This document shows, piece after piece, positions 1 through 64,000 of a stretch of 64,000 bases of DNA; position 1 is the first letter of the stretch, and each line of letters opens with the position of its first letter. The notes beneath the pieces are model-generated. The model ran no database searches and had not been told where the DNA came from. It saw only the letters and a list, made by a program, of their open reading frames with translations. A program made the position numbers and the translations under genes. Origin of the DNA: Pseudomonadales bacterium (lineage in GTDB: Bacteria; Pseudomonadota; Gammaproteobacteria; Pseudomonadales; Ketobacteraceae); assembly GCA_020062665.1 (NCBI GenBank), contig JAGUVW010000029.1, positions 1 to 64,000 on the forward strand, written 5' to 3'.

Positions 1-309
1 GCCACCGGACACGCCGATCAGGCTCGGGTCGGCCAGCGGGTTGCGGAACAGCCCCTGCACCAGCGCGCCGGACAAGGCCAGCGCCGCCCCCACCAGCGCG
101 CTCAGAACCACCCGCGGCAGACGGATCTGCCAGATCACCAGATCCGCCATGGAACCGCTGGATTCATGGCCCTGCAGATGAGTCGAGATCACCGCCAGCA
201 CCTCTGCCAGCGGTACATGCACCGTCCCCAGCATCAAGCCGGCCAGCAGCGCGCACACCAGCAGCGCAGACAGCAGCAGCACAAGCAGTTGGGGACGTCG
301 ATGCAGCAT
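1..309 (-). CDS. FecCD/BtuC-type ABC transporter permease, N-terminal part (runs off window)
   Basis: Reading leftwards from ATG at 309-307, the 103 visible codons give a hydrophobic first helix ([17 protein letters not shown]) and then the family signature around residues 65-103: [40 protein letters not shown]. That signature is diagnostic for the permeases of iron-siderophore, haem and cobalamin importers (FecCD, BtuC, HemU). The protein would normally be about 330-350 aa, so two thirds lie outside the window. No good Shine-Dalgarno precedes this ATG. An intrinsic terminator and a Fur-box promoter lie directly upstream, which favours an iron or haem substrate over cobalamin, but the substrate cannot be fixed from this fragment. 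Confidence 0.88.
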
Positions 310-363
310 GAGGAAGGAGCCCAGGGGAAACGTGCCGGTATTATAGAGAGGCCTATTCGCCAG

Positions 364-394
364 CGGAAAAGAAAAAGCCGGGGCAAGCCCCGGC
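364..394 (-). terminator. Intrinsic terminator (or attenuator) ahead of the FecCD permease
   Basis: On the minus strand an 8-bp perfect GC-rich stem (377-384 pairs with 387-394, two-base centre) is followed by CTTTTTCTTTT. It lies about 170 nt downstream of the Fur-box promoter and about 55 nt before the FecCD start codon, so it either ends a short independent RNA or attenuates entry into the transporter gene. Confidence 0.8.
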
Positions 395-538
395 AAATGC
401 ACCATGTGTTAACTGAACCGTGTGACCGGCACCCTGGGAGGTTCTCCGTCCCACCGACAACAGCCAGGTGTAGAGAGAGGAGAGAGAGGGGCCATAGCCG
501 CCATCTGCAGGCTGGAGAACCGTTGCACCCGTCACACG
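365..538 (-). ncRNA. Candidate Fur-controlled small RNA or leader transcript (~170 nt)
   Basis: The stretch between the Fur-box promoter (545-573) and the terminator (364-394) could give an RNA of about 170 nt. It contains two nested complementary pairs: GTGTGAC near its 5' end with GTCACAC about 100 nt later, and GGTTCTCC with GGAGAACC inside them. Pairing of both would form a long closing stem around a C/U-rich loop (CCCTCTCTCTCCTCTCTC). A 31-codon frame from ATG at 504-502 stops before the terminator. A 60-codon frame from GTG at 535 runs through the terminator and so is unlikely to be a normal gene. A regulatory RNA, a leader peptide or an attenuator are all possible; I do not recognise a known family. 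Confidence 0.45.
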
Positions 539-544
539 AGATTA

Positions 545-573
545 ATAGTAATGATTCTCATTTTCCGATGCAA
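545..573 (-). promoter_or_regulatory. Fur-box promoter reading leftwards
   Basis: On the minus strand a -35 TTGCAT (573-568) and a -10 TACTAT (550-545) are 17 bp apart. The spacer and -10 hold AATGAGAATCATTACTATT, which matches the Fur operator consensus well (GATAATGATAATCATTATC). This placement means iron-loaded Fur would block RNA polymerase. It drives the short transcript and probably the FecCD transporter. Confidence 0.72.
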
Positions 574-686
574 CACTTTTTTGATTGCTCTATCGTATAC
601 AGTTGGTTTACTGGCCGCCGCCAAAACCGGTATTCTTGGAGCGGCCATTTTCCACCCACCGGCTCATCCATCAGTAGGGCTTTCCC

Positions 687-1001
687 ATGACCACCCTTTG
701 CCACATCAACGACATCGAAGACGACGCGGCCAAGAGTTTCGAAATCGACGACCGCGTGATCTTCGCCGTGAAAAAATTCGGAAAAATCCATATCTACGTG
801 AACTCCTGTCCGCACATTGGCATTCCGCTGGAATTCCTGCCGGATGATTTTCTCGACAACGACAAGCGCTACATCCTCTGCGCCAACCACGGTGCGCTGT
901 TTGAAATCGACAACGGCGACTGCATATCAGGCCCCTGCGTCGGCCAGGCGCTGGAGGCCGTGCCCTTCACCATCGAAGACGGCGTGATCCGTCTGGCTTG
1001 A
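687..1001 (+). CDS. Small Rieske [2Fe-2S] domain protein
   Basis: A 104-aa single-domain Rieske protein. The two cluster-binding loops are complete: CPHIGIPLEF at about residues 41-50 and CANHGALFEIDNGDCISGPC at about 68-87, giving the Cys-X-His and Cys-X2-His ligands. The arrangement is like that of NirD-type or ferredoxin-like Rieske proteins that pass electrons to a partner oxygenase or reductase. No signal peptide is seen, so it should be cytoplasmic. No partner enzyme is adjacent. It is followed after 43 bp by a methyltransferase gene in the same direction, probably co-transcribed. The ATG at 687 has only a weak upstream ribosome site (TAGGGC), but no better start exists. Confidence 0.85.
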   Translation: MTTLCHINDIEDDAAKSFEIDDRVIFAVKKFGKIHIYVNSCPHIGIPLEFLPDDFLDNDKRYILCANHGALFEIDNGDCISGPCVGQALEAVPFTIEDGVIRLA

Positions 1002-1044
1002 GTTTTCATTTTGATTTTTGTTGGCTGACCAAGAGGGGAATTCC

Positions 1045-1890
1045 ATGGACACATCCGGCATCAGCTTCACCGCGCTTTATACCGGCCAGGTCTGGTATCA
1101 GAACGGCATGTCGGCGCGCTTTTTTACCTCCAACCGCGGCCATCTGATGTACCGCGCCCTGCAGCCGGTGAACCTGGTGGGCAAACGGCTGATGGGATTG
1201 GATCTGCAGGAAATCCTGCTGCAGCGTCACCGCATCATCGATCACCGCATCGAACACCTGATTCGCGAGGAAGGCGTGGCGCAGATTCTGGAAATCGCCT
1301 GCGGCCTGTCGCCCCGTGGTTACAAGTTTTCGCGCAAGCATCCGGCGCTGCATTACGTGGAGGCAGATCTGCCGGGCATGGCCAGTCGCAAGCAGGCGCT
1401 GCTGCTGCAACACAAGGGCTTTGGGCCGAATCATAAGGTGGTGGATTGCAACATCCTCGCCTCGGGCGAACCCGACGGCCTGGACTATGTGTTAAAAGAA
1501 GTGCTCGATCCCGCCCTGCCCACCATCATCATTACCGAAGGGCTGGTGAATTATTTCGACCTGCCGACGATCTCGGGTTTCTGGCGGCGGCTGGCGGCGC
1601 TGGGTCAGGTGTTTCCCAAAGCCTGGTACCTCACGGACCTGTTTCCCGATGTCCCAGCCGGCCCCAGCCGGCCACTGATTAAAGCCGCGCAGAAAGCCCT
1701 GGGAATTGCCACCGGCGCCAAAGTGAATTTGCATTTCAGCAACACCGCGAGCATCGAGCAGGGCTTTTCCCGTTGCGGCTTCCAGCAGGTTACCGTGCAC
1801 AAGCCAGAACAGTTTGCCGACATCGCGCCGCCCCACGGTGCCAGCTACGTGCGCGTCGTCGAGGCGCGAGTCCCACACGCTTCCCGTTAG
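1045..1890 (+). CDS. Class I SAM-dependent methyltransferase, LCM/PPM1-like
   Basis: A 281-aa protein resembling the leucine carboxyl methyltransferase family (PPM1/Tcm methyltransferases). Typical pieces are SARFFTSNRGHLMYRAL near residue 20, the SAM-binding stretch QILEIACGLSPRGYKFS near 80-97, and YVEADLPGMASRKQ, an acidic motif II. A later ITEGLVNYF segment matches the family's motif after the core sheet. ATG 1045 is chosen because AGAGGGGAA sits just upstream; an upstream in-frame TTG at 1018 lacks such a site. The substrate is unknown. Bacterial members often act on small molecules or polyketides rather than proteins. Confidence 0.8.
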   Translation: MDTSGISFTALYTGQVWYQNGMSARFFTSNRGHLMYRALQPVNLVGKRLMGLDLQEILLQRHRIIDHRIEHLIREEGVAQILEIACGLSPRGYKFSRKHPALHYVEADLPGMASRKQALLLQHKGFGPNHKVVDCNILASGEPDGLDYVLKEVLDPALPTIIITEGLVNYFDLPTISGFWRRLAALGQVFPKAWYLTDLFPDVPAGPSRPLIKAAQKALGIATGAKVNLHFSNTASIEQGFSRCGFQQVTVHKPEQFADIAPPHGASYVRVVEARVPHASR

Positions 1891-2216
1891 CATTCCTCCT
1901 TCGCATTCGCCCCACCACAGTGCATAGACCGCCTTCCAGGTGCCGCGTCCAGACGCTGCACCACTTTCGCACGCGCTGACAGCCCGATCTTTTTGCACCA
2001 CTGAAGATCCAGCGCACCACGTTTTTGCTCATTTTTGGCGTCATCCCCCACGCACCACCCCGCTCCAACTCGGCGCATTTCGGTTCTTCAGCGTATTTTT
2101 CTGCGCCATCAAAGTGCCAAGTTCGCAAAAGCACGGAAAAAACCGCACCAAAAATCCTTGGCATGCTTCTTGATATTGTCTGGTTACGGGCACGCCAACC
2201 AATGACGAGGATGTAC
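1891..2216 (+). other. Intergenic region upstream of the nitrate transporter
   Basis: This 326-bp gap shows no convincing gene. It holds several C-rich GCACCA-type half-sites (for example TTTTTGCACCACTG near 1990 and AACCGCACCAAAAAT near 2141) that resemble halves of NtrC operators (TGCAC-N5-GGTGCA), and a sigma-54-like element near its end. This suggests nitrogen control of nrtABD, but no full NtrC palindrome was found. Confidence 0.4.
2159..2174 (+). promoter_or_regulatory. Candidate sigma-54 (RpoN) promoter of nrtABD
   Basis: TGGCATGCTTCTTGAT matches the sigma-54 consensus TGGCAYR-N4-TTGCW in order and spacing. The -24 GG is intact; the -12 GC is GA here. It ends 43 bp before the nrtA start codon. 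NtrC/RpoN control of nitrate uptake operons is established in proteobacteria; its use here is inferred. Confidence 0.5.
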
Positions 2217-3614
2217 ATGAAAACGCACCGTTCTAAATTCCGCTGGATATCACGCAACTGGATCAAGAAAGTGGCCGCCGCTGTTTCAGCCGCCACCGTA
2301 GTGTTGGCAAGCAGCAGCGCCAATGCTGTAGGCGATCCGGAAAAGTGGGAACTGAAATTCGGCTTTATCAAACTGACCGACATGGTGCCGCTGGCAATCG
2401 CCTATGAGAAAGGCTACTTCGAAGACGAAGGCCTGTACGTGACGCTGGAAGCACAAGCCAACTGGAAAGTATTGTTCGATCGCGTAGTTTCCGGCGAACT
2501 GGATGGCGCGCACATGCTGGCGGCCATGCCCGCAGGTGCCGCCACAGGTGTCATTACCAAATCTGAAGTGATCTCACCGTTCACGTTGTCCTATAACGGC
2601 GCTGGCATTACCGTGTCGAATGCCGTGTGGGAAGAAATGAAAAAATCCGTGCCGATGGAAAATGGGAAGCCAGTGCATCCCATTAGCGCTTCATCGCTGA
2701 AACCGGTGCTGGAGTCGTACAAAAAAGCCGGCAAGAATTTCAACCTGGGCATGACATTCCCGGTGGGAACCCACAACTATCACGAGCGCTACTGGCTGGC
2801 AGCCGGTGGCATTCATCCCGGTTTCTACGCGCCGGAAAAAGGTGACAACACCGGCTCCATCGGTGCCGAAGCACTGCTGTCGGTAGTACCGCCACCACAA
2901 ATGGTACCCACCATGGAAGCCGGCACCACCGTCGGTTATTGCGTGGGTGAACCCTGGAACCAGCAGGCGGTGACCAAGGGCCTGGGCGTACCGGTCATCA
3001 CCAGCGAAAACATCTGGGTGGATGGTGCCGACAAAGTCTTCGGTGTCACCAAATCCTTCTACGACAAATATCCCAACACCACCATTCGCACAGTGAAAGC
3101 ACTGATCCGCGCATCGGCCTGGCTGGACGCCAACGACAACGCCAACCGCCCGGAGGCCGTGAAAATAATTTCCCGTCCAGTGTATGTAGGCGCAGATGAA
3201 AAAGTCATCGCCAACAGCATGACCGGCACCTTCGAATTTGAAAAGGGTGACGTGCGCCCGGTGCCCGACTTCAACAAGTTCTTCCGTGGTCAGTATGGCA
3301 TTCCGTACTACTCCGATGTGATCTGGTGGATGACGCAGATGCGCCGTTGGGGCCACATCAGCGAACAGAAACCTGACAGCTGGTACCTGGATATCGCCAA
3401 GAAAGCCTACCGCCCTGACATCTTTGTGATTGCCGCCAAGGAACTGATTGCCGAAGGAAAAATGAAGGCCAGCGATTTTCCTGATCTGGACACTCACACC
3501 TTCATCAAACCGCCACAAAAAGGCCCGCTGGATGGCATCGAGTATGACGGCAACAAACCCAACGCCTATATCGACAGCTTCACCATCGGCCTGAAAGGCG
3601 CCGACAAACCCTGA
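2217..3614 (+). CDS. nrtA: Nitrate ABC transporter substrate-binding protein NrtA-like
   Basis: A 465-aa exported binding protein. Residues 1-37 form a signal peptide ending in SSANA, with no clear twin-arginine motif. The mature part carries the family stretch KLTDMVPLAIAYEKGYFEDEG and GAHMLAAMPAGAATG, then GMTFPVGTHNYHERYW and VGYCVGEPWNQQA, all typical of the NrtA/CmpA/NasF group that binds nitrate, nitrite or bicarbonate. Neighbours nrtB and nrtD make nitrate the likely ligand. ATG 2217 is preferred over ATG 2211 because GACGAGG lies 6 nt before it. An upstream extension to 2025 would remove the signal peptide from the N-terminus and is rejected. Confidence 0.92.
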   Translation: MKTHRSKFRWISRNWIKKVAAAVSAATVVLASSSANAVGDPEKWELKFGFIKLTDMVPLAIAYEKGYFEDEGLYVTLEAQANWKVLFDRVVSGELDGAHMLAAMPAGAATGVITKSEVISPFTLSYNGAGITVSNAVWEEMKKSVPMENGKPVHPISASSLKPVLESYKKAGKNFNLGMTFPVGTHNYHERYWLAAGGIHPGFYAPEKGDNTGSIGAEALLSVVPPPQMVPTMEAGTTVGYCVGEPWNQQAVTKGLGVPVITSENIWVDGADKVFGVTKSFYDKYPNTTIRTVKALIRASAWLDANDNANRPEAVKIISRPVYVGADEKVIANSMTGTFEFEKGDVRPVPDFNKFFRGQYGIPYYSDVIWWMTQMRRWGHISEQKPDSWYLDIAKKAYRPDIFVIAAKELIAEGKMKASDFPDLDTHTFIKPPQKGPLDGIEYDGNKPNAYIDSFTIGLKGADKP

Positions 3615-3690
3615 TCCACAACGTAACACCGTGGCTGGCACCTGCATGCGCCAGCCACGACAGCAAAACCCACCCACGGAGGTATGAGTC

Positions 3691-4680
3691 ATGGCTGTAT
3701 CCATCCCGAGTATCAAGATTGCGGGACTGCCCGCAACCAGCGTTGGTGCGCTGGCGGAAAAAATCCTGCGTGTGGTGGGCTTGCCGCTGGCGGGAATCGC
3801 AATGTTCCTGCTGATCTGGCATGTAGGCGCGAACAACATCGAAACCTCGCTGGGTAAATTTCCCGGCCCGGCACAGGTGCTGACGCAAACCCAGGGCCTG
3901 ATCGTGGAATTCCAGGAAGAAAAACAGCGTGAGGCGGATTTTTACGCGCGCCAGGAACAACGCAACGCTGCCATGCTGGAAAAAGATCCCGACTATAAAC
4001 CGCTGATCCGTCCTTACCCTGGCAAACCCATGTTCTTTCACCAGATCTTCACCAGTCTGAAAACCGTGTTCTCGGGATTTTTCCTGGCGGCACTGGTAGC
4101 GATTCCGCTGGGCATTGCGATCGGCCTGAGTGGTGCGCTCTACAACGCGGTCAACCCGATCATCCAGCTGTTCAAGCCGGTATCACCGCTGGCCTGGTTG
4201 CCGCTGGTAACGATCGTTGTGAGCTCCATCTACGTCAACGTGCACCCGGAAATTCCCAAGTCCTACGTGACCTCGGCCTTTACCGTCATGCTCTGCTGCC
4301 TGTGGCCCACCGTGCTGAATACAGCAGTGGGTGTAGCATCGGTGAGCTCCGATCTGAACAACGTGAGCAAGGTGCTGCGCCTGAACTGGATTCGCCATGT
4401 GCGCATCATCGTGCTGCCGGCGGCTGTGCCAATGATCTTCACCGGCTTGCGTCTGTCACTCAGCACAGCCTGGATGGTATTGATCGCGGCGGAAATGCTG
4501 TCGCAGAACCCGGGCCTGGGCAAATTCGTGTGGGATGAATTCCAGAATGGCAGCTCCGATTCCCTGGGCCGCATCATGGTGGCCGTACTCACCATCGGCC
4601 TGATCGGTTATCTGCTGGATCGCGGCATGCTGATGCTGCAACGCAAAGTGTCCTGGGACAAACAGGCCATCACCCGCTGA
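3691..4680 (+). CDS. nrtB: Nitrate ABC transporter permease NrtB-like
   Basis: A 329-aa inner-membrane permease. One helix at about 28-47 is followed by a hydrophilic segment rich in charged residues (EFQEEKQREADFYARQEQR), then the transport domain with helices from about residue 115. The ATPase-contact EAA-like loop is visible as ASVSSDLNNVSKVLRLNWIRHV followed by IVLPAAVPMIFTGLRLSL. The C-terminal AEMLSQNPGLGKFVWDEFQNGS is characteristic of NrtB/SsuC/TauC permeases. A strong CACGGAGGT ribosome site precedes ATG 3691. It lies 76 bp after nrtA and 31 bp before nrtD in one operon. Confidence 0.92.
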   Translation: MAVSIPSIKIAGLPATSVGALAEKILRVVGLPLAGIAMFLLIWHVGANNIETSLGKFPGPAQVLTQTQGLIVEFQEEKQREADFYARQEQRNAAMLEKDPDYKPLIRPYPGKPMFFHQIFTSLKTVFSGFFLAALVAIPLGIAIGLSGALYNAVNPIIQLFKPVSPLAWLPLVTIVVSSIYVNVHPEIPKSYVTSAFTVMLCCLWPTVLNTAVGVASVSSDLNNVSKVLRLNWIRHVRIIVLPAAVPMIFTGLRLSLSTAWMVLIAAEMLSQNPGLGKFVWDEFQNGSSDSLGRIMVAVLTIGLIGYLLDRGMLMLQRKVSWDKQAITR

Positions 4681-4711
4681 TCCGCCACCCTTTTCGAACG
4701 AGGAACGAAGT

Positions 4712-5572
4712 ATGAAAACCCTGCTTGAACTGACCCAGGTCGGCATCGAATTCAAAACCCCGAAAGGCTCTTTCAAAGCGCTGGAAAACGTTAACCTGAA
4801 AGTGGCAGATGGCGAATTCGTTTCGCTGATCGGCCACTCCGGCTGCGGCAAATCCACTGTGTTGAACATCGTGGCGGGCCTGCTGCAAGCCACCACCGGC
4901 GGTGTATTGCTGAGCGGACGCGAAGTGACTGAACCCGGCCCCGAGCGCGCAGTGGTGTTCCAGAACCATTCCCTGCTGCCCTGGCTGTCCGCGTACGAGA
5001 ACGTCGAGATCGCGGTGAAGGAAGTATTTCGCGGCAAGAAGTCCCGCGCCGAGATGAAAGAGTGGATCGAGCACAATCTGGAGCTGGTGCACATGAGTCA
5101 CGCGCTGCACCGTCTGCCCCACGAAATTTCCGGCGGCATGAAGCAGCGGGTAGGTATTGCCCGCGCGCTGGCCATGGAACCTCAGGTGCTGCTGATGGAT
5201 GAACCGTTCGGCGCACTGGACGCACTTACCCGCGCCCACCTGCAGGACTCGCTGATGGAAATCCAGAAGACCCTGAAGAACACCGTTATCATGATCACCC
5301 ACGATGTGGATGAAGCGGTGCTACTGTCCGATCGCATCGTGATGATGACCAATGGCCCTGCCGCCACCATCGGCGAAATTCTGGAGATCGATCTGCCGCG
5401 CCCGCGCAACCGGCTGGAACTGGCCGACGACGCCCACTACAACCATTGGCGCCACGAAGTGCTGGCTTTCCTCTATGAAAAACAGCGCAAGGTGGAGGAC
5501 TTTGCCCAGCACGCCAAAAAAAAGAACGACACCAAAACTGAAAAAACGCCACGCATGAAGGTGGTTTCCTGA
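4712..5572 (+). CDS. nrtD: Nitrate ABC transporter ATP-binding protein NrtD-like
   Basis: A 286-aa cytoplasmic ATPase that energises NrtAB. All motifs are present: Walker A GHSGCGKST (about residues 42-50), Q-loop VFQNHSLLPWLS, signature SGGMKQR (about 138-144), Walker B VLLMDEPFGALDAL and the switch histidine in MITHDVDEA. The single nucleotide-binding domain matches NrtD; there is no fused NrtA-like domain as in cyanobacterial NrtC. The C-terminus ends in a basic tail (HAKKKNDTKTEKTPR). GAGGAACGA precedes the ATG. Confidence 0.92.
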   Translation: MKTLLELTQVGIEFKTPKGSFKALENVNLKVADGEFVSLIGHSGCGKSTVLNIVAGLLQATTGGVLLSGREVTEPGPERAVVFQNHSLLPWLSAYENVEIAVKEVFRGKKSRAEMKEWIEHNLELVHMSHALHRLPHEISGGMKQRVGIARALAMEPQVLLMDEPFGALDALTRAHLQDSLMEIQKTLKNTVIMITHDVDEAVLLSDRIVMMTNGPAATIGEILEIDLPRPRNRLELADDAHYNHWRHEVLAFLYEKQRKVEDFAQHAKKKNDTKTEKTPRMKVVS

Positions 5573-5573
5573 T

Positions 5574-5629
5574 TTCACGACGACTGCTTCACGACGACTG
5601 TTTCACGACGACTGCTTAACGACGACCGA
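5574..5629 (+). repeat. Four tandem copies of a 14-bp repeat
   Basis: Directly after the nrtD stop, TTCACGACGACTGC (5574-5587) is repeated at 5588-5601 (last base T), 5602-5615 (exact) and 5616-5629 (TTAACGACGACCGA). The array fills most of the nrtD-porin gap. No hairpin is evident, so it looks like replication slippage, possibly affecting messenger stability. Confidence 0.9.
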
Positions 5630-5659
5630 CATCGATTGAACTGACCTTAGGAGTAGACC

Positions 5660-7003
5660 ATGTTCCCACTGAAAAAGCGGGTAGCAATACCCGCTGCCGC
5701 CCTGCTTTTGTCTCCGTTTCCTGTTGCCGCCAAAACCTTTACCGAAGCCCTGTCATCCGGCAAGGCGTTCGTCAACGAACGTCTGCGCTACGAGCACGTG
5801 GATGATGAAGCCTTCGAAAACAAAGCCGAAGCCATGACGATTCGTTCCCGCGTCGGTTATGAAACCGCGCCCTTCGCCGGCTTCACCGCACTGATCGAGT
5901 TCGAGGATGTGCATGCCCTGGGCGGCATGGATACTTATCAGCTGCCGCCACCGCCGGTTCCCGGCGCACTGGGTGATGCAGTGATCGCCGATCCGGAAGT
6001 CACCGAACTGAATCGCGCCCAGCTGCGCTATCGCGGCGTCTCGCGTCTGGATCTGATCCTGGGCCGCCAGCGCATCATGTACGACAACCAGCGCTTCGTG
6101 GGCAACGTGGGTTTCCGCCAGGATGAGCAGGTGTTCGATGCTTTCACCGCGGTGTACACCGGCATTCCGGATTTCACCCTGTCTTACGCATACATCGATC
6201 GCGTGTACGGCATTACCGATGTGTTCGATGCCGACACCAGCGACAATCTGTTCAACATTGCCTACAACGGCTTCACCATCGGCAAGATCAGTCTGTACGC
6301 GTATAACCTGAAAAGTGAAGAAGATCTGCTGACGCAAAATACACTGCTCAACCCGGGCCTGCGCTTCAAGTCCATGGAAACCTATGGTGCGCGTTTTGAC
6401 GGTGGCTACATCCTGCCCACCACCGTGCCGCTGCGTCTGCTCTACCGCGCCGAATACGCAGAACAGAAAACCGAGCGCCTGCAGAACGTGGACACCACCT
6501 TCAAAACCGATTACGCGCTGGCAGAGTTCGGCGTGGCCTGGACGTTCGGTGGCGGTGCCTATGCGCTGATTCCGGTGATCGGCAATGAAATCCTAGGTGC
6601 AGACGACAGTAACCGCGTTGGCAACACCAACACCCGCCTGTATGCGTTCCAGACGCCGTATGCCACCAAGCACGCTTTCAACGGCTGGGTGGATCAGTTC
6701 CTGGTGACGCCGGATCAGGGCCTGAACGACAAGTACATCACCATCGCGCTGGATCTGAACGCATGGGCCACCAAGATTCTGTTCCAATACCACGAATATG
6801 AATCCGACGTGGAATCCCTGCCCCTGGGCAAGAAGCTGGACATGGGCGAGGAAAGCGGCGTGCAGATCATCAAGACCCTGGGGCCGAACTGGACGATCGG
6901 CGCCAAGTACGGCGACTACAAACAGCCCAGCGCGGAATTCACCACCGGCAACAGCCGTCGCAACGCGGATAAGGCCTGGATCTGGGCGGAACTGAATTTC
7001 TGA
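5660..7003 (+). CDS. Outer-membrane porin, alginate-export (AlgE)-like beta-barrel
   Basis: A 447-aa protein with a signal peptide (residues 1-24, ending PVAA) and an alternating-hydrophobic barrel ending in a C-terminal aromatic residue (WIWAELNF), as outer-membrane proteins do. The stretch LNRAQLRYRGVSRLDLILGRQRIMYDNQRFVGNVGFRQDEQVFDA is typical of the alginate_exp porin family. Its place as the last gene of the nitrate importer operon suggests that it carries nitrate or a similar anion across the outer membrane. A TAGGAG ribosome site and a strong terminator at 7031-7066 bracket it. Confidence 0.85.
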   Translation: MFPLKKRVAIPAAALLLSPFPVAAKTFTEALSSGKAFVNERLRYEHVDDEAFENKAEAMTIRSRVGYETAPFAGFTALIEFEDVHALGGMDTYQLPPPPVPGALGDAVIADPEVTELNRAQLRYRGVSRLDLILGRQRIMYDNQRFVGNVGFRQDEQVFDAFTAVYTGIPDFTLSYAYIDRVYGITDVFDADTSDNLFNIAYNGFTIGKISLYAYNLKSEEDLLTQNTLLNPGLRFKSMETYGARFDGGYILPTTVPLRLLYRAEYAEQKTERLQNVDTTFKTDYALAEFGVAWTFGGGAYALIPVIGNEILGADDSNRVGNTNTRLYAFQTPYATKHAFNGWVDQFLVTPDQGLNDKYITIALDLNAWATKILFQYHEYESDVESLPLGKKLDMGEESGVQIIKTLGPNWTIGAKYGDYKQPSAEFTTGNSRRNADKAWIWAELNF

Positions 7004-7030
7004 TTCGCAAAAAACATTTGCGCTTTGCTA

Positions 7031-7066
7031 CTGGCGGAAATCCGTGAACGGTTCCGCCAGTTTTTT
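7031..7066 (+). terminator. Intrinsic terminator of the nrtABD-porin operon
   Basis: A 9-bp perfect stem, CTGGCGGAA (7031-7039) with TTCCGCCAG (7052-7060), is followed directly by six T. The opposite strand has no U-run, so it acts on the plus-strand operon only. Confidence 0.9.
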
Positions 7067-8235
7067 CAGGGTCGCAACCAGGTGCTGCCAAACACAAAAT
7101 AGATCACCGGATCATCCGGCCCAAACGCCAGATCCATCCCCATGTGCAATCCATACTTGCGCGCCATCAGATAGCGGAATCCGGCTCCCCCTGCAGTTAC
7201 CGACGTTTCATCATCCCCGCGATCACCGTCACTGCGCACCGTTCCCGCGCCACCGAATGCCACCGCGCTGAAACGCGGATGAAACTGCCAGCGCACTTCC
7301 AGCTCCGTCTCGGCGACCTGTTCGCCCTGATACGCCAGCGCCTGCACACCACGCAGCCACACAAACGGGCGCAGGAAAAATGGCGTGGCATCACTACTGG
7401 CTTTGAGCCCGCCACGGGCAGCCACATACCACTCGGAGGACAGCGGCTGAAACCACATGCCGAGCAACGTCGCCGTTTCGAAATCCCGACTGCTGCCCAG
7501 GCTTTCCCGATAGAGCGGCACAGAAAGATCCAGATACCAGCCCTGGGTCGGTGTGAAGAAATTGTTGCGCTTGTCCACCGACAGCGTCGGTGTCAGTGCA
7601 CCCAGTTCCAGTTCCCGATCATCTTCCGGTATCAGGCCCAGGCGTCGATCCCGTTCGGATTCCAGCGTGATTTCCGTTTTCGCCGTCAGATAGCGCAGGC
7701 CGGCGAACCAGCCGCTGTCCAGCAACCGGTAGCTGCCGCCAAAGACACCACCGGTCTCGCCAATGGAATAGTTCACCCCGTCGCCCGGATTGTGCTGGCC
7801 ACCCAGGCCGAAAAATTCCAGATTCACATCCATGTTGGCCACACCCACCAGCGTGCGCAGCCGGCCATCCATCCAGGAACCCAGGTGGCCGGCAAACTGG
7901 CCTTCGCTGCCGTTCTCGGTCGCCATGCCACCCACCATCGCAATGTCGGGCCGCACGTATTGTCCGTTCTGGTCGGGGGCATTGCGGTCGATAAAGACCA
8001 GCGCAGCCGCTGCACCATAACCCACCGCCGGCTCGGTGATGGGCGCCAGGAACGGCATGAAACCATACGCCGTATCGAGAAATTCACTTGCATCCAGCCA
8101 GCCGTCCGCATCCATGAGTGAAACCTCCTCAGCCAGTGCCGCCACTGGCAACAGTGTCGGCAGACACAGCAGTGGCCACAGGCAAGCCGCCTTGAACACC
8201 CGCACCTGTGGGATTAGAAACTGAAAAGGCTTCAT
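7066..8235 (-). CDS. BamA/TamA-type (Omp85 surface-antigen domain) outer-membrane protein
   Basis: A 389-aa protein with a signal peptide (LLCLPTLLPVAALA, cut near residue 31) and a 16-strand-type barrel resembling the bacterial surface antigen domain of Omp85 proteins. Supporting pieces are LTPTLSVDKRNNFFTPTQGWYLDLSVPLYRESLGSSRDFE in the middle and the C-terminal YFVFGSTWLRP. It lacks POTRA domains, so it is a stand-alone barrel and not BamA itself. ATG 8235 is chosen because AAGGA lies 7 nt upstream and it places the signal peptide at the N-terminus. It converges with the nitrate operon and faces away from 8390. Function unknown; transport or lipid/lipoprotein display are possible. Confidence 0.78.
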   Translation of the reverse strand: MKPFQFLIPQVRVFKAACLWPLLCLPTLLPVAALAEEVSLMDADGWLDASEFLDTAYGFMPFLAPITEPAVGYGAAAALVFIDRNAPDQNGQYVRPDIAMVGGMATENGSEGQFAGHLGSWMDGRLRTLVGVANMDVNLEFFGLGGQHNPGDGVNYSIGETGGVFGGSYRLLDSGWFAGLRYLTAKTEITLESERDRRLGLIPEDDRELELGALTPTLSVDKRNNFFTPTQGWYLDLSVPLYRESLGSSRDFETATLLGMWFQPLSSEWYVAARGGLKASSDATPFFLRPFVWLRGVQALAYQGEQVAETELEVRWQFHPRFSAVAFGGAGTVRSDGDRGDDETSVTAGGAGFRYLMARKYGLHMGMDLAFGPDDPVIYFVFGSTWLRP

Positions 8236-8389
8236 GATGTATCCTTGGAATGTTCGTTTAGCCAATTTATGGCAACAATGAATGGGCGGCGTGTTCCAGG
8301 TCAATGGGTCACCTGTATCCTGCGGGGATAAGATGGACACTGTGATACAGCCCTTCGCTGCAAACCTTGCAATCCGTTCTGGAGTGACT

Positions 8390-9298
8390 GTGAAGCCGCT
8401 ACTGATGTTCTTACGTGCACTGTCGGGATGGCTGCTGTGTGCTGGCGCCGCACTGGCGCAGGACATCGAACCCCGTGCTTACTCCCATGCGCCGGAAGGC
8501 GTGAATTTTGCGGTGATTGGCTACGCGCGTACCGAAGGCGGGCTGGCTTTCGACCCTGCGCTGCCGGTAAAAAATCCCAACCTGGAAACCAACAGCGCCG
8601 TACTGGCCTACGCCCGCAGCCTGACCCTGTGGGGCATGTCCGCCAAGCTCGGTGGCGTGCTGCCTTACACCTGGCTGGACGGATCAGCCCAGTTGGGGAA
8701 TGACACCATTACCCGCACAGTGGAAGGCACCGGCGACCTGCGCCTGTCGGTGAATCTGCTGGGGGCGCCGCCGATGACGCTGCAGGAATTTGCCCGCTAC
8801 CGCCAGGATCTGATTGTGGGTGTGTCACTGAAACTGTCGGCCCCCACCGGTCAGTATGACAGTTCCCGCCTCGTCAACATCGGCAGCAATCGCTGGGCAG
8901 TGGAACCGGAGCTGGGTGTGTCGAAAGCACTGGGGCCGTGGACACTGGAAAGCGCCGTGGCGATGATTTTCTACACCGACAACGATGATTTCTATGGCGG
9001 CCAGACCCGATCGCAGGATGACATTTACACTGCCCACGGCCACATCATCCGCAACTTTGCCGGCGGTCACTGGTTGTCGCTCGACGCCAACTATTTCACC
9101 GGCGGGCGCACCACCCTCGACGGCGAACGCGGCAACGATCTGCAGCAGAACTGGCGCACCGGTATCACGGCAGCATTTTCGCTGGATCGGCTGCACTCGA
9201 TAAAATTCAACGCCAGTAGTGGCGTGTCCGCACGTACTGGCAATAATTTCGACCTGATCGGAATTGCCTGGCAATACCGCTGGGGCGGTGGCCTGTGA
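8390..9298 (+). CDS. Outer-membrane transporter-like protein, Phenol_MetA_deg family
   Basis: A 302-aa exported beta-barrel. The signal peptide (LRALSGWLLCAGAALA) is followed by YSHAPEGVNFAVIGYARTEGG, VLAYARSLTLWGMSAKLGGVLPYTWLDG and VGVSLKLSAPTGQYD, the pattern of the 'MetA pathway of phenol degradation' family. That name is historical and the true role is undefined; a channel for aromatic or hydrophobic compounds is often proposed. GTG 8390 is preferred because TGGAG sits 5 nt before it. ATG 8405 is an alternative. The next gene, a SulP permease, starts 18 bp after its stop, so the two may form an outer/inner membrane pair. Confidence 0.78.
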   Translation: MKPLLMFLRALSGWLLCAGAALAQDIEPRAYSHAPEGVNFAVIGYARTEGGLAFDPALPVKNPNLETNSAVLAYARSLTLWGMSAKLGGVLPYTWLDGSAQLGNDTITRTVEGTGDLRLSVNLLGAPPMTLQEFARYRQDLIVGVSLKLSAPTGQYDSSRLVNIGSNRWAVEPELGVSKALGPWTLESAVAMIFYTDNDDFYGGQTRSQDDIYTAHGHIIRNFAGGHWLSLDANYFTGGRTTLDGERGNDLQQNWRTGITAAFSLDRLHSIKFNASSGVSARTGNNFDLIGIAWQYRWGGGL

Positions 9299-9316
9299 TC
9301 AACGTTGGGAGTCCGC

Positions 9317-11083
9317 ATGACTGAACCATCCCCCACCACACCGACGCAACCAGGCCGCCTGAGCTACGCTCCCGGCACCGAACAACAGGGCTGGCGCCGC
9401 TGGGTGCCGGGCCTGCAGATGCTGGCGCGCTATCAACGCAGCTGGCTGCCACAGGACATCACGGCCGGGCTGGTGCTCACGGCGATGCTGGTGCCGGTGG
9501 GCATCGCCTATGCCGAAGCCTCTGGCGTGCCCGGCATCTATGGCCTGTACGCCACCATCGTTCCGCTGCTGGCTTATGCCATGTTCGGCCCGAGCCGGAT
9601 TCTGGTGCTGGGGCCCGATTCATCGCTGGTGGCGCTGATCCTGGCGGTGGTGTTTCCGCTGTCACAAGGCGATCCCGCCAAGGCCGTGATTCTGGCGAGT
9701 GCGATGGCGCTGGTGTCCGGTCTGATCTGCGTGGGTGCCGGCCTGCTCCGCCTGGGTTTCATCACCGAACTGTTGTCCAAACCGATCCGCTATGGCTACA
9801 TGAACGGTATCGCGCTTACGGTGCTGATCAGTCAGCTGCCAAAAATCCTAGGCGTGTCAGTGGACGGCGACGGGCCGCTGCGCAGCCTGGTGGAAATCGC
9901 CAGCACCGTGCTGGAGCAGCAATTCAATACCGCGTCGCTGCTGATCGGCGCCGGCACCATCGCCATCATTTTTGCGTTCAAGCGCTTCCCCCGCGTGCCG
10001 GGCGTGCTGATCGCCGTGGTCACGGCCACGCTGGCAACTGCCATACTCGATCTGGATAAGACCGCCGGCGTGAAAGTGCTGGGCACCCTGCCCCAGGGCC
10101 TGCCGTCTTTTGTCATTCCGTGGATTACGCTGGAAGAATTGAAGGCCGTGGTGATCGGCGGACTGGCTGTAGCACTGGTGTCATTTGCGGATACCAGCGT
10201 GCTGTCACGCACCTACGCCGCGAAAACCCGCAGCTATGTGAATCCCAATCAGGAAATGATCGGGCTAGGCATTTCCAATCTGGCGGCGGGCTTTTTTCAG
10301 GGCTTTCCCATCAGCAGCAGTTCATCGCGTACACCGGTAGCAGAAGCCGCCGGCGCCAAAACCCAGATCACCGGCGCGGTGGGCGCCCTTGCCGTCGCGC
10401 TGCTGCTGGTGCTGGCACCGGATCTGCTGGAGTACCTGCCCACCAGCGCCTTGGCAGCCGTGGTGATTGCATCTGCCATCAGCCTGTTCGAGTTCCGCGA
10501 TCTGCGCCGCATCTACCGCATCCAGAACTGGGAGTTCTGGTTGTCGATGGGCTGCTTCGCCGGCGTGGCGGTGCTGGGGGCGATTCCCGGTATTGGCCTC
10601 GCCATCGTCATTGCAGTGATCGAATTTCTGTGGGACGGCTGGCGACCGCACTTCACCGTGCTGGGCCGTGCGCCAGGCATTCGCGGCTACCACGACGTCA
10701 AGCGCTATCCCAACGCCCGCCGCATACCGGGGCTGGTGCTGTTCCGCTGGGATGCGCCGCTGTTTTTCGCCAACGCCGAGCTGTTTCAGGATTCCATCTT
10801 GAAATCAGCGGCGGAATCCCCGACGCCGGTGAAGCGCATCATCGTCACGGCAGAACCGGTCACCAGTGTGGATGTGACCTCGGCGGACATGCTGGTGGAA
10901 TTGCTGGGCATCCTGCACCACGCCGGCATCGAGCTGCATTTTGCCGAACTGAAGGATCGGGTGAAGGACAAGATCAAGCAGTTTGAAGTGTTCGATGTGC
11001 TGGGCGAAAACGTGTTTCACCCCACCATTGCGGCGGCAGTGGATGATTATCTGGAGAAACACGGCGTGGAGTGGAAGCCCTGA
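9317..11083 (+). CDS. SulP-family anion permease with C-terminal STAS domain
   Basis: A 588-aa inner-membrane transporter. The N-terminal LPQDITAGLVLTAMLVPVGIAYAEASGVPGIYGLYATIVP is the SulP signature, followed by about 10-14 helices to residue 430 and a cytoplasmic STAS domain (about 455-580; KRIIVTAEPVTSVDVTSADMLVEL). The family exchanges sulfate, bicarbonate, nitrate or dicarboxylates; the substrate is not decided here. The STAS loop reads SVDVTSADML, so the usual regulatory D-S pair is shifted to D-V-T-S. GGGAG precedes ATG 9317. It lies close behind the 8390 outer-membrane gene. Confidence 0.9.
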   Translation: MTEPSPTTPTQPGRLSYAPGTEQQGWRRWVPGLQMLARYQRSWLPQDITAGLVLTAMLVPVGIAYAEASGVPGIYGLYATIVPLLAYAMFGPSRILVLGPDSSLVALILAVVFPLSQGDPAKAVILASAMALVSGLICVGAGLLRLGFITELLSKPIRYGYMNGIALTVLISQLPKILGVSVDGDGPLRSLVEIASTVLEQQFNTASLLIGAGTIAIIFAFKRFPRVPGVLIAVVTATLATAILDLDKTAGVKVLGTLPQGLPSFVIPWITLEELKAVVIGGLAVALVSFADTSVLSRTYAAKTRSYVNPNQEMIGLGISNLAAGFFQGFPISSSSSRTPVAEAAGAKTQITGAVGALAVALLLVLAPDLLEYLPTSALAAVVIASAISLFEFRDLRRIYRIQNWEFWLSMGCFAGVAVLGAIPGIGLAIVIAVIEFLWDGWRPHFTVLGRAPGIRGYHDVKRYPNARRIPGLVLFRWDAPLFFANAELFQDSILKSAAESPTPVKRIIVTAEPVTSVDVTSADMLVELLGILHHAGIELHFAELKDRVKDKIKQFEVFDVLGENVFHPTIAAAVDDYLEKHGVEWKP

Positions 11084-11123
11084 GCATCACCACCGGCCAC
11101 GCCGTGTCACCACTGCTACCAAG

Positions 11124-12752
11124 TTAGCGGGGCAACGTGTCACCCTGCCCCACTGGCGGCCAGGACGGCGGCAACACCGTGTTGTCGGGCTGGGCGACAA
11201 AATGCGGCGACATGATCTGCACGTGGGCGGCGGCGAATTCATCCTGAATCAGCTGATGCAGTTCCGACAGCGCCAGCAGCTTGTGTGCCGGCACATCAAT
11301 ACTCACCAGCAGACGGTACTCCACATACCAGTCGTTGAGCGCCGTCTGGATGACAAAGGGCTTGGGTTCCTTGCGCACCTTTTCACACCGGCTGGCCGCA
11401 TTCAGCAGCAATTCGTGTACCTGGCGCCAGGGCGTGTCATAACCGATGGTCACTGCAGTGCTGATGATCAAGCCATCGCCGCGACTCAGCTTGCTGTAAT
11501 TGAGCGTGGACGCCCCCAGCAGCACCGCATTCGGCACCGACACTTCTTCGTTGCGCAGCGTTTTGATTTTCGTGGACAGCACGCCGACGACCGACACTGT
11601 GCCCTCGTGCTCGGCAATCTTGACGAAATCCCCCGGCTGAAACGCCCGGCTGTACACCACGATCAGGCCTCCCAGCACCTGGCTGACAATGCCGGCAGAA
11701 CCCAGCGACACCATCAGGCCCAGAAACACGCTCACGCCCTTGAACGCCTCGGTGTCCGAGCCGGGAATATAGGGGTAGGCGATGATGGCAGCGAAAATCC
11801 ACACCAGCAGCACAATCACACGGCGGGTAGCCTTGGCGGTTTCGGCGTCGAATACATAACTGCGCAGGCGCCCCTGTTCGATGCGAAGGAAAATCGCCTT
11901 CAGCACCGCCACCAGAATGTTCGCCAGCCAGAAAATCACCACCACCATGATCAGATCGGGAATGGCGGAGAGAATGCCCGACCCCACGTTCACCACCACC
12001 GCCAGGATGTGAGCCGTCAGCTGTTCGCCCACGCCACGGGTGTAGGGAAACTGACGCAGCACAAAGGTGATCCACAGATAAGCCAGCAACCCCGCCAGCG
12101 CCAGCAGCATCAGCCGCATCAGGCCTGACAGGAGCATGATCAGGAACGGCATCAGATCGATGCCCGCCAGCTTCACCTGCTTGTGGCCGACCGTCGTCGC
12201 ACTCAGTGCATCCAGTTTGCGCAGCAGATGGCGGCGTCCGCGCCACAGCAAGGCAATACCGCCGGCAAACACCAGTGTGGCCAGCACCGAGAACAGCAAA
12301 CCATACAGCACCACCTGGGGCCGCTGCTGGGCATGGCGCCGCGCCAGCCACTCCTGCAGGTTCGCGATGATGTCATCGCCGTAGCTTTCCAGCGTCATGC
12401 CATCAGGCACGTCGCCCGCCAGGTAACCGAATACGCGCGCGTCGTTCACCCGAATCCAGGCACCGGAATACCGGCCCTCGGTGCCGGTGACCCGTTCAAT
12501 CCGGTATTCGCCCCGCAGCGGAATGCTCTGGATCTGCCGCTCCACAATGGCTGCCCGCTGTGCTGGCGTAACGTCGTTGTAGTCGGCGCGCAGGGTCAGG
12601 ATGTGCACGCCCCACAGATTCACCTCGGCCCCCGTCTGCAACAGTGCCGGATCTGTTTGGGAAAAAACCGGGGACGCAATGAGAAAGGAAAAAACGCTAC
12701 TGATCAGCCATAACCACAGGGGACGTGCCATCCGTTTGCTCCGGGTTGCCAT
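11124..12752 (-). CDS. MscS-family mechanosensitive channel with periplasmic N-terminal domain
   Basis: A 542-aa protein. A signal sequence (residues about 8-32) is followed by a periplasmic domain of about 110 residues, then four to five helices between about 145 and 350. The MscS pore helix and beta-domain follow, with GLMVSLGSAGIVSQVLGGLIVVYSRAFQPGDFVKI, then EGTVSVVGVLSTKIKTLRNEEVSVPNAVLL, the canonical MscS beta domain. It should open under membrane tension to release osmolytes. The start at 12752 has AAGGAG six bases upstream. It faces away from its right-hand neighbour across a terminator. Confidence 0.88.
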   Translation of the reverse strand: MATRSKRMARPLWLWLISSVFSFLIASPVFSQTDPALLQTGAEVNLWGVHILTLRADYNDVTPAQRAAIVERQIQSIPLRGEYRIERVTGTEGRYSGAWIRVNDARVFGYLAGDVPDGMTLESYGDDIIANLQEWLARRHAQQRPQVVLYGLLFSVLATLVFAGGIALLWRGRRHLLRKLDALSATTVGHKQVKLAGIDLMPFLIMLLSGLMRLMLLALAGLLAYLWITFVLRQFPYTRGVGEQLTAHILAVVVNVGSGILSAIPDLIMVVVIFWLANILVAVLKAIFLRIEQGRLRSYVFDAETAKATRRVIVLLVWIFAAIIAYPYIPGSDTEAFKGVSVFLGLMVSLGSAGIVSQVLGGLIVVYSRAFQPGDFVKIAEHEGTVSVVGVLSTKIKTLRNEEVSVPNAVLLGASTLNYSKLSRGDGLIISTAVTIGYDTPWRQVHELLLNAASRCEKVRKEPKPFVIQTALNDWYVEYRLLVSIDVPAHKLLALSELHQLIQDEFAAAHVQIMSPHFVAQPDNTVLPPSWPPVGQGDTLPR

Positions 12753-12844
12753 GGGGGACTCCTTCACCGCAACGGTGTCAGCACCGTTCCCAGGAGTTGT
12801 ACACCATCAAAGCGGTGACGGATTTGCGCTGGATCAGCAGGCAA

Positions 12845-12880
12845 GAAAAAAGCCCGCACCTGTAAGGGGGCGGGCTTTTT
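12845..12880 (-). terminator. Terminator of the DUF1501/LamG/cytochrome operon
   Basis: A 7-bp stem, AGCCCGC (12851-12857) with GCGGGCT (12870-12876), has A-runs on the left and T-runs on the right. On the minus strand the U-run is TTTTTT. It separates the three-gene minus-strand operon from the MscS gene. Confidence 0.85.
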
Positions 12881-12905
12881 GCGGTGGACGCGATGACGAA
12901 TGCCG

Positions 12906-14489
12906 TCAGCTGCCGATCACGCCATTGACGATCGGTGCAAACGCCGTCAGCGAATCCCGCATGGTGTTGTTGCCCAGGCCATGGCCGGCAAAGCGCGTGG
13001 CAAACTGGCTCTGTTCGCCATGCAGTGCCATGTAGTTCAGCGCCACGGTTTCCACCAGCAGGTTCACGTTGTTGGCCGCCGGGCTGGAGGAGTTGTCCAC
13101 ATCGCCGGACGCGCGGAACCAGCCAATCTGGCGACTGGTGCCGGTGAGTGCGGCACGGCCATTGGGGTTGTACACAAGGAAAAACGATGCCGCAGTGGAC
13201 TGGTTGTCGCCGGTCCACTGGCCCTTGCCACGTCCGCCGGCGGAATCATCCACCATGCCGTTGCTGGCCACCGAGCCGTCACTGAACACATACAGCATCA
13301 GCGGCACTCCTACCCGGTGGGCATACTCCAGACAGGCACCCATGCATTCGCCGGCGCGGAAATCCCGTGCTTCGCCAGTGGAGCGATCACCGGTGTGATA
13401 ATCGAAACCACCCATGGTGATGGAGCCCGCGCCGGAAAAGCCGTTCACCACCAGCTTCATGACCGACGCCGTCTTCTGATATTCACCGTCGCTGTTGAAA
13501 TCCGCCGACGAGAAAATGCCACCGGCGCCCACGATGTCCACGTCCGCCACCGGATTCAGGGTTGAAGGATCCCCATAGCGATCCGCCAGATCCGCGCTCT
13601 TGACGTAACCGCAGCGGATCAATTCGCGGATGACCTCTTCGCGGCCCACGCCCACCCTCGGATCCAGATTGCCCATCTTCTGCTCGCTGACGCGGGCGAT
13701 GGATTCCATCACGCTCACTACATCCTGCTGATCCAGCAAACCCACCAGCTTGCCGGTATCCACCAGGCCGGTCACGTCACTGGGACGATCCACCTTGGTG
13801 GGCCGCACCGATGGATCCATCCACATGGCAGGCGCCATCGAGTTGCCACCGGAATCCGCTGCACGGGAACCGATCAGGGTCAGCAGTTCGCCGTCGGCAC
13901 CGGCCCGATAGATGTAATACAGCGGGCTGTGGGGGTTGTTGCCGGTATCATTTTCGGAGCGCGCCGGAATCACCGCGCCATCGGTATTGGCCAGCGCCCC
14001 GGCCGAAGCACGCCGCAGAATGCCGCGCAGAAACGCGCTGTCGGTATGGAACAGCAAACCCAGCTGGTTGTTGATGAAATCCCGGGTCTGGGTTTGCGGA
14101 TTGGCGATCGACGGCACCATGTCGCCCGGCAAGCCCAGCTTGCTGTAGCCTTCGGTGCTGAGAAAATCGTCCTGACCACCACGCCCGCCCACCAGCACGT
14201 TGGAGCCGGCAATATTGGCACCGCCCGCCAGATCGAAGCAGATGAACGGAATCTTGCCCGCACCCTGCACGGTGATGCCACACTGGCTGCGCAGCGTATT
14301 GATGTCACTGGACAGCTGCGCGTAAGCCGCGCGGGGGTTGGCGAACAAGCCCAGGATGCTGGGACCCAGCACCGATGCGGCACCGGTCATCATGCCCTGG
14401 CGGATAAAATCACGGCGGGTCTTGGGCCGCGCGTGATCCGGATGCAGCAGCGGCGCGTCGGGATGCAGATTGCGATTTTTATTTTTCAT
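12906..14489 (-). CDS. Tat-exported DUF1501-like protein
   Basis: A 527-aa protein with a twin-arginine signal (KTRRDFIRQGMMTGAASVLG, residues about 23-42, cut near AAYA at 57). The body resembles DUF1501, a sulfatase-fold-like family found beside haem-c lipoproteins. Segments include FICFDLAGGANIAGSNVLVGG, SITMGGFDYHTGDRS and VPLMLYVFSDGSVASNGMVDD, the last two rich in Asp and His that could hold metal. It is the third gene of a minus-strand operon with the LamG di-haem lipoprotein and the mono-haem protein; Tat export implies folding with a cofactor in the cytoplasm. The substrate is not known. Confidence 0.7.
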   Translation of the reverse strand: MKNKNRNLHPDAPLLHPDHARPKTRRDFIRQGMMTGAASVLGPSILGLFANPRAAYAQLSSDINTLRSQCGITVQGAGKIPFICFDLAGGANIAGSNVLVGGRGGQDDFLSTEGYSKLGLPGDMVPSIANPQTQTRDFINNQLGLLFHTDSAFLRGILRRASAGALANTDGAVIPARSENDTGNNPHSPLYYIYRAGADGELLTLIGSRAADSGGNSMAPAMWMDPSVRPTKVDRPSDVTGLVDTGKLVGLLDQQDVVSVMESIARVSEQKMGNLDPRVGVGREEVIRELIRCGYVKSADLADRYGDPSTLNPVADVDIVGAGGIFSSADFNSDGEYQKTASVMKLVVNGFSGAGSITMGGFDYHTGDRSTGEARDFRAGECMGACLEYAHRVGVPLMLYVFSDGSVASNGMVDDSAGGRGKGQWTGDNQSTAASFFLVYNPNGRAALTGTSRQIGWFRASGDVDNSSSPAANNVNLLVETVALNYMALHGEQSQFATRFAGHGLGNNTMRDSLTAFAPIVNGVIGS

Positions 14490-14520
14490 AACAGAATCCT
14501 CAAACTCTCATCACGTCCCG

Positions 14521-17115
14521 TTACTGCAGCAACACGGCTGCGGAACCCAAAGCGGCCGCACAGGTCGCCTTGACGATTTTCTGGGTGTCGATGCTGTTGC
14601 TGGCGCCCGGATGGCGACCGCTCAGCAGCTGGATCAGATCATCCAGTTCCGCCTTCATGGCCACTTCATCCGGCTGGGATTCCAGGCCCACACCCACTAC
14701 CCGTGCGAACAGCGGATCGATGATCTGGTCGCGCTCGGTGGTGGTATCAAACGCCGGCGTCACACCCGTATTGAAGTTGGCGAATCCCGGGAAGAATGCG
14801 CTGCGCAGGCCAGTGTTATCCACCATCTCGCTGCAGTACTCGATCGCCAGCTGTGCCACCGCCATCTGCTGGGCCGACACAAAGGTTTCCACCGAAGGCG
14901 TGCCCGGCAACTGCTGCCGCACCGTGTTGTAAGTATTGCGCACATTGGTGTTGGTGACCGGCACACCGGTGATCTTCGACATCGACGCGCTGATTTCGGC
15001 AAACATGCGCAGGCCGATATCCGGTTCTGCGTCGCTCGGGGTGGGCGGCACGGGGCTCACCACACCTTCCACGCGCACGTCGCTTTCTTCACCGATCAGC
15101 TCGAAGGTCAGGAAGAATTCATCGGCGTTGGAACCCAGCTCCAGCGGGATGATGGTGCCGATGCCGGACAGCGGCTGGCCCATCTCGCCGTACTGGCTGG
15201 ATTCCAGCGTGGTATTCAGCTTGGCGTAGGCCTGGCCGACTGTCGGCTCCTTGCCATTGATACCAATGCGCATGCCCCGCAGCGGAATGTTGCTGTAGCT
15301 GTCCTGCCCGGTGCCGCCGTTGGCGGTGCGGTACAGGAACGGCGCGTTGAACAGATAGCTGTAGCTGTCGAAGATGCTGGTTTCGAACACCACGTAGCTG
15401 TTGAAGCCGTCGTCGATGTCCACCAGATCGGTGACGTTGAACATCAGGTAATACTTCTCACCCACGCCAGCGTCGAAGTTGGTGACGATCTCGCTGGGAT
15501 TCAGCACCCGGTTATAGATGGCCACGAAGCGCACCACGCCCTGCCACTGGCGCGAACCCGAGGATTCGCTGCCGACGATAAAGGCAAAACCGTCATCCCA
15601 GCCGTTCAGGCTGCCACCGGCAGAAGGATCCGCATCATCGGTGAAGATGCCGTTGACGTAGATACGACGACCATTCACTGGTGAATAGGTCACCACCACA
15701 TGCTGCAGGGTCGCCTGCAGATCCTCGTCGTCCGCGTTGGTGGTCAATGCCGGTTCGCCATTGCCGCTGGTGGTGCTGGCACGGTTGAGGAAATCGTAGC
15801 GGTACTGGGTCTGGCCCAGCGTGAAATTGCGCTCCGATGTGCCGGAAGAATAGGTCAGGATGCGCGCCGGGCCTTCCTGAACCACGTTGGCGGGCGCAAC
15901 CCAGGCTTCGATGGTGTATTCACCGCTCATGCGGATCTGGTCAGCCAGTTTCTTGCTGCTGGCGGTGGTTGCCTGCGCGCGGCCGCCTGCACCCAGCTGG
16001 ATGCCGTTGCCGCCCACCCACTGCACGTTGCCAAACAGCGTCAGGTTCATGCGCGGTTCCACGCCACTGCTGTCCGCCGCAATCACACCTTCACCTTCAG
16101 AAAAGTCCCACTTGGCAATGGCGCCGGTATCCACGCGGCCACCGCCACTGGCCAGGATGCCGTCGGATTCCAGCACCATGGCCTTGCTGGTTTTCCAGTT
16201 GGCCGGGATCGCATTCGGAGCAGACACAGCGTTTTCCAGATCCTTGATGGCATCGAGCATTTCCGCCGCATCCGCCATGCAGTCGTTGCCGCAGTTGTGG
16301 AATTCGCTGCGCAGACGCACCACAAAACGGGACAGCGCTTCATTCAGCGGGCGATCCAGCACACCGTCGTCGATATCCATCCGGGCGCGCGATGCATCAT
16401 AGGCTTCATTCAGATTGAGGCTGGCAAAATAGGGCTGCTGCGGTGTGGCTGTGCCAGACCGGTGACAGCTGTCACATCCGTATGCGGCAAACAGCGGATA
16501 GACCGTGGTGCCAAACGCAGACACCACCGAATCATAGTCACTGGCACCTGTTACCGGGAATTGTTTGGTAACCGTGATCTCCTGATTGCTCTTTTCCTGG
16601 CTCAGACTCAACTCGATGGTTGTGGTGTCACCATTGCCACCGCCCACCCAGTCCTCGATGGCGCGACGCAGGTCACCGGCGCACACGGCGTTGCCACCGT
16701 CGATCCAGCAGTTGTGACCATCGTTGACTTTTTCCACCACGCGGGAGCTGCCCGGGTTGTCGCGGTTGATCACCGTCAGCGCCTGGGTGTAGGCGGAGTT
16801 GACGTTATCCTCGCGCACGAACTGCGGCGCCTGACCGCCCACATCGTGACAGCTGCCGCAGCGGTTATCCGCGCGGAACTTGTCGAAGAAATAAATCTTG
16901 AAGCGCTGCACGTCCTCATTGGCCGGCACCGGGCCAATGTAGGGGCCGACTGTACCCGAGCCGGTGTTATTGCCACCGCCATTGGGATCACTGTTCATCT
17001 TGTTCTCGGCGCCACCACCGCAGCCGCCCACGATCAGCGTCGCCGCCAGCAGCAGCCACCCCAGGCCCGACCTGCCGTTCTTCTTGTTCATGTTTGAATT
17101 CATCGACCCGCTCAT
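14521..17115 (-). CDS. Di-haem c lipoprotein with LamG/concanavalin-like domain
   Basis: An 864-aa lipoprotein: lipobox LIVGGC gives the lipidated Cys at 32. Two haem-c sites, CGSCH (86-90) and CDSCH (214-218), lie in the N-terminal third, both in contexts typical of single-haem cytochrome c folds. A LamG/ConA-like domain spans about 332-545 (KWDFSEGEGVIAADSSG, YTIEAWVAPANV, HVVVTYSPVNGRRIYVNG, AIYNRVLNPSEI). The C-terminal 300 residues are unassigned. This implies an outer-surface electron-transfer protein with a carbohydrate- or protein-binding domain. GGAGAG precedes ATG 17115. It is the second gene of the operon, 54 bp after its neighbour. Confidence 0.8.
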   Translation of the reverse strand: MSGSMNSNMNKKNGRSGLGWLLLAATLIVGGCGGGAENKMNSDPNGGGNNTGSGTVGPYIGPVPANEDVQRFKIYFFDKFRADNRCGSCHDVGGQAPQFVREDNVNSAYTQALTVINRDNPGSSRVVEKVNDGHNCWIDGGNAVCAGDLRRAIEDWVGGGNGDTTTIELSLSQEKSNQEITVTKQFPVTGASDYDSVVSAFGTTVYPLFAAYGCDSCHRSGTATPQQPYFASLNLNEAYDASRARMDIDDGVLDRPLNEALSRFVVRLRSEFHNCGNDCMADAAEMLDAIKDLENAVSAPNAIPANWKTSKAMVLESDGILASGGGRVDTGAIAKWDFSEGEGVIAADSSGVEPRMNLTLFGNVQWVGGNGIQLGAGGRAQATTASSKKLADQIRMSGEYTIEAWVAPANVVQEGPARILTYSSGTSERNFTLGQTQYRYDFLNRASTTSGNGEPALTTNADDEDLQATLQHVVVTYSPVNGRRIYVNGIFTDDADPSAGGSLNGWDDGFAFIVGSESSGSRQWQGVVRFVAIYNRVLNPSEIVTNFDAGVGEKYYLMFNVTDLVDIDDGFNSYVVFETSIFDSYSYLFNAPFLYRTANGGTGQDSYSNIPLRGMRIGINGKEPTVGQAYAKLNTTLESSQYGEMGQPLSGIGTIIPLELGSNADEFFLTFELIGEESDVRVEGVVSPVPPTPSDAEPDIGLRMFAEISASMSKITGVPVTNTNVRNTYNTVRQQLPGTPSVETFVSAQQMAVAQLAIEYCSEMVDNTGLRSAFFPGFANFNTGVTPAFDTTTERDQIIDPLFARVVGVGLESQPDEVAMKAELDDLIQLLSGRHPGASNSIDTQKIVKATCAAALGSAAVLLQ

Positions 17116-17169
17116 TGTTATCTCTCCACCACGTTTGCCCAGGCTCTACCGGTTTGTTGGGGCTGACAC

Positions 17170-18378
17170 TCAGTCACCCCGGCAGTAGGCCGCCGCATCC
17201 GTGAATACATTCTGCAGGTTATAACCATTCTTGAAATTCGAAACCATGCTGGAAACCTGTGCGATATCCCCCACCGTGGTCGGTGCATGCAAACAGACTG
17301 TCTTGAACACATGCTGCACCTGACACTGGGCGAACGCTTCGGTGTGCGCCAGCTCCATGCCCATGGACTTGGCACCCTGACCACCGGCTGGCAGACCATT
17401 GTCCCAGCCCAGCGCCGAGTTCTGACCCTCACGCCAGTAGTTGTCCCACTGATCATTCGGCGTGGCATAACCGTAGCGGAAGGTATCGGCATTGATCAGG
17501 TACTTGGGCTGCACGCTGTTGGGCGTATAGACGATCTCGCCTTCGTCGGTGCCTTCTTCACCCGACCAATTGTAGTAGGCAAATGCCTGCGCCAGCGGAT
17601 CCATGCCCGCATGGCAACCCACGCAGTTGTTCATGAACAGGCGGCTGTCACCGCCGGGGCTGCGGGACACGTCCTGACGGATACGATCCGGCGTGCGGGT
17701 GGTGTCCTTCACCTGCTCCAGATCCAGGCAGAGGAAGTTCATCATGGTGAAGCGCAACATGGCGCGGTTGGTACCTGCCACGAAATAGGCCTTGGCGCCC
17801 TGGCGGGTGGTCATCACGCCAGCGGTGGCACTGGAGGGCAGGTAGGACTGGCTGGTACGCACCAGAACATCTTCGTCACCCAGATCGGCACCGCTGTTTT
17901 CCAGCGCCACATAATGATCGTTGTTGGCTGAGGAATAGGCTGGCAGACCGTTGCCATTACCCACATAGAGCACATCGTCATGCAGCGCCTTGCGGAAGTC
18001 GTCGCCATCGCGCACCAGCCCGATCAGGGTGGCGGTGAAATCGTTGAGATCGGCGAAAACCGTCTGCTCCTCGTTGGACCAGGGCGTAAACAGATTCTTG
18101 AGGGTGACGTTATAAAAGCTGGGACTTTCCAGCGCGATGGCGGCGGCCTCGCGGGCCAGTGCATCACTGTTGGTCACGTTGTCTTCGTCGGGATCCATGA
18201 TCGCCAGCATCTGGGCCAGCTCGCCATCGGTAGGCGGCACCCCGGCAATGCGATCATACATACGTTTGGCCTGGTCACGGGCACCCGCTTCAACCGACGC
18301 AGATGTCACAGCCAGACCCATTGCGAGCGCCAGCGCGCCCAGCCTTGTTGCCCAGGACAGATTCTTGTTCTTGAACAT
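17170..18378 (-). CDS. Exported mono-haem c protein
   Basis: A 402-aa secreted protein with a signal peptide (LGALALAMGLAVTSASVEA) and one haem-binding CVGCH at 252-256, preceded by DSRLFMNNCVGCHAGMDPLAQAF, similar to the C-terminal haem region of DUF1588/DUF1585-like cytochromes of planctomycete type. The conserved FLCLDLEQVKD at about 215-225 fits that group. Start 18378 is taken because GAAGGATTGG lies upstream and it sets the signal peptide correctly. It is first in the operon 17170-14521-12906 and faces the di-haem PD40 lipoprotein across 271 bp. Confidence 0.72.
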   Translation of the reverse strand: MFKNKNLSWATRLGALALAMGLAVTSASVEAGARDQAKRMYDRIAGVPPTDGELAQMLAIMDPDEDNVTNSDALAREAAAIALESPSFYNVTLKNLFTPWSNEEQTVFADLNDFTATLIGLVRDGDDFRKALHDDVLYVGNGNGLPAYSSANNDHYVALENSGADLGDEDVLVRTSQSYLPSSATAGVMTTRQGAKAYFVAGTNRAMLRFTMMNFLCLDLEQVKDTTRTPDRIRQDVSRSPGGDSRLFMNNCVGCHAGMDPLAQAFAYYNWSGEEGTDEGEIVYTPNSVQPKYLINADTFRYGYATPNDQWDNYWREGQNSALGWDNGLPAGGQGAKSMGMELAHTEAFAQCQVQHVFKTVCLHAPTTVGDIAQVSSMVSNFKNGYNLQNVFTDAAAYCRGD

Positions 18379-18649
18379 GGCACCCAATCCTTCAATTCTG
18401 ACTGACAGCAAACGCAAGACATTTCTTTTCACCGTACGCTATCAGTGTAAACAAGCGATCGCCGTTCAATGCGTGATCGCCTTCGCAATACCCAATTCGG
18501 GAGAGTCCCTGCTGTCAAAGGTGTGATTCAGTCGTGCCTTCCGTAAACAAAGTGATGTAAAACTCCACTCCGTTCAGTTTTGCGCCTTAAATTAGAGGGG
18601 GTCATTCTGATTGCACGTGGCAGTCGGGGCGACAATGGGCAGGATCGAT
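18379..18649. promoter_or_regulatory. Divergent control region between the two haem-protein transcription units
   Basis: 271 bp separate the minus-strand cytochrome operon from the plus-strand di-haem lipoprotein, so both promoters should lie here. The AT-richer stretch at about 18545-18600 (for example TGTAAAACTCC, CCTTAAATTAGAGG) is the best place for the plus-strand promoter. I could not assign -35/-10 boxes or an operator with confidence. Confidence 0.4.
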
Positions 18650-21442
18650 ATGGCTTTCAATTCCAAACACAACAGATTTTCGGGTTCTACATTCCCAATG
18701 GGCATAATGAAATCCCTGATGCTGGCGCTGGGCGTGACGCTGCTGGCGGCCTGTGGCAGCTCCGACGACTTCCCCGCCGGCAACAAGAGCCAGCAACCGG
18801 ATCCGCTGGTCACCGATATTCCGCTTTTTTATATCGAGCGCCCGCTGCGCCCCGGTGACAACGGCGGCTTCGAGCCCGACAACCTCAAGGATCCCATCAC
18901 CTTTCACGGCAACGCGCGCCTGATCATGAAGATCCGCGCGGATCAGAGTGCACCCTCGGTGAACCTTTCGGCCCGCGCCATGCCCGGCAACGTCGACGTG
19001 CGGGATCTGGACGTGTCGCCGGATGGCAATCTGGTGGTGTTCTCGCTGCGGGCGCCGCAGATCGAGGACGCCGACGAAGAGGATCAGCCCACCTGGAACC
19101 TGTGGGAGTACGATATCGCCAACGATGAGGTGCGCCGGCTGATCAGCTCGGATGTCCGCGCCGAGAATGGCCACGACATCACCCCACGCTACCTGGCCGA
19201 TGGCCGGGTGATCTTCGCGTCCACCCGCCAGCAGAAGTCACGTTCCATACTACAGGACGAAGGCAAGGATCAGTTTTCGCACATGATCGAGGGCGGCAAC
19301 AATCCGCCAGAAGCCCTGAACCTGCACGTGTTCGATCCCGAGACCCAGGAAATCACCCAGGTTACCTTCAACCAGAGTCACGATTTCTATCCGGTGGTGA
19401 TGAATGACGGCAAGATCGTGTTCACCCGCTGGGAGAATTTCGGCGGCTACGATCGGCTCAGCCTGTACGAGATGAATCCCGACGGCACCGAGCTGCAGCT
19501 GCTCTACGGCCACCACACCCAGACCGACGCCGCCACCAGCGTCCGCTTCACCCGCAGCAATGTGCTGCCCAACGGCGATCTGTTCGTGATGGTGCGGCCC
19601 GATCGCACCAACTTCTACGGCGGCGACTTTGTCCGCATCGACACCAACCGCTATATCGACAACACCCGCGCGGTGGCCACCAGCAGCGGCAGCGGGCCGG
19701 CCCAGACATCCATCACCGACCGCGTGATCGTCACCGATGGCACCCTGTCACCCGGCGGCTATTACTCAGCTTTCTATCCCCTGTGGGACAACACCGGTCG
19801 CGCCGTGGTGAGCTGGAGTCGCTGCCGCATCACCCTGAACGGCACCACCCAGCCCTGCAATGACAGCAACGTTTCTGCGCCAGGCGCCACCATTGCACCG
19901 GCGGCTTACGGCATCTGGACGTACGATTACGGCAACGACACCCAGATCCCGATCATCGCCGCCCAGGAAGGCATCGTGTACACGGATGTGGTGCTGGCCG
20001 CCCCCCGCACCAGTCCCAGTCTGCGCTATGACGGTGATTCGCTGACCGGCGCGCTCGAAGGCAAAGTGTCCGCCGGCACCTTCTCGTTCATGACCGACCC
20101 GGAAAACGAGGAAGCCATCATCCATATCCGCAACGTGTACGATTTCGATGGCGTGTACGACAACCTGGGTGGCGGCCTGAGCTATGCGTCCGTATCCAAT
20201 CCATCCCTGAGCGATGCAGCCCAGCGCCCGGCCCGCTTCCTGCGCGTGGTGAAAACCGTGTCGGAGCCGCCCCGCACCCTGAAAAATCCCGCCAACGGCA
20301 GCTTCGGTGTGGCTGGCGCCCAGCGCATGAAGGAAATCATCGGCTATGCCCCCATCGAACCGGATGGCTCGGTGAAAGTGCGGGTGCCGGCCAACGTGGC
20401 ATTGATGCTCAGCATGGTGGATGCCAACGGCAAGATGCTGCAGGCGAACGGCGCTACCGGCGGCCTGCTGCGGCACCAGAACTGGATCACCCTGCGCCCC
20501 GGCGAAGTGATGGAGTGCAAGGGCTGCCATACCGCCAACAGCACTGCGCCCCATGGCCGTTATGATGCCCAGGCCGATTCGCTGAATGCTGGCCAGCCCC
20601 CTGGATCAGCCTATCCTGGCGCCGTCGGCACCATCACCTCACCCTTTGCCAACGCCACCATGGCCGAAGCGCGAGTGGCCGCCGCCGGTTCCGATGACGA
20701 CGACATCATGGAGCTGAGCACCGATCTGCTGTTCAGCGACGTGTGGACCGATCCCGGTGTCGAAACACCCGATCCCGACATCAGCATCCGTTACGCCGAT
20801 CTGCCGCTGGGCCTGACATCACCTGCCAACAGCAGTTGCAATGATCCTGCTGCCACACCAGCGCCGCGCGGCTGGAACAGCCGCTGCCGCATCGTGATCA
20901 ACTACGAACAGCACATCATGCCGATCTGGGAACTGGATCGGGGCGCGCTGCCGACTCCAATCCTGGCCAGCGACATGGAGCCCGCCACCTGCATCCGCTG
21001 CCACAACCCGACAGCGATGCTCGACGACGCCGACGTGAATGGCGATCCACCCACCCAGCTCAACCTGTTCGACACCCCCGCCGACGCCCAAGGCATCCAG
21101 CGCAGTTCCTACCGTGAACTGTTTGCAGCCGACGTGCCCAAGGAAGTCGTCGACGGCCAACTGGTGGACTGCACCCTGCAAGTACCGCGGGTGGATGAAA
21201 ATGGCGATCCAGTGCTGGACGGTGACGGCAACCAGATCATCGATACCGAAACCTGTCCCGCCAACGTACCCGCCGCCATGTCCGGCAACGGCGCCTACGC
21301 CAGCAGCCGTTTCTTCGCGGTGTTCGAAGGCGCAGGCAGCCATGTTGGCTATCTCACCCCGGCCGAACTCAAGCTGATCGCCGAATGGCTGGATATCGGC
21401 GCCCAGTACTACAATAATCACTTTGCCGCGCCCGACAACTGA
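18650..21442 (+). CDS. Di-haem c lipoprotein with PD40/TolB-like beta-propeller, HzsA-related
   Basis: A 930-aa lipoprotein (lipobox LLAAC, Cys 35). Residues about 100-330 show repeated PD40/TolB-like propeller motifs (VRDLDVSPDGNLVVFSL, GHDITPRYLADGRVIFAST, HDFYPVVMNDGKIVFTRW). Further on, APIEPDGSVKVRVPANVALMLSMVDANGKML leads into WITLRPGEVMECKGCHT, an arrangement known from hydrazine synthase alpha-subunit (HzsA)-related proteins. The haem sites are CKGCH (Cys 623) and CIRCH (Cys 781). There is no evidence of anammox; 'HzsA-related' describes fold only. ATG 18650 has AGGA five bases upstream; ATG 18707 would give a shorter signal peptide. Likely anchored in the outer membrane facing the periplasm or surface. 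Confidence 0.72.
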   Translation: MAFNSKHNRFSGSTFPMGIMKSLMLALGVTLLAACGSSDDFPAGNKSQQPDPLVTDIPLFYIERPLRPGDNGGFEPDNLKDPITFHGNARLIMKIRADQSAPSVNLSARAMPGNVDVRDLDVSPDGNLVVFSLRAPQIEDADEEDQPTWNLWEYDIANDEVRRLISSDVRAENGHDITPRYLADGRVIFASTRQQKSRSILQDEGKDQFSHMIEGGNNPPEALNLHVFDPETQEITQVTFNQSHDFYPVVMNDGKIVFTRWENFGGYDRLSLYEMNPDGTELQLLYGHHTQTDAATSVRFTRSNVLPNGDLFVMVRPDRTNFYGGDFVRIDTNRYIDNTRAVATSSGSGPAQTSITDRVIVTDGTLSPGGYYSAFYPLWDNTGRAVVSWSRCRITLNGTTQPCNDSNVSAPGATIAPAAYGIWTYDYGNDTQIPIIAAQEGIVYTDVVLAAPRTSPSLRYDGDSLTGALEGKVSAGTFSFMTDPENEEAIIHIRNVYDFDGVYDNLGGGLSYASVSNPSLSDAAQRPARFLRVVKTVSEPPRTLKNPANGSFGVAGAQRMKEIIGYAPIEPDGSVKVRVPANVALMLSMVDANGKMLQANGATGGLLRHQNWITLRPGEVMECKGCHTANSTAPHGRYDAQADSLNAGQPPGSAYPGAVGTITSPFANATMAEARVAAAGSDDDDIMELSTDLLFSDVWTDPGVETPDPDISIRYADLPLGLTSPANSSCNDPAATPAPRGWNSRCRIVINYEQHIMPIWELDRGALPTPILASDMEPATCIRCHNPTAMLDDADVNGDPPTQLNLFDTPADAQGIQRSSYRELFAADVPKEVVDGQLVDCTLQVPRVDENGDPVLDGDGNQIIDTETCPANVPAAMSGNGAYASSRFFAVFEGAGSHVGYLTPAELKLIAEWLDIGAQYYNNHFAAPDN

Positions 21443-21450
21443 GCAGGACA

Positions 21451-21478
21451 GGTGCGGGTGGCCGCCCGCACCTTGTTG
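21451..21478 (+). terminator. Probable terminator after the di-haem lipoprotein
   Basis: GGTGCGGG (21451-21458) pairs perfectly with CCCGCACC (21465-21472), followed by TTGTTGCT. The T-run is short, so efficiency is uncertain. Confidence 0.6.
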
Positions 21479-21541
21479 CTATAGAATGTGGCCAAAAACA
21501 AGACCTTATAAAACTCCAACCAGAAGGCCCTCCGCCTGCAC

Positions 21542-22282
21542 ATGTTTGCCCGTATTCTGATTGCGCTTGTCGTTGCCTGCAGTTTCAGCGCTGTTAGCGC
21601 CCGTGCGAGCGAATATCCCTCGGTGGAAGTTCAGGACGCCTTCCTCGATCTGCGCACCGGCCCCGGCGAGGGCTATCCCAAAGTGCAGATCGTTGAGCGC
21701 GGCGACTTCGTCGAAATCCTGCTGAGCAAGACCGACTGGTTCAAGGTGCGCACCCGCAAGGGATTCGAGGGCTGGGTACATCGCGACGACATGGAACGTA
21801 CCCTCGATCCCGATGGTGACAAGATCCGCATCAGCACCGTAGGCGAAGATGAATTCGCCCACCGCCGCTGGGAAGCCGGCGTCAAGATGGGCGACTTCGA
21901 AGGCAACACCATGGTCGGCGGCCTGCTCGGCTACTACTTCACCCAGAACCTCTCCATCGAACTGAACGCCAGCGAAGCCCTGGGCAGTTTTTCCGACAGC
22001 CAGCTGTACAGCCTCAGCATCACCCACCAGCCCTGGCCCCAGTGGCGCTGCTCGCCCTACTTCATCATGGGCGGCGGCGCCATCAAGATTCAGCCCGAAG
22101 CCAAATTCGTGCAAACCCGCGACCGCACCGACCAAACCGTTCACGCCGGCCTCGGCATGCGGGTCTACATCACCCGCCAGTTCATGTTCCGGGGCGAATA
22201 CCGCAGCAACGTCATCCTCACGGATGTCGACGACAACTTAGAGATAGAAGAATGGACACTAGGATTCTCCGCGTTTTTCTGA
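21542..22282 (+). CDS. SH3-domain plus beta-barrel outer-membrane protein
   Basis: A 246-aa exported protein: signal peptide to about residue 23, then a bacterial SH3 domain (about 28-80; FLDLRTGPGEGYPKVQIVERGDFVEILL, TDWFKVRTRKGFEGWVH), then a small barrel (about 105-246) ending in FSAFF. The SH3 part probably binds peptidoglycan and the barrel sits in the outer membrane. The gene overlaps the next by 31 bp and belongs to a five-gene run with the barrel, TlpA, DUF4266 and DUF3570 genes, which suggests one envelope machine. Confidence 0.72.
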   Translation: MFARILIALVVACSFSAVSARASEYPSVEVQDAFLDLRTGPGEGYPKVQIVERGDFVEILLSKTDWFKVRTRKGFEGWVHRDDMERTLDPDGDKIRISTVGEDEFAHRRWEAGVKMGDFEGNTMVGGLLGYYFTQNLSIELNASEALGSFSDSQLYSLSITHQPWPQWRCSPYFIMGGGAIKIQPEAKFVQTRDRTDQTVHAGLGMRVYITRQFMFRGEYRSNVILTDVDDNLEIEEWTLGFSAFF

Positions 22283-22917
22283 TGCTGGCGGCCGGCCTGG
22301 CCTTGCCCGTTGTCCCCGCGCTGGCGGAAGAAACAAGCAGCGTGGACGAAACGCCTGTCATCGACCCCAACATCGTGCGCCTGGGCCTGCGGGAAGCGGA
22401 CATCGATGCCCTGGACGTCGAAGTTGGCGCGTTTTTCGGCTTCATGAGCGTCGAGGATTTCGGCACCAATGAAGTGTACGGCGCCCGCCTGGCCTGGCAT
22501 GTCACCGAGTACCTGTTCATCGAAGGCCAGTACGGCATGACCAGCGTGGGTCGCACCAGTGCCGAAAGCCTCGACCCCACCCTGAACCTGCTGACCGATG
22601 CTGATCGCGATCTGGTTTACTACAACGCCTCACTGGGCTTCAACGCCCTGCCCGGCGAAGTCTTCATCGGCGAGAACGCCGCCTTCAACACCGACATCTA
22701 TTTTCTGCTCGGCGCCGGCACCACCGAGTTCGCCAACGATCGCATGTTCACCATAAACGCCGGACTGGGTGTGCGTTTCATTGCCTACGACTGGCTGGCA
22801 ATACATCTGACCTTCCAGGATCTGATTTTTGAAAAAGTTGCCATTATCGATCCGGCCAATAGTGGGGATTCAGCACACAATATGCAGTACACCACCAGCT
22901 TCACGGTGTTTTTCTGA
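22252..22917 (+). CDS. Small outer-membrane beta-barrel protein
   Basis: A 221-aa exported protein with signal peptide LRVFLMLAAGLALPVVPALA and a barrel body (VEVGAFFGFMSVEDFGTNEVYGARLAWHVTEYLFIEGQYG) ending FTVFF. It resembles the 'outer membrane beta-barrel domain' proteins that often follow SH3-barrel genes. Its start overlaps the end of the upstream gene by 31 bp, so translation is likely coupled. A shorter start at 22282 is possible. Confidence 0.68.
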   Translation: MDTRILRVFLMLAAGLALPVVPALAEETSSVDETPVIDPNIVRLGLREADIDALDVEVGAFFGFMSVEDFGTNEVYGARLAWHVTEYLFIEGQYGMTSVGRTSAESLDPTLNLLTDADRDLVYYNASLGFNALPGEVFIGENAAFNTDIYFLLGAGTTEFANDRMFTINAGLGVRFIAYDWLAIHLTFQDLIFEKVAIIDPANSGDSAHNMQYTTSFTVFF

Positions 22918-22940
22918 TCTGTAGTGAGGAGTAACCCGAC

Positions 22941-23450
22941 ATGACACTGACCACTCGCATCGCATCCCTGCTGGCAGTCGTTCTCATCGCCCTGAGCCCG
23001 CTGGCCCAGGCCGCCAACGAACCGCTCAAGGGCGTGGCACCCAATTTCACCCTGCCCACGTTTGGCAAGAAGCAGCTGTCGTTGAGCGACTTCAAGGGCG
23101 AAGTGGTGATGGTGAACTTCTGGGCGTCCTGGTGCGGCCCCTGCCGCGAGGAAATGCCATTGATCGAAAACCTGCACAAAAAATACAGCAAGCTGGGCTT
23201 TACCGTGCTGGGCGTCAACGTGGATGCAAACCCCAAGGACGCCGCCAAGATGCTGAAGGAAATTCCCGTCAGCTTCCCCATCGGCTTCGACGCCAGGAAC
23301 AAGGTGAGTGAGCTGTACAAAGTGGATTCCATGCCCAGCACCGTGATGGTGGATCGCAAGGGCAACATGCGCTTTCTGCACCGGGGCTACAAACCGGGCT
23401 ACGAAGCGGATTATGAAAAACAGATTCGGGCACTGATCCGGGAACAGTGA
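22941..23450 (+). CDS. TlpA-like periplasmic thioredoxin
   Basis: A 169-aa periplasmic thiol-disulfide protein: signal peptide ending AQA at about residue 24, active site WASWCGPCREEMP (Cys pair near 66-69) and cis-proline region SMPSTVMVDRKG. Such proteins reduce cysteines, for example before haem-c attachment or metal insertion. The stop overlaps the DUF4266 start by one base. Thioredoxin-DUF4266-DUF3570 is a recurring gene trio. Confidence 0.9.
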   Translation: MTLTTRIASLLAVVLIALSPLAQAANEPLKGVAPNFTLPTFGKKQLSLSDFKGEVVMVNFWASWCGPCREEMPLIENLHKKYSKLGFTVLGVNVDANPKDAAKMLKEIPVSFPIGFDARNKVSELYKVDSMPSTVMVDRKGNMRFLHRGYKPGYEADYEKQIRALIREQ

Positions 23451-23707
23451 TGAACACGACACGCGCAAACCGATCGATGAAACGCCTGCGGGCGCTGGTG
23501 CTGCTGACACTGGCAGCGGTGCTGGTGTCGGGCTGCAGCACCGTCAAACCCTGGGTGAAACCCTATGAGCGCACCAACCTGGCGGACCCGATCATGAGCT
23601 TCAGCCGTGATCCGGTGGCGCAGGTATATCTGCACCACGTTTACCAGGCGCGGGAAGGCGCCCGCGGTGCCGAAGGTGGCGGCGGAGGTGGCTGTGGCTG
23701 CAACTGA
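23450..23707 (+). CDS. DUF4266 lipoprotein with Cys/Gly tail
   Basis: An 85-aa lipoprotein: LAAVLVSGC lipobox, then VKPWVKPYERTNLADPIMSFSRDPVAQVYLHHVYQAREGARGA, the DUF4266 core, and a glycine-rich tail ending GGGGGGCGCN. The terminal Cys-Gly-Cys would be a natural substrate for the upstream TlpA thioredoxin or a metal or cofactor site. The start overlaps the TlpA stop by one base (TGATG). Its end overlaps the DUF3570 start by 14 bp. Confidence 0.82.
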   Translation: MNTTRANRSMKRLRALVLLTLAAVLVSGCSTVKPWVKPYERTNLADPIMSFSRDPVAQVYLHHVYQAREGARGAEGGGGGGCGCN

Positions 23708-24833
23708 TCCACGTCGCATTCTGCTACTGGTTCTGGCGCTGCTGCTGAGCAGCGGCGCACAGGCCGCCGTTCTGCCCGCCGATCGTGCCGACATCATGTA
23801 TCACAAGTATGAAGGCGGTGGCATGACCATCGACGGCCCGTCGGTGCTGGTGCGCAAAGCGGTTTCCGACAGCGTGTCCCTCAGCGCCAACTACTACGTG
23901 GATCAGGTGTCCTCCGCCTCCATCGACGTAGTCACCACCGCCAGCCCCTACACCGAGGAGCGTACCGAATACAGCGTCAGCGGTGACTACCTGCTGAACA
24001 AGACCATCCTCAGCCTGGGCATGACCACCAGCAGCGAAAACGATTACGACGCCACCACCTACTTCCTCGGCATCAGCCAGGATTTCTTCGGCGACCTGTC
24101 CACCCTGTCCCTGAGCTATGCCTACGGCGCCGACGATGTGGGCATGAGCACCGACCCCACCTTCAACGAAGACATCCGGCGCCAGAACTACCAGTTCAGC
24201 TGGACTCAGGTGATGACCAAAAACCTGATCATGAATTTCAACTACAACATCATCACCGATGAAGGGTTTCTGAATAATCCCTACCGCTCCGTGCGTTTCC
24301 GCACCGAAAGCGGCTATTCCTACGAACCCGAGCTGTATCCGGAAACCCACACCAGCCATGCTTTTGCCGTGCGCGGGCGCTACTACCTGCCCATCCGCGC
24401 TGCCTTCCTGTTCGACTACCGGCGTTTCAACGACACCTGGGAAATCAGCGGCTACAACATCGAGTTCGGCTACATCCAGACCTTCCTCGAACACTGGACG
24501 GCCGAAGCCAAGGTTCGCTACTACAAGCAGTCCGAAGCCGAGTTCTATTCCGACCTGTTCAGCCGCTCCAGGGAATTCCAGTATCGTGCCCGCGACAAGG
24601 AGTTGAGTGATTTCACCGACACCACCTTCGGCCTGGGCATCAGCTACGAATTCAAACCCCAGTGGGCCGGTAACTGGGTGGAAAAGGCCTCGGCCAACCT
24701 GATGCTGGATTTCATCAACTTCGATTACAACAACTTCCGCGACCTGCGCGTGGAAGGCCGGGAACCCGGCACCGAACCCCTCTACAGCTTCGACGCTACT
24801 GTCACCCGGTTATTCCTTTCTGTTTGGTTCTGA
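23694..24833 (+). CDS. DUF3570 outer-membrane beta-barrel
   Basis: A 379-aa protein. GTG 23694 is chosen because GGAGG lies five bases before it, inside the end of the DUF4266 gene, and it gives a proper signal peptide (LLLVLALLLSSGAQA). The body has alternating strands typical of DUF3570, including VLVRKAVSDSVSLSANYYVDQVSSASID and FGLGISYEFKPQW, ending FLSVWF. DUF3570 barrels are associated with DUF4266 and often ApbE flavin transferases; no ApbE is present here. Confidence 0.82.
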   Translation: MAATDPRRILLLVLALLLSSGAQAAVLPADRADIMYHKYEGGGMTIDGPSVLVRKAVSDSVSLSANYYVDQVSSASIDVVTTASPYTEERTEYSVSGDYLLNKTILSLGMTTSSENDYDATTYFLGISQDFFGDLSTLSLSYAYGADDVGMSTDPTFNEDIRRQNYQFSWTQVMTKNLIMNFNYNIITDEGFLNNPYRSVRFRTESGYSYEPELYPETHTSHAFAVRGRYYLPIRAAFLFDYRRFNDTWEISGYNIEFGYIQTFLEHWTAEAKVRYYKQSEAEFYSDLFSRSREFQYRARDKELSDFTDTTFGLGISYEFKPQWAGNWVEKASANLMLDFINFDYNNFRDLRVEGREPGTEPLYSFDATVTRLFLSVWF

Positions 24834-24862
24834 AGAACCATTCGTTCTAAGTCACGTTCTAA

Positions 24863-24890
24863 CCGCCCCCTGACAGGGGGCGGGAATCCG
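24863..24890 (+). terminator. Hairpin after DUF3570, weak terminator
   Basis: CCGCCCCC (24863-24870) pairs with GGGGGCGG (24876-24883), an 8-bp stem, but no T-run follows. It could stop transcription with Rho or stabilise the messenger. Confidence 0.35.
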
Positions 24891-24966
24891 CTATAGTCAT
24901 ACCAGGTGTGCGGTCAAGAATGCTGATCGCGCACAGGGTAGTTTTCTGTTGCGACAGGACTGACAC

Positions 24967-26433
24967 ATGGACGGTAGCAAAAGGGTTTTGCTGTGCGACC
25001 CGGATAGTCATCTGGGTACGTTTTATCGCCAACAACTGGGCCAGATGCCCATCGAGCTGATCCAGTGCCGCGGCCCTCATGCGCTGCGCAGCGCGGCCCT
25101 CAGCGCCCAGCCCGATCTGATTCTCATCAACGTGCAGCAGCAGGATGGCGACGGCTTTCGCCTGTGCCGGCAATTGAAGCTGAACGAACGCACCGTGATC
25201 ACGCCGGTTATGCTGCTCAGCGACAGCCCCACCGGCGACGAACGCCAGCGCGCTCAGGCTGTCGGTGCCCTGGATCTGATTCCCCGTATTCCCTCCCCCC
25301 TGTTTTTGCAATCGAGGTTGAACGCCGTGCTGTTCGAATTCCAGACGACTTCCCTGCACCATCGCCTGTCCGATCAACGCCACACCGTGCTGGTCGCCGA
25401 AGACAGCCCGTCGCTGCAGCAGTTTTATGAGCAGGTGCTGGGTTCGATGAATTGCGAGGTCTTGCTGTGCGAAGACGGCAACAGCGCCTGGCAGACCCTG
25501 CAGAAAAATCCCGACGTGGACATGATCATCGCCGACCTGTACATGCCGCGCATGGACGGTCGCGAACTGTGCAACCTGATCCGCTCCCATCATCAGTTCG
25601 ACCAGATTCCGCTGATCGTGATTTCCACCGAACAGGAAAAGCCGGTGCTGTTCGATCTGCTCAATCAGGGCGCCAACGACTACATCCAGAAGCCGTTCCG
25701 CGAAGAGGAATTGCGCGCGCGGGTGCAGGCGCATTTGCGGTCACGCCATTTCAGCAAGGAGCAGTTCCGCCTCAACCAGGAACTAATCGAGCTGAGCGCG
25801 CTGCTGGAAGACAAGGTTGAACAGCGCACCCAGGATCTGTTCGACGCCAATGTGGAGGCCATCTACAAGCTGGCGGTGGCCTGTGATCTGAAGGATCTGG
25901 ATACCGCCGATCACATCGCCCGGGTGAAGGAGTACGTGGAAACCTTCTCCAGTTACCTGGGGCTGGATGAACGCACAGCGCGGGAATATGGCTACAGCAG
26001 CATGATGCATGACGTGGGCAAGCTGGGCATTCCCGACGCCATTCTCACCAAACCCGGCCCGCTGACCGAAGCCGAATGGCAGATCATGCGCACGCATCCG
26101 ATCAAAGGCAAAGAAATCCTGGGTGACAAGCCGTTCTTCCGCCATGCCGCCGATATTGCCGTGGCCCATCACGAACGTTTCGATGGCAGCGGCTATCCCT
26201 ATGGTTTGAAAGGCCAGCTGATTCCGTTCAGCGCCCGCATCGTGGCGATTGTTGATGTGTATGACGCTTTGCGCTCGCGCCGGCCTTACAAGGCGGCCTG
26301 GGGTGAGGAAGCCGCCTGCAATGAATTGCAACGGTTGGCGGGGCACCAGCTCGATCCACATCTGGTGAACAAGTTTTTGAAGTTGTCGCAATCCGGCGAT
26401 CTCAATCGTATCCGCATGGCCCACCTGCACTGA
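24967..26433 (+). CDS. Two-receiver HD-GYP response regulator
   Basis: A 488-aa cytoplasmic protein. Receiver 1 (about 5-125) has the acceptor aspartate replaced by Asn 55 (DLILIN), so it is probably not phosphorylated. Receiver 2 (about 138-262) keeps Asp 190 ([13 protein letters not shown]) and the KPF lysine. A coiled linker leads to a complete HD-GYP domain with [10 protein letters not shown] (from 348) and [13 protein letters not shown] (about 399-411), predicted to hydrolyse cyclic-di-GMP. No partner histidine kinase is adjacent. A -10-like TATAGT lies near 24892. Confidence 0.9.
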
Positions 26434-26530
26434 GCCCGCCTCCGCGGGTTCATGGCCTACCCCGTCCATTCCCGGTATAATCGGCCGACTACCGTCGCCT
26501 TTTCCAACGCACGCAAAGGTTTACCGTTCA

Positions 26531-27784
26531 ATGGATGTAATCGCCTATATGGCCAAAGTGGGGCAACAGGCCCGCGCCGCCTCGCGCATCATCGGCAAGG
26601 CCAACACCGGGGTGAAGAACCAGGCCCTGAGCGCCATTGCCAGCGCCATCGATGCCCGCCGCGCCGAGCTGATCAGCGCCAACCAGAAGGACATGGCGAA
26701 TGGTCGCAGCAACGGCCTGGACGCCGCTCTGCTGGATCGCCTGGAACTCACCCCCGCCCGCATCGACGCCATGATCGAAGGCCTGCAGCAAGTGGCCGCC
26801 CTGCCCGATCCGGTGGGCGAAATCACCGGCATGAGCTATCGCCCCAGCGGCATTCAAGTGGGCAAGATGCGAGTGCCCCTCGGCGTCATCGGCATCATCT
26901 ATGAATCCCGCCCCAACGTGACGGTGGAAGCCGCCAGCCTGTGCCTGAAGTCCGGCAACGCCACGGTGCTGCGCGGCGGCTCCGAATCCATTCACAGCAA
27001 CCAGGCGATTGCCGCCTGCATCCGTGAGGGCCTGGAAAAAGCCGGCCTGCCGCAAACCGTGGTGCAAGTGGTGGAAACCACCGACCGCGCCGCCGTGGGT
27101 GAACTGATCACCATGCCGCAATACGTGGACGTGATCGTGCCGCGCGGCGGCAAGGGCCTGATCGAGCGTATCAGCCGCGACGCCCGCGTGCCGGTGATCA
27201 AGCACCTGGATGGCATCTGCCACGTCTATATCGACGCCCAGGCGGATCTGGACAAGGCCATCAACATCGCCATGAACGCCAAAACCCACCGTTACGGCAC
27301 CTGCAACACCATGGAAACCCTGTTGGTGCATCAGGCCGTGGCGGAAAAAGTGCTGCCCACCCTGGCAGACCAGTACACCGCCAAAGGTGTGGAACTGCGC
27401 GGCTGTGCACGCACGCAAAAGATCATCTCTTGCAAGCCTGCCACCGAAGAAGACTGGAAAACCGAATATCTGGCGCCGATCCTGTCGATCCGCATCGTGG
27501 ATGATCTCGACGCGGCTATCGATCACATCAACACCTACAGCTCACAACACACCGACGCCATCGTCACCGAGAATTACACACTGGCAAGGCGCTTCCTCAC
27601 CGAAGTGGATTCCGCGTCGGTGATGGTGAATGCGTCCACCCGCTTTGCCGACGGTTTCGAATACGGCCTGGGCGCCGAGATCGGCATTTCCACCGACAAG
27701 ATCCACGCCCGAGGGCCTGTGGGGCTGGAAGGATTGACCTCGCAGAAATACATCGTGCTGGGTGATGGCCATATCCGCCGTTAA
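26531..27784 (+). CDS. proA: Gamma-glutamyl phosphate reductase
   Basis: A 417-aa NADPH-dependent enzyme of proline synthesis that reduces gamma-glutamyl phosphate to the semialdehyde. The active-site cysteine is in [11 protein letters not shown] (about 257-267). [33 protein letters not shown] and the C-terminal [19 protein letters not shown] are all family marks. The length is normal. A -10-like TATAAT lies at 26476-26481. It overlaps nadD by 20 bp, starting a housekeeping operon. Confidence 0.97.
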
Positions 27785-28412
27785 CGCCATCGGCGTACTC
27801 GGGGGAACGTTCGATCCGATCCACAACGGCCACCTGCGTCTGGCCTGGGAAGCGCATACGCGCCTGGGCCTGCGGGAAACCCGGCTGATTCCCTGCCATG
27901 TACCACCCCATCGCGCCACACCCACCAGCAGCGCGCACCACCGTCTGGCCATGACAACACTGGCCTGCGCAGGCGTGCCCGGCTTCACCGTGGACGACTG
28001 GGAAATCCGCCGCGACGCGCCATCGTACAGCGTGGAAACCCTTACCCATCTGCGCCAACAACTGGGCGAAGACACCCGCATCATCTTCCTGATGGGTATG
28101 GACGCCTTCTGCCAGTTCACCACCTGGCACCAGTGGCAGCGCATTCTGGAACTGGCCCACTTGTGGATCGCCCATCGGCCTGGCGCGAACGAACCTGCGC
28201 CCGGATCGGAAGAGGCCCGCCAGTTGCAACGCCGCCGCGTCGATCACACCGGCCTGCTGGAAGCGCCCGCCGGCAGCATCTGCGTCTACGATTCCACCGC
28301 CCTCGACATCTCCGCCACTCACCTGCGCGCGCAGATGGCCCTGGGCATTTCACCCCGCTTTCTGTTACCGGATTCCGTACGGGGCTATATTGAACAACAC
28401 GAGCTGTATTGA
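27765..28412 (+). CDS. nadD: Nicotinate-nucleotide adenylyltransferase
   Basis: A 215-aa enzyme of NAD synthesis that joins nicotinate mononucleotide with ATP. The nucleotidyl-transferase motif [12 protein letters not shown] is at about 13-24 and the second motif reads ISATHLR near 185. A typical middle region is [20 protein letters not shown] 27765 is used; GTG 27762 is an alternative. The start lies inside the end of proA, so translation is probably coupled. Confidence 0.95.
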
Positions 28413-28417
28413 ACACC

Positions 28418-28801
28418 ATGACCTCTATCGCCAAAGGACAACCGACCTCGCCCATGACTGAACTGAACGCACTCAAAGCCCTCGTCATCGACGCCCTCGA
28501 AGACATCAAAGCCAAGGACATCGTCATTCTGGATGTCAAACCCCTCACCAGCGTGGCCGACCTGATGATCGTGGCCAGCGGCACCTCGAACCGGCATGTG
28601 AAATCCATCGCCGACCGGGTGCGGGAACGGGTGAAGGACGCCGGCATCATGCCCCTGGGCGTGGAAGGCGAGGAAGCCGCCGAGTGGGTGCTGGTGGATC
28701 TGGGCGACATCATCGTGCACATCATGCTGCCGGACACCCGCCGCTTCTACGATCTGGAAAAGCTCTGGAGCATGAGCCCGCAGGATTCCGCCCAGGGCTG
28801 A
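28418..28801 (+). CDS. rsfS: Ribosomal silencing factor RsfS
   Basis: About 127 aa from ATG 28418, which is five bases after nadD. The family core begins at residue 13 (MTELNALKALVIDALEDIKAKDI), so ATG 28454 is a possible shorter start. Other marks are VADLMIVASGTSNRHVKSIAD and GEEAAEWVLVDLGDIIVHIM. RsfS binds ribosomal protein L14 and blocks subunit joining in starvation. The nadD-rsfS-rlmH order is standard. Confidence 0.93.
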   Translation: MTSIAKGQPTSPMTELNALKALVIDALEDIKAKDIVILDVKPLTSVADLMIVASGTSNRHVKSIADRVRERVKDAGIMPLGVEGEEAAEWVLVDLGDIIVHIMLPDTRRFYDLEKLWSMSPQDSAQG

Positions 28802-28807
28802 TCACGT

Positions 28808-29275
28808 ATGCGCATCCGCCTGATCGCAGTGGGCACCAAAATGCCCGACTGGGTGAACGAAGGCTTTGAGGAATACCGCAAGCGCCTGAACCAGGATGTG
28901 ACGCTGGAGCTGGTGGAAATCCCCGCCGGCAAGCGCGGCAAGAACGCCGACGTGGAGCGCATCACCGACAAGGAAGGCGAGCAGATGCTGGCGGCGGTTC
29001 ACCCGAACGATTACGTGATCACACTGGACGTGCAGGGCAAGCGGCTTTCCACCGAAAAACTCGCGCAACAACTTGAAAAACTGCTGCAGCAGGGTAACCA
29101 TGTGGCGCTGCTGATCGGCGGGCCGGAAGGACTGGCGCCCCAGTGCCGCAGCAAGGCGCGGGAAAGCTGGTCGCTGTCGGATCTGACACTGCCCCACCCA
29201 CTCGTGCGCGTTTTGATTGCAGAACAATTGTATCGGGCGTGGTCTATCCTAAAAGGCCATCCGTACCACCGGTAA
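28808..29275 (+). CDS. rlmH: 23S rRNA pseudouridine1915 N3-methyltransferase
   Basis: A 155-aa SPOUT-fold methyltransferase acting on the 70S ribosome. The SAM knot is seen in [11 protein letters not shown] (about 97-107) and [35 protein letters not shown] at the C-terminus, ending as expected. It starts six bases after rsfS. Confidence 0.97.
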
Positions 29276-29278
29276 TCC

Positions 29279-31156
29279 ATGCCAAGACCCATCACCCTGA
29301 AAGATCACTACCGCGAGACCCGAGTCTTCGCCCGCCGCAGCGTGGTGGCGTTGTCGCTGGTGTTTCTGCTGATGCTGGCGCTGATCGCCCGCATGGTGTG
29401 GCTGCAGGTGTTCCAGTACGAAAAGTACCGCACCATGGCGGACGAAAACCGCATCACGGTGGAACCCATCGGGCCGACCCGGGGCCTGATCATGGATCGC
29501 AACGGCACCCTGCTGGCCGACAACCGCCCCCACTACGCCGTCAGCATCACCAAGGAACAAAGCCCGGACATCAACGCCACCATCACCCACATCGGTGAAC
29601 TGATTGCGCTGGACGACGCCCTGATCGACCGCTTCCACAAACGGCTGCAGCAGCGCCAGCGCCCGAACACGCCAGTGGCGCTGAAGTTCAAGCTGACGGA
29701 AGAAGAAATCGCCATCATCGCGGTCAACCAGCATCGCCTGCCCGGTGTCACCCTGGACGCCTATCTGGTGCGCCACTATCCCTGGAACGACATGCTGTCC
29801 CACGCGGTGGGCTATGTGGGCCGCATCAATGAAAAGGAATTGCAGACCCTCGACGCCACCAACTACAGCGGCACCGAGCATGTGGGCAAAACCGGCGTCG
29901 AAGCCTTCTATGAAGACCAGCTGCACGGCACCGTGGGCTTCCAGACCATCGAAACCGACGCCCGTGGCCGCATCACCCGGGTGCTGGAGCGTACTGATCC
30001 GGTGCCCGGTGCCGATCTGATGCTGTATCTGGATCTGCCCACCCAGATTGCAGCGGTGAAGGCACTGGACGGCCGGCGCGGTGCCATCGTGGCGATCGAG
30101 CCTTCCACCGGCGGCGTGCTCGCATTCGTGTCGATGCCGGGCTTCGATCCCAACCTGTTCGTCACCGGCATCGACTACAAGAGCTACCAGGAACTGCAGG
30201 ATTCCCTCGAGCGCCCGCTCTACAACCGCGCCTTGCAGGGACAGTATCCGCCGGGCTCCACCATCAAGCCGATCATGGGGCTGGCGGGGCTGCATTACGG
30301 TTTCACCGACTGGGGGCGTTCCATCTACGATCCGGGTTTTTACAAGCTGGACAACGACAACCACTACTACCGCGACTGGAAGAAGTGGGGCCACGGTGTG
30401 GTGAATCTGAAAACCGCCATCGTGCAATCCTGCGACACCTATTTCTATGATCTGGCCTTCAAGATGGGGGTGGATCGCATTCATGATTTCTTTCTGCCGT
30501 TTGGGCTGGGCAAGCGCACCGGCATCGATCTGCCCAACGAGCGACCGGGTCTGATGCCATCGCGGGCCTGGAAACGCGCGGCCATGAACCAGGCCTGGTA
30601 TCCGGGGGAAACCCTGATCGTGGGCATCGGCCAGGGCTACATGCTGAGCACGCCGCTGCAGCTGGCACTGTCCACCGCGATCCTCGCCAACCGGGGCAAG
30701 ATGGTGCATCCGCGCATGGCACGTCTGGTGGGCGACGACCCCACCATCGACGACAAGCCAATGGAGCAGATCAAGCTGAACAATCCCCAGGACTGGGACG
30801 CCACCATTGATGCCATGCGCGATGTCATTCACAGCGCCACCGGTACCGCCAGGGGCATCAACCAGGATCTGACCTATGACATCGCGGGCAAAACCGGCAC
30901 AGCCCAAGTGGTCGCCATCAAGCAGGGTGAATCCTACGACGCCAGCAAGCTGAAGGAATGGCACAAGGATCACGCGCTGTTCGTGGGATTCGCGCCGGTG
31001 AAGGAGCCTCGCATCGCGCTGGCGATTCTGGTGGAAAATGGCGGCGGCGGTGGCTCGGCGGCAGCGCCAGTGGCACGCCAGGTGTTCGACGCCTATTTCG
31101 AATCCCTTGCCGAAGATCAGATCGACAACACCTTCACCGGAGCGGCCGCGCCATGA
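29279..31156 (+). CDS. mrdA: Penicillin-binding protein 2
   Basis: A 625-aa elongasome transpeptidase. One N-terminal helix (about 22-45) anchors a pedestal domain and the catalytic domain. The active-site serine lies in PPGSTIKP (about 322-329), SCDTYFYD supplies the SxN-like motif and AGKTGTAQ (about 537-544) the KTG. It crosslinks lateral peptidoglycan with RodA. Its stop codon overlaps the rodA start (ATGA). Confidence 0.97.
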   Translation: MPRPITLKDHYRETRVFARRSVVALSLVFLLMLALIARMVWLQVFQYEKYRTMADENRITVEPIGPTRGLIMDRNGTLLADNRPHYAVSITKEQSPDINATITHIGELIALDDALIDRFHKRLQQRQRPNTPVALKFKLTEEEIAIIAVNQHRLPGVTLDAYLVRHYPWNDMLSHAVGYVGRINEKELQTLDATNYSGTEHVGKTGVEAFYEDQLHGTVGFQTIETDARGRITRVLERTDPVPGADLMLYLDLPTQIAAVKALDGRRGAIVAIEPSTGGVLAFVSMPGFDPNLFVTGIDYKSYQELQDSLERPLYNRALQGQYPPGSTIKPIMGLAGLHYGFTDWGRSIYDPGFYKLDNDNHYYRDWKKWGHGVVNLKTAIVQSCDTYFYDLAFKMGVDRIHDFFLPFGLGKRTGIDLPNERPGLMPSRAWKRAAMNQAWYPGETLIVGIGQGYMLSTPLQLALSTAILANRGKMVHPRMARLVGDDPTIDDKPMEQIKLNNPQDWDATIDAMRDVIHSATGTARGINQDLTYDIAGKTGTAQVVAIKQGESYDASKLKEWHKDHALFVGFAPVKEPRIALAILVENGGGGGSAAAPVARQVFDAYFESLAEDQIDNTFTGAAAP

Positions 31157-32295
31157 ACCAGGATTTCCCGTTCCGCCTCGACGCATTGCGCAATCCGGTC
31201 ACCCGCCGCATCAGCCTGAGCCAGGCGGTGCACATCGACCTGCCCCTGCTCGGCGGTATTGTCGTGCTGATCTGCGTGGGGCTATTCGTACTCTACAGCG
31301 GCAGCGGCCAGAGCATGGATACCATCGTGCGCCAGCTGTCGCGTTTTGCCGTGGGCATGGCCGTGATGCTGGTGCTGGCACAGATTCCTCCCCGCACCTA
31401 CAAACGCTGGACGCCCTGGCTCTATGGCATCGGACTGGGTCTGCTGGTGGCGGTGCTGGTGGCCGGTGCTGAAGCCAAAGGCGCGCAACGCTGGCTGGCG
31501 TTGCCGGGCTTCGGCCGCTTCCAGCCGTCGGAACTGATGAAGCTGATGGTGCCCTTGATGGTGTCCTGGTACCTGTCGGAACGATCACTGCCCCCCGGCT
31601 GGAAACCGGTGCTGCTTGCGTCAGCCCTGATGCTGGTGCCGGCGGTGCTGATTGCCAAGCAGCCGGATCTGGGCACGGCGCTGCTGATCGCCAGCGCCGG
31701 CTTTATCGCCCTGTTTCTGTCCGGCCTCAGCTGGCGCTACATCGCCGGCCTGGTGGTGGCAGCAATTCCCGCAGGTGCCGGACTCTGGATGGTGATGCAC
31801 GACTACCAACGCCAGCGCGTGCTCACCTTCCTCAATCCGGAAATGGATCGCTGGGGCTCGGGCTGGAACATCACCCAATCGAAGACTGCCATCGGTTCCG
31901 GCGGCATCGAAGGCAAGGGCTGGCTCAACGGCACCCAGGCCCATCTGGATTTTCTGCCGGAAAGTCATACCGATTTCATCATCGCGGTGCTGGCCGAAGA
32001 ATTCGGCCTGCTCGGCGTGTGCGCGCTGCTGCTGATCTATTTCGCCATCATCGCGCGCGGCACTTACATCGCCATGAATGCCCAGGATACGTATTCGCGT
32101 CTGGTGGCGGGTTCCATCACGCTGACGTTTTTTGTGTACGTGTTCGTCAACATTGGCATGGTGAGCGGGATTCTGCCGGTGGTGGGTGTGCCGCTGCCAC
32201 TGGTGAGCTATGGCGGCACGTCGGCGGTCACCCTGATGGCGGGGTTCGGCATCCTGATGTCGATCCAGACCCATCGCAAGCTGGTGCCCACCTGA
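31153..32295 (+). CDS. rodA: RodA SEDS peptidoglycan glycosyltransferase
   Basis: A 380-aa membrane protein with about ten helices. SEDS-family landmarks are GRFQPSELMKL, KQPDLGTALL, GSGGIEGKGWLNGTQ, FLPESHTDFIIAVLAEEFG and VGVPLPLVSYGGTSAVTLM. It polymerises glycan strands in complex with PBP2. ATG 31153 overlaps the mrdA stop by four bases, so the pair is translationally coupled. Confidence 0.97.
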   Translation: MNQDFPFRLDALRNPVTRRISLSQAVHIDLPLLGGIVVLICVGLFVLYSGSGQSMDTIVRQLSRFAVGMAVMLVLAQIPPRTYKRWTPWLYGIGLGLLVAVLVAGAEAKGAQRWLALPGFGRFQPSELMKLMVPLMVSWYLSERSLPPGWKPVLLASALMLVPAVLIAKQPDLGTALLIASAGFIALFLSGLSWRYIAGLVVAAIPAGAGLWMVMHDYQRQRVLTFLNPEMDRWGSGWNITQSKTAIGSGGIEGKGWLNGTQAHLDFLPESHTDFIIAVLAEEFGLLGVCALLLIYFAIIARGTYIAMNAQDTYSRLVAGSITLTFFVYVFVNIGMVSGILPVVGVPLPLVSYGGTSAVTLMAGFGILMSIQTHRKLVPT

Positions 32296-32355
32296 CGCGG
32301 GCCTTGACGCCCGCAGCGGATTTCGCAACATTTACGCTTATACAAGGATAAAACG

Positions 32356-33441
32356 ATGTCAGGGAAATCAAATCGCACACACGCCGGGGGAATCCGAACC
32401 TTCATGAATGTCTTGCGCCGTCAGCCTCGCCGTACTGCCCTGGTGGCTGCATCCGTTCTGCTGCTGTCCGTGTCGTCGGCCCTCACCAGTGCCGAAAAGT
32501 CTGCCAACTATCTGCAACATCCGCTGGCCAAGGGCTTTGTGGATGAAGTCGTGGCCGAAGGCAAATTCAAGCGCGCCGATGTTGAAGCCCTGCTCGCCAG
32601 CGCCACCCGCAAGGACAGCATTCTGGAAGCCATCGCCCGCCCGGCGGAAAAAACCAAAACCTGGGCCGAGTACAGGCCCATCTTCGTCAACGACAGAAGC
32701 ATCGACGGCGGCATCGCCTTCCACAAGACGCACGCAGAAACCCTGGCGCGGGCGGAAAAGGAATTCGGCGTATCGCGCTACATCATCCTCGCCATCATCG
32801 GCGTCGAAACCCGCTACGGCGGCAACAAGGGCAGCTTCCGCGTGGTCGATGCCCTGGCCACGCTGGCCTTCGACTATCCGCCCCGCGCACCGTTCTTCCG
32901 CAGCGAGCTGAAGCATTTTCTGCATCTGAAAGAAGAAGCCCACATCGATCTGATGACCGCCACCGGCTCCTACGCCGGCGCCATGGGCTTCCCGCAATTC
33001 ATTTCCAGCAGCTACCGCAATTTCGCGGTGGATTTCGATGGCGACAATCACATCGACCTGATCAACAACCCGGTGGACGCCATCGGCAGCGTGGCCAATT
33101 ACTTCAAGCAGCACGGCTGGGATCAGACCCAACCGGTGGCGAGCCTGGCGCGCTACATGGGAGACGACGACAAGGAATCCAGCCTCGACAGCGTGGTGAA
33201 CCAGGATCTGACGCCGGTGCTCACCGTGGCGGATTTGCGCAAGCGCGGGCTGGAACCGGATCAGGATTTCGACGCCAAGGCCAAGGCCACGGCGCTGCGC
33301 CTGGAAGGTGCCGACGGCATCGAATACTGGATCGCGCTCAACAATTTCTACGTGATCACGCGCTACAACCGCAGCCCGCTGTACTCCCTGGCCGTGTATC
33401 AACTGAGTGAAGCGCTGCGCGCCAAGCTGGAAAAGGCATGA
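32356..33441 (+). CDS. mltB: Membrane-bound lytic murein transglycosylase B
   Basis: A 361-aa enzyme that cleaves glycan strands to 1,6-anhydro ends. The catalytic glutamate is in IIGVETRYGGNKGSF (about 154-169) and the substrate segment in GAMGFPQFISSSYRNFAVDFDGD. The N-terminal helix (LVAASVLLLSVSSALTSA) shows no clear lipobox Cys, so it may be secreted or a membrane-anchored form. AAGGA lies seven bases before ATG 32356. It overlaps rlpA by one base. Confidence 0.94.
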   Translation: MSGKSNRTHAGGIRTFMNVLRRQPRRTALVAASVLLLSVSSALTSAEKSANYLQHPLAKGFVDEVVAEGKFKRADVEALLASATRKDSILEAIARPAEKTKTWAEYRPIFVNDRSIDGGIAFHKTHAETLARAEKEFGVSRYIILAIIGVETRYGGNKGSFRVVDALATLAFDYPPRAPFFRSELKHFLHLKEEAHIDLMTATGSYAGAMGFPQFISSSYRNFAVDFDGDNHIDLINNPVDAIGSVANYFKQHGWDQTQPVASLARYMGDDDKESSLDSVVNQDLTPVLTVADLRKRGLEPDQDFDAKAKATALRLEGADGIEYWIALNNFYVITRYNRSPLYSLAVYQLSEALRAKLEKA

Positions 33442-34334
33442 TGCGCGCAGTAATTTTGCTGCTGGCCAGCCTGGCGCTGGTGCTGGCCGGCTGCAGCACG
33501 CAACCCGCGAAAAAGCCCGGCACCCGCGGTCCGTATCAGGATTCCGGCATCGACTATCCGGCAGACTGGCACATCAAGGACAGCGCGCCGGACGAACATC
33601 TGGACTGGTCGAGGATTCCCGATGCTGTGCCGAAGTGGGAACCCCGCGCACGCTACGGCAACCACAGCCCTTACAAGGTGCTGGGCAAGACCTACCAGGT
33701 CCTGCCCAGCAGTTCGGGTTATCGCGAGAAAGGCATCGCTTCCTGGTATGGCAAGAAGTTTTCCGGCCGCGCCACGTCGAGCCAGGAACCCTACGATCCC
33801 TACGCCATGACCGCCGCCCACAAAACCCTGCCGCTGCCCACCTATGTGCGGGTCACCAATCTGGACAACGGCAAGCGCATCGTGGTGCGGGTGAATGATC
33901 GCGGCCCGTTCCACGAAGGTCGCATCATCGATCTATCGTTCGCCGCTGCTCACAAGCTGGGCTACGCCAACAAGGGCACTGCCAATGTCGTGGTGGAAGC
34001 CATCGATCCGGGTGAGCCGGGGCGCGAATCGCCGCCAACGGTCTATCGCCCTGCGCCGGCTCCGACAACAGCGCCCGCCTCCGCGCCGGTGGCCAGTGGC
34101 CAGATCTATCTGCAGGTGGGGGCCTTTGCCGACATCAACACTGCCGTCCGCCTGCAGCAGCAGATCATGGGCGCCACCTCGGCACCGGTCGGCATTCATT
34201 CACAGGCGGAAAATGGCCGCAGCGACATTCACCGGGTGCGGGTTGGCCCGTTCGAATCGGAACCGACCGCGCAACAAGTGGCTCAAAGTATTCGCGACGC
34301 CGGCCTGGGATCACCGCTGCTGATCCGGCGTTGA
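33441..34334 (+). CDS. rlpA: RlpA lytic transglycosylase lipoprotein with SPOR domain
   Basis: A 297-aa lipoprotein: LALVLAGC lipobox, then a double-psi beta-barrel (about 90-190; GIASWYGKKFSGRATSSQEPYD, RVNDRGPFHEGRIIDLSFAAA) and a C-terminal SPOR domain (about 220-295; QIYLQVGAFADINTAVRL). RlpA cleaves naked glycan at the septum, guided by SPOR. ATG 33441 fits AAGG better than ATG 33438. It ends a run of cell-wall genes with dacA 97 bp downstream. Confidence 0.94.
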   Translation: MRAVILLLASLALVLAGCSTQPAKKPGTRGPYQDSGIDYPADWHIKDSAPDEHLDWSRIPDAVPKWEPRARYGNHSPYKVLGKTYQVLPSSSGYREKGIASWYGKKFSGRATSSQEPYDPYAMTAAHKTLPLPTYVRVTNLDNGKRIVVRVNDRGPFHEGRIIDLSFAAAHKLGYANKGTANVVVEAIDPGEPGRESPPTVYRPAPAPTTAPASAPVASGQIYLQVGAFADINTAVRLQQQIMGATSAPVGIHSQAENGRSDIHRVRVGPFESEPTAQQVAQSIRDAGLGSPLLIRR

Positions 34335-34431
34335 ACGCCACAATGGCGGGGCGCTGTGGTACCATGCCGGGAATTTTCCGGGCTGTACCTGCTGCCCCGT
34401 TCCACTCCCTGTTTCAACATCTGGTTTTGCC

Positions 34432-35592
34432 ATGACCCTGACACGCGTTTCCTTTCTGATCGTCTTCACCCTCAGCGTTTTCCTGCACCTTCCGGCGCAT
34501 GCCAACAGTCGGATGATTCCGGCGGCGCCCACGCTCAGCGCCAAATCCTGGCTGCTGATCGACGCCCGCACCGGTCACGTGATCACCGAGTACAACGCCG
34601 ACGAACGCCTGCCGCCCGCCAGCCTCACCAAGATGATGACGGCTTACATTGCGTCGGAACGCCTGCAGACCGGCGATCTGAAAATGACCGACATGGTGCC
34701 CATCAGCGAGAAGGCCTGGCGCAAGGGCGGCTCGAAAATGTACGTGCGCGTCGGCACCCAGGTGAAACTCGAAGACCTGATGCGCGGCATCATCATCCAG
34801 TCGGGCAATGACGCCAGCATCGCCGTAGCCGAATACATCGCCGGCAGCGAAGATGCCTTTGCCGATCTGATGAACAAGACTGCCCGCCAGCTGGGCATGA
34901 CTGGCAGCCACTTCCAGAACGCTACCGGCTGGCCCGCCGAACAGCACTACACCACCGCCCGCGACCTGGCCACCCTGGCCCGCCACATCATCTTCGATCA
35001 CCCGGAAGACTACGCGCTCTACGCCGAGAAGGAATTCACCTACAACGACATCCGCCAGCCCAACCGCAACACCTTGCTGTGGCAGGACGCCAGCGTGGAT
35101 GGCATCAAGACCGGTCACACCGAGGAAGCCGGCTACTGCCTGGTGTCCTCCGCCAAGACCGATGACATTCGCCTGATCGCCGTCGTGATGGGCACCAATT
35201 CCGAGAAGGAACGGGCGGCAGAAAGCCAGAAGCTGATCACCTACGGTTTCCGCTTCTTCGAAACCGCGAAAAGCTACAGCGCCCAGACCAGCCTGATCGA
35301 GCCCGAGATCTGGATGGGTAACGCCAGCACGATCAAGCTGGGCGTGGCGGAGGACATTTTCATCACCATTCCCCGTGGCGCCAGCAAGGACGTGACGGCG
35401 GAACTGGAAGTGCCGGAATTGCTCGAAGCGCCCATCACCCTGGGTCAGCAGGTAGGCACCGTGAAACTGACGTTGGATGGCAAGGTGATTGCCACCCAGC
35501 CGCTGGTGGCGCTGGAAGCAGTGGACGAAGGTGGCCTGTTCACCCGCCTGTGGCACTGGCTGGTGCTGCTGGTGAAAGGCTGGATCAGCTGA
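34432..35592 (+). CDS. dacA: D-alanyl-D-alanine carboxypeptidase (PBP5/6)
   Basis: A 386-aa periplasmic enzyme that trims the terminal D-Ala of stem peptides. Signal peptide ends near AHA (24). Catalytic motifs SLTKMM (SxxK, about 64-69), SGNDAS (about 124-129) and KTGHTEEAG (about 226-234) are complete. A C-terminal domain and amphipathic helix (RLWHWLVLLVKGWIS) anchor it to the inner membrane. It is followed nine bases later by an aminotransferase class IV gene. Confidence 0.97.
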   Translation: MTLTRVSFLIVFTLSVFLHLPAHANSRMIPAAPTLSAKSWLLIDARTGHVITEYNADERLPPASLTKMMTAYIASERLQTGDLKMTDMVPISEKAWRKGGSKMYVRVGTQVKLEDLMRGIIIQSGNDASIAVAEYIAGSEDAFADLMNKTARQLGMTGSHFQNATGWPAEQHYTTARDLATLARHIIFDHPEDYALYAEKEFTYNDIRQPNRNTLLWQDASVDGIKTGHTEEAGYCLVSSAKTDDIRLIAVVMGTNSEKERAAESQKLITYGFRFFETAKSYSAQTSLIEPEIWMGNASTIKLGVAEDIFITIPRGASKDVTAELEVPELLEAPITLGQQVGTVKLTLDGKVIATQPLVALEAVDEGGLFTRLWHWLVLLVKGWIS

Positions 35593-35601
35593 GGCGCCGG
35601 C

Positions 35602-36480
35602 ATGGCCGCCCAACCCGCCAATCTGCCGTTCGCCTATCTGAACGGCCTGTATCTGCCCCTGGACGAAGCGCGCATATCGCCTCTCGACAGGGGCTTTCTG
35701 TTTGGCGACGGCGTGTATGAGGTCATCCCCTGCTACGCCGGCACACTGTTCCGCCTGGAACCGCATCTGGCGCGCATGCAGCGCAGTCTGGATGCCATCG
35801 GCATTGCCGCGCCGCACACGCTGGCGGAATGGACGGATGTGCTGAATGGTCTGGTGGCGCACAACGGCGGCGGCCACCAATCGCTGTATCTGCAGATCAC
35901 CCGCGGCGCACCGAATCTGCGGGATCATCGTTTTCCGGCGGAATGTCCGCCCACCATCTTTGCCTATTGCACGACGCTGGAAGATCCGGACACCCGCAGC
36001 CTGGATGACGAAACCGGCCTGCGCTGCATCACCTGCGACGACATCCGCTGGAGCCGCTGCGACATCAAGGCCGTGACACTGCTGGCCAATGTGCTGCTGC
36101 GGGAACAGGCCCGGGCCGCCGGCTGCGACGAGGCGATCCTGATCCGCAGCGGCTGGGTGACAGAAGGTTCCACCAGCAATGTGTTCGTGGTGAGCGAGGG
36201 CGAGATCCTGACGCCCTGCGCCGGGCCGGATGTACTGGGTGGCATCACCCGCGATCTGGTCATCGAACTGGCGGGCCGGCATGGCCTGTCGTTGCTGGAG
36301 TCGTTTGTCGATCCCCGGCTGCTGCAGTCTGCTGATGAGGTGTGGATCAGCAGCTCGACCCGTGGCGTGCGCCCGGTGGTGGCCCTGGACGGCAAGCCCG
36401 TCGGCGATGGGCGGCCGGGGCCGCTCTGGCGTAAAATGGCGGAATGTTATGCGGAGTTCCGGCGGGCATTGATGGCCTGA
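35602..36480 (+). CDS. PLP-dependent class IV aminotransferase, D-amino-acid aminotransferase-like
   Basis: A 292-aa class IV (branched-chain/D-alanine/4-amino-4-deoxychorismate lyase fold) enzyme. The PLP lysine is in CDIKAVTLLANVL (about 153-165), and the class mark EGSTSNVFVV and RGFLFGDGVYEVIP are present. The nine-base spacing behind dacA suggests a link to D-Ala metabolism, so D-amino-acid aminotransferase is favoured over pabC or ilvE, but only an assay would settle it. Confidence 0.85.
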   Translation: MAAQPANLPFAYLNGLYLPLDEARISPLDRGFLFGDGVYEVIPCYAGTLFRLEPHLARMQRSLDAIGIAAPHTLAEWTDVLNGLVAHNGGGHQSLYLQITRGAPNLRDHRFPAECPPTIFAYCTTLEDPDTRSLDDETGLRCITCDDIRWSRCDIKAVTLLANVLLREQARAAGCDEAILIRSGWVTEGSTSNVFVVSEGEILTPCAGPDVLGGITRDLVIELAGRHGLSLLESFVDPRLLQSADEVWISSSTRGVRPVVALDGKPVGDGRPGPLWRKMAECYAEFRRALMA

Positions 36481-36548
36481 GCCGCGTGCAAATGCCGTGC
36501 TTCCGCCCCAATTACAGTTAAACCCGTACGATCAGGACCTTGAACACC

Positions 36549-36815
36549 ATGCCCATCAACCCCGACATCTGGGAATTCCCCTGCCAGCACGACATCAAGG
36601 TGCTGGGCCTGTCCCACCATCCGCTTGTGGACGTGGTGATCGAAGTCGTCACCGCGCACGTGACCAACTTCGATAGCAGCACCATCCGCACCAAACCCAG
36701 CAGCAGCGGCAAATACATTTCCGTCACCGCCACCGTGCGCTTCGACACCAAAGAACAGCTCGAAGCGCTCTACCAGGCCCTGCACGCCCGCGACGAAGTC
36801 ACCCAGACCCTGTGA
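36549..36815 (+). CDS. ybeD: DUF493 (YbeD) family protein
   Basis: An 88-aa ferredoxin-like fold protein upstream of lipB, as in many gammaproteobacteria. Marks: [13 protein letters not shown] near the start and [25 protein letters not shown]. The role is thought to be linked to lipoate metabolism but is unproven. ATG 36549 has AGGA upstream; TTG 36540 is an alternative. It is two bases from the lipB start. Confidence 0.9.
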
Positions 36816-36817
36816 CC

Positions 36818-37486
36818 ATGGCCGCTGACTCGCCCGCACAACGCATCCTGTTCCGTGACCTCGGCACCGTGGACTACGTGTCCACGTGGCACGCCATGCA
36901 GCAGCTCACCGATATCCGCACCGACACCACCGGCGACGAAATCTGGTTCCTGCAGCATCCGCCGGTGTTCACCCAGGGTCAGGCGGGCAAGGCCGAACAC
37001 GTGCTGGCCCCCGGCAACATCCCCATCGTGCAGGTGGATCGCGGCGGCCAGGTCACCTACCACGGCCCCGGCCAACTGGTGGGCTACCTGCTGCTCGACC
37101 TGCGCCGCAAGAAAATGGGCGCGCGGGATCTGGTATCCGCCATCGAACAGAGTCTGGTGCAAACCCTTGCGGAACAGGGTATCGACGCCGCCCCTCGCGC
37201 CGACGCCCCCGGCGTCTACACCCAGGGCCGCAAGATCGCCTCCCTCGGCCTGCGCATCCGCCACGGCTGCTCCTTCCATGGCCTGGCCCTCAACATCGAC
37301 ATGGACCTGGAGCCCTTCCTGCGCATTAACCCCTGTGGCTATCAGGGCATGCAGATGGCCCAGGTGAAAGAATTTGTAAATGCCCCGGATTTCGCGGCCA
37401 TCCGCGCCCGTCTCGCCCATTATCTGAGCGCCAATCTGGGATATACTGAAGCCCATCACAGCACCACCCCCTGGACCCCCGAATGA
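36818..37486 (+). CDS. lipB: Octanoyl-ACP: protein octanoyltransferase
   Basis: A 222-aa enzyme that moves octanoate from ACP to lipoyl domains. The family core is [23 protein letters not shown] (about 71-93), the substrate region [26 protein letters not shown] and the catalytic Cys in NPCGY (about 172-176). Overlaps lipA by four bases. Confidence 0.97.
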
Positions 37487-38520
37487 ATCCCGAAGTACCC
37501 CCATCCGGCACCCCCTGCGGCTCCACCCCCGCCCCCGTCAAGAAGTCCGTCCAGCAAGGCGAAAAGCTGCGCGGTGCCGAAAAAGTGGCCCGGATTCCCG
37601 TGAAGGTCATTCCCACCGTGGATCTGCCCCGCAAGCCGGACTGGATTCGCGTCCGGGTGCCGGCCAACGGTGAGGTGCAGCGGGTGAAGAACCTGTTACG
37701 GGAGCAGAAGCTGCACACCGTGTGTGAAGAAGCCTCCTGCCCCAACCTGCCGGAATGCTTCGGCGGCGGCACCGCCACCTTCATGATCATGGGCGACATC
37801 TGCACCCGGCGCTGCCCGTTCTGCGACGTGGCCCACGGCCGTCCCAATCCGCTCGACCCCAACGAACCCAAGCACCTGGCAGAATCCGTTGCCGCCCTGG
37901 GCCTGAAGTACGTGGTGGTGACCTCGGTGGACCGCGACGATCTGCGCGATGGCGGCGCCGATCACTTCGCCCAGTGCATTCGCGCCGTGCGCGAGCAGTC
38001 GCCCAACACCAAGATCGAAGTGCTGGCGCCGGATTTTCGCGGCCGCATGGAAATCGCGCTGGACATCATGGCCGCCGATCCGCCGGACGTATTCAACCAC
38101 AACCTGGAGAACGTGCCCCGGATGTACAAAGCCATCCGCCCCGGCTCCGACTACCAGTGGTCGCTGGACCTGCTCAAGCGTTTCAAGGAGCGCGTGCCCC
38201 ACGTGCCCACCAAGTCCGGCATCATGGTGGGCCTGGGTGAAACCAACGAGGAAGTGCTGGAAGTGCTGCGCGACCTGCGCACCCACAACGTGGACATGAT
38301 CACCATCGGCCAGTACCTGCAGCCGAGCCGCGAGCACGCGCCGGTGGATCGCTTCGTCACGCCGGCGGAGTTTGATGAATTCCGCGTGTATGGCGAGCAA
38401 CTCGGCTTCAGTAACGTGGCGAGCGGCCCGCTGGTGCGTTCCTCCTACCACGCCGACCTGCAGCACAAAGGTGAAGACGTGAACGCGGTGCACAAGGAAA
38501 GTCTGAAACCGAAAAACTGA
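37483..38520 (+). CDS. lipA: Lipoyl synthase
   Basis: A 345-aa radical-SAM enzyme that inserts two sulfurs into octanoyl groups. The auxiliary cluster motif [12 protein letters not shown] (about 80-91) and the radical-SAM motif CTRRCPFC (about 107-114) are both intact; RSSYHADL near the C-terminus supplies the serine ligand. It closes the housekeeping run; a hairpin follows. Confidence 0.98.
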
Positions 38521-38529
38521 TCCTCTGAA

Positions 38530-38552
38530 CCGGGCCGCAAGGCCCGGTGCTT
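38530..38552 (+). terminator. Hairpin after lipA
   Basis: CCGGGCC (38530-38536) pairs with GGCCCGG (38541-38547), then TGCTTC. The T-run is poor; a weak or Rho-aided stop. Confidence 0.5.
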
Positions 38553-38589
38553 CATCCGATGTCTATCGGCACGTTCGACACAACCACCA

Positions 38590-39165
38590 TCAAGGCCAGC
38601 TCCGCAACACCAGCGCCAGTCGCTGCACCATGTCATCCAGCCGCTGCAACATCTGCGCATCCTTCAACGATCCATCGTCTGCAAACGCCTCATGGGCGCG
38701 GGGCAGTGCCAGCTGTTCCGGCAACACCGTCACGCCCAGATGACTCAGCAACTGGCGGATCAATGCCAGGCTGCGCATGCCGCCAAACGCGCCGGGCGAC
38801 GCCGACAGCACCAGCCCCACTTTGTTGCGAAACGCGGTGAGGCCGTCGATAGCGCCATCGCGGCGGGAAATCCAGTCGAGCGTATTTTTCAGCAGCGGCG
38901 TGATGAAACTGTTGTACTCCGGCGACGCCACGATCAAACCCTGATGCGACAGAAACAGATCCCGCAGTTTGCGCGCATTGTCGGGAATGCCATGTTCCGC
39001 TTCCAGATCGCCGTCGTACAGCGGCAGCGGATAATCCCGCAGATCGATCCAGGTCACTGCAAGGCCCGCCTTTTCCGCCTGACGTGCCGCCACCTGTGAC
39101 AGTTTCTTGTTGAGGGATTCGCGCCGGGCACTGCCGGCAAACACGAGAACGCGGGGAGTGGCCAT
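38590..39165 (-). CDS. NADPH-dependent FMN reductase family protein
   Basis: A 191-aa flavodoxin-fold reductase. FMN phosphate loop GSARRESLNKKL (about 11-22) and LIVASPEYNSFITPLLKNTLDWISR (about 76-100) define the family that includes ChrR and azoreductases/quinone reductases. It uses NAD(P)H to reduce flavin, quinones or chromate. CAGGAGA lies six bases before ATG 39165. Confidence 0.92.
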   Translation of the reverse strand: MATPRVLVFAGSARRESLNKKLSQVAARQAEKAGLAVTWIDLRDYPLPLYDGDLEAEHGIPDNARKLRDLFLSHQGLIVASPEYNSFITPLLKNTLDWISRRDGAIDGLTAFRNKVGLVLSASPGAFGGMRSLALIRQLLSHLGVTVLPEQLALPRAHEAFADDGSLKDAQMLQRLDDMVQRLALVLRSWP

Positions 39166-39222
39166 ACACAATCTCCTGAGCAGGTGAACATCACCAGAGT
39201 GTACCGGCAGACCATCGGCACG

Positions 39223-39447
39223 TCATTCAATCGCCAGCATCCACTGAATGATCCCCTTCGCCACAAACCCCACCATGCCCAACGCCAGCACCAGAAAAAT
39301 CACGAAGGTACCAAAACGGCCGGCCTTGGAATCCTGCGCCAGCTTCCACACGATGAACAGCATGTACAGCATGAAGGCGGTGACGCCCACGGTGAGACCG
39401 AAGGTGGCAATCTGATCTTCGGTAAAACCCATTACGGCATTGTCCAT
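39223..39447 (-). CDS. DUF2788 small membrane protein
   Basis: A 74-aa inner-membrane protein with two helices (about 18-37 and 48-68) matching DUF2788 (DQIATFGLTVGVTAFMLYMLFIVWKLAQDSKAGRFGTFVIF). Function unknown. It starts three bases after the stop of the DUF2189 gene upstream on the minus strand, so the two are probably co-transcribed. Confidence 0.85.
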   Translation of the reverse strand: MDNAVMGFTEDQIATFGLTVGVTAFMLYMLFIVWKLAQDSKAGRFGTFVIFLVLALGMVGFVAKGIIQWMLAIE

Positions 39448-39450
39448 GGG

Positions 39451-40242
39451 TCAGCCTCCTTCGCGCTGTGGCAGTGCACTGGCATCCACCGCGTCGCGAT
39501 AGGCGTGCCAGCTGGCATGCCCGAGCACCGGGATCACCACTGCGCAGCCCATGACAAAGCCGAGCATGCCCAGCAGCGCCAGCAGCATGATCACCCCCGC
39601 CCACAAGGCCATCGGCAGCGGATTGGCCATCACCACGCGCCAGCTCACCAGCACCGCATCGAGCACACCAATGCGCCGGTCGAGCAACAACGGCAGCGTC
39701 ACCACACTCGACGCAAACATCGGCGCCACCAGCGCGCCGCCCAGCGCCAGCCAGATTTCAAAAATAAAATGCTCGCGGGAAATGACAATGTGACGCAGAA
39801 AATCCAGCGGCTGGCGGATCGGCTCCGGCGCCAGCAAGGTGATCAGCGCGGCGGACGTCAGCACCCAGCCAGTGCCGGCCAGCCCCAGCAGCAGACTGAA
39901 TTTCACCAGCCGCCAGTCGTGATGGGGATGGCCACGCCAGCTCATCCAGGTGCGCCACACCAGCATGAATCCCACCGGCTGATTGTGTTCGAGCGCGCGA
40001 CTCACCGCATACAGACCCACCGCCAGCACCGGCGCCACCACCAGGAATCCCGTGAACGCACCCGCCAGCAGCCAGAACTGATCGTAGGCCAGCAGCAACA
40101 GCAACGCGCCGAATCCCGCCACCACTACCCCATGCGCCGCACCCACCAGAGGAACGCGCTTGAAATCCTCCCAGCCCCTGCGCAACCACTGCCAGGGCTG
40201 CTCAAGCGAAAGCGTGCGAATCTGAATATCGGTTGTTGTCAT
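39451..40242 (-). CDS. DUF2189 multi-pass membrane protein
   Basis: A 263-aa protein with about six helices. LEQPWQWLRRGWEDFKRVPLVGAAHG near the N-terminus is the typical DUF2189 entry, followed by VGFMLVWRTWMSW and RIGVLDAVLVSWRVVMANPLPMALWA. Family members sit near cytochrome oxidase genes in other bacteria; here they do not. ATG 40242 is chosen with AGGA 11 bases upstream; ATG 40254 is possible. Confidence 0.82.
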   Translation of the reverse strand: MTTTDIQIRTLSLEQPWQWLRRGWEDFKRVPLVGAAHGVVVAGFGALLLLLAYDQFWLLAGAFTGFLVVAPVLAVGLYAVSRALEHNQPVGFMLVWRTWMSWRGHPHHDWRLVKFSLLLGLAGTGWVLTSAALITLLAPEPIRQPLDFLRHIVISREHFIFEIWLALGGALVAPMFASSVVTLPLLLDRRIGVLDAVLVSWRVVMANPLPMALWAGVIMLLALLGMLGFVMGCAVVIPVLGHASWHAYRDAVDASALPQREGG

Positions 40243-40302
40243 GCTGTGTTCCATCCTGGCCAATCACCACTGGCCCGAGTATAGAACGGATCGACATCAA
40301 CC

Positions 40303-41622
40303 TCACTGCCAGCGCGCGAGGCGCCACTCGCTTCCCGTTTCGTCGCCGCGACAGAATCGGCTCACGCTCAGCAGTCCACCCGCCGGCGCCACCACGGTCT
40401 GCGACACCTCACATATTCCAGGCGAGGTGTGTGTCGGCGTGAACTGCATGTCATACCCCTGCGCCAACATCAGGCTGCCCTGTTGCTTGAAGGATGTATG
40501 CTTCACAGCCGTCAGGCGGCGACCATCACGGGCATATTTAAGAAGATGCACGGTACGTGCGCGAGTGCCGGACAGTTCGATGCGCGATTCCGATGCATCA
40601 CGCCCGTCCACCATCGATTGGGGATGATAGGCACCCCGGATTCCACTGCGGGTATTTTCGACCACGAAGCTGAGATACAGATCCTCGCCACTATCCACGG
40701 CCGCGCGCACCGATGCTGCATCGAGCGCGTGAATACCAATGCCAAATGGCTGTGCTTCACCAACACGCTCACACCATTGCTGGCGCCAGGCTTGGTCGAA
40801 CCGGCACAGCATGAATGCCGCCAAATCATCCGCTTCCAGCAGGGCATACGTGCCGGTTGTCGTGGGGAACAGGCTCTCGCCCGGCAGCAGCACCGGATCG
40901 GGTCCCACATCGGCAAGCACGACGTCGTGCTCACGCTCCACTTGCAGCCGCTCATCCAGCTCCACAAACCGCATGACACACTGTCCGGCCGCCGCTTGTG
41001 CACAGGTTTCCACCCACAGATAGCCGTCGGCGATTTTCAGAAAACGCGAGGATGTCTGCGCGGGTGCGGAATACTGCCCCAGCATCTCGCCGGTTGTCGC
41101 CAGCAACATCAGGCGACGCTCCACTGGCTGCCGGCTGCGATCCAGCACGCGCGCATCGATCGCCAGCTGATCCTGCGCCGTCACCGCCACGATGCGATCG
41201 ATCTGTAGCGTTTGCCCTTCCGACAACGGAGGAAAACGGACGGGCACGCGGTGGGCACCACCATCCAGCTGCTGACGCAGCAGCGCATACCCATCCGCTG
41301 AATCGCCTGCACGCTCCAGCAATAGCACGCTGTCATCGCCCGGATGAATGCCATACGCGCCGGTCCAGTGGCTGGATGCCACCGTCAGCGAACCCCAGGC
41401 ATAGCCGTTCAGATCGAACTGTTCGATGCGGGCCTGCCCCGCTTCATCCCGCCACAGCAGATTCACGCGCTCGCCACCCTGGCCGAGCCACAGCGTTTCC
41501 ACGCCGCGCTGCGCCGGAACAGCGCCCAGCGCAACATGCCACACCATCATCCAGGGTGCACCGCAACCCGCCACCAGCACGAGCAGCAACAACAGCCACC
41601 CCGGCCTTGCTGTTTCCATCAT
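40303..41622 (-). CDS. Uncharacterised lipoprotein, possible beta-propeller
   Basis: A 439-aa lipoprotein (LLLLLVLVAGC lipobox at about residues 11-21). I recognise no family. The body has repeated short beta-segments of the type VNLLWRDEAGQARIEQFDLNGYAWGSLTVAS and DGYALLRQQLDGGAHRV, consistent with a propeller of PQQ or TolB type, and several Cys (for example VETCAQAAAGQCVMRF). Start at 41622 or 41619. Function unknown. Confidence 0.6.
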   Translation of the reverse strand: MMETARPGWLLLLLVLVAGCGAPWMMVWHVALGAVPAQRGVETLWLGQGGERVNLLWRDEAGQARIEQFDLNGYAWGSLTVASSHWTGAYGIHPGDDSVLLLERAGDSADGYALLRQQLDGGAHRVPVRFPPLSEGQTLQIDRIVAVTAQDQLAIDARVLDRSRQPVERRLMLLATTGEMLGQYSAPAQTSSRFLKIADGYLWVETCAQAAAGQCVMRFVELDERLQVEREHDVVLADVGPDPVLLPGESLFPTTTGTYALLEADDLAAFMLCRFDQAWRQQWCERVGEAQPFGIGIHALDAASVRAAVDSGEDLYLSFVVENTRSGIRGAYHPQSMVDGRDASESRIELSGTRARTVHLLKYARDGRRLTAVKHTSFKQQGSLMLAQGYDMQFTPTHTSPGICEVSQTVVAPAGGLLSVSRFCRGDETGSEWRLARWQ

Positions 41623-41835
41623 CTGACATCGACTCCGTTCCAGTGCTGCGCGCATCCACCACGCAAGCGTCGTCGCCAAGATACGTGAGCGAGGCCGTTA
41701 ACGGCAGCGCCAGACATGACCAGTTTTCCTGCCCAACAGCGCCAACCTTCGACGCCACACACTCCTGCCACGGTGCCATTGCGCGATTCCCCGGTTACAA
41801 TCCCCGCTCCCACACCGAGTGTGCTCAACGCCCTG

Positions 41836-43182
41836 ATGGATGTATCCCTCGACACCTTGACGCAATGGCTGGCCGGCAATCCGTTGTGGATTCTGCTGGC
41901 GATTGCCGTGCTGGCGTTTCTGGAATCGCTGGCGCTGGTGGGCATCATCGTGCCGGGCATTGCGCTGCTGCTGGCCGCTGCCACTGCCGCCGGCAGCACC
42001 GGCATTCCCGTGTGGGAAGTGCTGCTCGCGGGATTCATTGGTGCCGTGCTGGGCGACGGCCTGAGTTTTCTGCTGGGCTATCACTACCATCATGTGATCC
42101 GGCGTTTTCCGCCGTTCACCACTCATCCGCACTGGGTGGACAAGGGTGAGCGGTTTTTTCACCGTTATGGCCTGGCGGGCATCGTGCTGGGCCGTTTTGT
42201 GGGGCCGATCCGGCCGGTGATGCCGCTGGTGGCAGGATTGATGGAGATGCCACCGGCAAAATTCTTCACGGTGAATATCCTGTCGGCGCTGGCGTGGTCA
42301 CCGTTCTACCTGATGCCAGGGTATCTGGTGGGACTCAGCATCGAAGGCCCCAACGCCCTCGACCACCAGCATCTGGTGTTTTTGCTGGGGATTTTCCTGT
42401 CGGGCTGGCTGCTGGCCCAGTTCGCCCAGCGCGCTCACAGTGGCATGCATCAGCGGGCGGCCAAGCAGCAGCTGGCCCTGGCCTTCACCGCTGCCTGCGC
42501 GCTGCTGCTGGTGAGCCTGGGGCTGGCGGCCAAATCCGGTGTGCTGCAGGGAATGAACGCCAGCGTGGCGCAATGGGTCTTCGGTTTGCGCCACATCTGG
42601 CTGGACGCGCCCTTCATCGGACTGACAATACTGGGAGAATACCGCCCCATGGTGCTGTGGGCGGCGCTCGTGACGGCGGCCCTGCTGTGGCAGCGGAATT
42701 TTTATGCCGCCGGGCTGTGGGCCGGGTTCACGGTGCTGGGGCAGTTGCTGATGGAAGCCGGCAAGCGCAGTTTTGCCATTGCACGCCCGGCGCTGGTGGT
42801 CGAACCACCCACGTCGCTGGCCTATCCCAGCGGCCATACCGCCATGATGCTGGTGTTTGTGGGGCTGCTGGCCAGCCTGCTGCTACCGTCGGTGAACGCC
42901 CGCCGTCACAGCCTGATCCTGTCCTGCGTGGCGGTGCCGGTGCTGTTTGCCGGCGCCGCCCGACTCTATCTGGGCGTCCACTGGCTGAGCGACATTATCG
43001 GCGGCCTGCTGCTGGGCACGCTGGTGCTGGCACTGTTCTACCAGCTTGTGTTACGCCGGCCATTCCCTAGAATACGCCCCCTGCCGCTGCTGCTGGCAAC
43101 GGCGCTGGCGTTCATCCTCAACATCCTGCTGTTCGTATTGCCGGACCTGGCGTACTGGACAGCCCGTTACCAACCCCTCTGA
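41836..43182 (+). CDS. DedA-family / PAP2 phosphatase fusion protein
   Basis: A 448-aa membrane protein from ATG 41836. Residues about 1-205 form a DedA (SNARE-associated) domain (LESLALVGIIVPG, GDGLSFLLGYHYHH, VLGRFVGPIRPVMPLVAGLMEM). Residues about 215-430 form a PAP2 phosphatase with KRSFAIARP (KX6RP), YPSGHTAM and ARLYLGVHWLSD, all three active-site motifs. DedA scramblases flip lipid carriers and PAP2 removes pyrophosphate, so the fusion could recycle undecaprenyl pyrophosphate. A longer frame from ATG 41716 adds a Pro-rich unmatched N-terminus; neither start has a good ribosome site. Confidence 0.85.
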   Translation: MDVSLDTLTQWLAGNPLWILLAIAVLAFLESLALVGIIVPGIALLLAAATAAGSTGIPVWEVLLAGFIGAVLGDGLSFLLGYHYHHVIRRFPPFTTHPHWVDKGERFFHRYGLAGIVLGRFVGPIRPVMPLVAGLMEMPPAKFFTVNILSALAWSPFYLMPGYLVGLSIEGPNALDHQHLVFLLGIFLSGWLLAQFAQRAHSGMHQRAAKQQLALAFTAACALLLVSLGLAAKSGVLQGMNASVAQWVFGLRHIWLDAPFIGLTILGEYRPMVLWAALVTAALLWQRNFYAAGLWAGFTVLGQLLMEAGKRSFAIARPALVVEPPTSLAYPSGHTAMMLVFVGLLASLLLPSVNARRHSLILSCVAVPVLFAGAARLYLGVHWLSDIIGGLLLGTLVLALFYQLVLRRPFPRIRPLPLLLATALAFILNILLFVLPDLAYWTARYQPL

Positions 43183-43200
43183 CTCTGCTGACAGGTTGCC

Positions 43201-44049
43201 GTGGAAGACAGACGCAAAGGCCTGCTGTATGTGCACAGCGCCATCCTTATGTTCGGGGGCACCGGCCTGTTCGCCCGCCTGATCGAACTGCCCGCCACCG
43301 ACATCATCGCCTGGCGCAGTGTGATGGCTGCGCTGGTGCTGCTGCTGATCCTGCTGGTGCTGAAGCGGCCCATCCGGCTGCGCAATGGCCGCGACTCCGC
43401 CATCATGCTGGGCATCGGCGTGCTGCTGGGGATTCACTGGATCACCTATTTTCACTCCATGCAGATTGCCGGCGTGGCGGTGGGGATGCTGGCGCTGTAC
43501 ACCAGTCCCATCATCACGGTGTTTCTGGAACCGCTGTTTCACGGCCAGAAACCCCATCTGCGCGATGTAATCTGTGCCGTGCTGGTGTTTGTCGGCGTGC
43601 TGTTGCTGGTGCCGGATTTCTCGCTGGAAAACGACATCACCCAGGGGGTGCTGTGGGGCGTGCTGTCGGCAGTGTTCTTTGCCTTGCGCAACACCTTGCA
43701 GCGGCACTACCTGCAGGGCTATCGCGGCGACACCAGCATGCTCTATCAGGGTGCGGTGGCGGCGCTGGTGGCCTTTCCGCTGCTGCAGGTGAATCCATCC
43801 ACTTTTTCCGCCGATACCCTGTGGAAACTGGCCCTGCTGGCCACCGTGTTCACCGCCATTCCCCACAGCCTGTTCGCCGGCAGCCTGCGTTACCTGAAGG
43901 CCAAAACCGTGGGCCTGATCGGCTGCCTGCAACCGGTGTACGGCACCCTGTTCGCGTTTCTGATCCTGCAGGAACAACCGGATCTGTTCACCCTGCTGGG
44001 CGGCGCGCTGATCGTAGGCACCGCCGCCTGGGAAACCTACCGCTCGTAA
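43201..44049 (+). CDS. EamA (DMT) family transporter
   Basis: A 282-aa inner-membrane protein with ten predicted helices in two EamA repeats (AWRSVMAALVLLLILLVL; FRALRNTLQRHYLQ-like second half). Such exporters carry amino acids or metabolites; the substrate is unknown. GTG 43201 follows CAGGTTGCC closely; it lies 18 bp after the DedA-PAP2 gene, so one transcript is likely. Confidence 0.88.
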   Translation: MEDRRKGLLYVHSAILMFGGTGLFARLIELPATDIIAWRSVMAALVLLLILLVLKRPIRLRNGRDSAIMLGIGVLLGIHWITYFHSMQIAGVAVGMLALYTSPIITVFLEPLFHGQKPHLRDVICAVLVFVGVLLLVPDFSLENDITQGVLWGVLSAVFFALRNTLQRHYLQGYRGDTSMLYQGAVAALVAFPLLQVNPSTFSADTLWKLALLATVFTAIPHSLFAGSLRYLKAKTVGLIGCLQPVYGTLFAFLILQEQPDLFTLLGGALIVGTAAWETYRS

Positions 44050-44167
44050 AAGTGTCCTATCTGCGCGGGTCGGCCGGGCCCGTGCCATCCAATTGCCACA
44101 CATCCCCGGTAAAACCGCCAGCAGACCGGGCGTTACGATAAAACAACAGTCAATACTGCGAACTGCT

Positions 44168-44197
44168 TTGCAAATTTCTTGAACAGCGGCTTACAAT
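44168..44197 (+). promoter_or_regulatory. Sigma-70 promoter of the DUF3391/HD-GYP-like gene
   Basis: TTGCAA (44168-44173) and TACAAT (44192-44197) with an 18-bp spacer, 58 bp before the start codon at 44256. Confidence 0.65.
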
Positions 44198-44255
44198 TTG
44201 AGCTTGCTAAAAAAACCTTTCCAATAAGAAAACCTTGCAACCTGGGTGCTCGCGA

Positions 44256-45536
44256 ATGGCCGTAAGGACACAGAAAGTCTTCGCCGACGATCTTCAGATG
44301 GGGATGTTCGTATCGGGTATCGATCGCCCGTGGCGCGAGACCCCGTTCCCGATCCAGGGCTTCCATATCGAAAGCCGGGAACAGCTGGAAAAGCTCCAGC
44401 ATCTGTGCAAGTGGGTGTATGTGGACGTGCGCAAATCCCGCACGCCGGTCAAGCTCACCCATGCGCAGCCCGAATACAGCTTCGTGTCCGAGTATTTCGA
44501 GGAGCAGCAGCGCAAGAACGGGCGCGAAACCCTCAACCTGCGCATCCGCACGATGCAGAATGACTATCCCTACAAATCCATCACCAGCCTGAACGCCGAG
44601 CTGCGCGAGGCCCGCAAGGTGCATCGCCGCCTGCGGGAACGCATCGAACGGGTGATGGGCACCCTGATCCACGACGGCAACGCCAGCATCGACCAGCTGC
44701 GCAATGTATCGCAGGAACTGGTGAACAGCGTGATCCGCAACCCCGACGCCTTCGCCTACCTGTCGCGCATCGAATCCCACAGCGAGGACGTGCTCAACTA
44801 TTCCATCCGCCTGGCCAGCTGGGCCGTACTGTGCGGCCGCCACTTGGATCTGACCCGCGAAGCCCTGTCCGATCTGGCCCTGGCCGGGCTGCTGTGCAAG
44901 ATCGGCTACACCACCATTCCGCCGGAAATCCTCCGCATCAAGGGCACGCCGACGCCCCACGTGCAGGAAATGCTGAAGTGGTCGCTGGTGCGGGGCGTGC
45001 AACTGCTCAAAGCCAGCGACGACTTCAACAGCCGGGTGGTGAAGCTGGTGTCCCACCACCTGGAGCGTTACGACGGCAGCGGTTTCCCCCGTGGCGTGTC
45101 CGGCCGCCACATCCCGTTCCTGGCCCAGATCATCGGCCTGGCGGATTATTACGAGAATCTGGTGAGCTACGATTTCCGCGATCAGCCCCTGTCCAGCGCC
45201 GACGCCGTGCGGGAGCTGTTCCGCCTGCGCAACCAGATCTTCGATGGCTTTCTGGTGGAAGAATTCATCCAGGCCATCGGCCTCTATCCCACCGGATCAG
45301 TGGTGACCCTGAACGACGATCGCCTGGCGGTGGTGGTGGCCCAGAACAAGGCGCGCCTGAAACCCCGCGTGCTGATTCTGGAAGACGAACGCAAACCCTG
45401 GCAGATCTTCAAGCGCCGCACCCTGGATCTGAGCGCGCCGGACTGCGAGGATTTCATCGTGGCCAGCTGCCCCGCCCTGCCCAAAGACAGCCCCCACCGC
45501 AGCAAACGCTACTTCCGCCAGGTCAGCAATTTCTAA
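44256..45536 (+). CDS. DUF3391 / degenerate HD-GYP protein
   Basis: A 426-aa protein. The N-terminal DUF3391 is clear (VFADDLQMGMFVSGIDRPWRETPF, residues about 8-31). In the HD-GYP domain the metal ligands His-Asp (normally LLHDIGKIG) read LLCKIGYTT: Cys 214 and Lys 215 replace them, and the GYP triad is GFP in HHLERYDGSGFPRG. Several other histidines remain. It is therefore probably a cyclic-di-GMP-binding or scaffold protein, not a phosphodiesterase. ATG 44256 is preferred over the upstream 44235. Confidence 0.87.
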   Translation: MAVRTQKVFADDLQMGMFVSGIDRPWRETPFPIQGFHIESREQLEKLQHLCKWVYVDVRKSRTPVKLTHAQPEYSFVSEYFEEQQRKNGRETLNLRIRTMQNDYPYKSITSLNAELREARKVHRRLRERIERVMGTLIHDGNASIDQLRNVSQELVNSVIRNPDAFAYLSRIESHSEDVLNYSIRLASWAVLCGRHLDLTREALSDLALAGLLCKIGYTTIPPEILRIKGTPTPHVQEMLKWSLVRGVQLLKASDDFNSRVVKLVSHHLERYDGSGFPRGVSGRHIPFLAQIIGLADYYENLVSYDFRDQPLSSADAVRELFRLRNQIFDGFLVEEFIQAIGLYPTGSVVTLNDDRLAVVVAQNKARLKPRVLILEDERKPWQIFKRRTLDLSAPDCEDFIVASCPALPKDSPHRSKRYFRQVSNF

Positions 45537-45779
45537 CTGACTGATAGATCAGCAAAAATCACCTGCTTTACCGCCGAGCGTCAGTTCGTCGGAATTTCCT
45601 GTATCCGGCGGGCAGGGCTGCGCTGCTTTTGCTAAACATTAATAAGCAGACGGCCGGTTAGAATGTTGTCGAATAATTAACCAGCGAACATAAAATCGCC
45701 ATCTGCATCCGGTATACCATGGCGCCTTGGCGCCTGCTTTCAGGCATTGGCTGGTCTGGCCCACAGACCCTGGTGACAG

Positions 45780-47054
45780 ATGTCCATCAAACGCTCGCAG
45801 AACATTCAATCATTGCCGGTCACCGATCCGGCCCTGAAGCAGGAAATCCACCATATCCTGCTGGCGGGCTTTCGCATGCTGCGGTTTCCCCAGTTCCTGG
45901 AGCAGCATTTCACCCGCAGCTACCGCGCCCTGGCCCTCAACAACCTGATCGCCAACACGCCCTATCTGCTGTCGCTGTACCTGATCCTGGGCTTTCTGGC
46001 CTTCACCCAGTTCGATCGGGCGAGCCTGGCGCTGTTTCCCATCGGCTTTGTGATCGCCGGCCTGTGCCTGGCCAGCACCCTGACGCTGGTGCGCTGGCCG
46101 CGCTTCGATGCCGGATTTCACTGGTACACCGGACTCAGTGCCATGGTGGCCCTGAGCGCACTGATGACGGTATCGGCCTCGATCAGCGATCCCGCCCTGC
46201 GCACCAGCGCCCACGCCACCTCGATCTATGCGGTGATGATCGTGTATGCGATGTCGAAGATGCGTTTCTTCACCACCGTGTTCTGGTGTCACATGGCGGG
46301 GCTCGCCCACCTGATCAGCGCCCGCGTGCTGGGGCTGCAACATTCGTTTCAGGATTTTCAGGCCTACTTCATCGCCGCCAACATGATCGGCATGGGCATC
46401 GCCTACATCATCGAGCACCGCGAGCGCGCCATGTTCCTGCAGGCCCTGCTGCTGGACATCGACAAGGCCGAGCAGAAACAGCTGTACGCGAATATGGAAA
46501 AACTGTCGCGGGAAGATCCACTGACCGGGCTCGCCAACCGGCGCTTCTTCGACGAACGTCTGAAGCTGGAATGGAACCGCTGCCAGCGGGAAAAACAACC
46601 GCTGTCGGTGATCCTGCTGGATATCGACTACTTCAAGCAGTACAACGATCTGTACGGCCATCAGGCCGGCGACCACTGCCTGACACTGATCGCCCGTGCA
46701 CTGAAGAAAGAAGCCAGTCGCCCGGCGGAACTGGTGGGGCGCTACGGCGGCGAGGAATTCATCATTCTTTATCCGAACATCGATGCCACCCAGATCAAGA
46801 ACAACCTGGTGCGCATCCAGCAGCGCATCATGGCCCAGGCCATTCCCCACGAAGGATCGCAGATTGCCAAGGTCATCACCGCCAGCCTGGGCGCCGCCAC
46901 GGTGCTGCCGGTGAAAACCCTCAATCCGGAAAAGCTGGTGTCCGCTGCCGACCAGATGCTCTACAAATCCAAGGAAGCCGGCCGCAACTGCTGGTTCAAC
47001 ACCCAGATATCCCACTGCGAACCGCAGCAGCAAAACCTCATCAACCTGTCCTGA
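45780..47054 (+). CDS. Membrane diguanylate cyclase (GGDEF)
   Basis: A 424-aa protein with about six helices (residues about 55-220) as an MASE-like sensor and a GGDEF domain (about 245-405). Motif RYGGEEF at 321-327 is intact, as is DPLTGLANRRFFDE. The RxxD inhibitory site is missing: RPAELVGRYGGEEF carries no RxxD in the usual position. It should make cyclic-di-GMP, and sits 240 bp after the degenerate HD-GYP protein, so both may serve one signalling circuit. Confidence 0.92.
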   Translation: MSIKRSQNIQSLPVTDPALKQEIHHILLAGFRMLRFPQFLEQHFTRSYRALALNNLIANTPYLLSLYLILGFLAFTQFDRASLALFPIGFVIAGLCLASTLTLVRWPRFDAGFHWYTGLSAMVALSALMTVSASISDPALRTSAHATSIYAVMIVYAMSKMRFFTTVFWCHMAGLAHLISARVLGLQHSFQDFQAYFIAANMIGMGIAYIIEHRERAMFLQALLLDIDKAEQKQLYANMEKLSREDPLTGLANRRFFDERLKLEWNRCQREKQPLSVILLDIDYFKQYNDLYGHQAGDHCLTLIARALKKEASRPAELVGRYGGEEFIILYPNIDATQIKNNLVRIQQRIMAQAIPHEGSQIAKVITASLGAATVLPVKTLNPEKLVSAADQMLYKSKEAGRNCWFNTQISHCEPQQQNLINLS

Positions 47055-47123
47055 TCTGCGTATTGGGTTCACACACCCCGCTGGCGGCGCTATAGTCGGC
47101 ACATCCCAAACCCGGACAACATC

Positions 47124-48053
47124 ATGCGCAAACTTATTGTCATGCTGGTGGTGGTCGCCACCGCCATCAATCTTGTTTACTGGCTCAGTCGCGGTGATGA
47201 CACCCCATCACCCGTTGACGAAACCGTATCGAATCGCGACGGCGCAGACGAAATCACCACATCCACACCCGCACGCACCGTGAAACTGGAAGGCGTGCCG
47301 ATCCAGGTCAGCGCCGCCGGCGAACTGATCGTGGACACCCGCATCAAGCAACTGTTCGACCTGCTGGCCAGCCAGAACACCGAAGAACCGGTGGATCACT
47401 GGAAACACCAGATCCTGCAACAGTTCCAGTCCAAACTGCCGCCCGCCGCCCTGGCGCAACTGCAGGACGCCTTCGACCGCTACGTGGAATTCAACCTGGC
47501 CCTGCAACTGCTGCCGATGGAAGGCGCCCCCAATCTGCAGGCGGTGCTGCAACGGGTGCAAACCCTGCGCGAACATTACCTGGGTGAATACGCCGCCCCC
47601 ATGTTCGACGACTGGAAAGCGCTGGAAGACTTCACCCATCAATACCTGACCCTGATGACCCAGAACCGCGACGACAGCGCCACACTGGCGCAACTGGAGT
47701 CACTGGCTGCCGACCTGCCTGAACCCGTGCAGCAGCGCGCACTCAACATGATCCGCCACAGCGCCGAGGACTTTGCGGTGGATGACATGGCAGCCCTGCA
47801 ACCCGACGCCTACGCCCGCATGCTGCAGGAACAGGCCGCCGTGACACTGATCGAAACTACGCTGCTGTTCGATGAGCCCTCGCCGGAGTTCATGGCGCGG
47901 TATGAACAGTACAGCGAGCAAAAGCGCGACGTGCTGCTGTCGGAGCTGAGCGCGCAGGAACAGCAGGAAAAGCTGGCGACGCTGCGCCGGGAATATTTCA
48001 GCGGCAGCGATGTGCTGCGGGTGGAAACGCTGGATCGGGCGGAGGCGTTTTGA
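47124..48053 (+). CDS. Lipase secretion chaperone (Lif) homologue
   Basis: A 309-aa inner-membrane-anchored protein: helix at about 4-22, then a periplasmic helical body with LEGVPIQVSAAGELIVDTRIKQLFDLLAS, LREHYLGEYAAPMFDDW and EKLATLRREYFSGSDVLRVE, matching the foldase of secreted lipases. Normally it follows its lipase gene; no lipase is adjacent here. The -10 TATAGT lies at 47091-47096. A lipase elsewhere on the chromosome would explain it. Confidence 0.75.
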   Translation: MRKLIVMLVVVATAINLVYWLSRGDDTPSPVDETVSNRDGADEITTSTPARTVKLEGVPIQVSAAGELIVDTRIKQLFDLLASQNTEEPVDHWKHQILQQFQSKLPPAALAQLQDAFDRYVEFNLALQLLPMEGAPNLQAVLQRVQTLREHYLGEYAAPMFDDWKALEDFTHQYLTLMTQNRDDSATLAQLESLAADLPEPVQQRALNMIRHSAEDFAVDDMAALQPDAYARMLQEQAAVTLIETTLLFDEPSPEFMARYEQYSEQKRDVLLSELSAQEQQEKLATLRREYFSGSDVLRVETLDRAEAF

Positions 48054-48071
48054 GGCACTGCCACCCCCAAA

Positions 48072-48104
48072 TTGACCCGCACCCATAGCGTACATACAAT
48101 GTAC
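48072..48104 (+). promoter_or_regulatory. BrnTA promoter with overlapping operator
   Basis: TTGACC (48072-48077), 17-bp spacer, TACAAT (48095-48100). Overlapping the -10 is the palindrome GTACAT-ACA-ATGTAC (48090-48104). BrnA or the BrnT/A complex is known to repress its own promoter, so this is the likely operator. Transcription should start at about 48107, the A of the brnT ATG, which predicts a leaderless mRNA. Confidence 0.75.
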
Positions 48105-48106
48105 AT

Positions 48107-48394
48107 ATGATATCTTTCGAGTGGGACACCCAAAAAGCCAAGGCCAACCTAAAAAAACACGGCGTTTCGTTCGAAGAAGCGCAGAGTGTTTTTTACGACG
48201 AGTTCGCGCTCCAGTTCTTTGATTCAGACAATGCCGATCTGGAAGAACGGTTCCTTATGCTGGGCCTGAGCAATGAATCACGCATCCTGCTCGTCTGTCA
48301 CTGTGAGCGGCAACAAGGAGAAGTCATCCGCATCATATCTGCCAGGAAGGCAACTGCACGGGAACGCAAGTTCTACAAAGGTGGCACGCCATGA
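48107..48394 (+). CDS. brnT: BrnT family toxin (RelE-fold ribonuclease)
   Basis: A 95-aa type II toxin: FEWDTQKAKANLKKHGVSFEEAQSVFYD, then ERFLMLGLSNESRILLVCHCER and IRIISARKATARERKFY, all BrnT landmarks, including the C-terminal RRATXXERXXY-like catalytic motif. It inhibits translation by RNA cleavage and is neutralised by BrnA. The start codon follows the -10 box directly. Confidence 0.93.
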   Translation: MISFEWDTQKAKANLKKHGVSFEEAQSVFYDEFALQFFDSDNADLEERFLMLGLSNESRILLVCHCERQQGEVIRIISARKATARERKFYKGGTP

Positions 48395-48606
48395 AAGCTG
48401 AATACGATCTTTCCAAAATGAAATCCCGCAAGAACCCCTACGCATCCAAGCTCAAAAAGCCCGTCACCATGCGCCTGAGTGAGGATGTGATTGATTACTT
48501 CAAAGCACTATCGGAAGAGACCGGCGTCCCCTATCAAAGCCTGATCAATCTTTACCTGCGCGACTGCGTAGCCCAGCACCGCAAGATTGATATTTCCTGG
48601 CAGTAA
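48391..48606 (+). CDS. brnA: BrnA family antitoxin
   Basis: A 71-aa DNA-binding antitoxin with ribbon-helix-helix type features: KKPVTMRLSEDVIDYFKALSEETGVPYQSLINLYLRDCV. Overlaps brnT by four bases (ATGA), the usual coupling. The N-terminal part binds BrnT; the RHH part binds the palindrome upstream. Confidence 0.93.
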   Translation: MKAEYDLSKMKSRKNPYASKLKKPVTMRLSEDVIDYFKALSEETGVPYQSLINLYLRDCVAQHRKIDISWQ

Positions 48607-48696
48607 CAACGGCAACACCGAAACATCGCTCAATCCCGAGGCGAAGGTTCGCACAGACTTCGCCCTTTAGCATTGCATCAGACCATAAGAAACAAC

Positions 48697-50367
48697 ATGA
48701 CCTCCAACGAAGAACAACAATTCCTTAATAGCCTTGAGAAAAAACTCTGGCAGAGCGCCGACAAACTGCGCTCCACCCTCGACGCCGCCCAATACAAACA
48801 CGCCGTGCTGGGTCTGGTGTTTCTGAAATACGTCAGCGACGCCTTCGACATCCGCCGCGACGAACTCACCGCGCAATTCCAGAACCCCGATCACGACTAC
48901 TTTCTCGACCCTGCCGACTACAGCGCCGAGGATTACCAGGCCGAAATCGCATCCGAACTGGAACAGCGCGACTACTACACCGAGCAGAACGTGTTCTGGG
49001 TGCCGAAAGAATCCCGCTGGCAATTCCTGCAGGACAAAAACAAAGCCGCCATCGGCGGACTCGACATCACCGGCGAAGACGGCAAAACCAGAAAAATCAC
49101 CTCCGTCGGCCACCTGATCGACAACGCGCTGGAAGCCATCGAACACGACAACCCCAAACTCAAGGGTGTACTCAACAAACGCTACACCCAGTTGCAGATC
49201 GACCAGTCCAAACTCGCCGAACTGATCGACCTGATCTCCACCGTGCCGTTCAAACACGCCAGCCTGAATTCCAAGGACATCCTCGGCCACGTCTACGAAT
49301 ATTTCCTCGGCCAGTTCGCACTGGCGGAAGGCAAAAAAGGCGGCCAGTTCTACACGCCCAAATCCATCGTGTCGCTGATCGTGCAAATGCTGGAACCCTT
49401 CAAGGGCCGCGTGTACGACCCGGCCATGGGATCGGGCGGCTTCTTCGTGCAATCGGAACACTTCATCCGCGAACACCAGGGCCGCATGGGCGACGTTTCC
49501 ATCTACGGCCAGGAATACAACCACACCACCTGGCAACTGGCCGCCATGAACATGGCCATTCGCGGTATCGACTTCAACTTCGGCAAGGAACCCGCCAACA
49601 CCTTCACCCACGATCAACATCCCGACCTGCGCGCCGACTTCGTGATGGCCAACCCGCCCTTCAACATGAAGGAATGGGACACCGCCGTGGACGAACATGA
49701 CAAGCGCTGGCAATACGGCAAACCGCCCAGCGGCAACGCCAACTATGCGTGGCTGCAACACATGCTGTACCACCTGAAAGACACCGGCAGCCTGGGCCTG
49801 CTGTTGGCCAACGGCTCCATGGCCACCAACACCAACAACGAAGGCGCCATTCGCAAGGCATTAATCGAACACGATCTGGTGGAATGCATGGTGGCCCTGC
49901 CGGGGCAACTGTTCACCAACACGCAAATTCCCGCCTGCATCTGGTTCCTCACCAAAACCAAAACCGCGCGCAAGAATGCCGCCGAGCGCAATTTGCGTGC
50001 GCGCAAAAACGAAGTGCTGTTTATCGACGCCCGCCAGCTGGGCTATATGAAGGATCGCGTGCTGCGCGACTTTACTCAGGATGATATCGACAAGGTGGCC
50101 AACACGTTTCATAACTGGCAGATGGGTGAGGTATATGAGGACGTGCCCGGCTTCTGCAAATCAGCAACCTTGGAAGAGATTCAGAAACACGATTACGTGC
50201 TGACACCGGGCCGCTATGTGGGTGCGGCGGCGGAAGAGGAAGATGGGGAAGCCTTTGCGGAGAAAATGGAGCGGCTGACCGCGCAGTTGAAGGAACAGTT
50301 TGCGGAGAGCCGGAAGCTGGAGGAGCAGATCAAGAAGAATTTGGTGGGGTTGGGGTATGAGTTCTAA
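48697..50367 (+). CDS. hsdM: Type I restriction-modification methyltransferase HsdM
   Basis: A 556-aa N6-adenine methyltransferase. An N-terminal HsdM domain (SLEKKLWQSADKLRSTLDAAQYKHAVLGLVFLKYVSDAF) precedes the SAM motif I DPAMGSGGFF (about 247-256) and the catalytic NPPF (about 318-321). It acts with HsdS, which overlaps its end by 11 bases. ATG 48697 is the start; an upstream extension to 48673 has no support. Confidence 0.97.
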   Translation: MTSNEEQQFLNSLEKKLWQSADKLRSTLDAAQYKHAVLGLVFLKYVSDAFDIRRDELTAQFQNPDHDYFLDPADYSAEDYQAEIASELEQRDYYTEQNVFWVPKESRWQFLQDKNKAAIGGLDITGEDGKTRKITSVGHLIDNALEAIEHDNPKLKGVLNKRYTQLQIDQSKLAELIDLISTVPFKHASLNSKDILGHVYEYFLGQFALAEGKKGGQFYTPKSIVSLIVQMLEPFKGRVYDPAMGSGGFFVQSEHFIREHQGRMGDVSIYGQEYNHTTWQLAAMNMAIRGIDFNFGKEPANTFTHDQHPDLRADFVMANPPFNMKEWDTAVDEHDKRWQYGKPPSGNANYAWLQHMLYHLKDTGSLGLLLANGSMATNTNNEGAIRKALIEHDLVECMVALPGQLFTNTQIPACIWFLTKTKTARKNAAERNLRARKNEVLFIDARQLGYMKDRVLRDFTQDDIDKVANTFHNWQMGEVYEDVPGFCKSATLEEIQKHDYVLTPGRYVGAAAEEEDGEAFAEKMERLTAQLKEQFAESRKLEEQIKKNLVGLGYEF

Positions 50368-51736
50368 CGAAGGCCGCGCCTTAATCGACATCATTGAGTT
50401 CAATCCATCAAGGGCACTCAAGAAAGGCATTGAGGCTCCATTCATAGAAATGGCAGATCTCCCCGTCAATAGCCGTGACATTACTTCAATAGGTAAAAGA
50501 GTTTTTTCTGGCAGCGGCTCTAAGTTCAAAAATGGCGACACTCTTTTTGCCAGAATTACACCATGCCTTGAAAATGGAAAAACTGCGAAAGTATCGGGAC
50601 TCGAAAACAATCAGGTTGCTCACGGCTCCACAGAGTTCATCGTCTTTTCACCAAAAAAGCCTAACATTGACGAAGACTTCGTGTATTACATAGCAAGGCT
50701 CCCAGAGTTTAGGCTTTTTGCAATCTCACAACTTGAGGGCACCTCTGGGCGCCAGCGTGTAGCATGGCAATCGCTTTCCAAGTTTGATTTTGAGTTTCCA
50801 GAAGAAACAGAGAGGAAAGCGATCGGAAACTTTCTTCGTAAAATGGACGACAAGATCGAACTAAACCGCCAAATCAACCAAACGCTTGAAGAAATCTCCC
50901 AGGCGATATTCAAATCCTGGTTTGTCGATTTCGATCCGGTCAAAGCCAAAATCTGGGCCAACGAAAACGGTCACGACCCGGAGCGCGCCGCCATGTGCGC
51001 CCTCGCCGGCCTCCCCTATGCCGACGACGCCCTCGACCACCTCAGCCCCGAACAACAGCAACAACTCGCCACCACCGCCGCCCTATTCCCCGACACACTG
51101 GAAGAATCGGAATTGGGTGAGATTCCGAGTGGATGGTCTATTGGATCACTTAAAGATTGCTGCACCAGAGTTGAAAGTGGCGGTACGCCAAAACGAAGCG
51201 AAGATTCATATTGGAATGGCGATATACCTTGGCTCACATCTGGCGAAGTTCGCGACGTGATTGTATTAGACACGAAAGAAAAGATTTCGCAGACCGGCCT
51301 TGAGAACAGCAGCGCAAAAATATGGCCCGAATTTACAACTGTTGTCGCCATGTATGGAGCAACTGCTGGCCAAACTTGCCTGCTCGCAAATCCAATGACA
51401 GCAAACCAAGCTTGCTGCGCATTAATTCCCAAAGAAGGCTACAGCACCTTTATTTTCATAGCAGCGAGAAATTCTACTGAAGACTTTCTTGGAAAAGCGT
51501 CTGGATCTGCACAGCAAAACCTGAACAAATCGTTAGTTGCAGATCACCCGGTACTTCTTCCAAAGGCAGGTGTGATGAAAGCCTTTGAAGCTCGCACTGG
51601 CGGAAATATGCGGCTATGGATTCAGCTAGCAAAGGAGTGCATCACACTATCCGAACTCCGCGACACCCTCCTCTCTAAACTCCTCTCCGGCGAACTCTCC
51701 GTCGCCGACCTGCCGGAGGTTGCGGACGCCAAATGA
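50357..51736 (+). CDS. hsdS: Type I restriction-modification specificity subunit HsdS
   Basis: A 459-aa subunit with two target recognition domains (about 10-165 and 255-425) joined by a conserved helical spacer (KMDDKIELNRQINQTLEEISQAIFKSWFVDFDPV) and a C-terminal LRDTLLSKLLSGELSV repeat of that helix. The TRD coding regions (50390-50870 and 51120-51640) are visibly AT-richer than the spacer and the neighbours, as expected from recombination of specificity domains. Confidence 0.95.
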   Translation: MSSNEGRALIDIIEFNPSRALKKGIEAPFIEMADLPVNSRDITSIGKRVFSGSGSKFKNGDTLFARITPCLENGKTAKVSGLENNQVAHGSTEFIVFSPKKPNIDEDFVYYIARLPEFRLFAISQLEGTSGRQRVAWQSLSKFDFEFPEETERKAIGNFLRKMDDKIELNRQINQTLEEISQAIFKSWFVDFDPVKAKIWANENGHDPERAAMCALAGLPYADDALDHLSPEQQQQLATTAALFPDTLEESELGEIPSGWSIGSLKDCCTRVESGGTPKRSEDSYWNGDIPWLTSGEVRDVIVLDTKEKISQTGLENSSAKIWPEFTTVVAMYGATAGQTCLLANPMTANQACCALIPKEGYSTFIFIAARNSTEDFLGKASGSAQQNLNKSLVADHPVLLPKAGVMKAFEARTGGNMRLWIQLAKECITLSELRDTLLSKLLSGELSVADLPEVADAK

Positions 51737-51783
51737 CATACACCCGATAGCAATTCACCCACGCAATGACAAAAGGACTGTCC

Positions 51784-52320
51784 ATGCAAAAGAGCCATCT
51801 CGAAACCCTGCACCGTTACGAGCCTTTCCGCAGCGAGGCACGCACTATCGCCCACAGTCTCCTGCCCCGGCATTTGAAGGAGGCTCTTCTCCTCGACGGC
51901 ATCAATGCGCGGGAGCTCACTGCATTCCGCACCTGGCAGGATCACGAAGATCGCAAAGTCATGTGGGACTGGCATTTCGCCACTCGCTATACCACCGTAA
52001 ATCCCAAGGCGTTTGACCTTTCCGTCTGGCAGGGAAATCGTTTGCTCTCCCTGTCCTTGGGCCGCCCCACCTACCACGGCACATCAATGCGGCTGGATTT
52101 CATCGAGCGGGCGCCGGGCTACAGTATTTTTTCAGGCGACATGTTCACCATTTCACAGGTCGCTTTTGAAACCTACGGGCGAATGATCGGCGCAAGCTAT
52201 TTACGGGTCATGGAACCCATGAACGATAAACTGATACAGTATTACACCTCCAAGGACGTTGGATTCTCATTTGTAAAGGCATCCAAAGGCGTTCCGCACT
52301 ACCTGGTGAAACCGCTATGA
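51784..52320 (+). CDS. Protein of unknown function, possible GNAT-like fold, between hsdS and hsdR
   Basis: A 178-aa cytoplasmic protein from ATG 51784, with AAAAGGA six bases upstream. I do not recognise a named family. The C-terminal half (SMRLDFIERAPG, ASYLRVMEPMNDKLIQYYTSKDVGFSFVKASKG) recalls the beta4-alpha4-beta5 region of GNAT acetyltransferases, which would make it a possible toxin or modifier, but the pantetheine loop (Q/RxxGxG/A) is not clear. It overlaps the next gene by four bases, so the two form a coupled unit placed inside the hsd cluster. Confidence 0.6.
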   Translation: MQKSHLETLHRYEPFRSEARTIAHSLLPRHLKEALLLDGINARELTAFRTWQDHEDRKVMWDWHFATRYTTVNPKAFDLSVWQGNRLLSLSLGRPTYHGTSMRLDFIERAPGYSIFSGDMFTISQVAFETYGRMIGASYLRVMEPMNDKLIQYYTSKDVGFSFVKASKGVPHYLVKPL

Positions 52321-52799
52321 ACATTAATGACCGCATCAAGTATGCACGCGAGAAGGGCAAGGAATCTGCCGACAAGCTGTTCAAGGAAAAGCCCGAAGAA
52401 ATCAAAAAGATCCTTGAAGAAGAAACCACGCTGGGCCGCCCGGAAAACCTGCTGGATCGCAGTGATGAGCGCGAACCGAACGAAACCGTGATCACCTATG
52501 TCCGCCCAGAAGAAATTGCCTATCTTCAGCATTACGCCGGCCAACTCGGCGATGACCTTGTCTACCACATTCTGAATCGTGGCTTTGTAACCACACCAGA
52601 AGAAGCAGAGCACCTGTCCCGCTTTTTCTGGCGCATGGTGGATAGATCCATCGAAGATGAAAAGCAATGCGTCGAACTGCGCTGGCCAGAAAAAGCAGAG
52701 TTCTGGAACGAGAAAACCATGCGTTCCCTTTCCGGCTATCTGGAACGAGCAGGTTATGAAGCTGTCTGGGCGCGGGTGTCTGACGAGCAGGATGAATGA
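52317..52799 (+). CDS. Uncharacterised protein coupled to the 51784 gene
   Basis: A 160-aa acidic protein without signal or helices. The N-terminal third is charged (DRIKYAREKGKESADKLFKEKPEEIKKILEEE), the middle has TYVRPEEIAYLQHYAGQLGDDLVYHILN. No family known to me. The start overlaps the end of the upstream gene, like an antitoxin or a partner subunit. Its placement in an hsd operon suggests antiphage or regulatory work. Confidence 0.6.
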   Translation: MNINDRIKYAREKGKESADKLFKEKPEEIKKILEEETTLGRPENLLDRSDEREPNETVITYVRPEEIAYLQHYAGQLGDDLVYHILNRGFVTTPEEAEHLSRFFWRMVDRSIEDEKQCVELRWPEKAEFWNEKTMRSLSGYLERAGYEAVWARVSDEQDE

Positions 52800-52930
52800 T
52801 ATGGCACAATGGCGATTTTTATAATGCTCTGATTTATTTGTTCTTATTGGGACAAATCTGTCACTTCAGCCAGCAGCCAGAGTAGCCCGACTCGGCAACA
52901 GCCTGGGAAGACACCGCAATCCGCGACCGT

Positions 52931-52936
52931 TATAAT
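52931..52936 (+). promoter_or_regulatory. -10 box before the antitoxin gene
   Basis: A perfect TATAAT lies 38 bp before the ATG at 52974. No good -35 (nearest is TGGGAA about 25 bp upstream), so an activator or an extended promoter may be needed. Confidence 0.45.
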
Positions 52937-52973
52937 GCAGACATCGCGTTTTTACATTCGCAGGGTCATTGCC

Positions 52974-53162
52974 ATGCAAGCAGAGAACATCAAACAGACT
53001 GCCCACGCCCTCATTGATCAGCTTCCCGATAACATCACGTGGGATGATCTTTTGTATGAATTTGTCGTGCGCAAGGAAATCGAACAGGGGCTCGCCGACA
53101 GCAAAGCAGGACGCACGCGCTCGGTGGATGATGTAATGAAGGAATTTGGATTCAAGGAATGA
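52974..53162 (+). CDS. ParD/RelB-like antitoxin
   Basis: A 62-aa protein: ITWDDLLYEFVVRKEIEQGLADSKAGRTRSVDDVMKEFGF is typical of antitoxins paired with ParE/RelE toxins (IEQGLADxxAGR-type toxin-binding tail). CAGGG lies before ATG 52974. It overlaps the toxin start by four bases. Because the toxin is broken, the antitoxin may be a relic or protect against a related toxin elsewhere. Confidence 0.78.
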   Translation: MQAENIKQTAHALIDQLPDNITWDDLLYEFVVRKEIEQGLADSKAGRTRSVDDVMKEFGFKE

Positions 53163-53464
53163 AGGTACATTGGACCGAACACGCAATAACGCGCCTCAAA
53201 CTGATCGAAGCCCACATCGCAGAAAACGCTCCGGATATCGCAAAGTAGGTGGCCTATGGGCTTTTGGCCGAATCCCGCAAACTGGCCGAACTACCCTTGT
53301 ATGGGCGAGTAGTTCCTGAATACAAGCAGGACTCCATTCGAGAGATTCTGAAACGCCCTTACCGGATCATCTACCGTCTCAATGGCGGGCAAGTTGATGT
53401 GTTGACTGTCATGCATTACCGCCAGCTGCTGCCCAAGGATCTTAATGGCCTGTTACGGCATTGA
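53159..53464 (+). pseudogene. ParE/RelE-family toxin gene broken by an in-frame amber codon
   Basis: Reading from ATG 53159, which overlaps the antitoxin stop, gives MKVHWTEHAITRLKLIEAHI-type toxin sequence for 29 codons, then TAG at 53246-53248. The same frame continues at once with LAELPLYGRVVPEYKQDSIREILKRPYRIIYRL and VLTVMHYRQLLP, the remaining ParE core, to the stop at 53462. One base change would restore a 101-aa toxin. It is thus inactive, unless suppressed. No sign of frameshift. Confidence 0.88.
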
Positions 53465-53480
53465 CGCGCCGTTGCGTCAA
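53461..53480. repeat. Inverted repeat at the toxin gene end
   Basis: TTGACGC (53461-53467) and GCGTCAA (53474-53480) form a perfect 7-bp stem with a 6-base loop covering the toxin stop codon. No T-run follows; a weak terminator or an operator for the downstream remnant. Confidence 0.5.
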
Positions 53481-53496
53481 AGTGATAGCAAGGCCG

Positions 53497-53613
53497 ATGA
53501 TGTATTGGGTTGATACCAACGTTGTCAGCGAAACCCGCAAGATGGACAAAGCCAGTCCGGGCGTCAGACAATTCTTCAAGCAGGCAAATCCGGCACAAAG
53601 AACCACACAATAG
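53497..53613 (+). pseudogene. PIN-domain (VapC/FitB-type) toxin remnant
   Basis: A 38-codon frame, MMYWVDTNVVSETRKMDKAS followed by PGVRQFFKQANPAQ, matches the first strand and helix of PIN toxins (DTNVVSE with the catalytic Asp). It stops at TAG 53611 where full proteins run to about 130 aa. No partner antitoxin remains. The tail is replaced by the 21-bp repeat region, so it is a truncated remnant. Confidence 0.75.
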
Positions 53614-53647
53614 GTCTGGAACAGGGTCATTTGATATCGGAAGTGAT

Positions 53648-53857
53648 CCGGATGAGTTCGGGACTCATCCATTTGACTAAATAGGTCCAACACTTGACCA
53701 ATCTACTCATCCGATGCACTAAAATAGTGTTCTGAATGGGTCCGGAACTCCTTCGGATCGGTTCCGAAGTCGTTCGAAGCCGTTCGGAACCCAAACGGAT
53801 GAGTCCTGAAGTGATACGAAGGACTTCCGAAGTGAAATGAAGGTGTCTGGAAGGGCA
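53648..53857 (+). repeat. Degenerate 21-bp tandem repeat array
   Basis: Six consecutive 21-bp units run from 53732 to 53857 (starts at 53732, 53753, 53774, 53795, 53816, 53837), plus one isolated unit at 53648-53668. Shared positions give the shape WCGRAKG-N-GTYCSGAAST. In two frames the array reads as a seven-residue repeat (HFRTHPF, GFRTASN, DFGTDPK, EFRTHSE). It fills the 381-bp gap between the PIN remnant and hsdR, where no gene is seen. The spacing is constant with no spacers, so it is not a CRISPR. Confidence 0.85.
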
Positions 53858-53994
53858 TGGGAGGGATTGCGAGGCCATCCGATGGGCACCTTCGAACAAC
53901 AAGAACGGGCAAATGCCAGCCATTGCCCCTAATATTGTTAGATCAGAGACTGCTGCCGTTGCACGCTTGGCAACCAGCCAATTGGGGATAATCC

Positions 53995-56900
53995 GTGATC
54001 ACCGAAGACCAGCTTGAACAACTCTGCCTGGACTGGTTCAAGGCCATTGGCTACGACTATGCCTGCGGTTATGACATTGCCCCCGATGGCGATGCGCCGG
54101 AGCGGGCCAATTACCGCCAGGTGGTGCTGTTCGAGCGTCTGACCCGCCAATTGCAGGTGCTGAATCCTCAGATCCCCGCCCCTGCGCTGGAGCAGGTGGC
54201 CCGCCAGATTGCCCAGCCGGAATTCCCTGTTCTGATCAAGAACAATCGCCAGTTTCACCGTCATCTGATCGAAGGGGTGAAGGTGGAATACAAGGACAAG
54301 GGCGAGGACAAGGTTTCCCACGCGCAGCTGATCGATTTTCTGCGCCCGCAGCGCAATCAGTTTCTGGTGGTGAATCAACTCACCGTAACAGGTAGCAAGG
54401 GCAACCGCCGCCCCGACATTGTGGTGTATGTGAACGGCCTGCCACTGGCGGTGCTGGAGCTGAAAAATCCCGTCGATGAAAGCGCCGACATCTGGGCCGC
54501 CTACCAGCAGCTGCAAACCTACAAGGACGAGATTCCCGATCTGTTCGTGTTCAACGAGGCGCTGGTGGTGAGCGACGGGCTGGAGGCGCGGCTGGGTTCG
54601 CTCACCGCCAATCAGGAACGCTATCTGCCCTGGCGCACGCGCAATAACGAGCGCGACAAGCCGGTGCTGGAGTACCGGCTGGAAGTGCTGGTGAAAGGTT
54701 TTTTCCAGCCGGAATTGTTTCTGGATTATCTGCACCATTTCATTCTGTTCGAAAGCGACGGCGACAGCCTGATCAAGAAGATTGCCGGCTATCATCAGTT
54801 TCATGCCGTGCGCGAGGCCGTGCGCGCGACGCTGATTGCCGCGCGCAATCCCGACGATCTGCGTTATCCGGTGCCGGATTATGCGGATCGGGTGAAGCCC
54901 GGCTCCGGCAAGGCCGGTGTGGTGTGGCACACGCAAGGTTCCGGCAAATCCATTTCCATGTTGTGTTACGCGGGCAAGCTGCTGGCGCAGCCGGAGATGA
55001 ATAATCCCACGCTGGTGATCGTGACGGATCGCAACGATCTGGACGGGCAGTTGTACAACACCTTCTGCACCGCGTCCGACGTGCTGAAGCAAACGCCGGT
55101 GCAGGCCAACAGCCGCGAGGAATTGCGCGATGTTCTGTCTGCCAAAAAAGCCGGCGGCATTGTGTTCACCACGATTCAGAAATTCGCGCTGTTGGGCGAG
55201 GAGTTGCGCCACCCGGCGTTAAGTGAACGCCACAATATTGTGGTGGTGAGCGATGAAGCGCACCGCAGCCAATATGGCGACAAGGCCAAATTCAATACCA
55301 AAACCGGCGAATATACGTTTGGCTTTTCCAAACATCTGCGCGACGCCCTGCCCCACGCCACCTTTATCGGCTTCACCGGCACCCCCATTGCCGAAGAGGA
55401 CAAGGACACCCGCGCGGTGTTCGGCGATTACGTGTCGGTGTATGACATTCAGGACGCCGTGGACGACGGCGCCACCGTGCCGATTTTCTATGAATCCCGC
55501 CTGACAAAACTGGACATCAACAGCGCTGAAATCGAATCCCTGAACGATCAGGTGGAGGAAGTGATCGAGGACGAGGAGGATGTCACCGTCCGCGAGAAAA
55601 CCAAATCCAAGTGGGCGGCGCTGGAAAAGCTGGTGGGCGCCAAACCGCGCATTGAGCAGGTGGCGGCGGATCTGGTGCAGCATTTTGAAAACCGCACCGC
55701 GACGTTGCCCGGAAAGGCCATGATCGTATGCATGAGCCGGGAAATCTGCGTGGATATGTACGACGCCATTGTGGCGCTGAAGCCGGAATGGCACAGCGCC
55801 GATCCCGCCAAGGGCGCCATCAAGATCGTGATGACCGGCAGTGCATCCGACAAAGCCAGACTGCAACCGCACATTTACAACAAGGACACGAAAAAGCAGT
55901 TCGAAAAGCGTTTCAAGGACATGAACGATGAGCTGCAAGTGGTGATCGTGCGCGATATGTGGCTGACCGGCTTCGACGCGCCCTGCTGCCACACCATGTA
56001 CATCGACAAGCCCATGCGCGGCCACAATCTGATGCAGGCCATTGCGCGGGTGAACCGGGTATTTAAAAACAAACCGGGCGGGCTGGTGGTGGATTACATT
56101 GGTATTGCCAATGAATTGAAGCACGCACTGAAAACCTACACCGATTCCCACGGCAAGGGCGCCCCCACGCTGAACACGCAGGAAGCCTTTGCCATTCTGC
56201 TGGAGAAAATCGATGTGGTGCACGGCATGCTGCACGGCTTTGATTACAGCCAGTATGAAACCCATGCCCTGCAATTGCTGCCCGGCGTGATGAACCACAT
56301 TCTGGGTATGAAAGACGGCAAGAAACGTTTTCTGGATGTGATGGCGGCGCTGACCAAGGCGTATGTACTGTGCAGCACGCTGGATGAGGCCGATGCGCTG
56401 AAAAAGGAAATTGCCTTCTTCAGTGCGGTGAAGGCGGCGATCAGCAAGTTCACCAGCATCGACAAGCGCCGCGCCGACGAGGACAAACAGTCCCTGCTGA
56501 AGCAGATCATCGACAATGCCATAGTGGCCAATGGCGTGGCCGACATCTTTGCGCTGGTGGGCCTGGAGAAACCCAATATTGGATTGCTGTCGCCGGAGTT
56601 TCTGGAAGATGTGAAAAATCTGCCGCAAAAGAATCTGGCAGTGGATCTGCTGGAAAAGCTGTTGCGCGACGAGATCAAGGCCCGCATGCGCACCGACGTG
56701 GTGTCGGAAAAGAAGTACTCCGAACGGATACTGGAATCCCTGCGCAAGTATCACAATCGCGCCATTGAAACCGCCCAGGTGATCGAAGAGCTGATCCAGA
56801 TGGCGAAGGATATGGAAGCGGATATCGAACTGGCTGATCGGCTGGGGCTGAATCCCGACGAGATCGCCTTCTACCGCGCGCTGATCCAGAACGAAGCTGC

Positions 56901-57138
56901 CGTGCGTGAACTGGGCGACAACAATCTGCGCGAACTGGCCAAACATATCACCCAGCAACTGCGCAGCAGTGCCACCGTAGACTGGCAGAAGCGGGAAAGC
57001 GTGCGGGCCAAGTTGCGCAATCTGGTGCGGCGAGCACTGAAAAAATGGAAATACCCGCCAGACAAGTCAGAAGAAGCGATCGATCTGTGTCTGCAGCAGG
57101 CCGAAGTGCTGTGCGAAATCTGGACGCAGGCCGCCTAA
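53995..57138 (+). CDS. hsdR: Type I restriction endonuclease subunit HsdR
   Basis: A 1047-aa restriction and translocase subunit. The N-terminal nuclease carries the PD-(D/E)xK core: [21 protein letters not shown] (about 141-161). The SF2 motor has Walker [10 protein letters not shown] (about 312-320), DEAHRSQYG (about 420-428), FTGTP and the later [11 protein letters not shown] 53995 with GGGGAT upstream is the start. It lies 2.3 kb downstream of hsdS, separated by addiction genes and repeats, so it must have its own promoter or a long transcript. Confidence 0.97.
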
Positions 57139-57231
57139 CGATTCCCAGCGGGCCGCTTTACAGAAGCGCTGGTGACAAGCAGAATCGCGGCATCACCACA
57201 CTCTATTCCTTACCCTCTGGCCTATATCACG

Positions 57232-58878
57232 ATGTCAAACATCAAGACCTTTCACATCCTGCTGGGTACGCTGTTGCTGCCCGGCATCCTGAACCTGTCC
57301 CATGCTGCAACCGACACCTCGACAACACTGCAGAGCGCAGTCGGCGCAGGTCGTGTCGGTCTGTTCGACACGCAGGATTTTCGTCTGAGCAACGGCCACT
57401 GCAGCGATTGCAACGCACCGCCACAGGCGCTGTGGTATTTCCAGGAAGATCTGGTGGCCACGCCAAAACGCAATCCCGCCGGTTTTGATCCCACAGTGCG
57501 GGTGCAGGATGATGTGCGCGCCTGGGCCGCGCAACATCCTGGCGATGGCGGTGATGAATATCCCGCGCTGCTGTGGCTGGGCTCACCACAGATCGCCACA
57601 GGCACACTCAGCGCCGATGGCAACACACTGACATTGCCGGATCAGCAAACCGTTCCGTTCGCGGTGACACCCAAGATTCCCGCAAACCTGTCCTATTACG
57701 ATGCCAGCAGCGTGCAGCATTTTGCCGGCCGCACGCTGCAAATGCGTGGCACGATGGGTGAAAGCGGCTTTGTCGCGCGCACGATCTGGCCGGTGGACTA
57801 TGCGCTGGATTTCACTGCGCTGACGCTGCAACCACTTCAAGGCGATGAGACCCTGTTGTCGCTGGTGCGCAGTGATGGCGCGCAACCCGCCGCGCCACTG
57901 TCTGCGCGCCTGTTGTGGCAGCGGGACGAAAACACAGCCCGCGACTGGAACAACAAACCCGTGCTGGCAGTGATGCTCAACGGCGCACAAGGCGACGACG
58001 ACGAAGCCCACGGCGGCCACTTCGCCATTGTCACCGGCGCGTTCGGCGCCAAAGGCGAATGGGACAACTGGCTGGTAAACAATTTCTATAACCTGGGCTC
58101 TGTCAGCGAGAAAGGTACCATCGCTGCGATGCTGCCGATGGATGCGTACATGGCGGATCTGAACAGTGGACAATCCTGGTATCGCCCATCGTACATGCTG
58201 GTGGCGGTGCTCAAGCAACCGCGCGCAGCGCAGCACGTGCAAGGCGCGCTGGCGCGGGTGTACAACCGTTTTTATCGCCAGGATTTTCCCTATCATCACG
58301 CCATGGCCAACTGCACCGGCATCAGCATGGACACACTGCGCAGCCTGGGATGGAACATTCCACAGCAAGGCCCCACCAATGCGCTGAAAGCACTGGTGGC
58401 GCTGCCATTCATGACCATCAAGGATCGCAGCCTGGCCAGCGGTGAGCAGGCGTTCGATTATCTGATGGCAGAGCAAACCAATCTGTATCCGTTCGTGGGT
58501 TTTGATGCCGTCGGCCGCGATCTGCTGGAGCGGATCAGCAGCGGCAAGGCTGGCAATACTGGACTGGATGCCATGCTGGCGGAAGACATCGAAGCGCTGC
58601 TATACGTACGCATTCCACAGTTTCCGTCGTCGCGCGTGCTGGGCCAGGCACCGGTGGCGTCGCTGGACGAATACATGAGTCGCGTGCCGGAAGATCGTTC
58701 CCAGTGGAAAATCGTACCGGTACCGCCACGGCATTTTCCGCAAGAACTGAAAGATCCCAACGCGATTGCTGACGCCTACCGTCCATCGCAAGTCGCAACG
58801 CTGGCGTATGCCGGTGTGATCGGTCTTGTACTGCTGGGCGTGGTCGGACGCATTGCCCGCCGTCACAAAAAATCCTGA
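57232..58878 (+). CDS. Exported protein of unknown function with possible Cys-His site and C-terminal anchor
   Basis: A 548-aa protein: signal peptide to about 25 (ending LSHA), and one C-terminal helix (about 520-540, YAGVIGLVLLGVVGRIA) with a basic tail RRHKKS, so most of it faces the periplasm. I recognise no family. HGGHFAIVTGAFG (His 260 and 263) and NCTGISMDTLRSLGW (Cys 361) are spaced like the His and Cys of papain/NlpC or Lnb-type amidases, which suggests a hydrolase, but this is inference. CSDC at about 52-55 could bind metal or form a disulfide. Confidence 0.6.
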   Translation: MSNIKTFHILLGTLLLPGILNLSHAATDTSTTLQSAVGAGRVGLFDTQDFRLSNGHCSDCNAPPQALWYFQEDLVATPKRNPAGFDPTVRVQDDVRAWAAQHPGDGGDEYPALLWLGSPQIATGTLSADGNTLTLPDQQTVPFAVTPKIPANLSYYDASSVQHFAGRTLQMRGTMGESGFVARTIWPVDYALDFTALTLQPLQGDETLLSLVRSDGAQPAAPLSARLLWQRDENTARDWNNKPVLAVMLNGAQGDDDEAHGGHFAIVTGAFGAKGEWDNWLVNNFYNLGSVSEKGTIAAMLPMDAYMADLNSGQSWYRPSYMLVAVLKQPRAAQHVQGALARVYNRFYRQDFPYHHAMANCTGISMDTLRSLGWNIPQQGPTNALKALVALPFMTIKDRSLASGEQAFDYLMAEQTNLYPFVGFDAVGRDLLERISSGKAGNTGLDAMLAEDIEALLYVRIPQFPSSRVLGQAPVASLDEYMSRVPEDRSQWKIVPVPPRHFPQELKDPNAIADAYRPSQVATLAYAGVIGLVLLGVVGRIARRHKKS

Positions 58879-58917
58879 TCGTTTCTCTCACAGTCAAATT
58901 TTATTTCGCATAACGAC

Positions 58918-58948
58918 AGACTGGCATTGACGTGCCAGTCTCGTTTTA
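58918..58948 (+). terminator. Intrinsic terminator after the 57232 gene
   Basis: AGACTGGCA (58918-58926) pairs with TGCCAGTCT (58933-58941), then CGTTTTAT. The 9-bp stem with a six-base loop and T-run is a good plus-strand terminator. Confidence 0.8.
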
Positions 58949-59088
58949 TACACCGCTCAATTTCGTCGCCGCGCTTACAAAAATCCAACGCACATTTTTT
59001 CAATGCTCGCCGGTTTCCGGATTATCTTTGCCGTAAAGCGAACAGCTTAAACGGAATTAAGAAGAACAATAACCGGGAGCCACATTTG

Positions 59089-61194
59089 ATGCGATTACTT
59101 CGACTGATCATTATCGCTGCAGCCGTGCCGACATTGCTTTCAGGCTGCAAGATGCCAACCACCAATCACATGGCGATGGGATTGCCGGGCGTGGGACTGA
59201 CCCATTCTCTGCCAACACTGACATCCGCCCGTGGTGGCAATTTCTATGCGAATGGATTTCCCACGGATTTGCGTCGCGATGAGTTGGGCAACATCGACAT
59301 CACCGACTTTCCCCGCCAGATTCACTGGCTGACAGAACGCTACATCAACAACATTCCTCACATGACGAACGGCTATCACACGGTGATGCCCGTGTATCTG
59401 CCGTTTGCAGCGGCAATCGATATGAAAGCGATGTCGCGCCACGATACGGATTACACCGATCCCGATTCACCGGTGCAGTTGATTGATGTCGACGCAGACT
59501 CACCGCAATATGGTCGCCGCTTTCCCCTGCAGTTGTCGCAAACCCGCATGCCCGACAGCTACCGGCCACAACATCTGCTGCAGGCAATTCCCACTTTCGG
59601 CGTCGGCCTGCGACCCAACACCACTTACGCGCTGATCGTGTCGAATGCCACACCGCTGCGCGGGCTGAATGCCTGGGAACAACATCCGCAGCTGGCTGCC
59701 GTGTTGATGCCGTCTTCCCAGGATATCGCCATTGCGGAATCGGTCAGCGCGGTGTACGAACCCTTGCGCCATTTTCTGGCGCAACAGAATATCGATCCGC
59801 GTACGATTGTCGGTGCCACGGTGTGGACGACAGGCGATCCGTTGTCACGCTTTCATCGCGGTGCCGCACAGGTGGCCACGCAGGCTGAGCAGCTCGACAC
59901 ACTGCCGATGAGTACGCTGGAAAATCTCGACGACTATCCCGAATATTGTGTGATTCGCGGCTTTGTGGATTTGCCCGGTTATCAGAAAGGCATTCCGCCC
60001 TATTGGTTGCTCGGTGGCGACGTGGAGTGGCATGACAGCGGCGAACCCGTGCAGCAGTACACGCGTCGCGCCGAGTTTGTGCTGACGATTCCCAAGTACA
60101 CGCCGATGCCGGAGACCGGATTCCCGCTGCTGTCCTATGTGCACGGTGCCAGCGGCGACGCCCGTCAGGTGTACGATCGCGGTGAGTTCGATCATATCGA
60201 TCTTACCCGCCATCCGTATTACATCGGCAAAGCTGGCGAAGGCCCGGCGCAAATTGCGGCGGAGCGCGGCTGGGCCAGCAGCGGGCTGGCAGGCCATATC
60301 GCCTATGATCATATCGGCCAGACCCGCAGCCTGTTCGGTACGGCGGTCTACAACCTGTTCAACCCGGTGGGCTTGTCCGGTGTCTACATGACGATGGCGT
60401 GGGAGCGGATTTTTTTCCGCCGCATCGCTGAACGGATCGAAGTGGATCGCGCGCTGTGTCCCGCTGCTGATCCGGGGCCGGGGCAAACCCATTTCCGCTT
60501 TGATCCCGATCTGCAGGTGAACATGGGGCAATCCCAGGGCAACTGGGTGAACGCGCTGATGGTGGCCGCTGATCCGCGTCCTTATCAGGGTGTGATTTTT
60601 TCCGGCGCTGCCGGCACCTGGACGCGGCTGTTCAACAACAATCCCGGTTTTGAACTATCGATGAACACGGCGGTGATCAACCGGATTCCGTTTCTGAATC
60701 TGGATGATGCGCATCCGTTTCTGATGCTGATGGAATGGATTCTGGGTTCGGTGGATGCCGCCGTAAATATCGAAACACTGATGCGCTACCCCAGCAAGAC
60801 ACCACCGCACGTCATCGGCTTTTCGGGTTTCAATGACTACCTGCTGGCCGAAGGCACGCAACGGCCGTTTTTCATGGCGCTGGGTTCGGATCTGGCCGGT
60901 GATGATATCGGTGTGTCCGCTGCACGCACACTCATGCCGCACATCCAGATTGCCGGCGCACAACAAACACCGTATCCGGCATCCAACAATTTCATGGTGC
61001 CGGGACACGGCCTCCGCACCAACCTGGTAATGCGCTATCGCGGCAACAATCCGGTGCTGCTATACAACGGTCACGAAGTGCTGTTTCAATCCGACGCCAT
61101 CAAACACCAGTACGGTTGTTTTCTGCAGCACCTGGCCGCCGGCATTGCACCGATCGTGGCAGAAGGTTTTACACAGGGCGATCCCTGCCTGTGA
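59089..61194 (+). CDS. Large lipoprotein with alpha/beta-hydrolase-like motifs
   Basis: A 701-aa lipoprotein (AVPTLLSGC lipobox). The second half looks like an alpha/beta hydrolase: YVHGASGDARQ as oxyanion region (about 346-356) and the nucleophile elbow VNMGQSQGNWVNALM with Ser 482. The N-terminal half (about 30-330) has no recognised domain. Possibly a secreted esterase or lipase-like enzyme. CGGGAG precedes ATG 59089. It converges with the serine hydrolase gene, 16 bp apart. Confidence 0.68.
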   Translation: MRLLRLIIIAAAVPTLLSGCKMPTTNHMAMGLPGVGLTHSLPTLTSARGGNFYANGFPTDLRRDELGNIDITDFPRQIHWLTERYINNIPHMTNGYHTVMPVYLPFAAAIDMKAMSRHDTDYTDPDSPVQLIDVDADSPQYGRRFPLQLSQTRMPDSYRPQHLLQAIPTFGVGLRPNTTYALIVSNATPLRGLNAWEQHPQLAAVLMPSSQDIAIAESVSAVYEPLRHFLAQQNIDPRTIVGATVWTTGDPLSRFHRGAAQVATQAEQLDTLPMSTLENLDDYPEYCVIRGFVDLPGYQKGIPPYWLLGGDVEWHDSGEPVQQYTRRAEFVLTIPKYTPMPETGFPLLSYVHGASGDARQVYDRGEFDHIDLTRHPYYIGKAGEGPAQIAAERGWASSGLAGHIAYDHIGQTRSLFGTAVYNLFNPVGLSGVYMTMAWERIFFRRIAERIEVDRALCPAADPGPGQTHFRFDPDLQVNMGQSQGNWVNALMVAADPRPYQGVIFSGAAGTWTRLFNNNPGFELSMNTAVINRIPFLNLDDAHPFLMLMEWILGSVDAAVNIETLMRYPSKTPPHVIGFSGFNDYLLAEGTQRPFFMALGSDLAGDDIGVSAARTLMPHIQIAGAQQTPYPASNNFMVPGHGLRTNLVMRYRGNNPVLLYNGHEVLFQSDAIKHQYGCFLQHLAAGIAPIVAEGFTQGDPCL

Positions 61195-61210
61195 AAAATT
61201 CAGCGGACAC

Positions 61211-62527
61211 TCACGCCTCCGGCAACAACGCCAGCGCCTGCAGCATGAAGGCTTCCATATTGAAGTCGCCGGGCTGATCGCTGTAACCGATGCGCACGAA
61301 CACCACCTTGCGCGATGGAATCGCCGCCACAGCACGATCGTAGGAACCGAGGAACGCAAACGCATCGGTGGGCAGGTTCGGATACAGATACTGCCCCCGA
61401 TTCAACCAGATGCCAGCGCCATAATCGTAATTGGTGACGGACGGCGTCAGGCTGTACGCCACCCATTCCGGCGACAGAATCTGCGTGTCACCCAAACGCC
61501 CCTCGTTCATGTAGATCGACGCCATCTGTGCCCAGCCTCGCGTGGTGAGCGACAGACCTTCCGGCAACAACGGATAGCGACGATTGGGGGAAAACTCCAG
61601 CGCGAATGGCCCACCCAGATCCCAGCCGGGATCGAACCAGTGCTCGTACTGATCCACCAGCGCAGTGGCAAGGTTCATGAAGTCACCGCTGGAATAATTG
61701 AACGCCGTGTCGGGCGCGACAGCATAAGGTTGTTGCGCGGCATAGGCGGAAGGATCTGGTGCTACATAAAACAGAATGCCCTGCTGGTTGTTCTTGCCGA
61801 TGGCGGCTTCGTGCCACTGCAGGCCGCTGCTCATGCGCAGGACATTGTCCCAACGAATGGCGCTGCGCGCATCGCTCTGCCACTGCGGCAATGCCAGCGG
61901 CTGCTGCACATCAAGCAGGCCTTTGTCTGCCAGCCGGCCTGCCAGCAGATTGGCGAAACTCTTGGACATGGAAAAGCCTTTCAGCGGCGAATCCGGGCCG
62001 ACACCATCGCGATAGGCTTCCGCCACCACCTGATCGTCGTACACCACCAGCAGCGCCGTGGTCTGGGCTGGTACGTCTACATTCACCTGCTGTTCCACCA
62101 GGGTCTGCAACGCCGGGAACTGGCCCACCGCATCGGCAAATTCATGGGACAGCACCGGCACGTCCAGGGTCGCGGCGTCCTGCAGCACTACACCGTTATA
62201 AAGATTGCGACAGGAATGTTCGGCAGAATCAGCAGCGGGCACCGCCACCTGGGTACCTGCGGTCGGCAGCCAGCGGTTGCGCACATTCACCTGGCCAGTG
62301 GCGGCGTCGTACTGCACGCTCCAGCTGTTTTTCAGCGGCGGGGCAATATTTGTCACATAACCGATGGCGGCGGTGGGTGTATAGCCGGATACCAGCACGT
62401 CGTGGCAGACATTTTTCGCCACATAACGACCCAGCAGCGGCACATCCTTCACGTAATCACAGCCACTGAGTGTGGCGGCAATCAGCACCATGCCCGCCAG
62501 ATGAAACCTCGTTCGTTGCGCCCCCAT
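61211..62527 (-). CDS. Class C beta-lactamase-like serine hydrolase lipoprotein
   Basis: A 438-aa lipoprotein (LIAATLSGC). The SxxK pair is Ser 186-Lys 189 in GFSMSKSFANLLAG, the YxN-like element is YSSGDFMNL, and the enzyme has the class C/esterase profile used by 6-aminohexanoate-type hydrolases, esterases and D-aminopeptidases. No true beta-lactamase role can be asserted. CAAGGGGAATTCC precedes ATG 62527. Confidence 0.85.
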   Translation of the reverse strand: MGAQRTRFHLAGMVLIAATLSGCDYVKDVPLLGRYVAKNVCHDVLVSGYTPTAAIGYVTNIAPPLKNSWSVQYDAATGQVNVRNRWLPTAGTQVAVPAADSAEHSCRNLYNGVVLQDAATLDVPVLSHEFADAVGQFPALQTLVEQQVNVDVPAQTTALLVVYDDQVVAEAYRDGVGPDSPLKGFSMSKSFANLLAGRLADKGLLDVQQPLALPQWQSDARSAIRWDNVLRMSSGLQWHEAAIGKNNQQGILFYVAPDPSAYAAQQPYAVAPDTAFNYSSGDFMNLATALVDQYEHWFDPGWDLGGPFALEFSPNRRYPLLPEGLSLTTRGWAQMASIYMNEGRLGDTQILSPEWVAYSLTPSVTNYDYGAGIWLNRGQYLYPNLPTDAFAFLGSYDRAVAAIPSRKVVFVRIGYSDQPGDFNMEAFMLQALALLPEA

Positions 62528-62671
62528 GGAATTCCCCTTGTTGAGTCTTGTTGTTGTAGGTTTTGGGCCACCCTAGCAGATGGCACCATTGTCCGAATCA
62601 CCCGAAAGAGGGAATATAAACCCGTTCCTCTTGCCCACTCCATCCAACCTTATAACGCGGGAAGCTTCGCC

Positions 62672-63586
62672 ATGACGGAATCAACGGCTTGCTCTTCAGA
62701 CTTCATCCAGCTTGTGCAGGTTGATGAGCTGGTCTGCCTGCGGGTGAACCATCCCAAGGCCAATGCCCTGATCGCCCTGCAGGGGGCGCAAGTGCTGGAA
62801 TACACGCCCGCAGGTGCGCACCCGGTGATCTGGCTGAGCGAAACGGCGGGATTCACGCGCGGCCAGTCGGTGCGCGGCGGCATTCCGGTGTGCTGGCCCT
62901 GGTTCGGCGATCTGCGCCGCAATCCGCAGGCAGTGCAATCCTGCATTCCCTGCGCGCAGCCCCCGGCCCACGGCTGGGTGCGCAACCTGCCCTGGCTGCT
63001 CGAACAGGCCAGCGGCGACGAGCATGGCGTCAGTCTGCGTCTGCGCTATCCGCTGCCGGCAGGGGTTCCCACCACCTGGGCCGCACAGGCCAGCCTGTCA
63101 CTCTCGCTGCAGATCGGCAGCGAACTGGTTCTGCGGCTTGAAACCACCAACCTGGGCACGCAACCCCTTACACTGTCGCAGGCGCTGCACACCTATTTCG
63201 CGGTGAGCCATATCGACCACATCAGCATCGATCTGCTGCAGAACGTGCGCTACATCGACACCCTGCGCGACTGGCAGACCTTCAGTGACAGCGACACCCT
63301 GCGCATCACCCAGGAAACCGATCGCATCTATCTCGACACGCCCCCCACGCTCACCCTCGACGACAGCGGCTGGCAGCGGCGCATCCACCTGCATTGCAGT
63401 CATTCCCGCTCCGCTGTGGTGTGGAATCCCTGGATCGAAAAAGCCAAACGTCTCAGCCACTTTGCCGAGGATGCCTACAAGCGCATGCTGTGCATCGAAA
63501 CGGCGCGCGTCCTGGATGACTGCCTGAATCTGACACCCGGCCAGACCGACACGATGACCGTGCGCATCTGGGACTCGCGCCTGTAG
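62672..63586 (+). CDS. yeaD: D-hexose-6-phosphate mutarotase
   Basis: A 304-aa aldose-1-epimerase-fold enzyme converting anomers of glucose-6-phosphate and related sugars. Core motifs: VIWLSETAGFTRGQSVRGGIPVCWPWFGD, AHGWVRNLPW, LSQALHTYFAVS and the C-terminal VVWNPWIEKAKRLSHFAEDAYKRMLCIETARV. The ATG at 62672 has GCGGGAAGC nearby. A much longer frame beginning inside the antisense of 61211 is not real. Confidence 0.92.
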   Translation: MTESTACSSDFIQLVQVDELVCLRVNHPKANALIALQGAQVLEYTPAGAHPVIWLSETAGFTRGQSVRGGIPVCWPWFGDLRRNPQAVQSCIPCAQPPAHGWVRNLPWLLEQASGDEHGVSLRLRYPLPAGVPTTWAAQASLSLSLQIGSELVLRLETTNLGTQPLTLSQALHTYFAVSHIDHISIDLLQNVRYIDTLRDWQTFSDSDTLRITQETDRIYLDTPPTLTLDDSGWQRRIHLHCSHSRSAVVWNPWIEKAKRLSHFAEDAYKRMLCIETARVLDDCLNLTPGQTDTMTVRIWDSRL

Positions 63587-63609
63587 GCAAACCGGGTGGC
63601 GCCGCTGTC

Positions 63610-63623
63610 TTGACCTCCATCAA
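63610..63623 (+). promoter_or_regulatory. FNR/Anr box before napE
   Basis: TTGACCTCCATCAA matches the FNR/Anr consensus TTGAT-N4-ATCAA at 9 of 10 positions. It is 104 bp before napE; a site centred near -41 would place the transcript start near 63658. It predicts induction without oxygen. Confidence 0.75.
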
Positions 63624-63726
63624 GTGCTGACGCATTTCTGATCTTGCATTCCGTTCACTACCACCAAAGGGATATGGTTTGATCCTCCGCATCGCATAGG
63701 CTTGCTTCCATGAGGGAGGATGCACC

Positions 63727-63888
63727 ATGCCTGCACCACAACAAGACACACCGGACAAACGCCAGGAACTGACACTTTTTTTGCTGCTCACCGTAGTATT
63801 GGCGCCCGTATTGTCGATCGCCATCATCGGCGGCTACGGGCTGTTTGTCTGGGTATCCCAGATCATCGGCGGCCCACCGACAAACTGA
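63727..63888 (+). CDS. napE: Periplasmic nitrate reductase component NapE
   Basis: A 53-aa small membrane protein too short for many gene finders: MPAPQQDTPDKRQELTLFLL then VVLAPVLSIAIIGGYGLFVWVSQIIGGPP, closely matching NapE (LFL-TVVLAP--S--IGGYGF-VWM-Q---GPP). GAGGGAGGA sits seven bases before ATG 63727. One helix is predicted. Its role in Nap is not defined, but it is a regular first gene of nap operons. Confidence 0.93.
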   Translation: MPAPQQDTPDKRQELTLFLLLTVVLAPVLSIAIIGGYGLFVWVSQIIGGPPTN

Positions 63889-63893
63889 CTGCG

Positions 63894-64000
63894 ATGGACA
63901 CTTCACGGCGACGCTTTCTGCGCGGACAACCGGCGGCAGACATACGCATCCCCCGTTTGCCCTGGGCGCTTGATGACAGCTCCTTCACCGCCGGGTGCAC
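63894..64000 (+). CDS. napF: Ferredoxin-type NapF, N-terminal part (runs off window)
   Basis: From ATG 63894 the 35 visible codons read MDTSRRRFLRGQPAADIRIP then RLPWALDDSSFTAGC, the NapF N-terminus, with RRRFLRG and the first Cys of an iron-sulfur motif. The napE-napF order and five-base spacing support it. NapF helps load the molybdenum/iron-sulfur centre of NapA in the cytoplasm. Confidence 0.85.
   Translation, partial: MDTSRRRFLRGQPAADIRIPRLPWALDDSSFTAGC

Follow-up and report, generated by a model that had tools for sequence, protein, structure and literature searches.

Envelope machines of the Agl-Glt/Nfs type are described as serving surface transport and interacting with extracellular polysaccharides (Wartel 2013, PMC3858216), and their Myxococcus members are the machines behind gliding and spore-coat assembly. 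The function of the gammaproteobacterial core complex of this type is called unknown by Luciano (2011, PMC3169522), whose main text contains 0 occurrences of the word 'cytochrome'. Flavin-dependent envelope modules have been described separately: DUF3570 is reported as a proven ApbE substrate and has been proposed to act in extracytosolic electron transfer, and DUF4266 is reported to have a conserved CxC (PMC8238504). For the haem proteins discussed below, the nearest described proteins are the planctomycete-type PSCyt/PSD cytochromes with LamG domains (He 2017, PMC5615132) and HzsA, around which a wider HZS-like family using other substrates was proposed in 2023 (PMC10732223).

Here we analysed a 64-kb stretch of DNA from a Pseudomonadales bacterium (the window) and compared it with genomes of the same class. 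Judged by sequence, a conserved gene set found in many gammaproteobacteria, whose members we call A to I, looks as though it builds a surface haem/flavin redox complex and travels with an Agl-Glt-related envelope machine. The preliminary description of the window had considered its system undescribed, and we likewise did not find the A–I cluster in the open-licence PMC papers searched, which covered DUF3570/DUF4266, HZS_alpha and hydrazine synthase, DUF1501-type families, and flavinylation with electron transfer.

Haem proteins of the locus

Open reading frames and profile matches placed four genes, A to D, where the preliminary description had put them. On the reverse strand, A (12906–14489) encodes a 527-aa Tat-exported protein outside known families, with TRRDFIRQG near its N terminus; B (14521–17115) encodes an 864-aa lipoprotein with a lipobox and two CxxCH...HNC modules followed by a LamG domain (E = 1.1e-19); and C (17170–18432, likely start ATG 18378) encodes an exported mono-haem protein. 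On the forward strand, the D frame (18611–21442) opens with TTG, has likely starts at ATG 18650 or 18698, and encodes an HzsA-like di-haem propeller lipoprotein, again with a lipobox. By motif count, the haem sites are CGSCH (16846–16860) and CDSCH (16462–16476) in B and CVGCH (17611–17625), followed by AGMDPLAQAF, in C, all on the reverse strand, and CKGCH (20516–20530) and CIRCH (20990–21004) in D on the forward strand. The five CxxCH sites first noted on three envelope proteins were thus all recovered in B, C and D, compared with 0.07 expected from composition across the 45 larger non-overlapping open reading frames of the window. As read from their N termini, which are of the lipoprotein type in B and D, these haem-c sites sit on one predicted exported protein (C) and two predicted lipoproteins (B and D). 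A 271-bp region between the ATG starts of C and D at 18378 and 18650 (18379–18649) had also been proposed as a shared control region; the gap itself is real, but no sigma-70-like promoter site was found in it, so its control role is putative.

The haem motifs are conserved across the neighbourhood loci. C had one CxxCH in 27/27 rows and B had two in 25/27, the exceptions being one masked sequence and one cut by a contig end, and B had a single CxxCH in four C-B-A sets remote from D (L093–L096). Of 39 D rows, 28 had two CxxCH motifs, seven had three, and two, which are one genome fetched twice, combined a CxxCH with a CX4CH; the remaining two were incomplete.

Within the C family, PSD2 (PF07624) matched 17/27 members (best 1.5e-6) and PSCyt3 (PF07627) matched 10/27; the window protein matched PSCyt3 alone, at 0.017, which is under the cut-off. 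C is probably a distant, divergent protein of the PSCyt3/PSD2 (DUF1588/DUF1585) type. We rejected B and C as relatives of each other, the haem motif being their sole common feature. The combination of a LamG-bearing c-type cytochrome with a PSCyt3/PSD2-like protein is shared with the planctomycete-type cytochromes presented in PMC5615132. Unlike those cytochromes as presented there, A, C and D are each single-copy in the window genome, the system here involves a lipoprotein with links to both a flavin module and a motor, and the partner is A, from outside known families.

Protein A is not supported as a DUF1501 protein

Pattern matching found a twin-arginine signal in 25/26 A homologues, and in this family the motifs GGxDYH and SDGS are conserved and four Cys are invariant. 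The preliminary description had assigned A to DUF1501, an assignment for which we obtained no profile support: the window protein had no match to DUF1501 (PF07394) at E ≤ 10, and 25 members of the family had none at E ≤ 1. We rejected both DUF1501 and DUF1552 for A, as the hhalign alignment comprised, beyond one short motif, the Tat signal alone. GGFDYH/GGxDTH and SDGS/SDFG do align by eye, in the same order, between A and these two families. When the signal was removed, the profile comparison scored 26.3, against 20.4 for the best of 30 column shuffles and with no clear margin over the 24.7 obtained with an unrelated alignment. The AlphaFold model of A had a mean pLDDT of 29 and was unusable for judging the alkaline-phosphatase/sulfatase-like fold suggested for it.

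A true DUF1501 gene occurs elsewhere in the window genome, adjoining a DUF1800 gene (L103, C50:18000–30000, at 3826–8097), and this DUF1800 gene has a weak, below-cut-off PSD2 match. Given that match, A–C resemble a distant parallel of the DUF1501–DUF1800 pair, with A still not a DUF1501 protein by any test. In some bacteria, DUF1501–DUF1800 pairs are reported to adjoin genes for chitin synthase (PMC5122149), a neighbourhood that gives, by analogy, a weak hint of polymers for A–C. The open reading frame after the pair in L103 appears PepSY-like by eye.

D resembles HzsA

D matched the HZS_alpha middle domain with an E value of 7.4e-15 and 55.7 bits, over the Pfam cut-off of 26.6; it failed the NCBIfam equivalog for HzsA (NF052339), with 37.2 bits against a cut-off of 800. 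The propeller, HZS_alpha middle domain, haem and C-terminal helix align in the same order in D and HzsA, and the top PDB match of the D model, which has a mean pLDDT of 45 and is fair in the propeller alone, was HzsA (5c2v; E = 9.5e-17, TM 0.32). In HzsA, Tyr591 is the haem-ligand Tyr (PMC12758564, section 8); by plain counting, Tyr was found at this position, four residues beyond the His of the first CxxCH, in 0/37 D rows. This agrees with HzsA homologues outside anammox bacteria, which reportedly also lack the Tyr ligand (PMC12758564, section 8). Among the genes read in the window, none neighbouring D is HzsB- or HzsC-like, A–C and E–I belonging to other families. In contrast to HzsA (5c2v), D is a lipoprotein without the ligand Tyr and without an HzsBC-like neighbour. 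On the missed equivalog cut-off and the absent ligand we rejected hydrazine chemistry for D, bearing out the initial caution that likeness to HzsA does not mean such chemistry.

D proteins divide into those with two haems and those with three, and the three-haem type makes up one side of a branch supported at 100/100. No linked A–C was present in the seven three-haem loci read; in three of the genomes with a three-haem D (G036, G044 and G214), C-B-A lies elsewhere with a one-haem B. We considered a constant total of five haems, made up of a three-haem D and a one-haem B, and set it aside, as it fits these three genomes only and leaves out a small haem protein, N. This small lipoprotein lies between D and E in five three-haem-D loci (L063, L065, L066, L067 and L070) and has a CX4CH motif in both sequences read; the L065 copy had no Pfam or NCBIfam match.

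Outer-membrane, thiol and flavin proteins

Genes E to I follow D on the forward strand. E (21542–22282) encodes an SH3 domain and an outer-membrane beta-barrel (a match over cut-off to Pfam OMP_b-brl and one below cut-off to TIGR04565), and F (22252–22917), which overlaps the end of E, encodes a further outer-membrane beta-barrel that matched TIGR04565 (OMP_myx_plus) with 131 bits against a cut-off of 60. G (22941–23450) is a TlpA/ResA-like thioredoxin with CGPC; H (23447–23707) is a DUF4266 lipoprotein ending in GGGCGCN, which contains the CxC (81.6 bits, cut-off 27); and I (23607–24833, with the true start probably later) is a DUF3570 protein (132.8 bits, cut-off 25). Motif reading located two flavinylation-like motifs in I, SSAS (after DQV) and TTAS (23910–23945, forward strand), both of which deviate from the published motif [S/T]GA[S/T] (PMC8238504). 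Among the loci, D-x-[IV]-[ST]-x-A-[ST] was present in 34/36 DUF3570 rows, with a second such site in 21, CxC in 34/35 DUF4266 rows, and CxxC in 34/34 TlpA-like rows.

All 39 D-positive genomes encode ApbE, and so do 7 of 14 control genomes, so its presence per genome says little. An ApbE of one subtype lay within the fetched stretch in 18/38 loci. In the window genome, the ApbE on contig C14 (C14:13717) is 53–59% identical to the seven closest cluster-subtype ApbEs, compared with 31–33% for the other C14 copy, and is the predicted cognate ApbE of the DUF3570/ApbE system. Because ApbE often lies outside the stretch, mining of ApbE neighbourhoods could miss the D-type cluster.

DUF3570, DUF4266 with CxC, a thioredoxin-like protein and ApbE are also the constituents of the clusters described by Meheust (2021, PMC8238504), to which the barrels E and F and the haem lipoprotein D are added here. 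The E and F models had no match in 21 other DUF3570 loci, which comprise 20 of the 21 highest-scoring places and L102. We rejected an invariable pairing of DUF3570 modules with haem proteins: a haem protein directly adjoins the module in 2 of these 21 loci (L102 and L122), so haem is not general to such modules, and CxxCH open reading frames lie farther off in four more (L108, L109, L115 and L119). That all D-type loci have haem follows from their selection and proves nothing. The locus L102 is a second DUF3570 module of the window genome (C53:96000–110000, at 5257–10843), with a RoxA-like cytochrome (859 aa, 3 CxxCH, PF21419 at 7.6e-21) alongside TlpA-like, DUF4266, DUF3570 and ApbE genes. 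In L049 (3017–4148), the DUF3570 gene reads as two open reading frames, with an in-frame TGA in the search.

Distribution and gene order

Among 274 genomes of the same class (Gammaproteobacteria), D was found in 39, carrying 27 family labels, A in 35, C in 33 and DUF3570 in 71. The preliminary description had staked its claim on co-occurrence of the genes across genomes, and they do co-occur: A was present in 33/33 and D in 31/33 C-positive genomes, D in 32/35 A-positive genomes, and DUF3570 in 38/39 D-positive genomes. Fisher tests gave p values of 1e-25 to 1e-40 for co-occurrence between modules, with genomes treated as independent and kinship ignored. A was absent from seven D-positive genomes, and D was of the three-haem type in the four of these that were read. 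In a phylum-wide draw of 398 genomes, whose class make-up is unstated, D was found in 11, all of the same class or order. Named D-type loci include Thiogranum and 'Gammaproteobacteria bacterium'.

The arrangement of C, B and A in tandem on one strand and D divergent from them was seen in 25/39 loci (38 fetched and the window), and the complete co-directional series from D to I in 31/39; several incomplete loci end at contig edges, and L032 and L048 come from one genome. Where C-B-A lies elsewhere (L093–L099), its genes are still together, and at L092 and L139 a small lipoprotein stands in D's place, with E–I and K (a protein described below) kept. The subunit distance correlation between B and D was 0.93 over 20 loci, with L044, L057 and L068 dropped and kinship ignored. 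At L068 (genome G034), D is split into two open reading frames (5935–7755), C-B-A and a cluster-subtype ApbE remain, and neither DUF3570 nor K had a match in the genome, as expected if the parts decay together.

An Agl-Glt-type core complex accompanies the cluster

K, which has no Pfam family and serves here as the marker of the core complex, adjoins the cluster in 26/38 loci, as do the TPR proteins L in 24/38 and M in at least 8/38, the last count being a lower bound since many stretches end before M. In six of eight genomes, the stretch downstream of the D set goes on to a small TPR lipoprotein, then in some genomes the small protein x9, and then TolQ, TolR, TolR and an AgmX/PglI-tailed protein; no TolQ or TolR follows in the other two stretches (L128 and L131). 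These core genes matched MotA_ExbB (2.9e-30), ExbD (two genes) and the AgmX/PglI C-terminal domain (6.9e-21, over cut-off). The TPR lipoprotein scored 51 bits against GltE, for which the cut-off is 225, and MamA and PilW score higher; the TPR lipoprotein of the window genome scored 25 bits (8e-6) against GltE.

K was present in 59/274 genomes, comprising 38/39 with D versus 21/235 without D (p = 3e-30, kinship ignored), and in 28 of the 38 genomes with both it lies at most 25 kb from D on the same contig. At scores above 170 bits, a cut chosen after the scores were seen, K occurred in 42 genomes, 38 of them D-positive, and weaker K (17 genomes) never occurred with D. The redox part is not obligatory, since four genomes with a high-scoring K had no D match, among them G093, which ends at a contig edge. 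Four further K loci (L140–L143), one of which is an additional copy in a D-positive genome, have core complexes without any A–I gene in the stretch.

K, L and M are absent from the 64-kb window itself. In the same genome, a separate contig, C14, carries K, L, M, the TPR lipoprotein, x9, TolQ (7e-19), two TolR and the AgmX/PglI-tailed gene (2.2e-17) at about 32.6–43 kb. The predicted Agl-Glt core set (TolQ, two TolR, the AgmX/PglI-tailed protein and TPR proteins together) was thus found in 6/8 downstream stretches and on this contig. A further TlpA-like gene lies within the C14 run (L135, 13672–14175), between K and the AgmX/PglI-tailed gene. The Agl-Glt and Agl-Nfs systems of Myxococcus xanthus and the gammaproteobacterial core share with this set the grouping, in a single region, of one TolQ/ExbB-like protein, a pair of TolR/ExbD-like proteins, TPR proteins and an AgmX/PglI-tailed protein, as set out in PMC3169522 and PMC3858216. 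Unlike Agl-Glt/Nfs, the set here has as companions a Tat protein, a LamG lipoprotein and a surface module of haem, flavin and thiols, and whereas Wartel termed the gammaproteobacterial core stand-alone (PMC3858216), it is linked here to a module.

Co-occurrence and gene order therefore provide good support for a link between the haem–flavin–thiol envelope module and an Agl-Glt-type machine. The four-gene surface system first described stands as a coherent envelope haem system; its extent does not, as the flavin/thiol outer-membrane module and the Agl-Glt-type machine also belong to it.

Interpretation and alternative explanations

We propose that A–I are the surface haem–flavin–thiol redox module of an Agl-Glt-type machine and probably act on a surface polymer, a reading in which gene order and co-occurrence provide the linkage and to which, with its postulated chemistry, we give even credence. 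A larger envelope machine would have A–I as its outer-membrane and surface portion. Its thiol and flavin set would be the TlpA-like G, the CxC lipoprotein H and the DUF3570 protein I with its ApbE-type sites, and its core would be a TolQ/TolR/TolR proton channel, an AgmX/PglI-tailed TonB-like protein and the TPR proteins. Electrons may pass among the mono-haem C, the surface haems of B and D, the thiols of G and H and a flavin bound covalently to I; the proton-driven motor may move, present or assemble the surface complex; and the redox part would act on the machine's polymer by oxidising, cross-linking or cleaving it. A surface polymer is the suggested substrate because B has a LamG domain, A is Tat-exported, and Agl-Glt/Nfs systems work on extracellular polysaccharides.

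The haem and flavin sites and the outer-membrane barrels would also suit plain extracellular electron transfer, in which B and D serve at the surface as terminal reductases or oxidases of a metal, minerals or humics and are supplied by way of the flavin of I, in line with the role proposed for the ApbE substrate DUF3570 (PMC8238504), with the Agl-Glt core only positioning B and D and no polymer chemistry taking place. However, no protein of A–I has more than three haem motifs, so an MtrA-like conduit is absent from the set, and the LamG domain and the Tat-exported A would be left unexplained; we consider this account rather unlikely. We think it improbable that E–I and the core are an assembly or export device that matures B, D and A and delivers them to the surface, with the TlpA and DUF4266 proteins handling cysteines for haem attachment or disulfides and the haem proteins as cargo. 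The TlpA-like G and the CxC of H suit thiol handling, and L092 and L139 retain E–I and K while another small lipoprotein occupies the position of D, but such a device requires neither a flavinylated protein nor ApbE, and C-B-A is sometimes unlinked and D sometimes absent. That C-B-A, D–I and the genes from K onward are separable in the genome would fit two or three independent functions brought into a common neighbourhood by chance or by common regulation. This we regard as very improbable: co-occurrence persists when the parts are unlinked, for C-B-A in G075, G203 and G197 and for K in ten D genomes including the window's own, at the Fisher p values given above.

A broader and more doubtful suggestion, which we offer tentatively, is that one widespread form of the gammaproteobacterial Agl-Glt core may be the proton-driven motor behind a redox-active machine at the surface, which would bring haem, thiols and covalent flavin there and build or remodel an extracellular polymer by oxidation. 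HzsA of anammox bacteria may then be a specialised relative of such surface haem lipoproteins. The gammaproteobacterial core gains partner proteins with biochemical handles (haem stain, flavin fluorescence and a lectin-type domain), which make its role testable in cultured species. HzsA-like proteins are also seen outside anammox bacteria, as a conserved component of an envelope system, and DUF3570 systems gain a class linked to haem.

Elsewhere in the window, GC falls to 51% at 50–54 kb, and the open reading frames at 48673–50367 and 53995–57138 were read by eye as HsdM and HsdR of a type I restriction-modification system.
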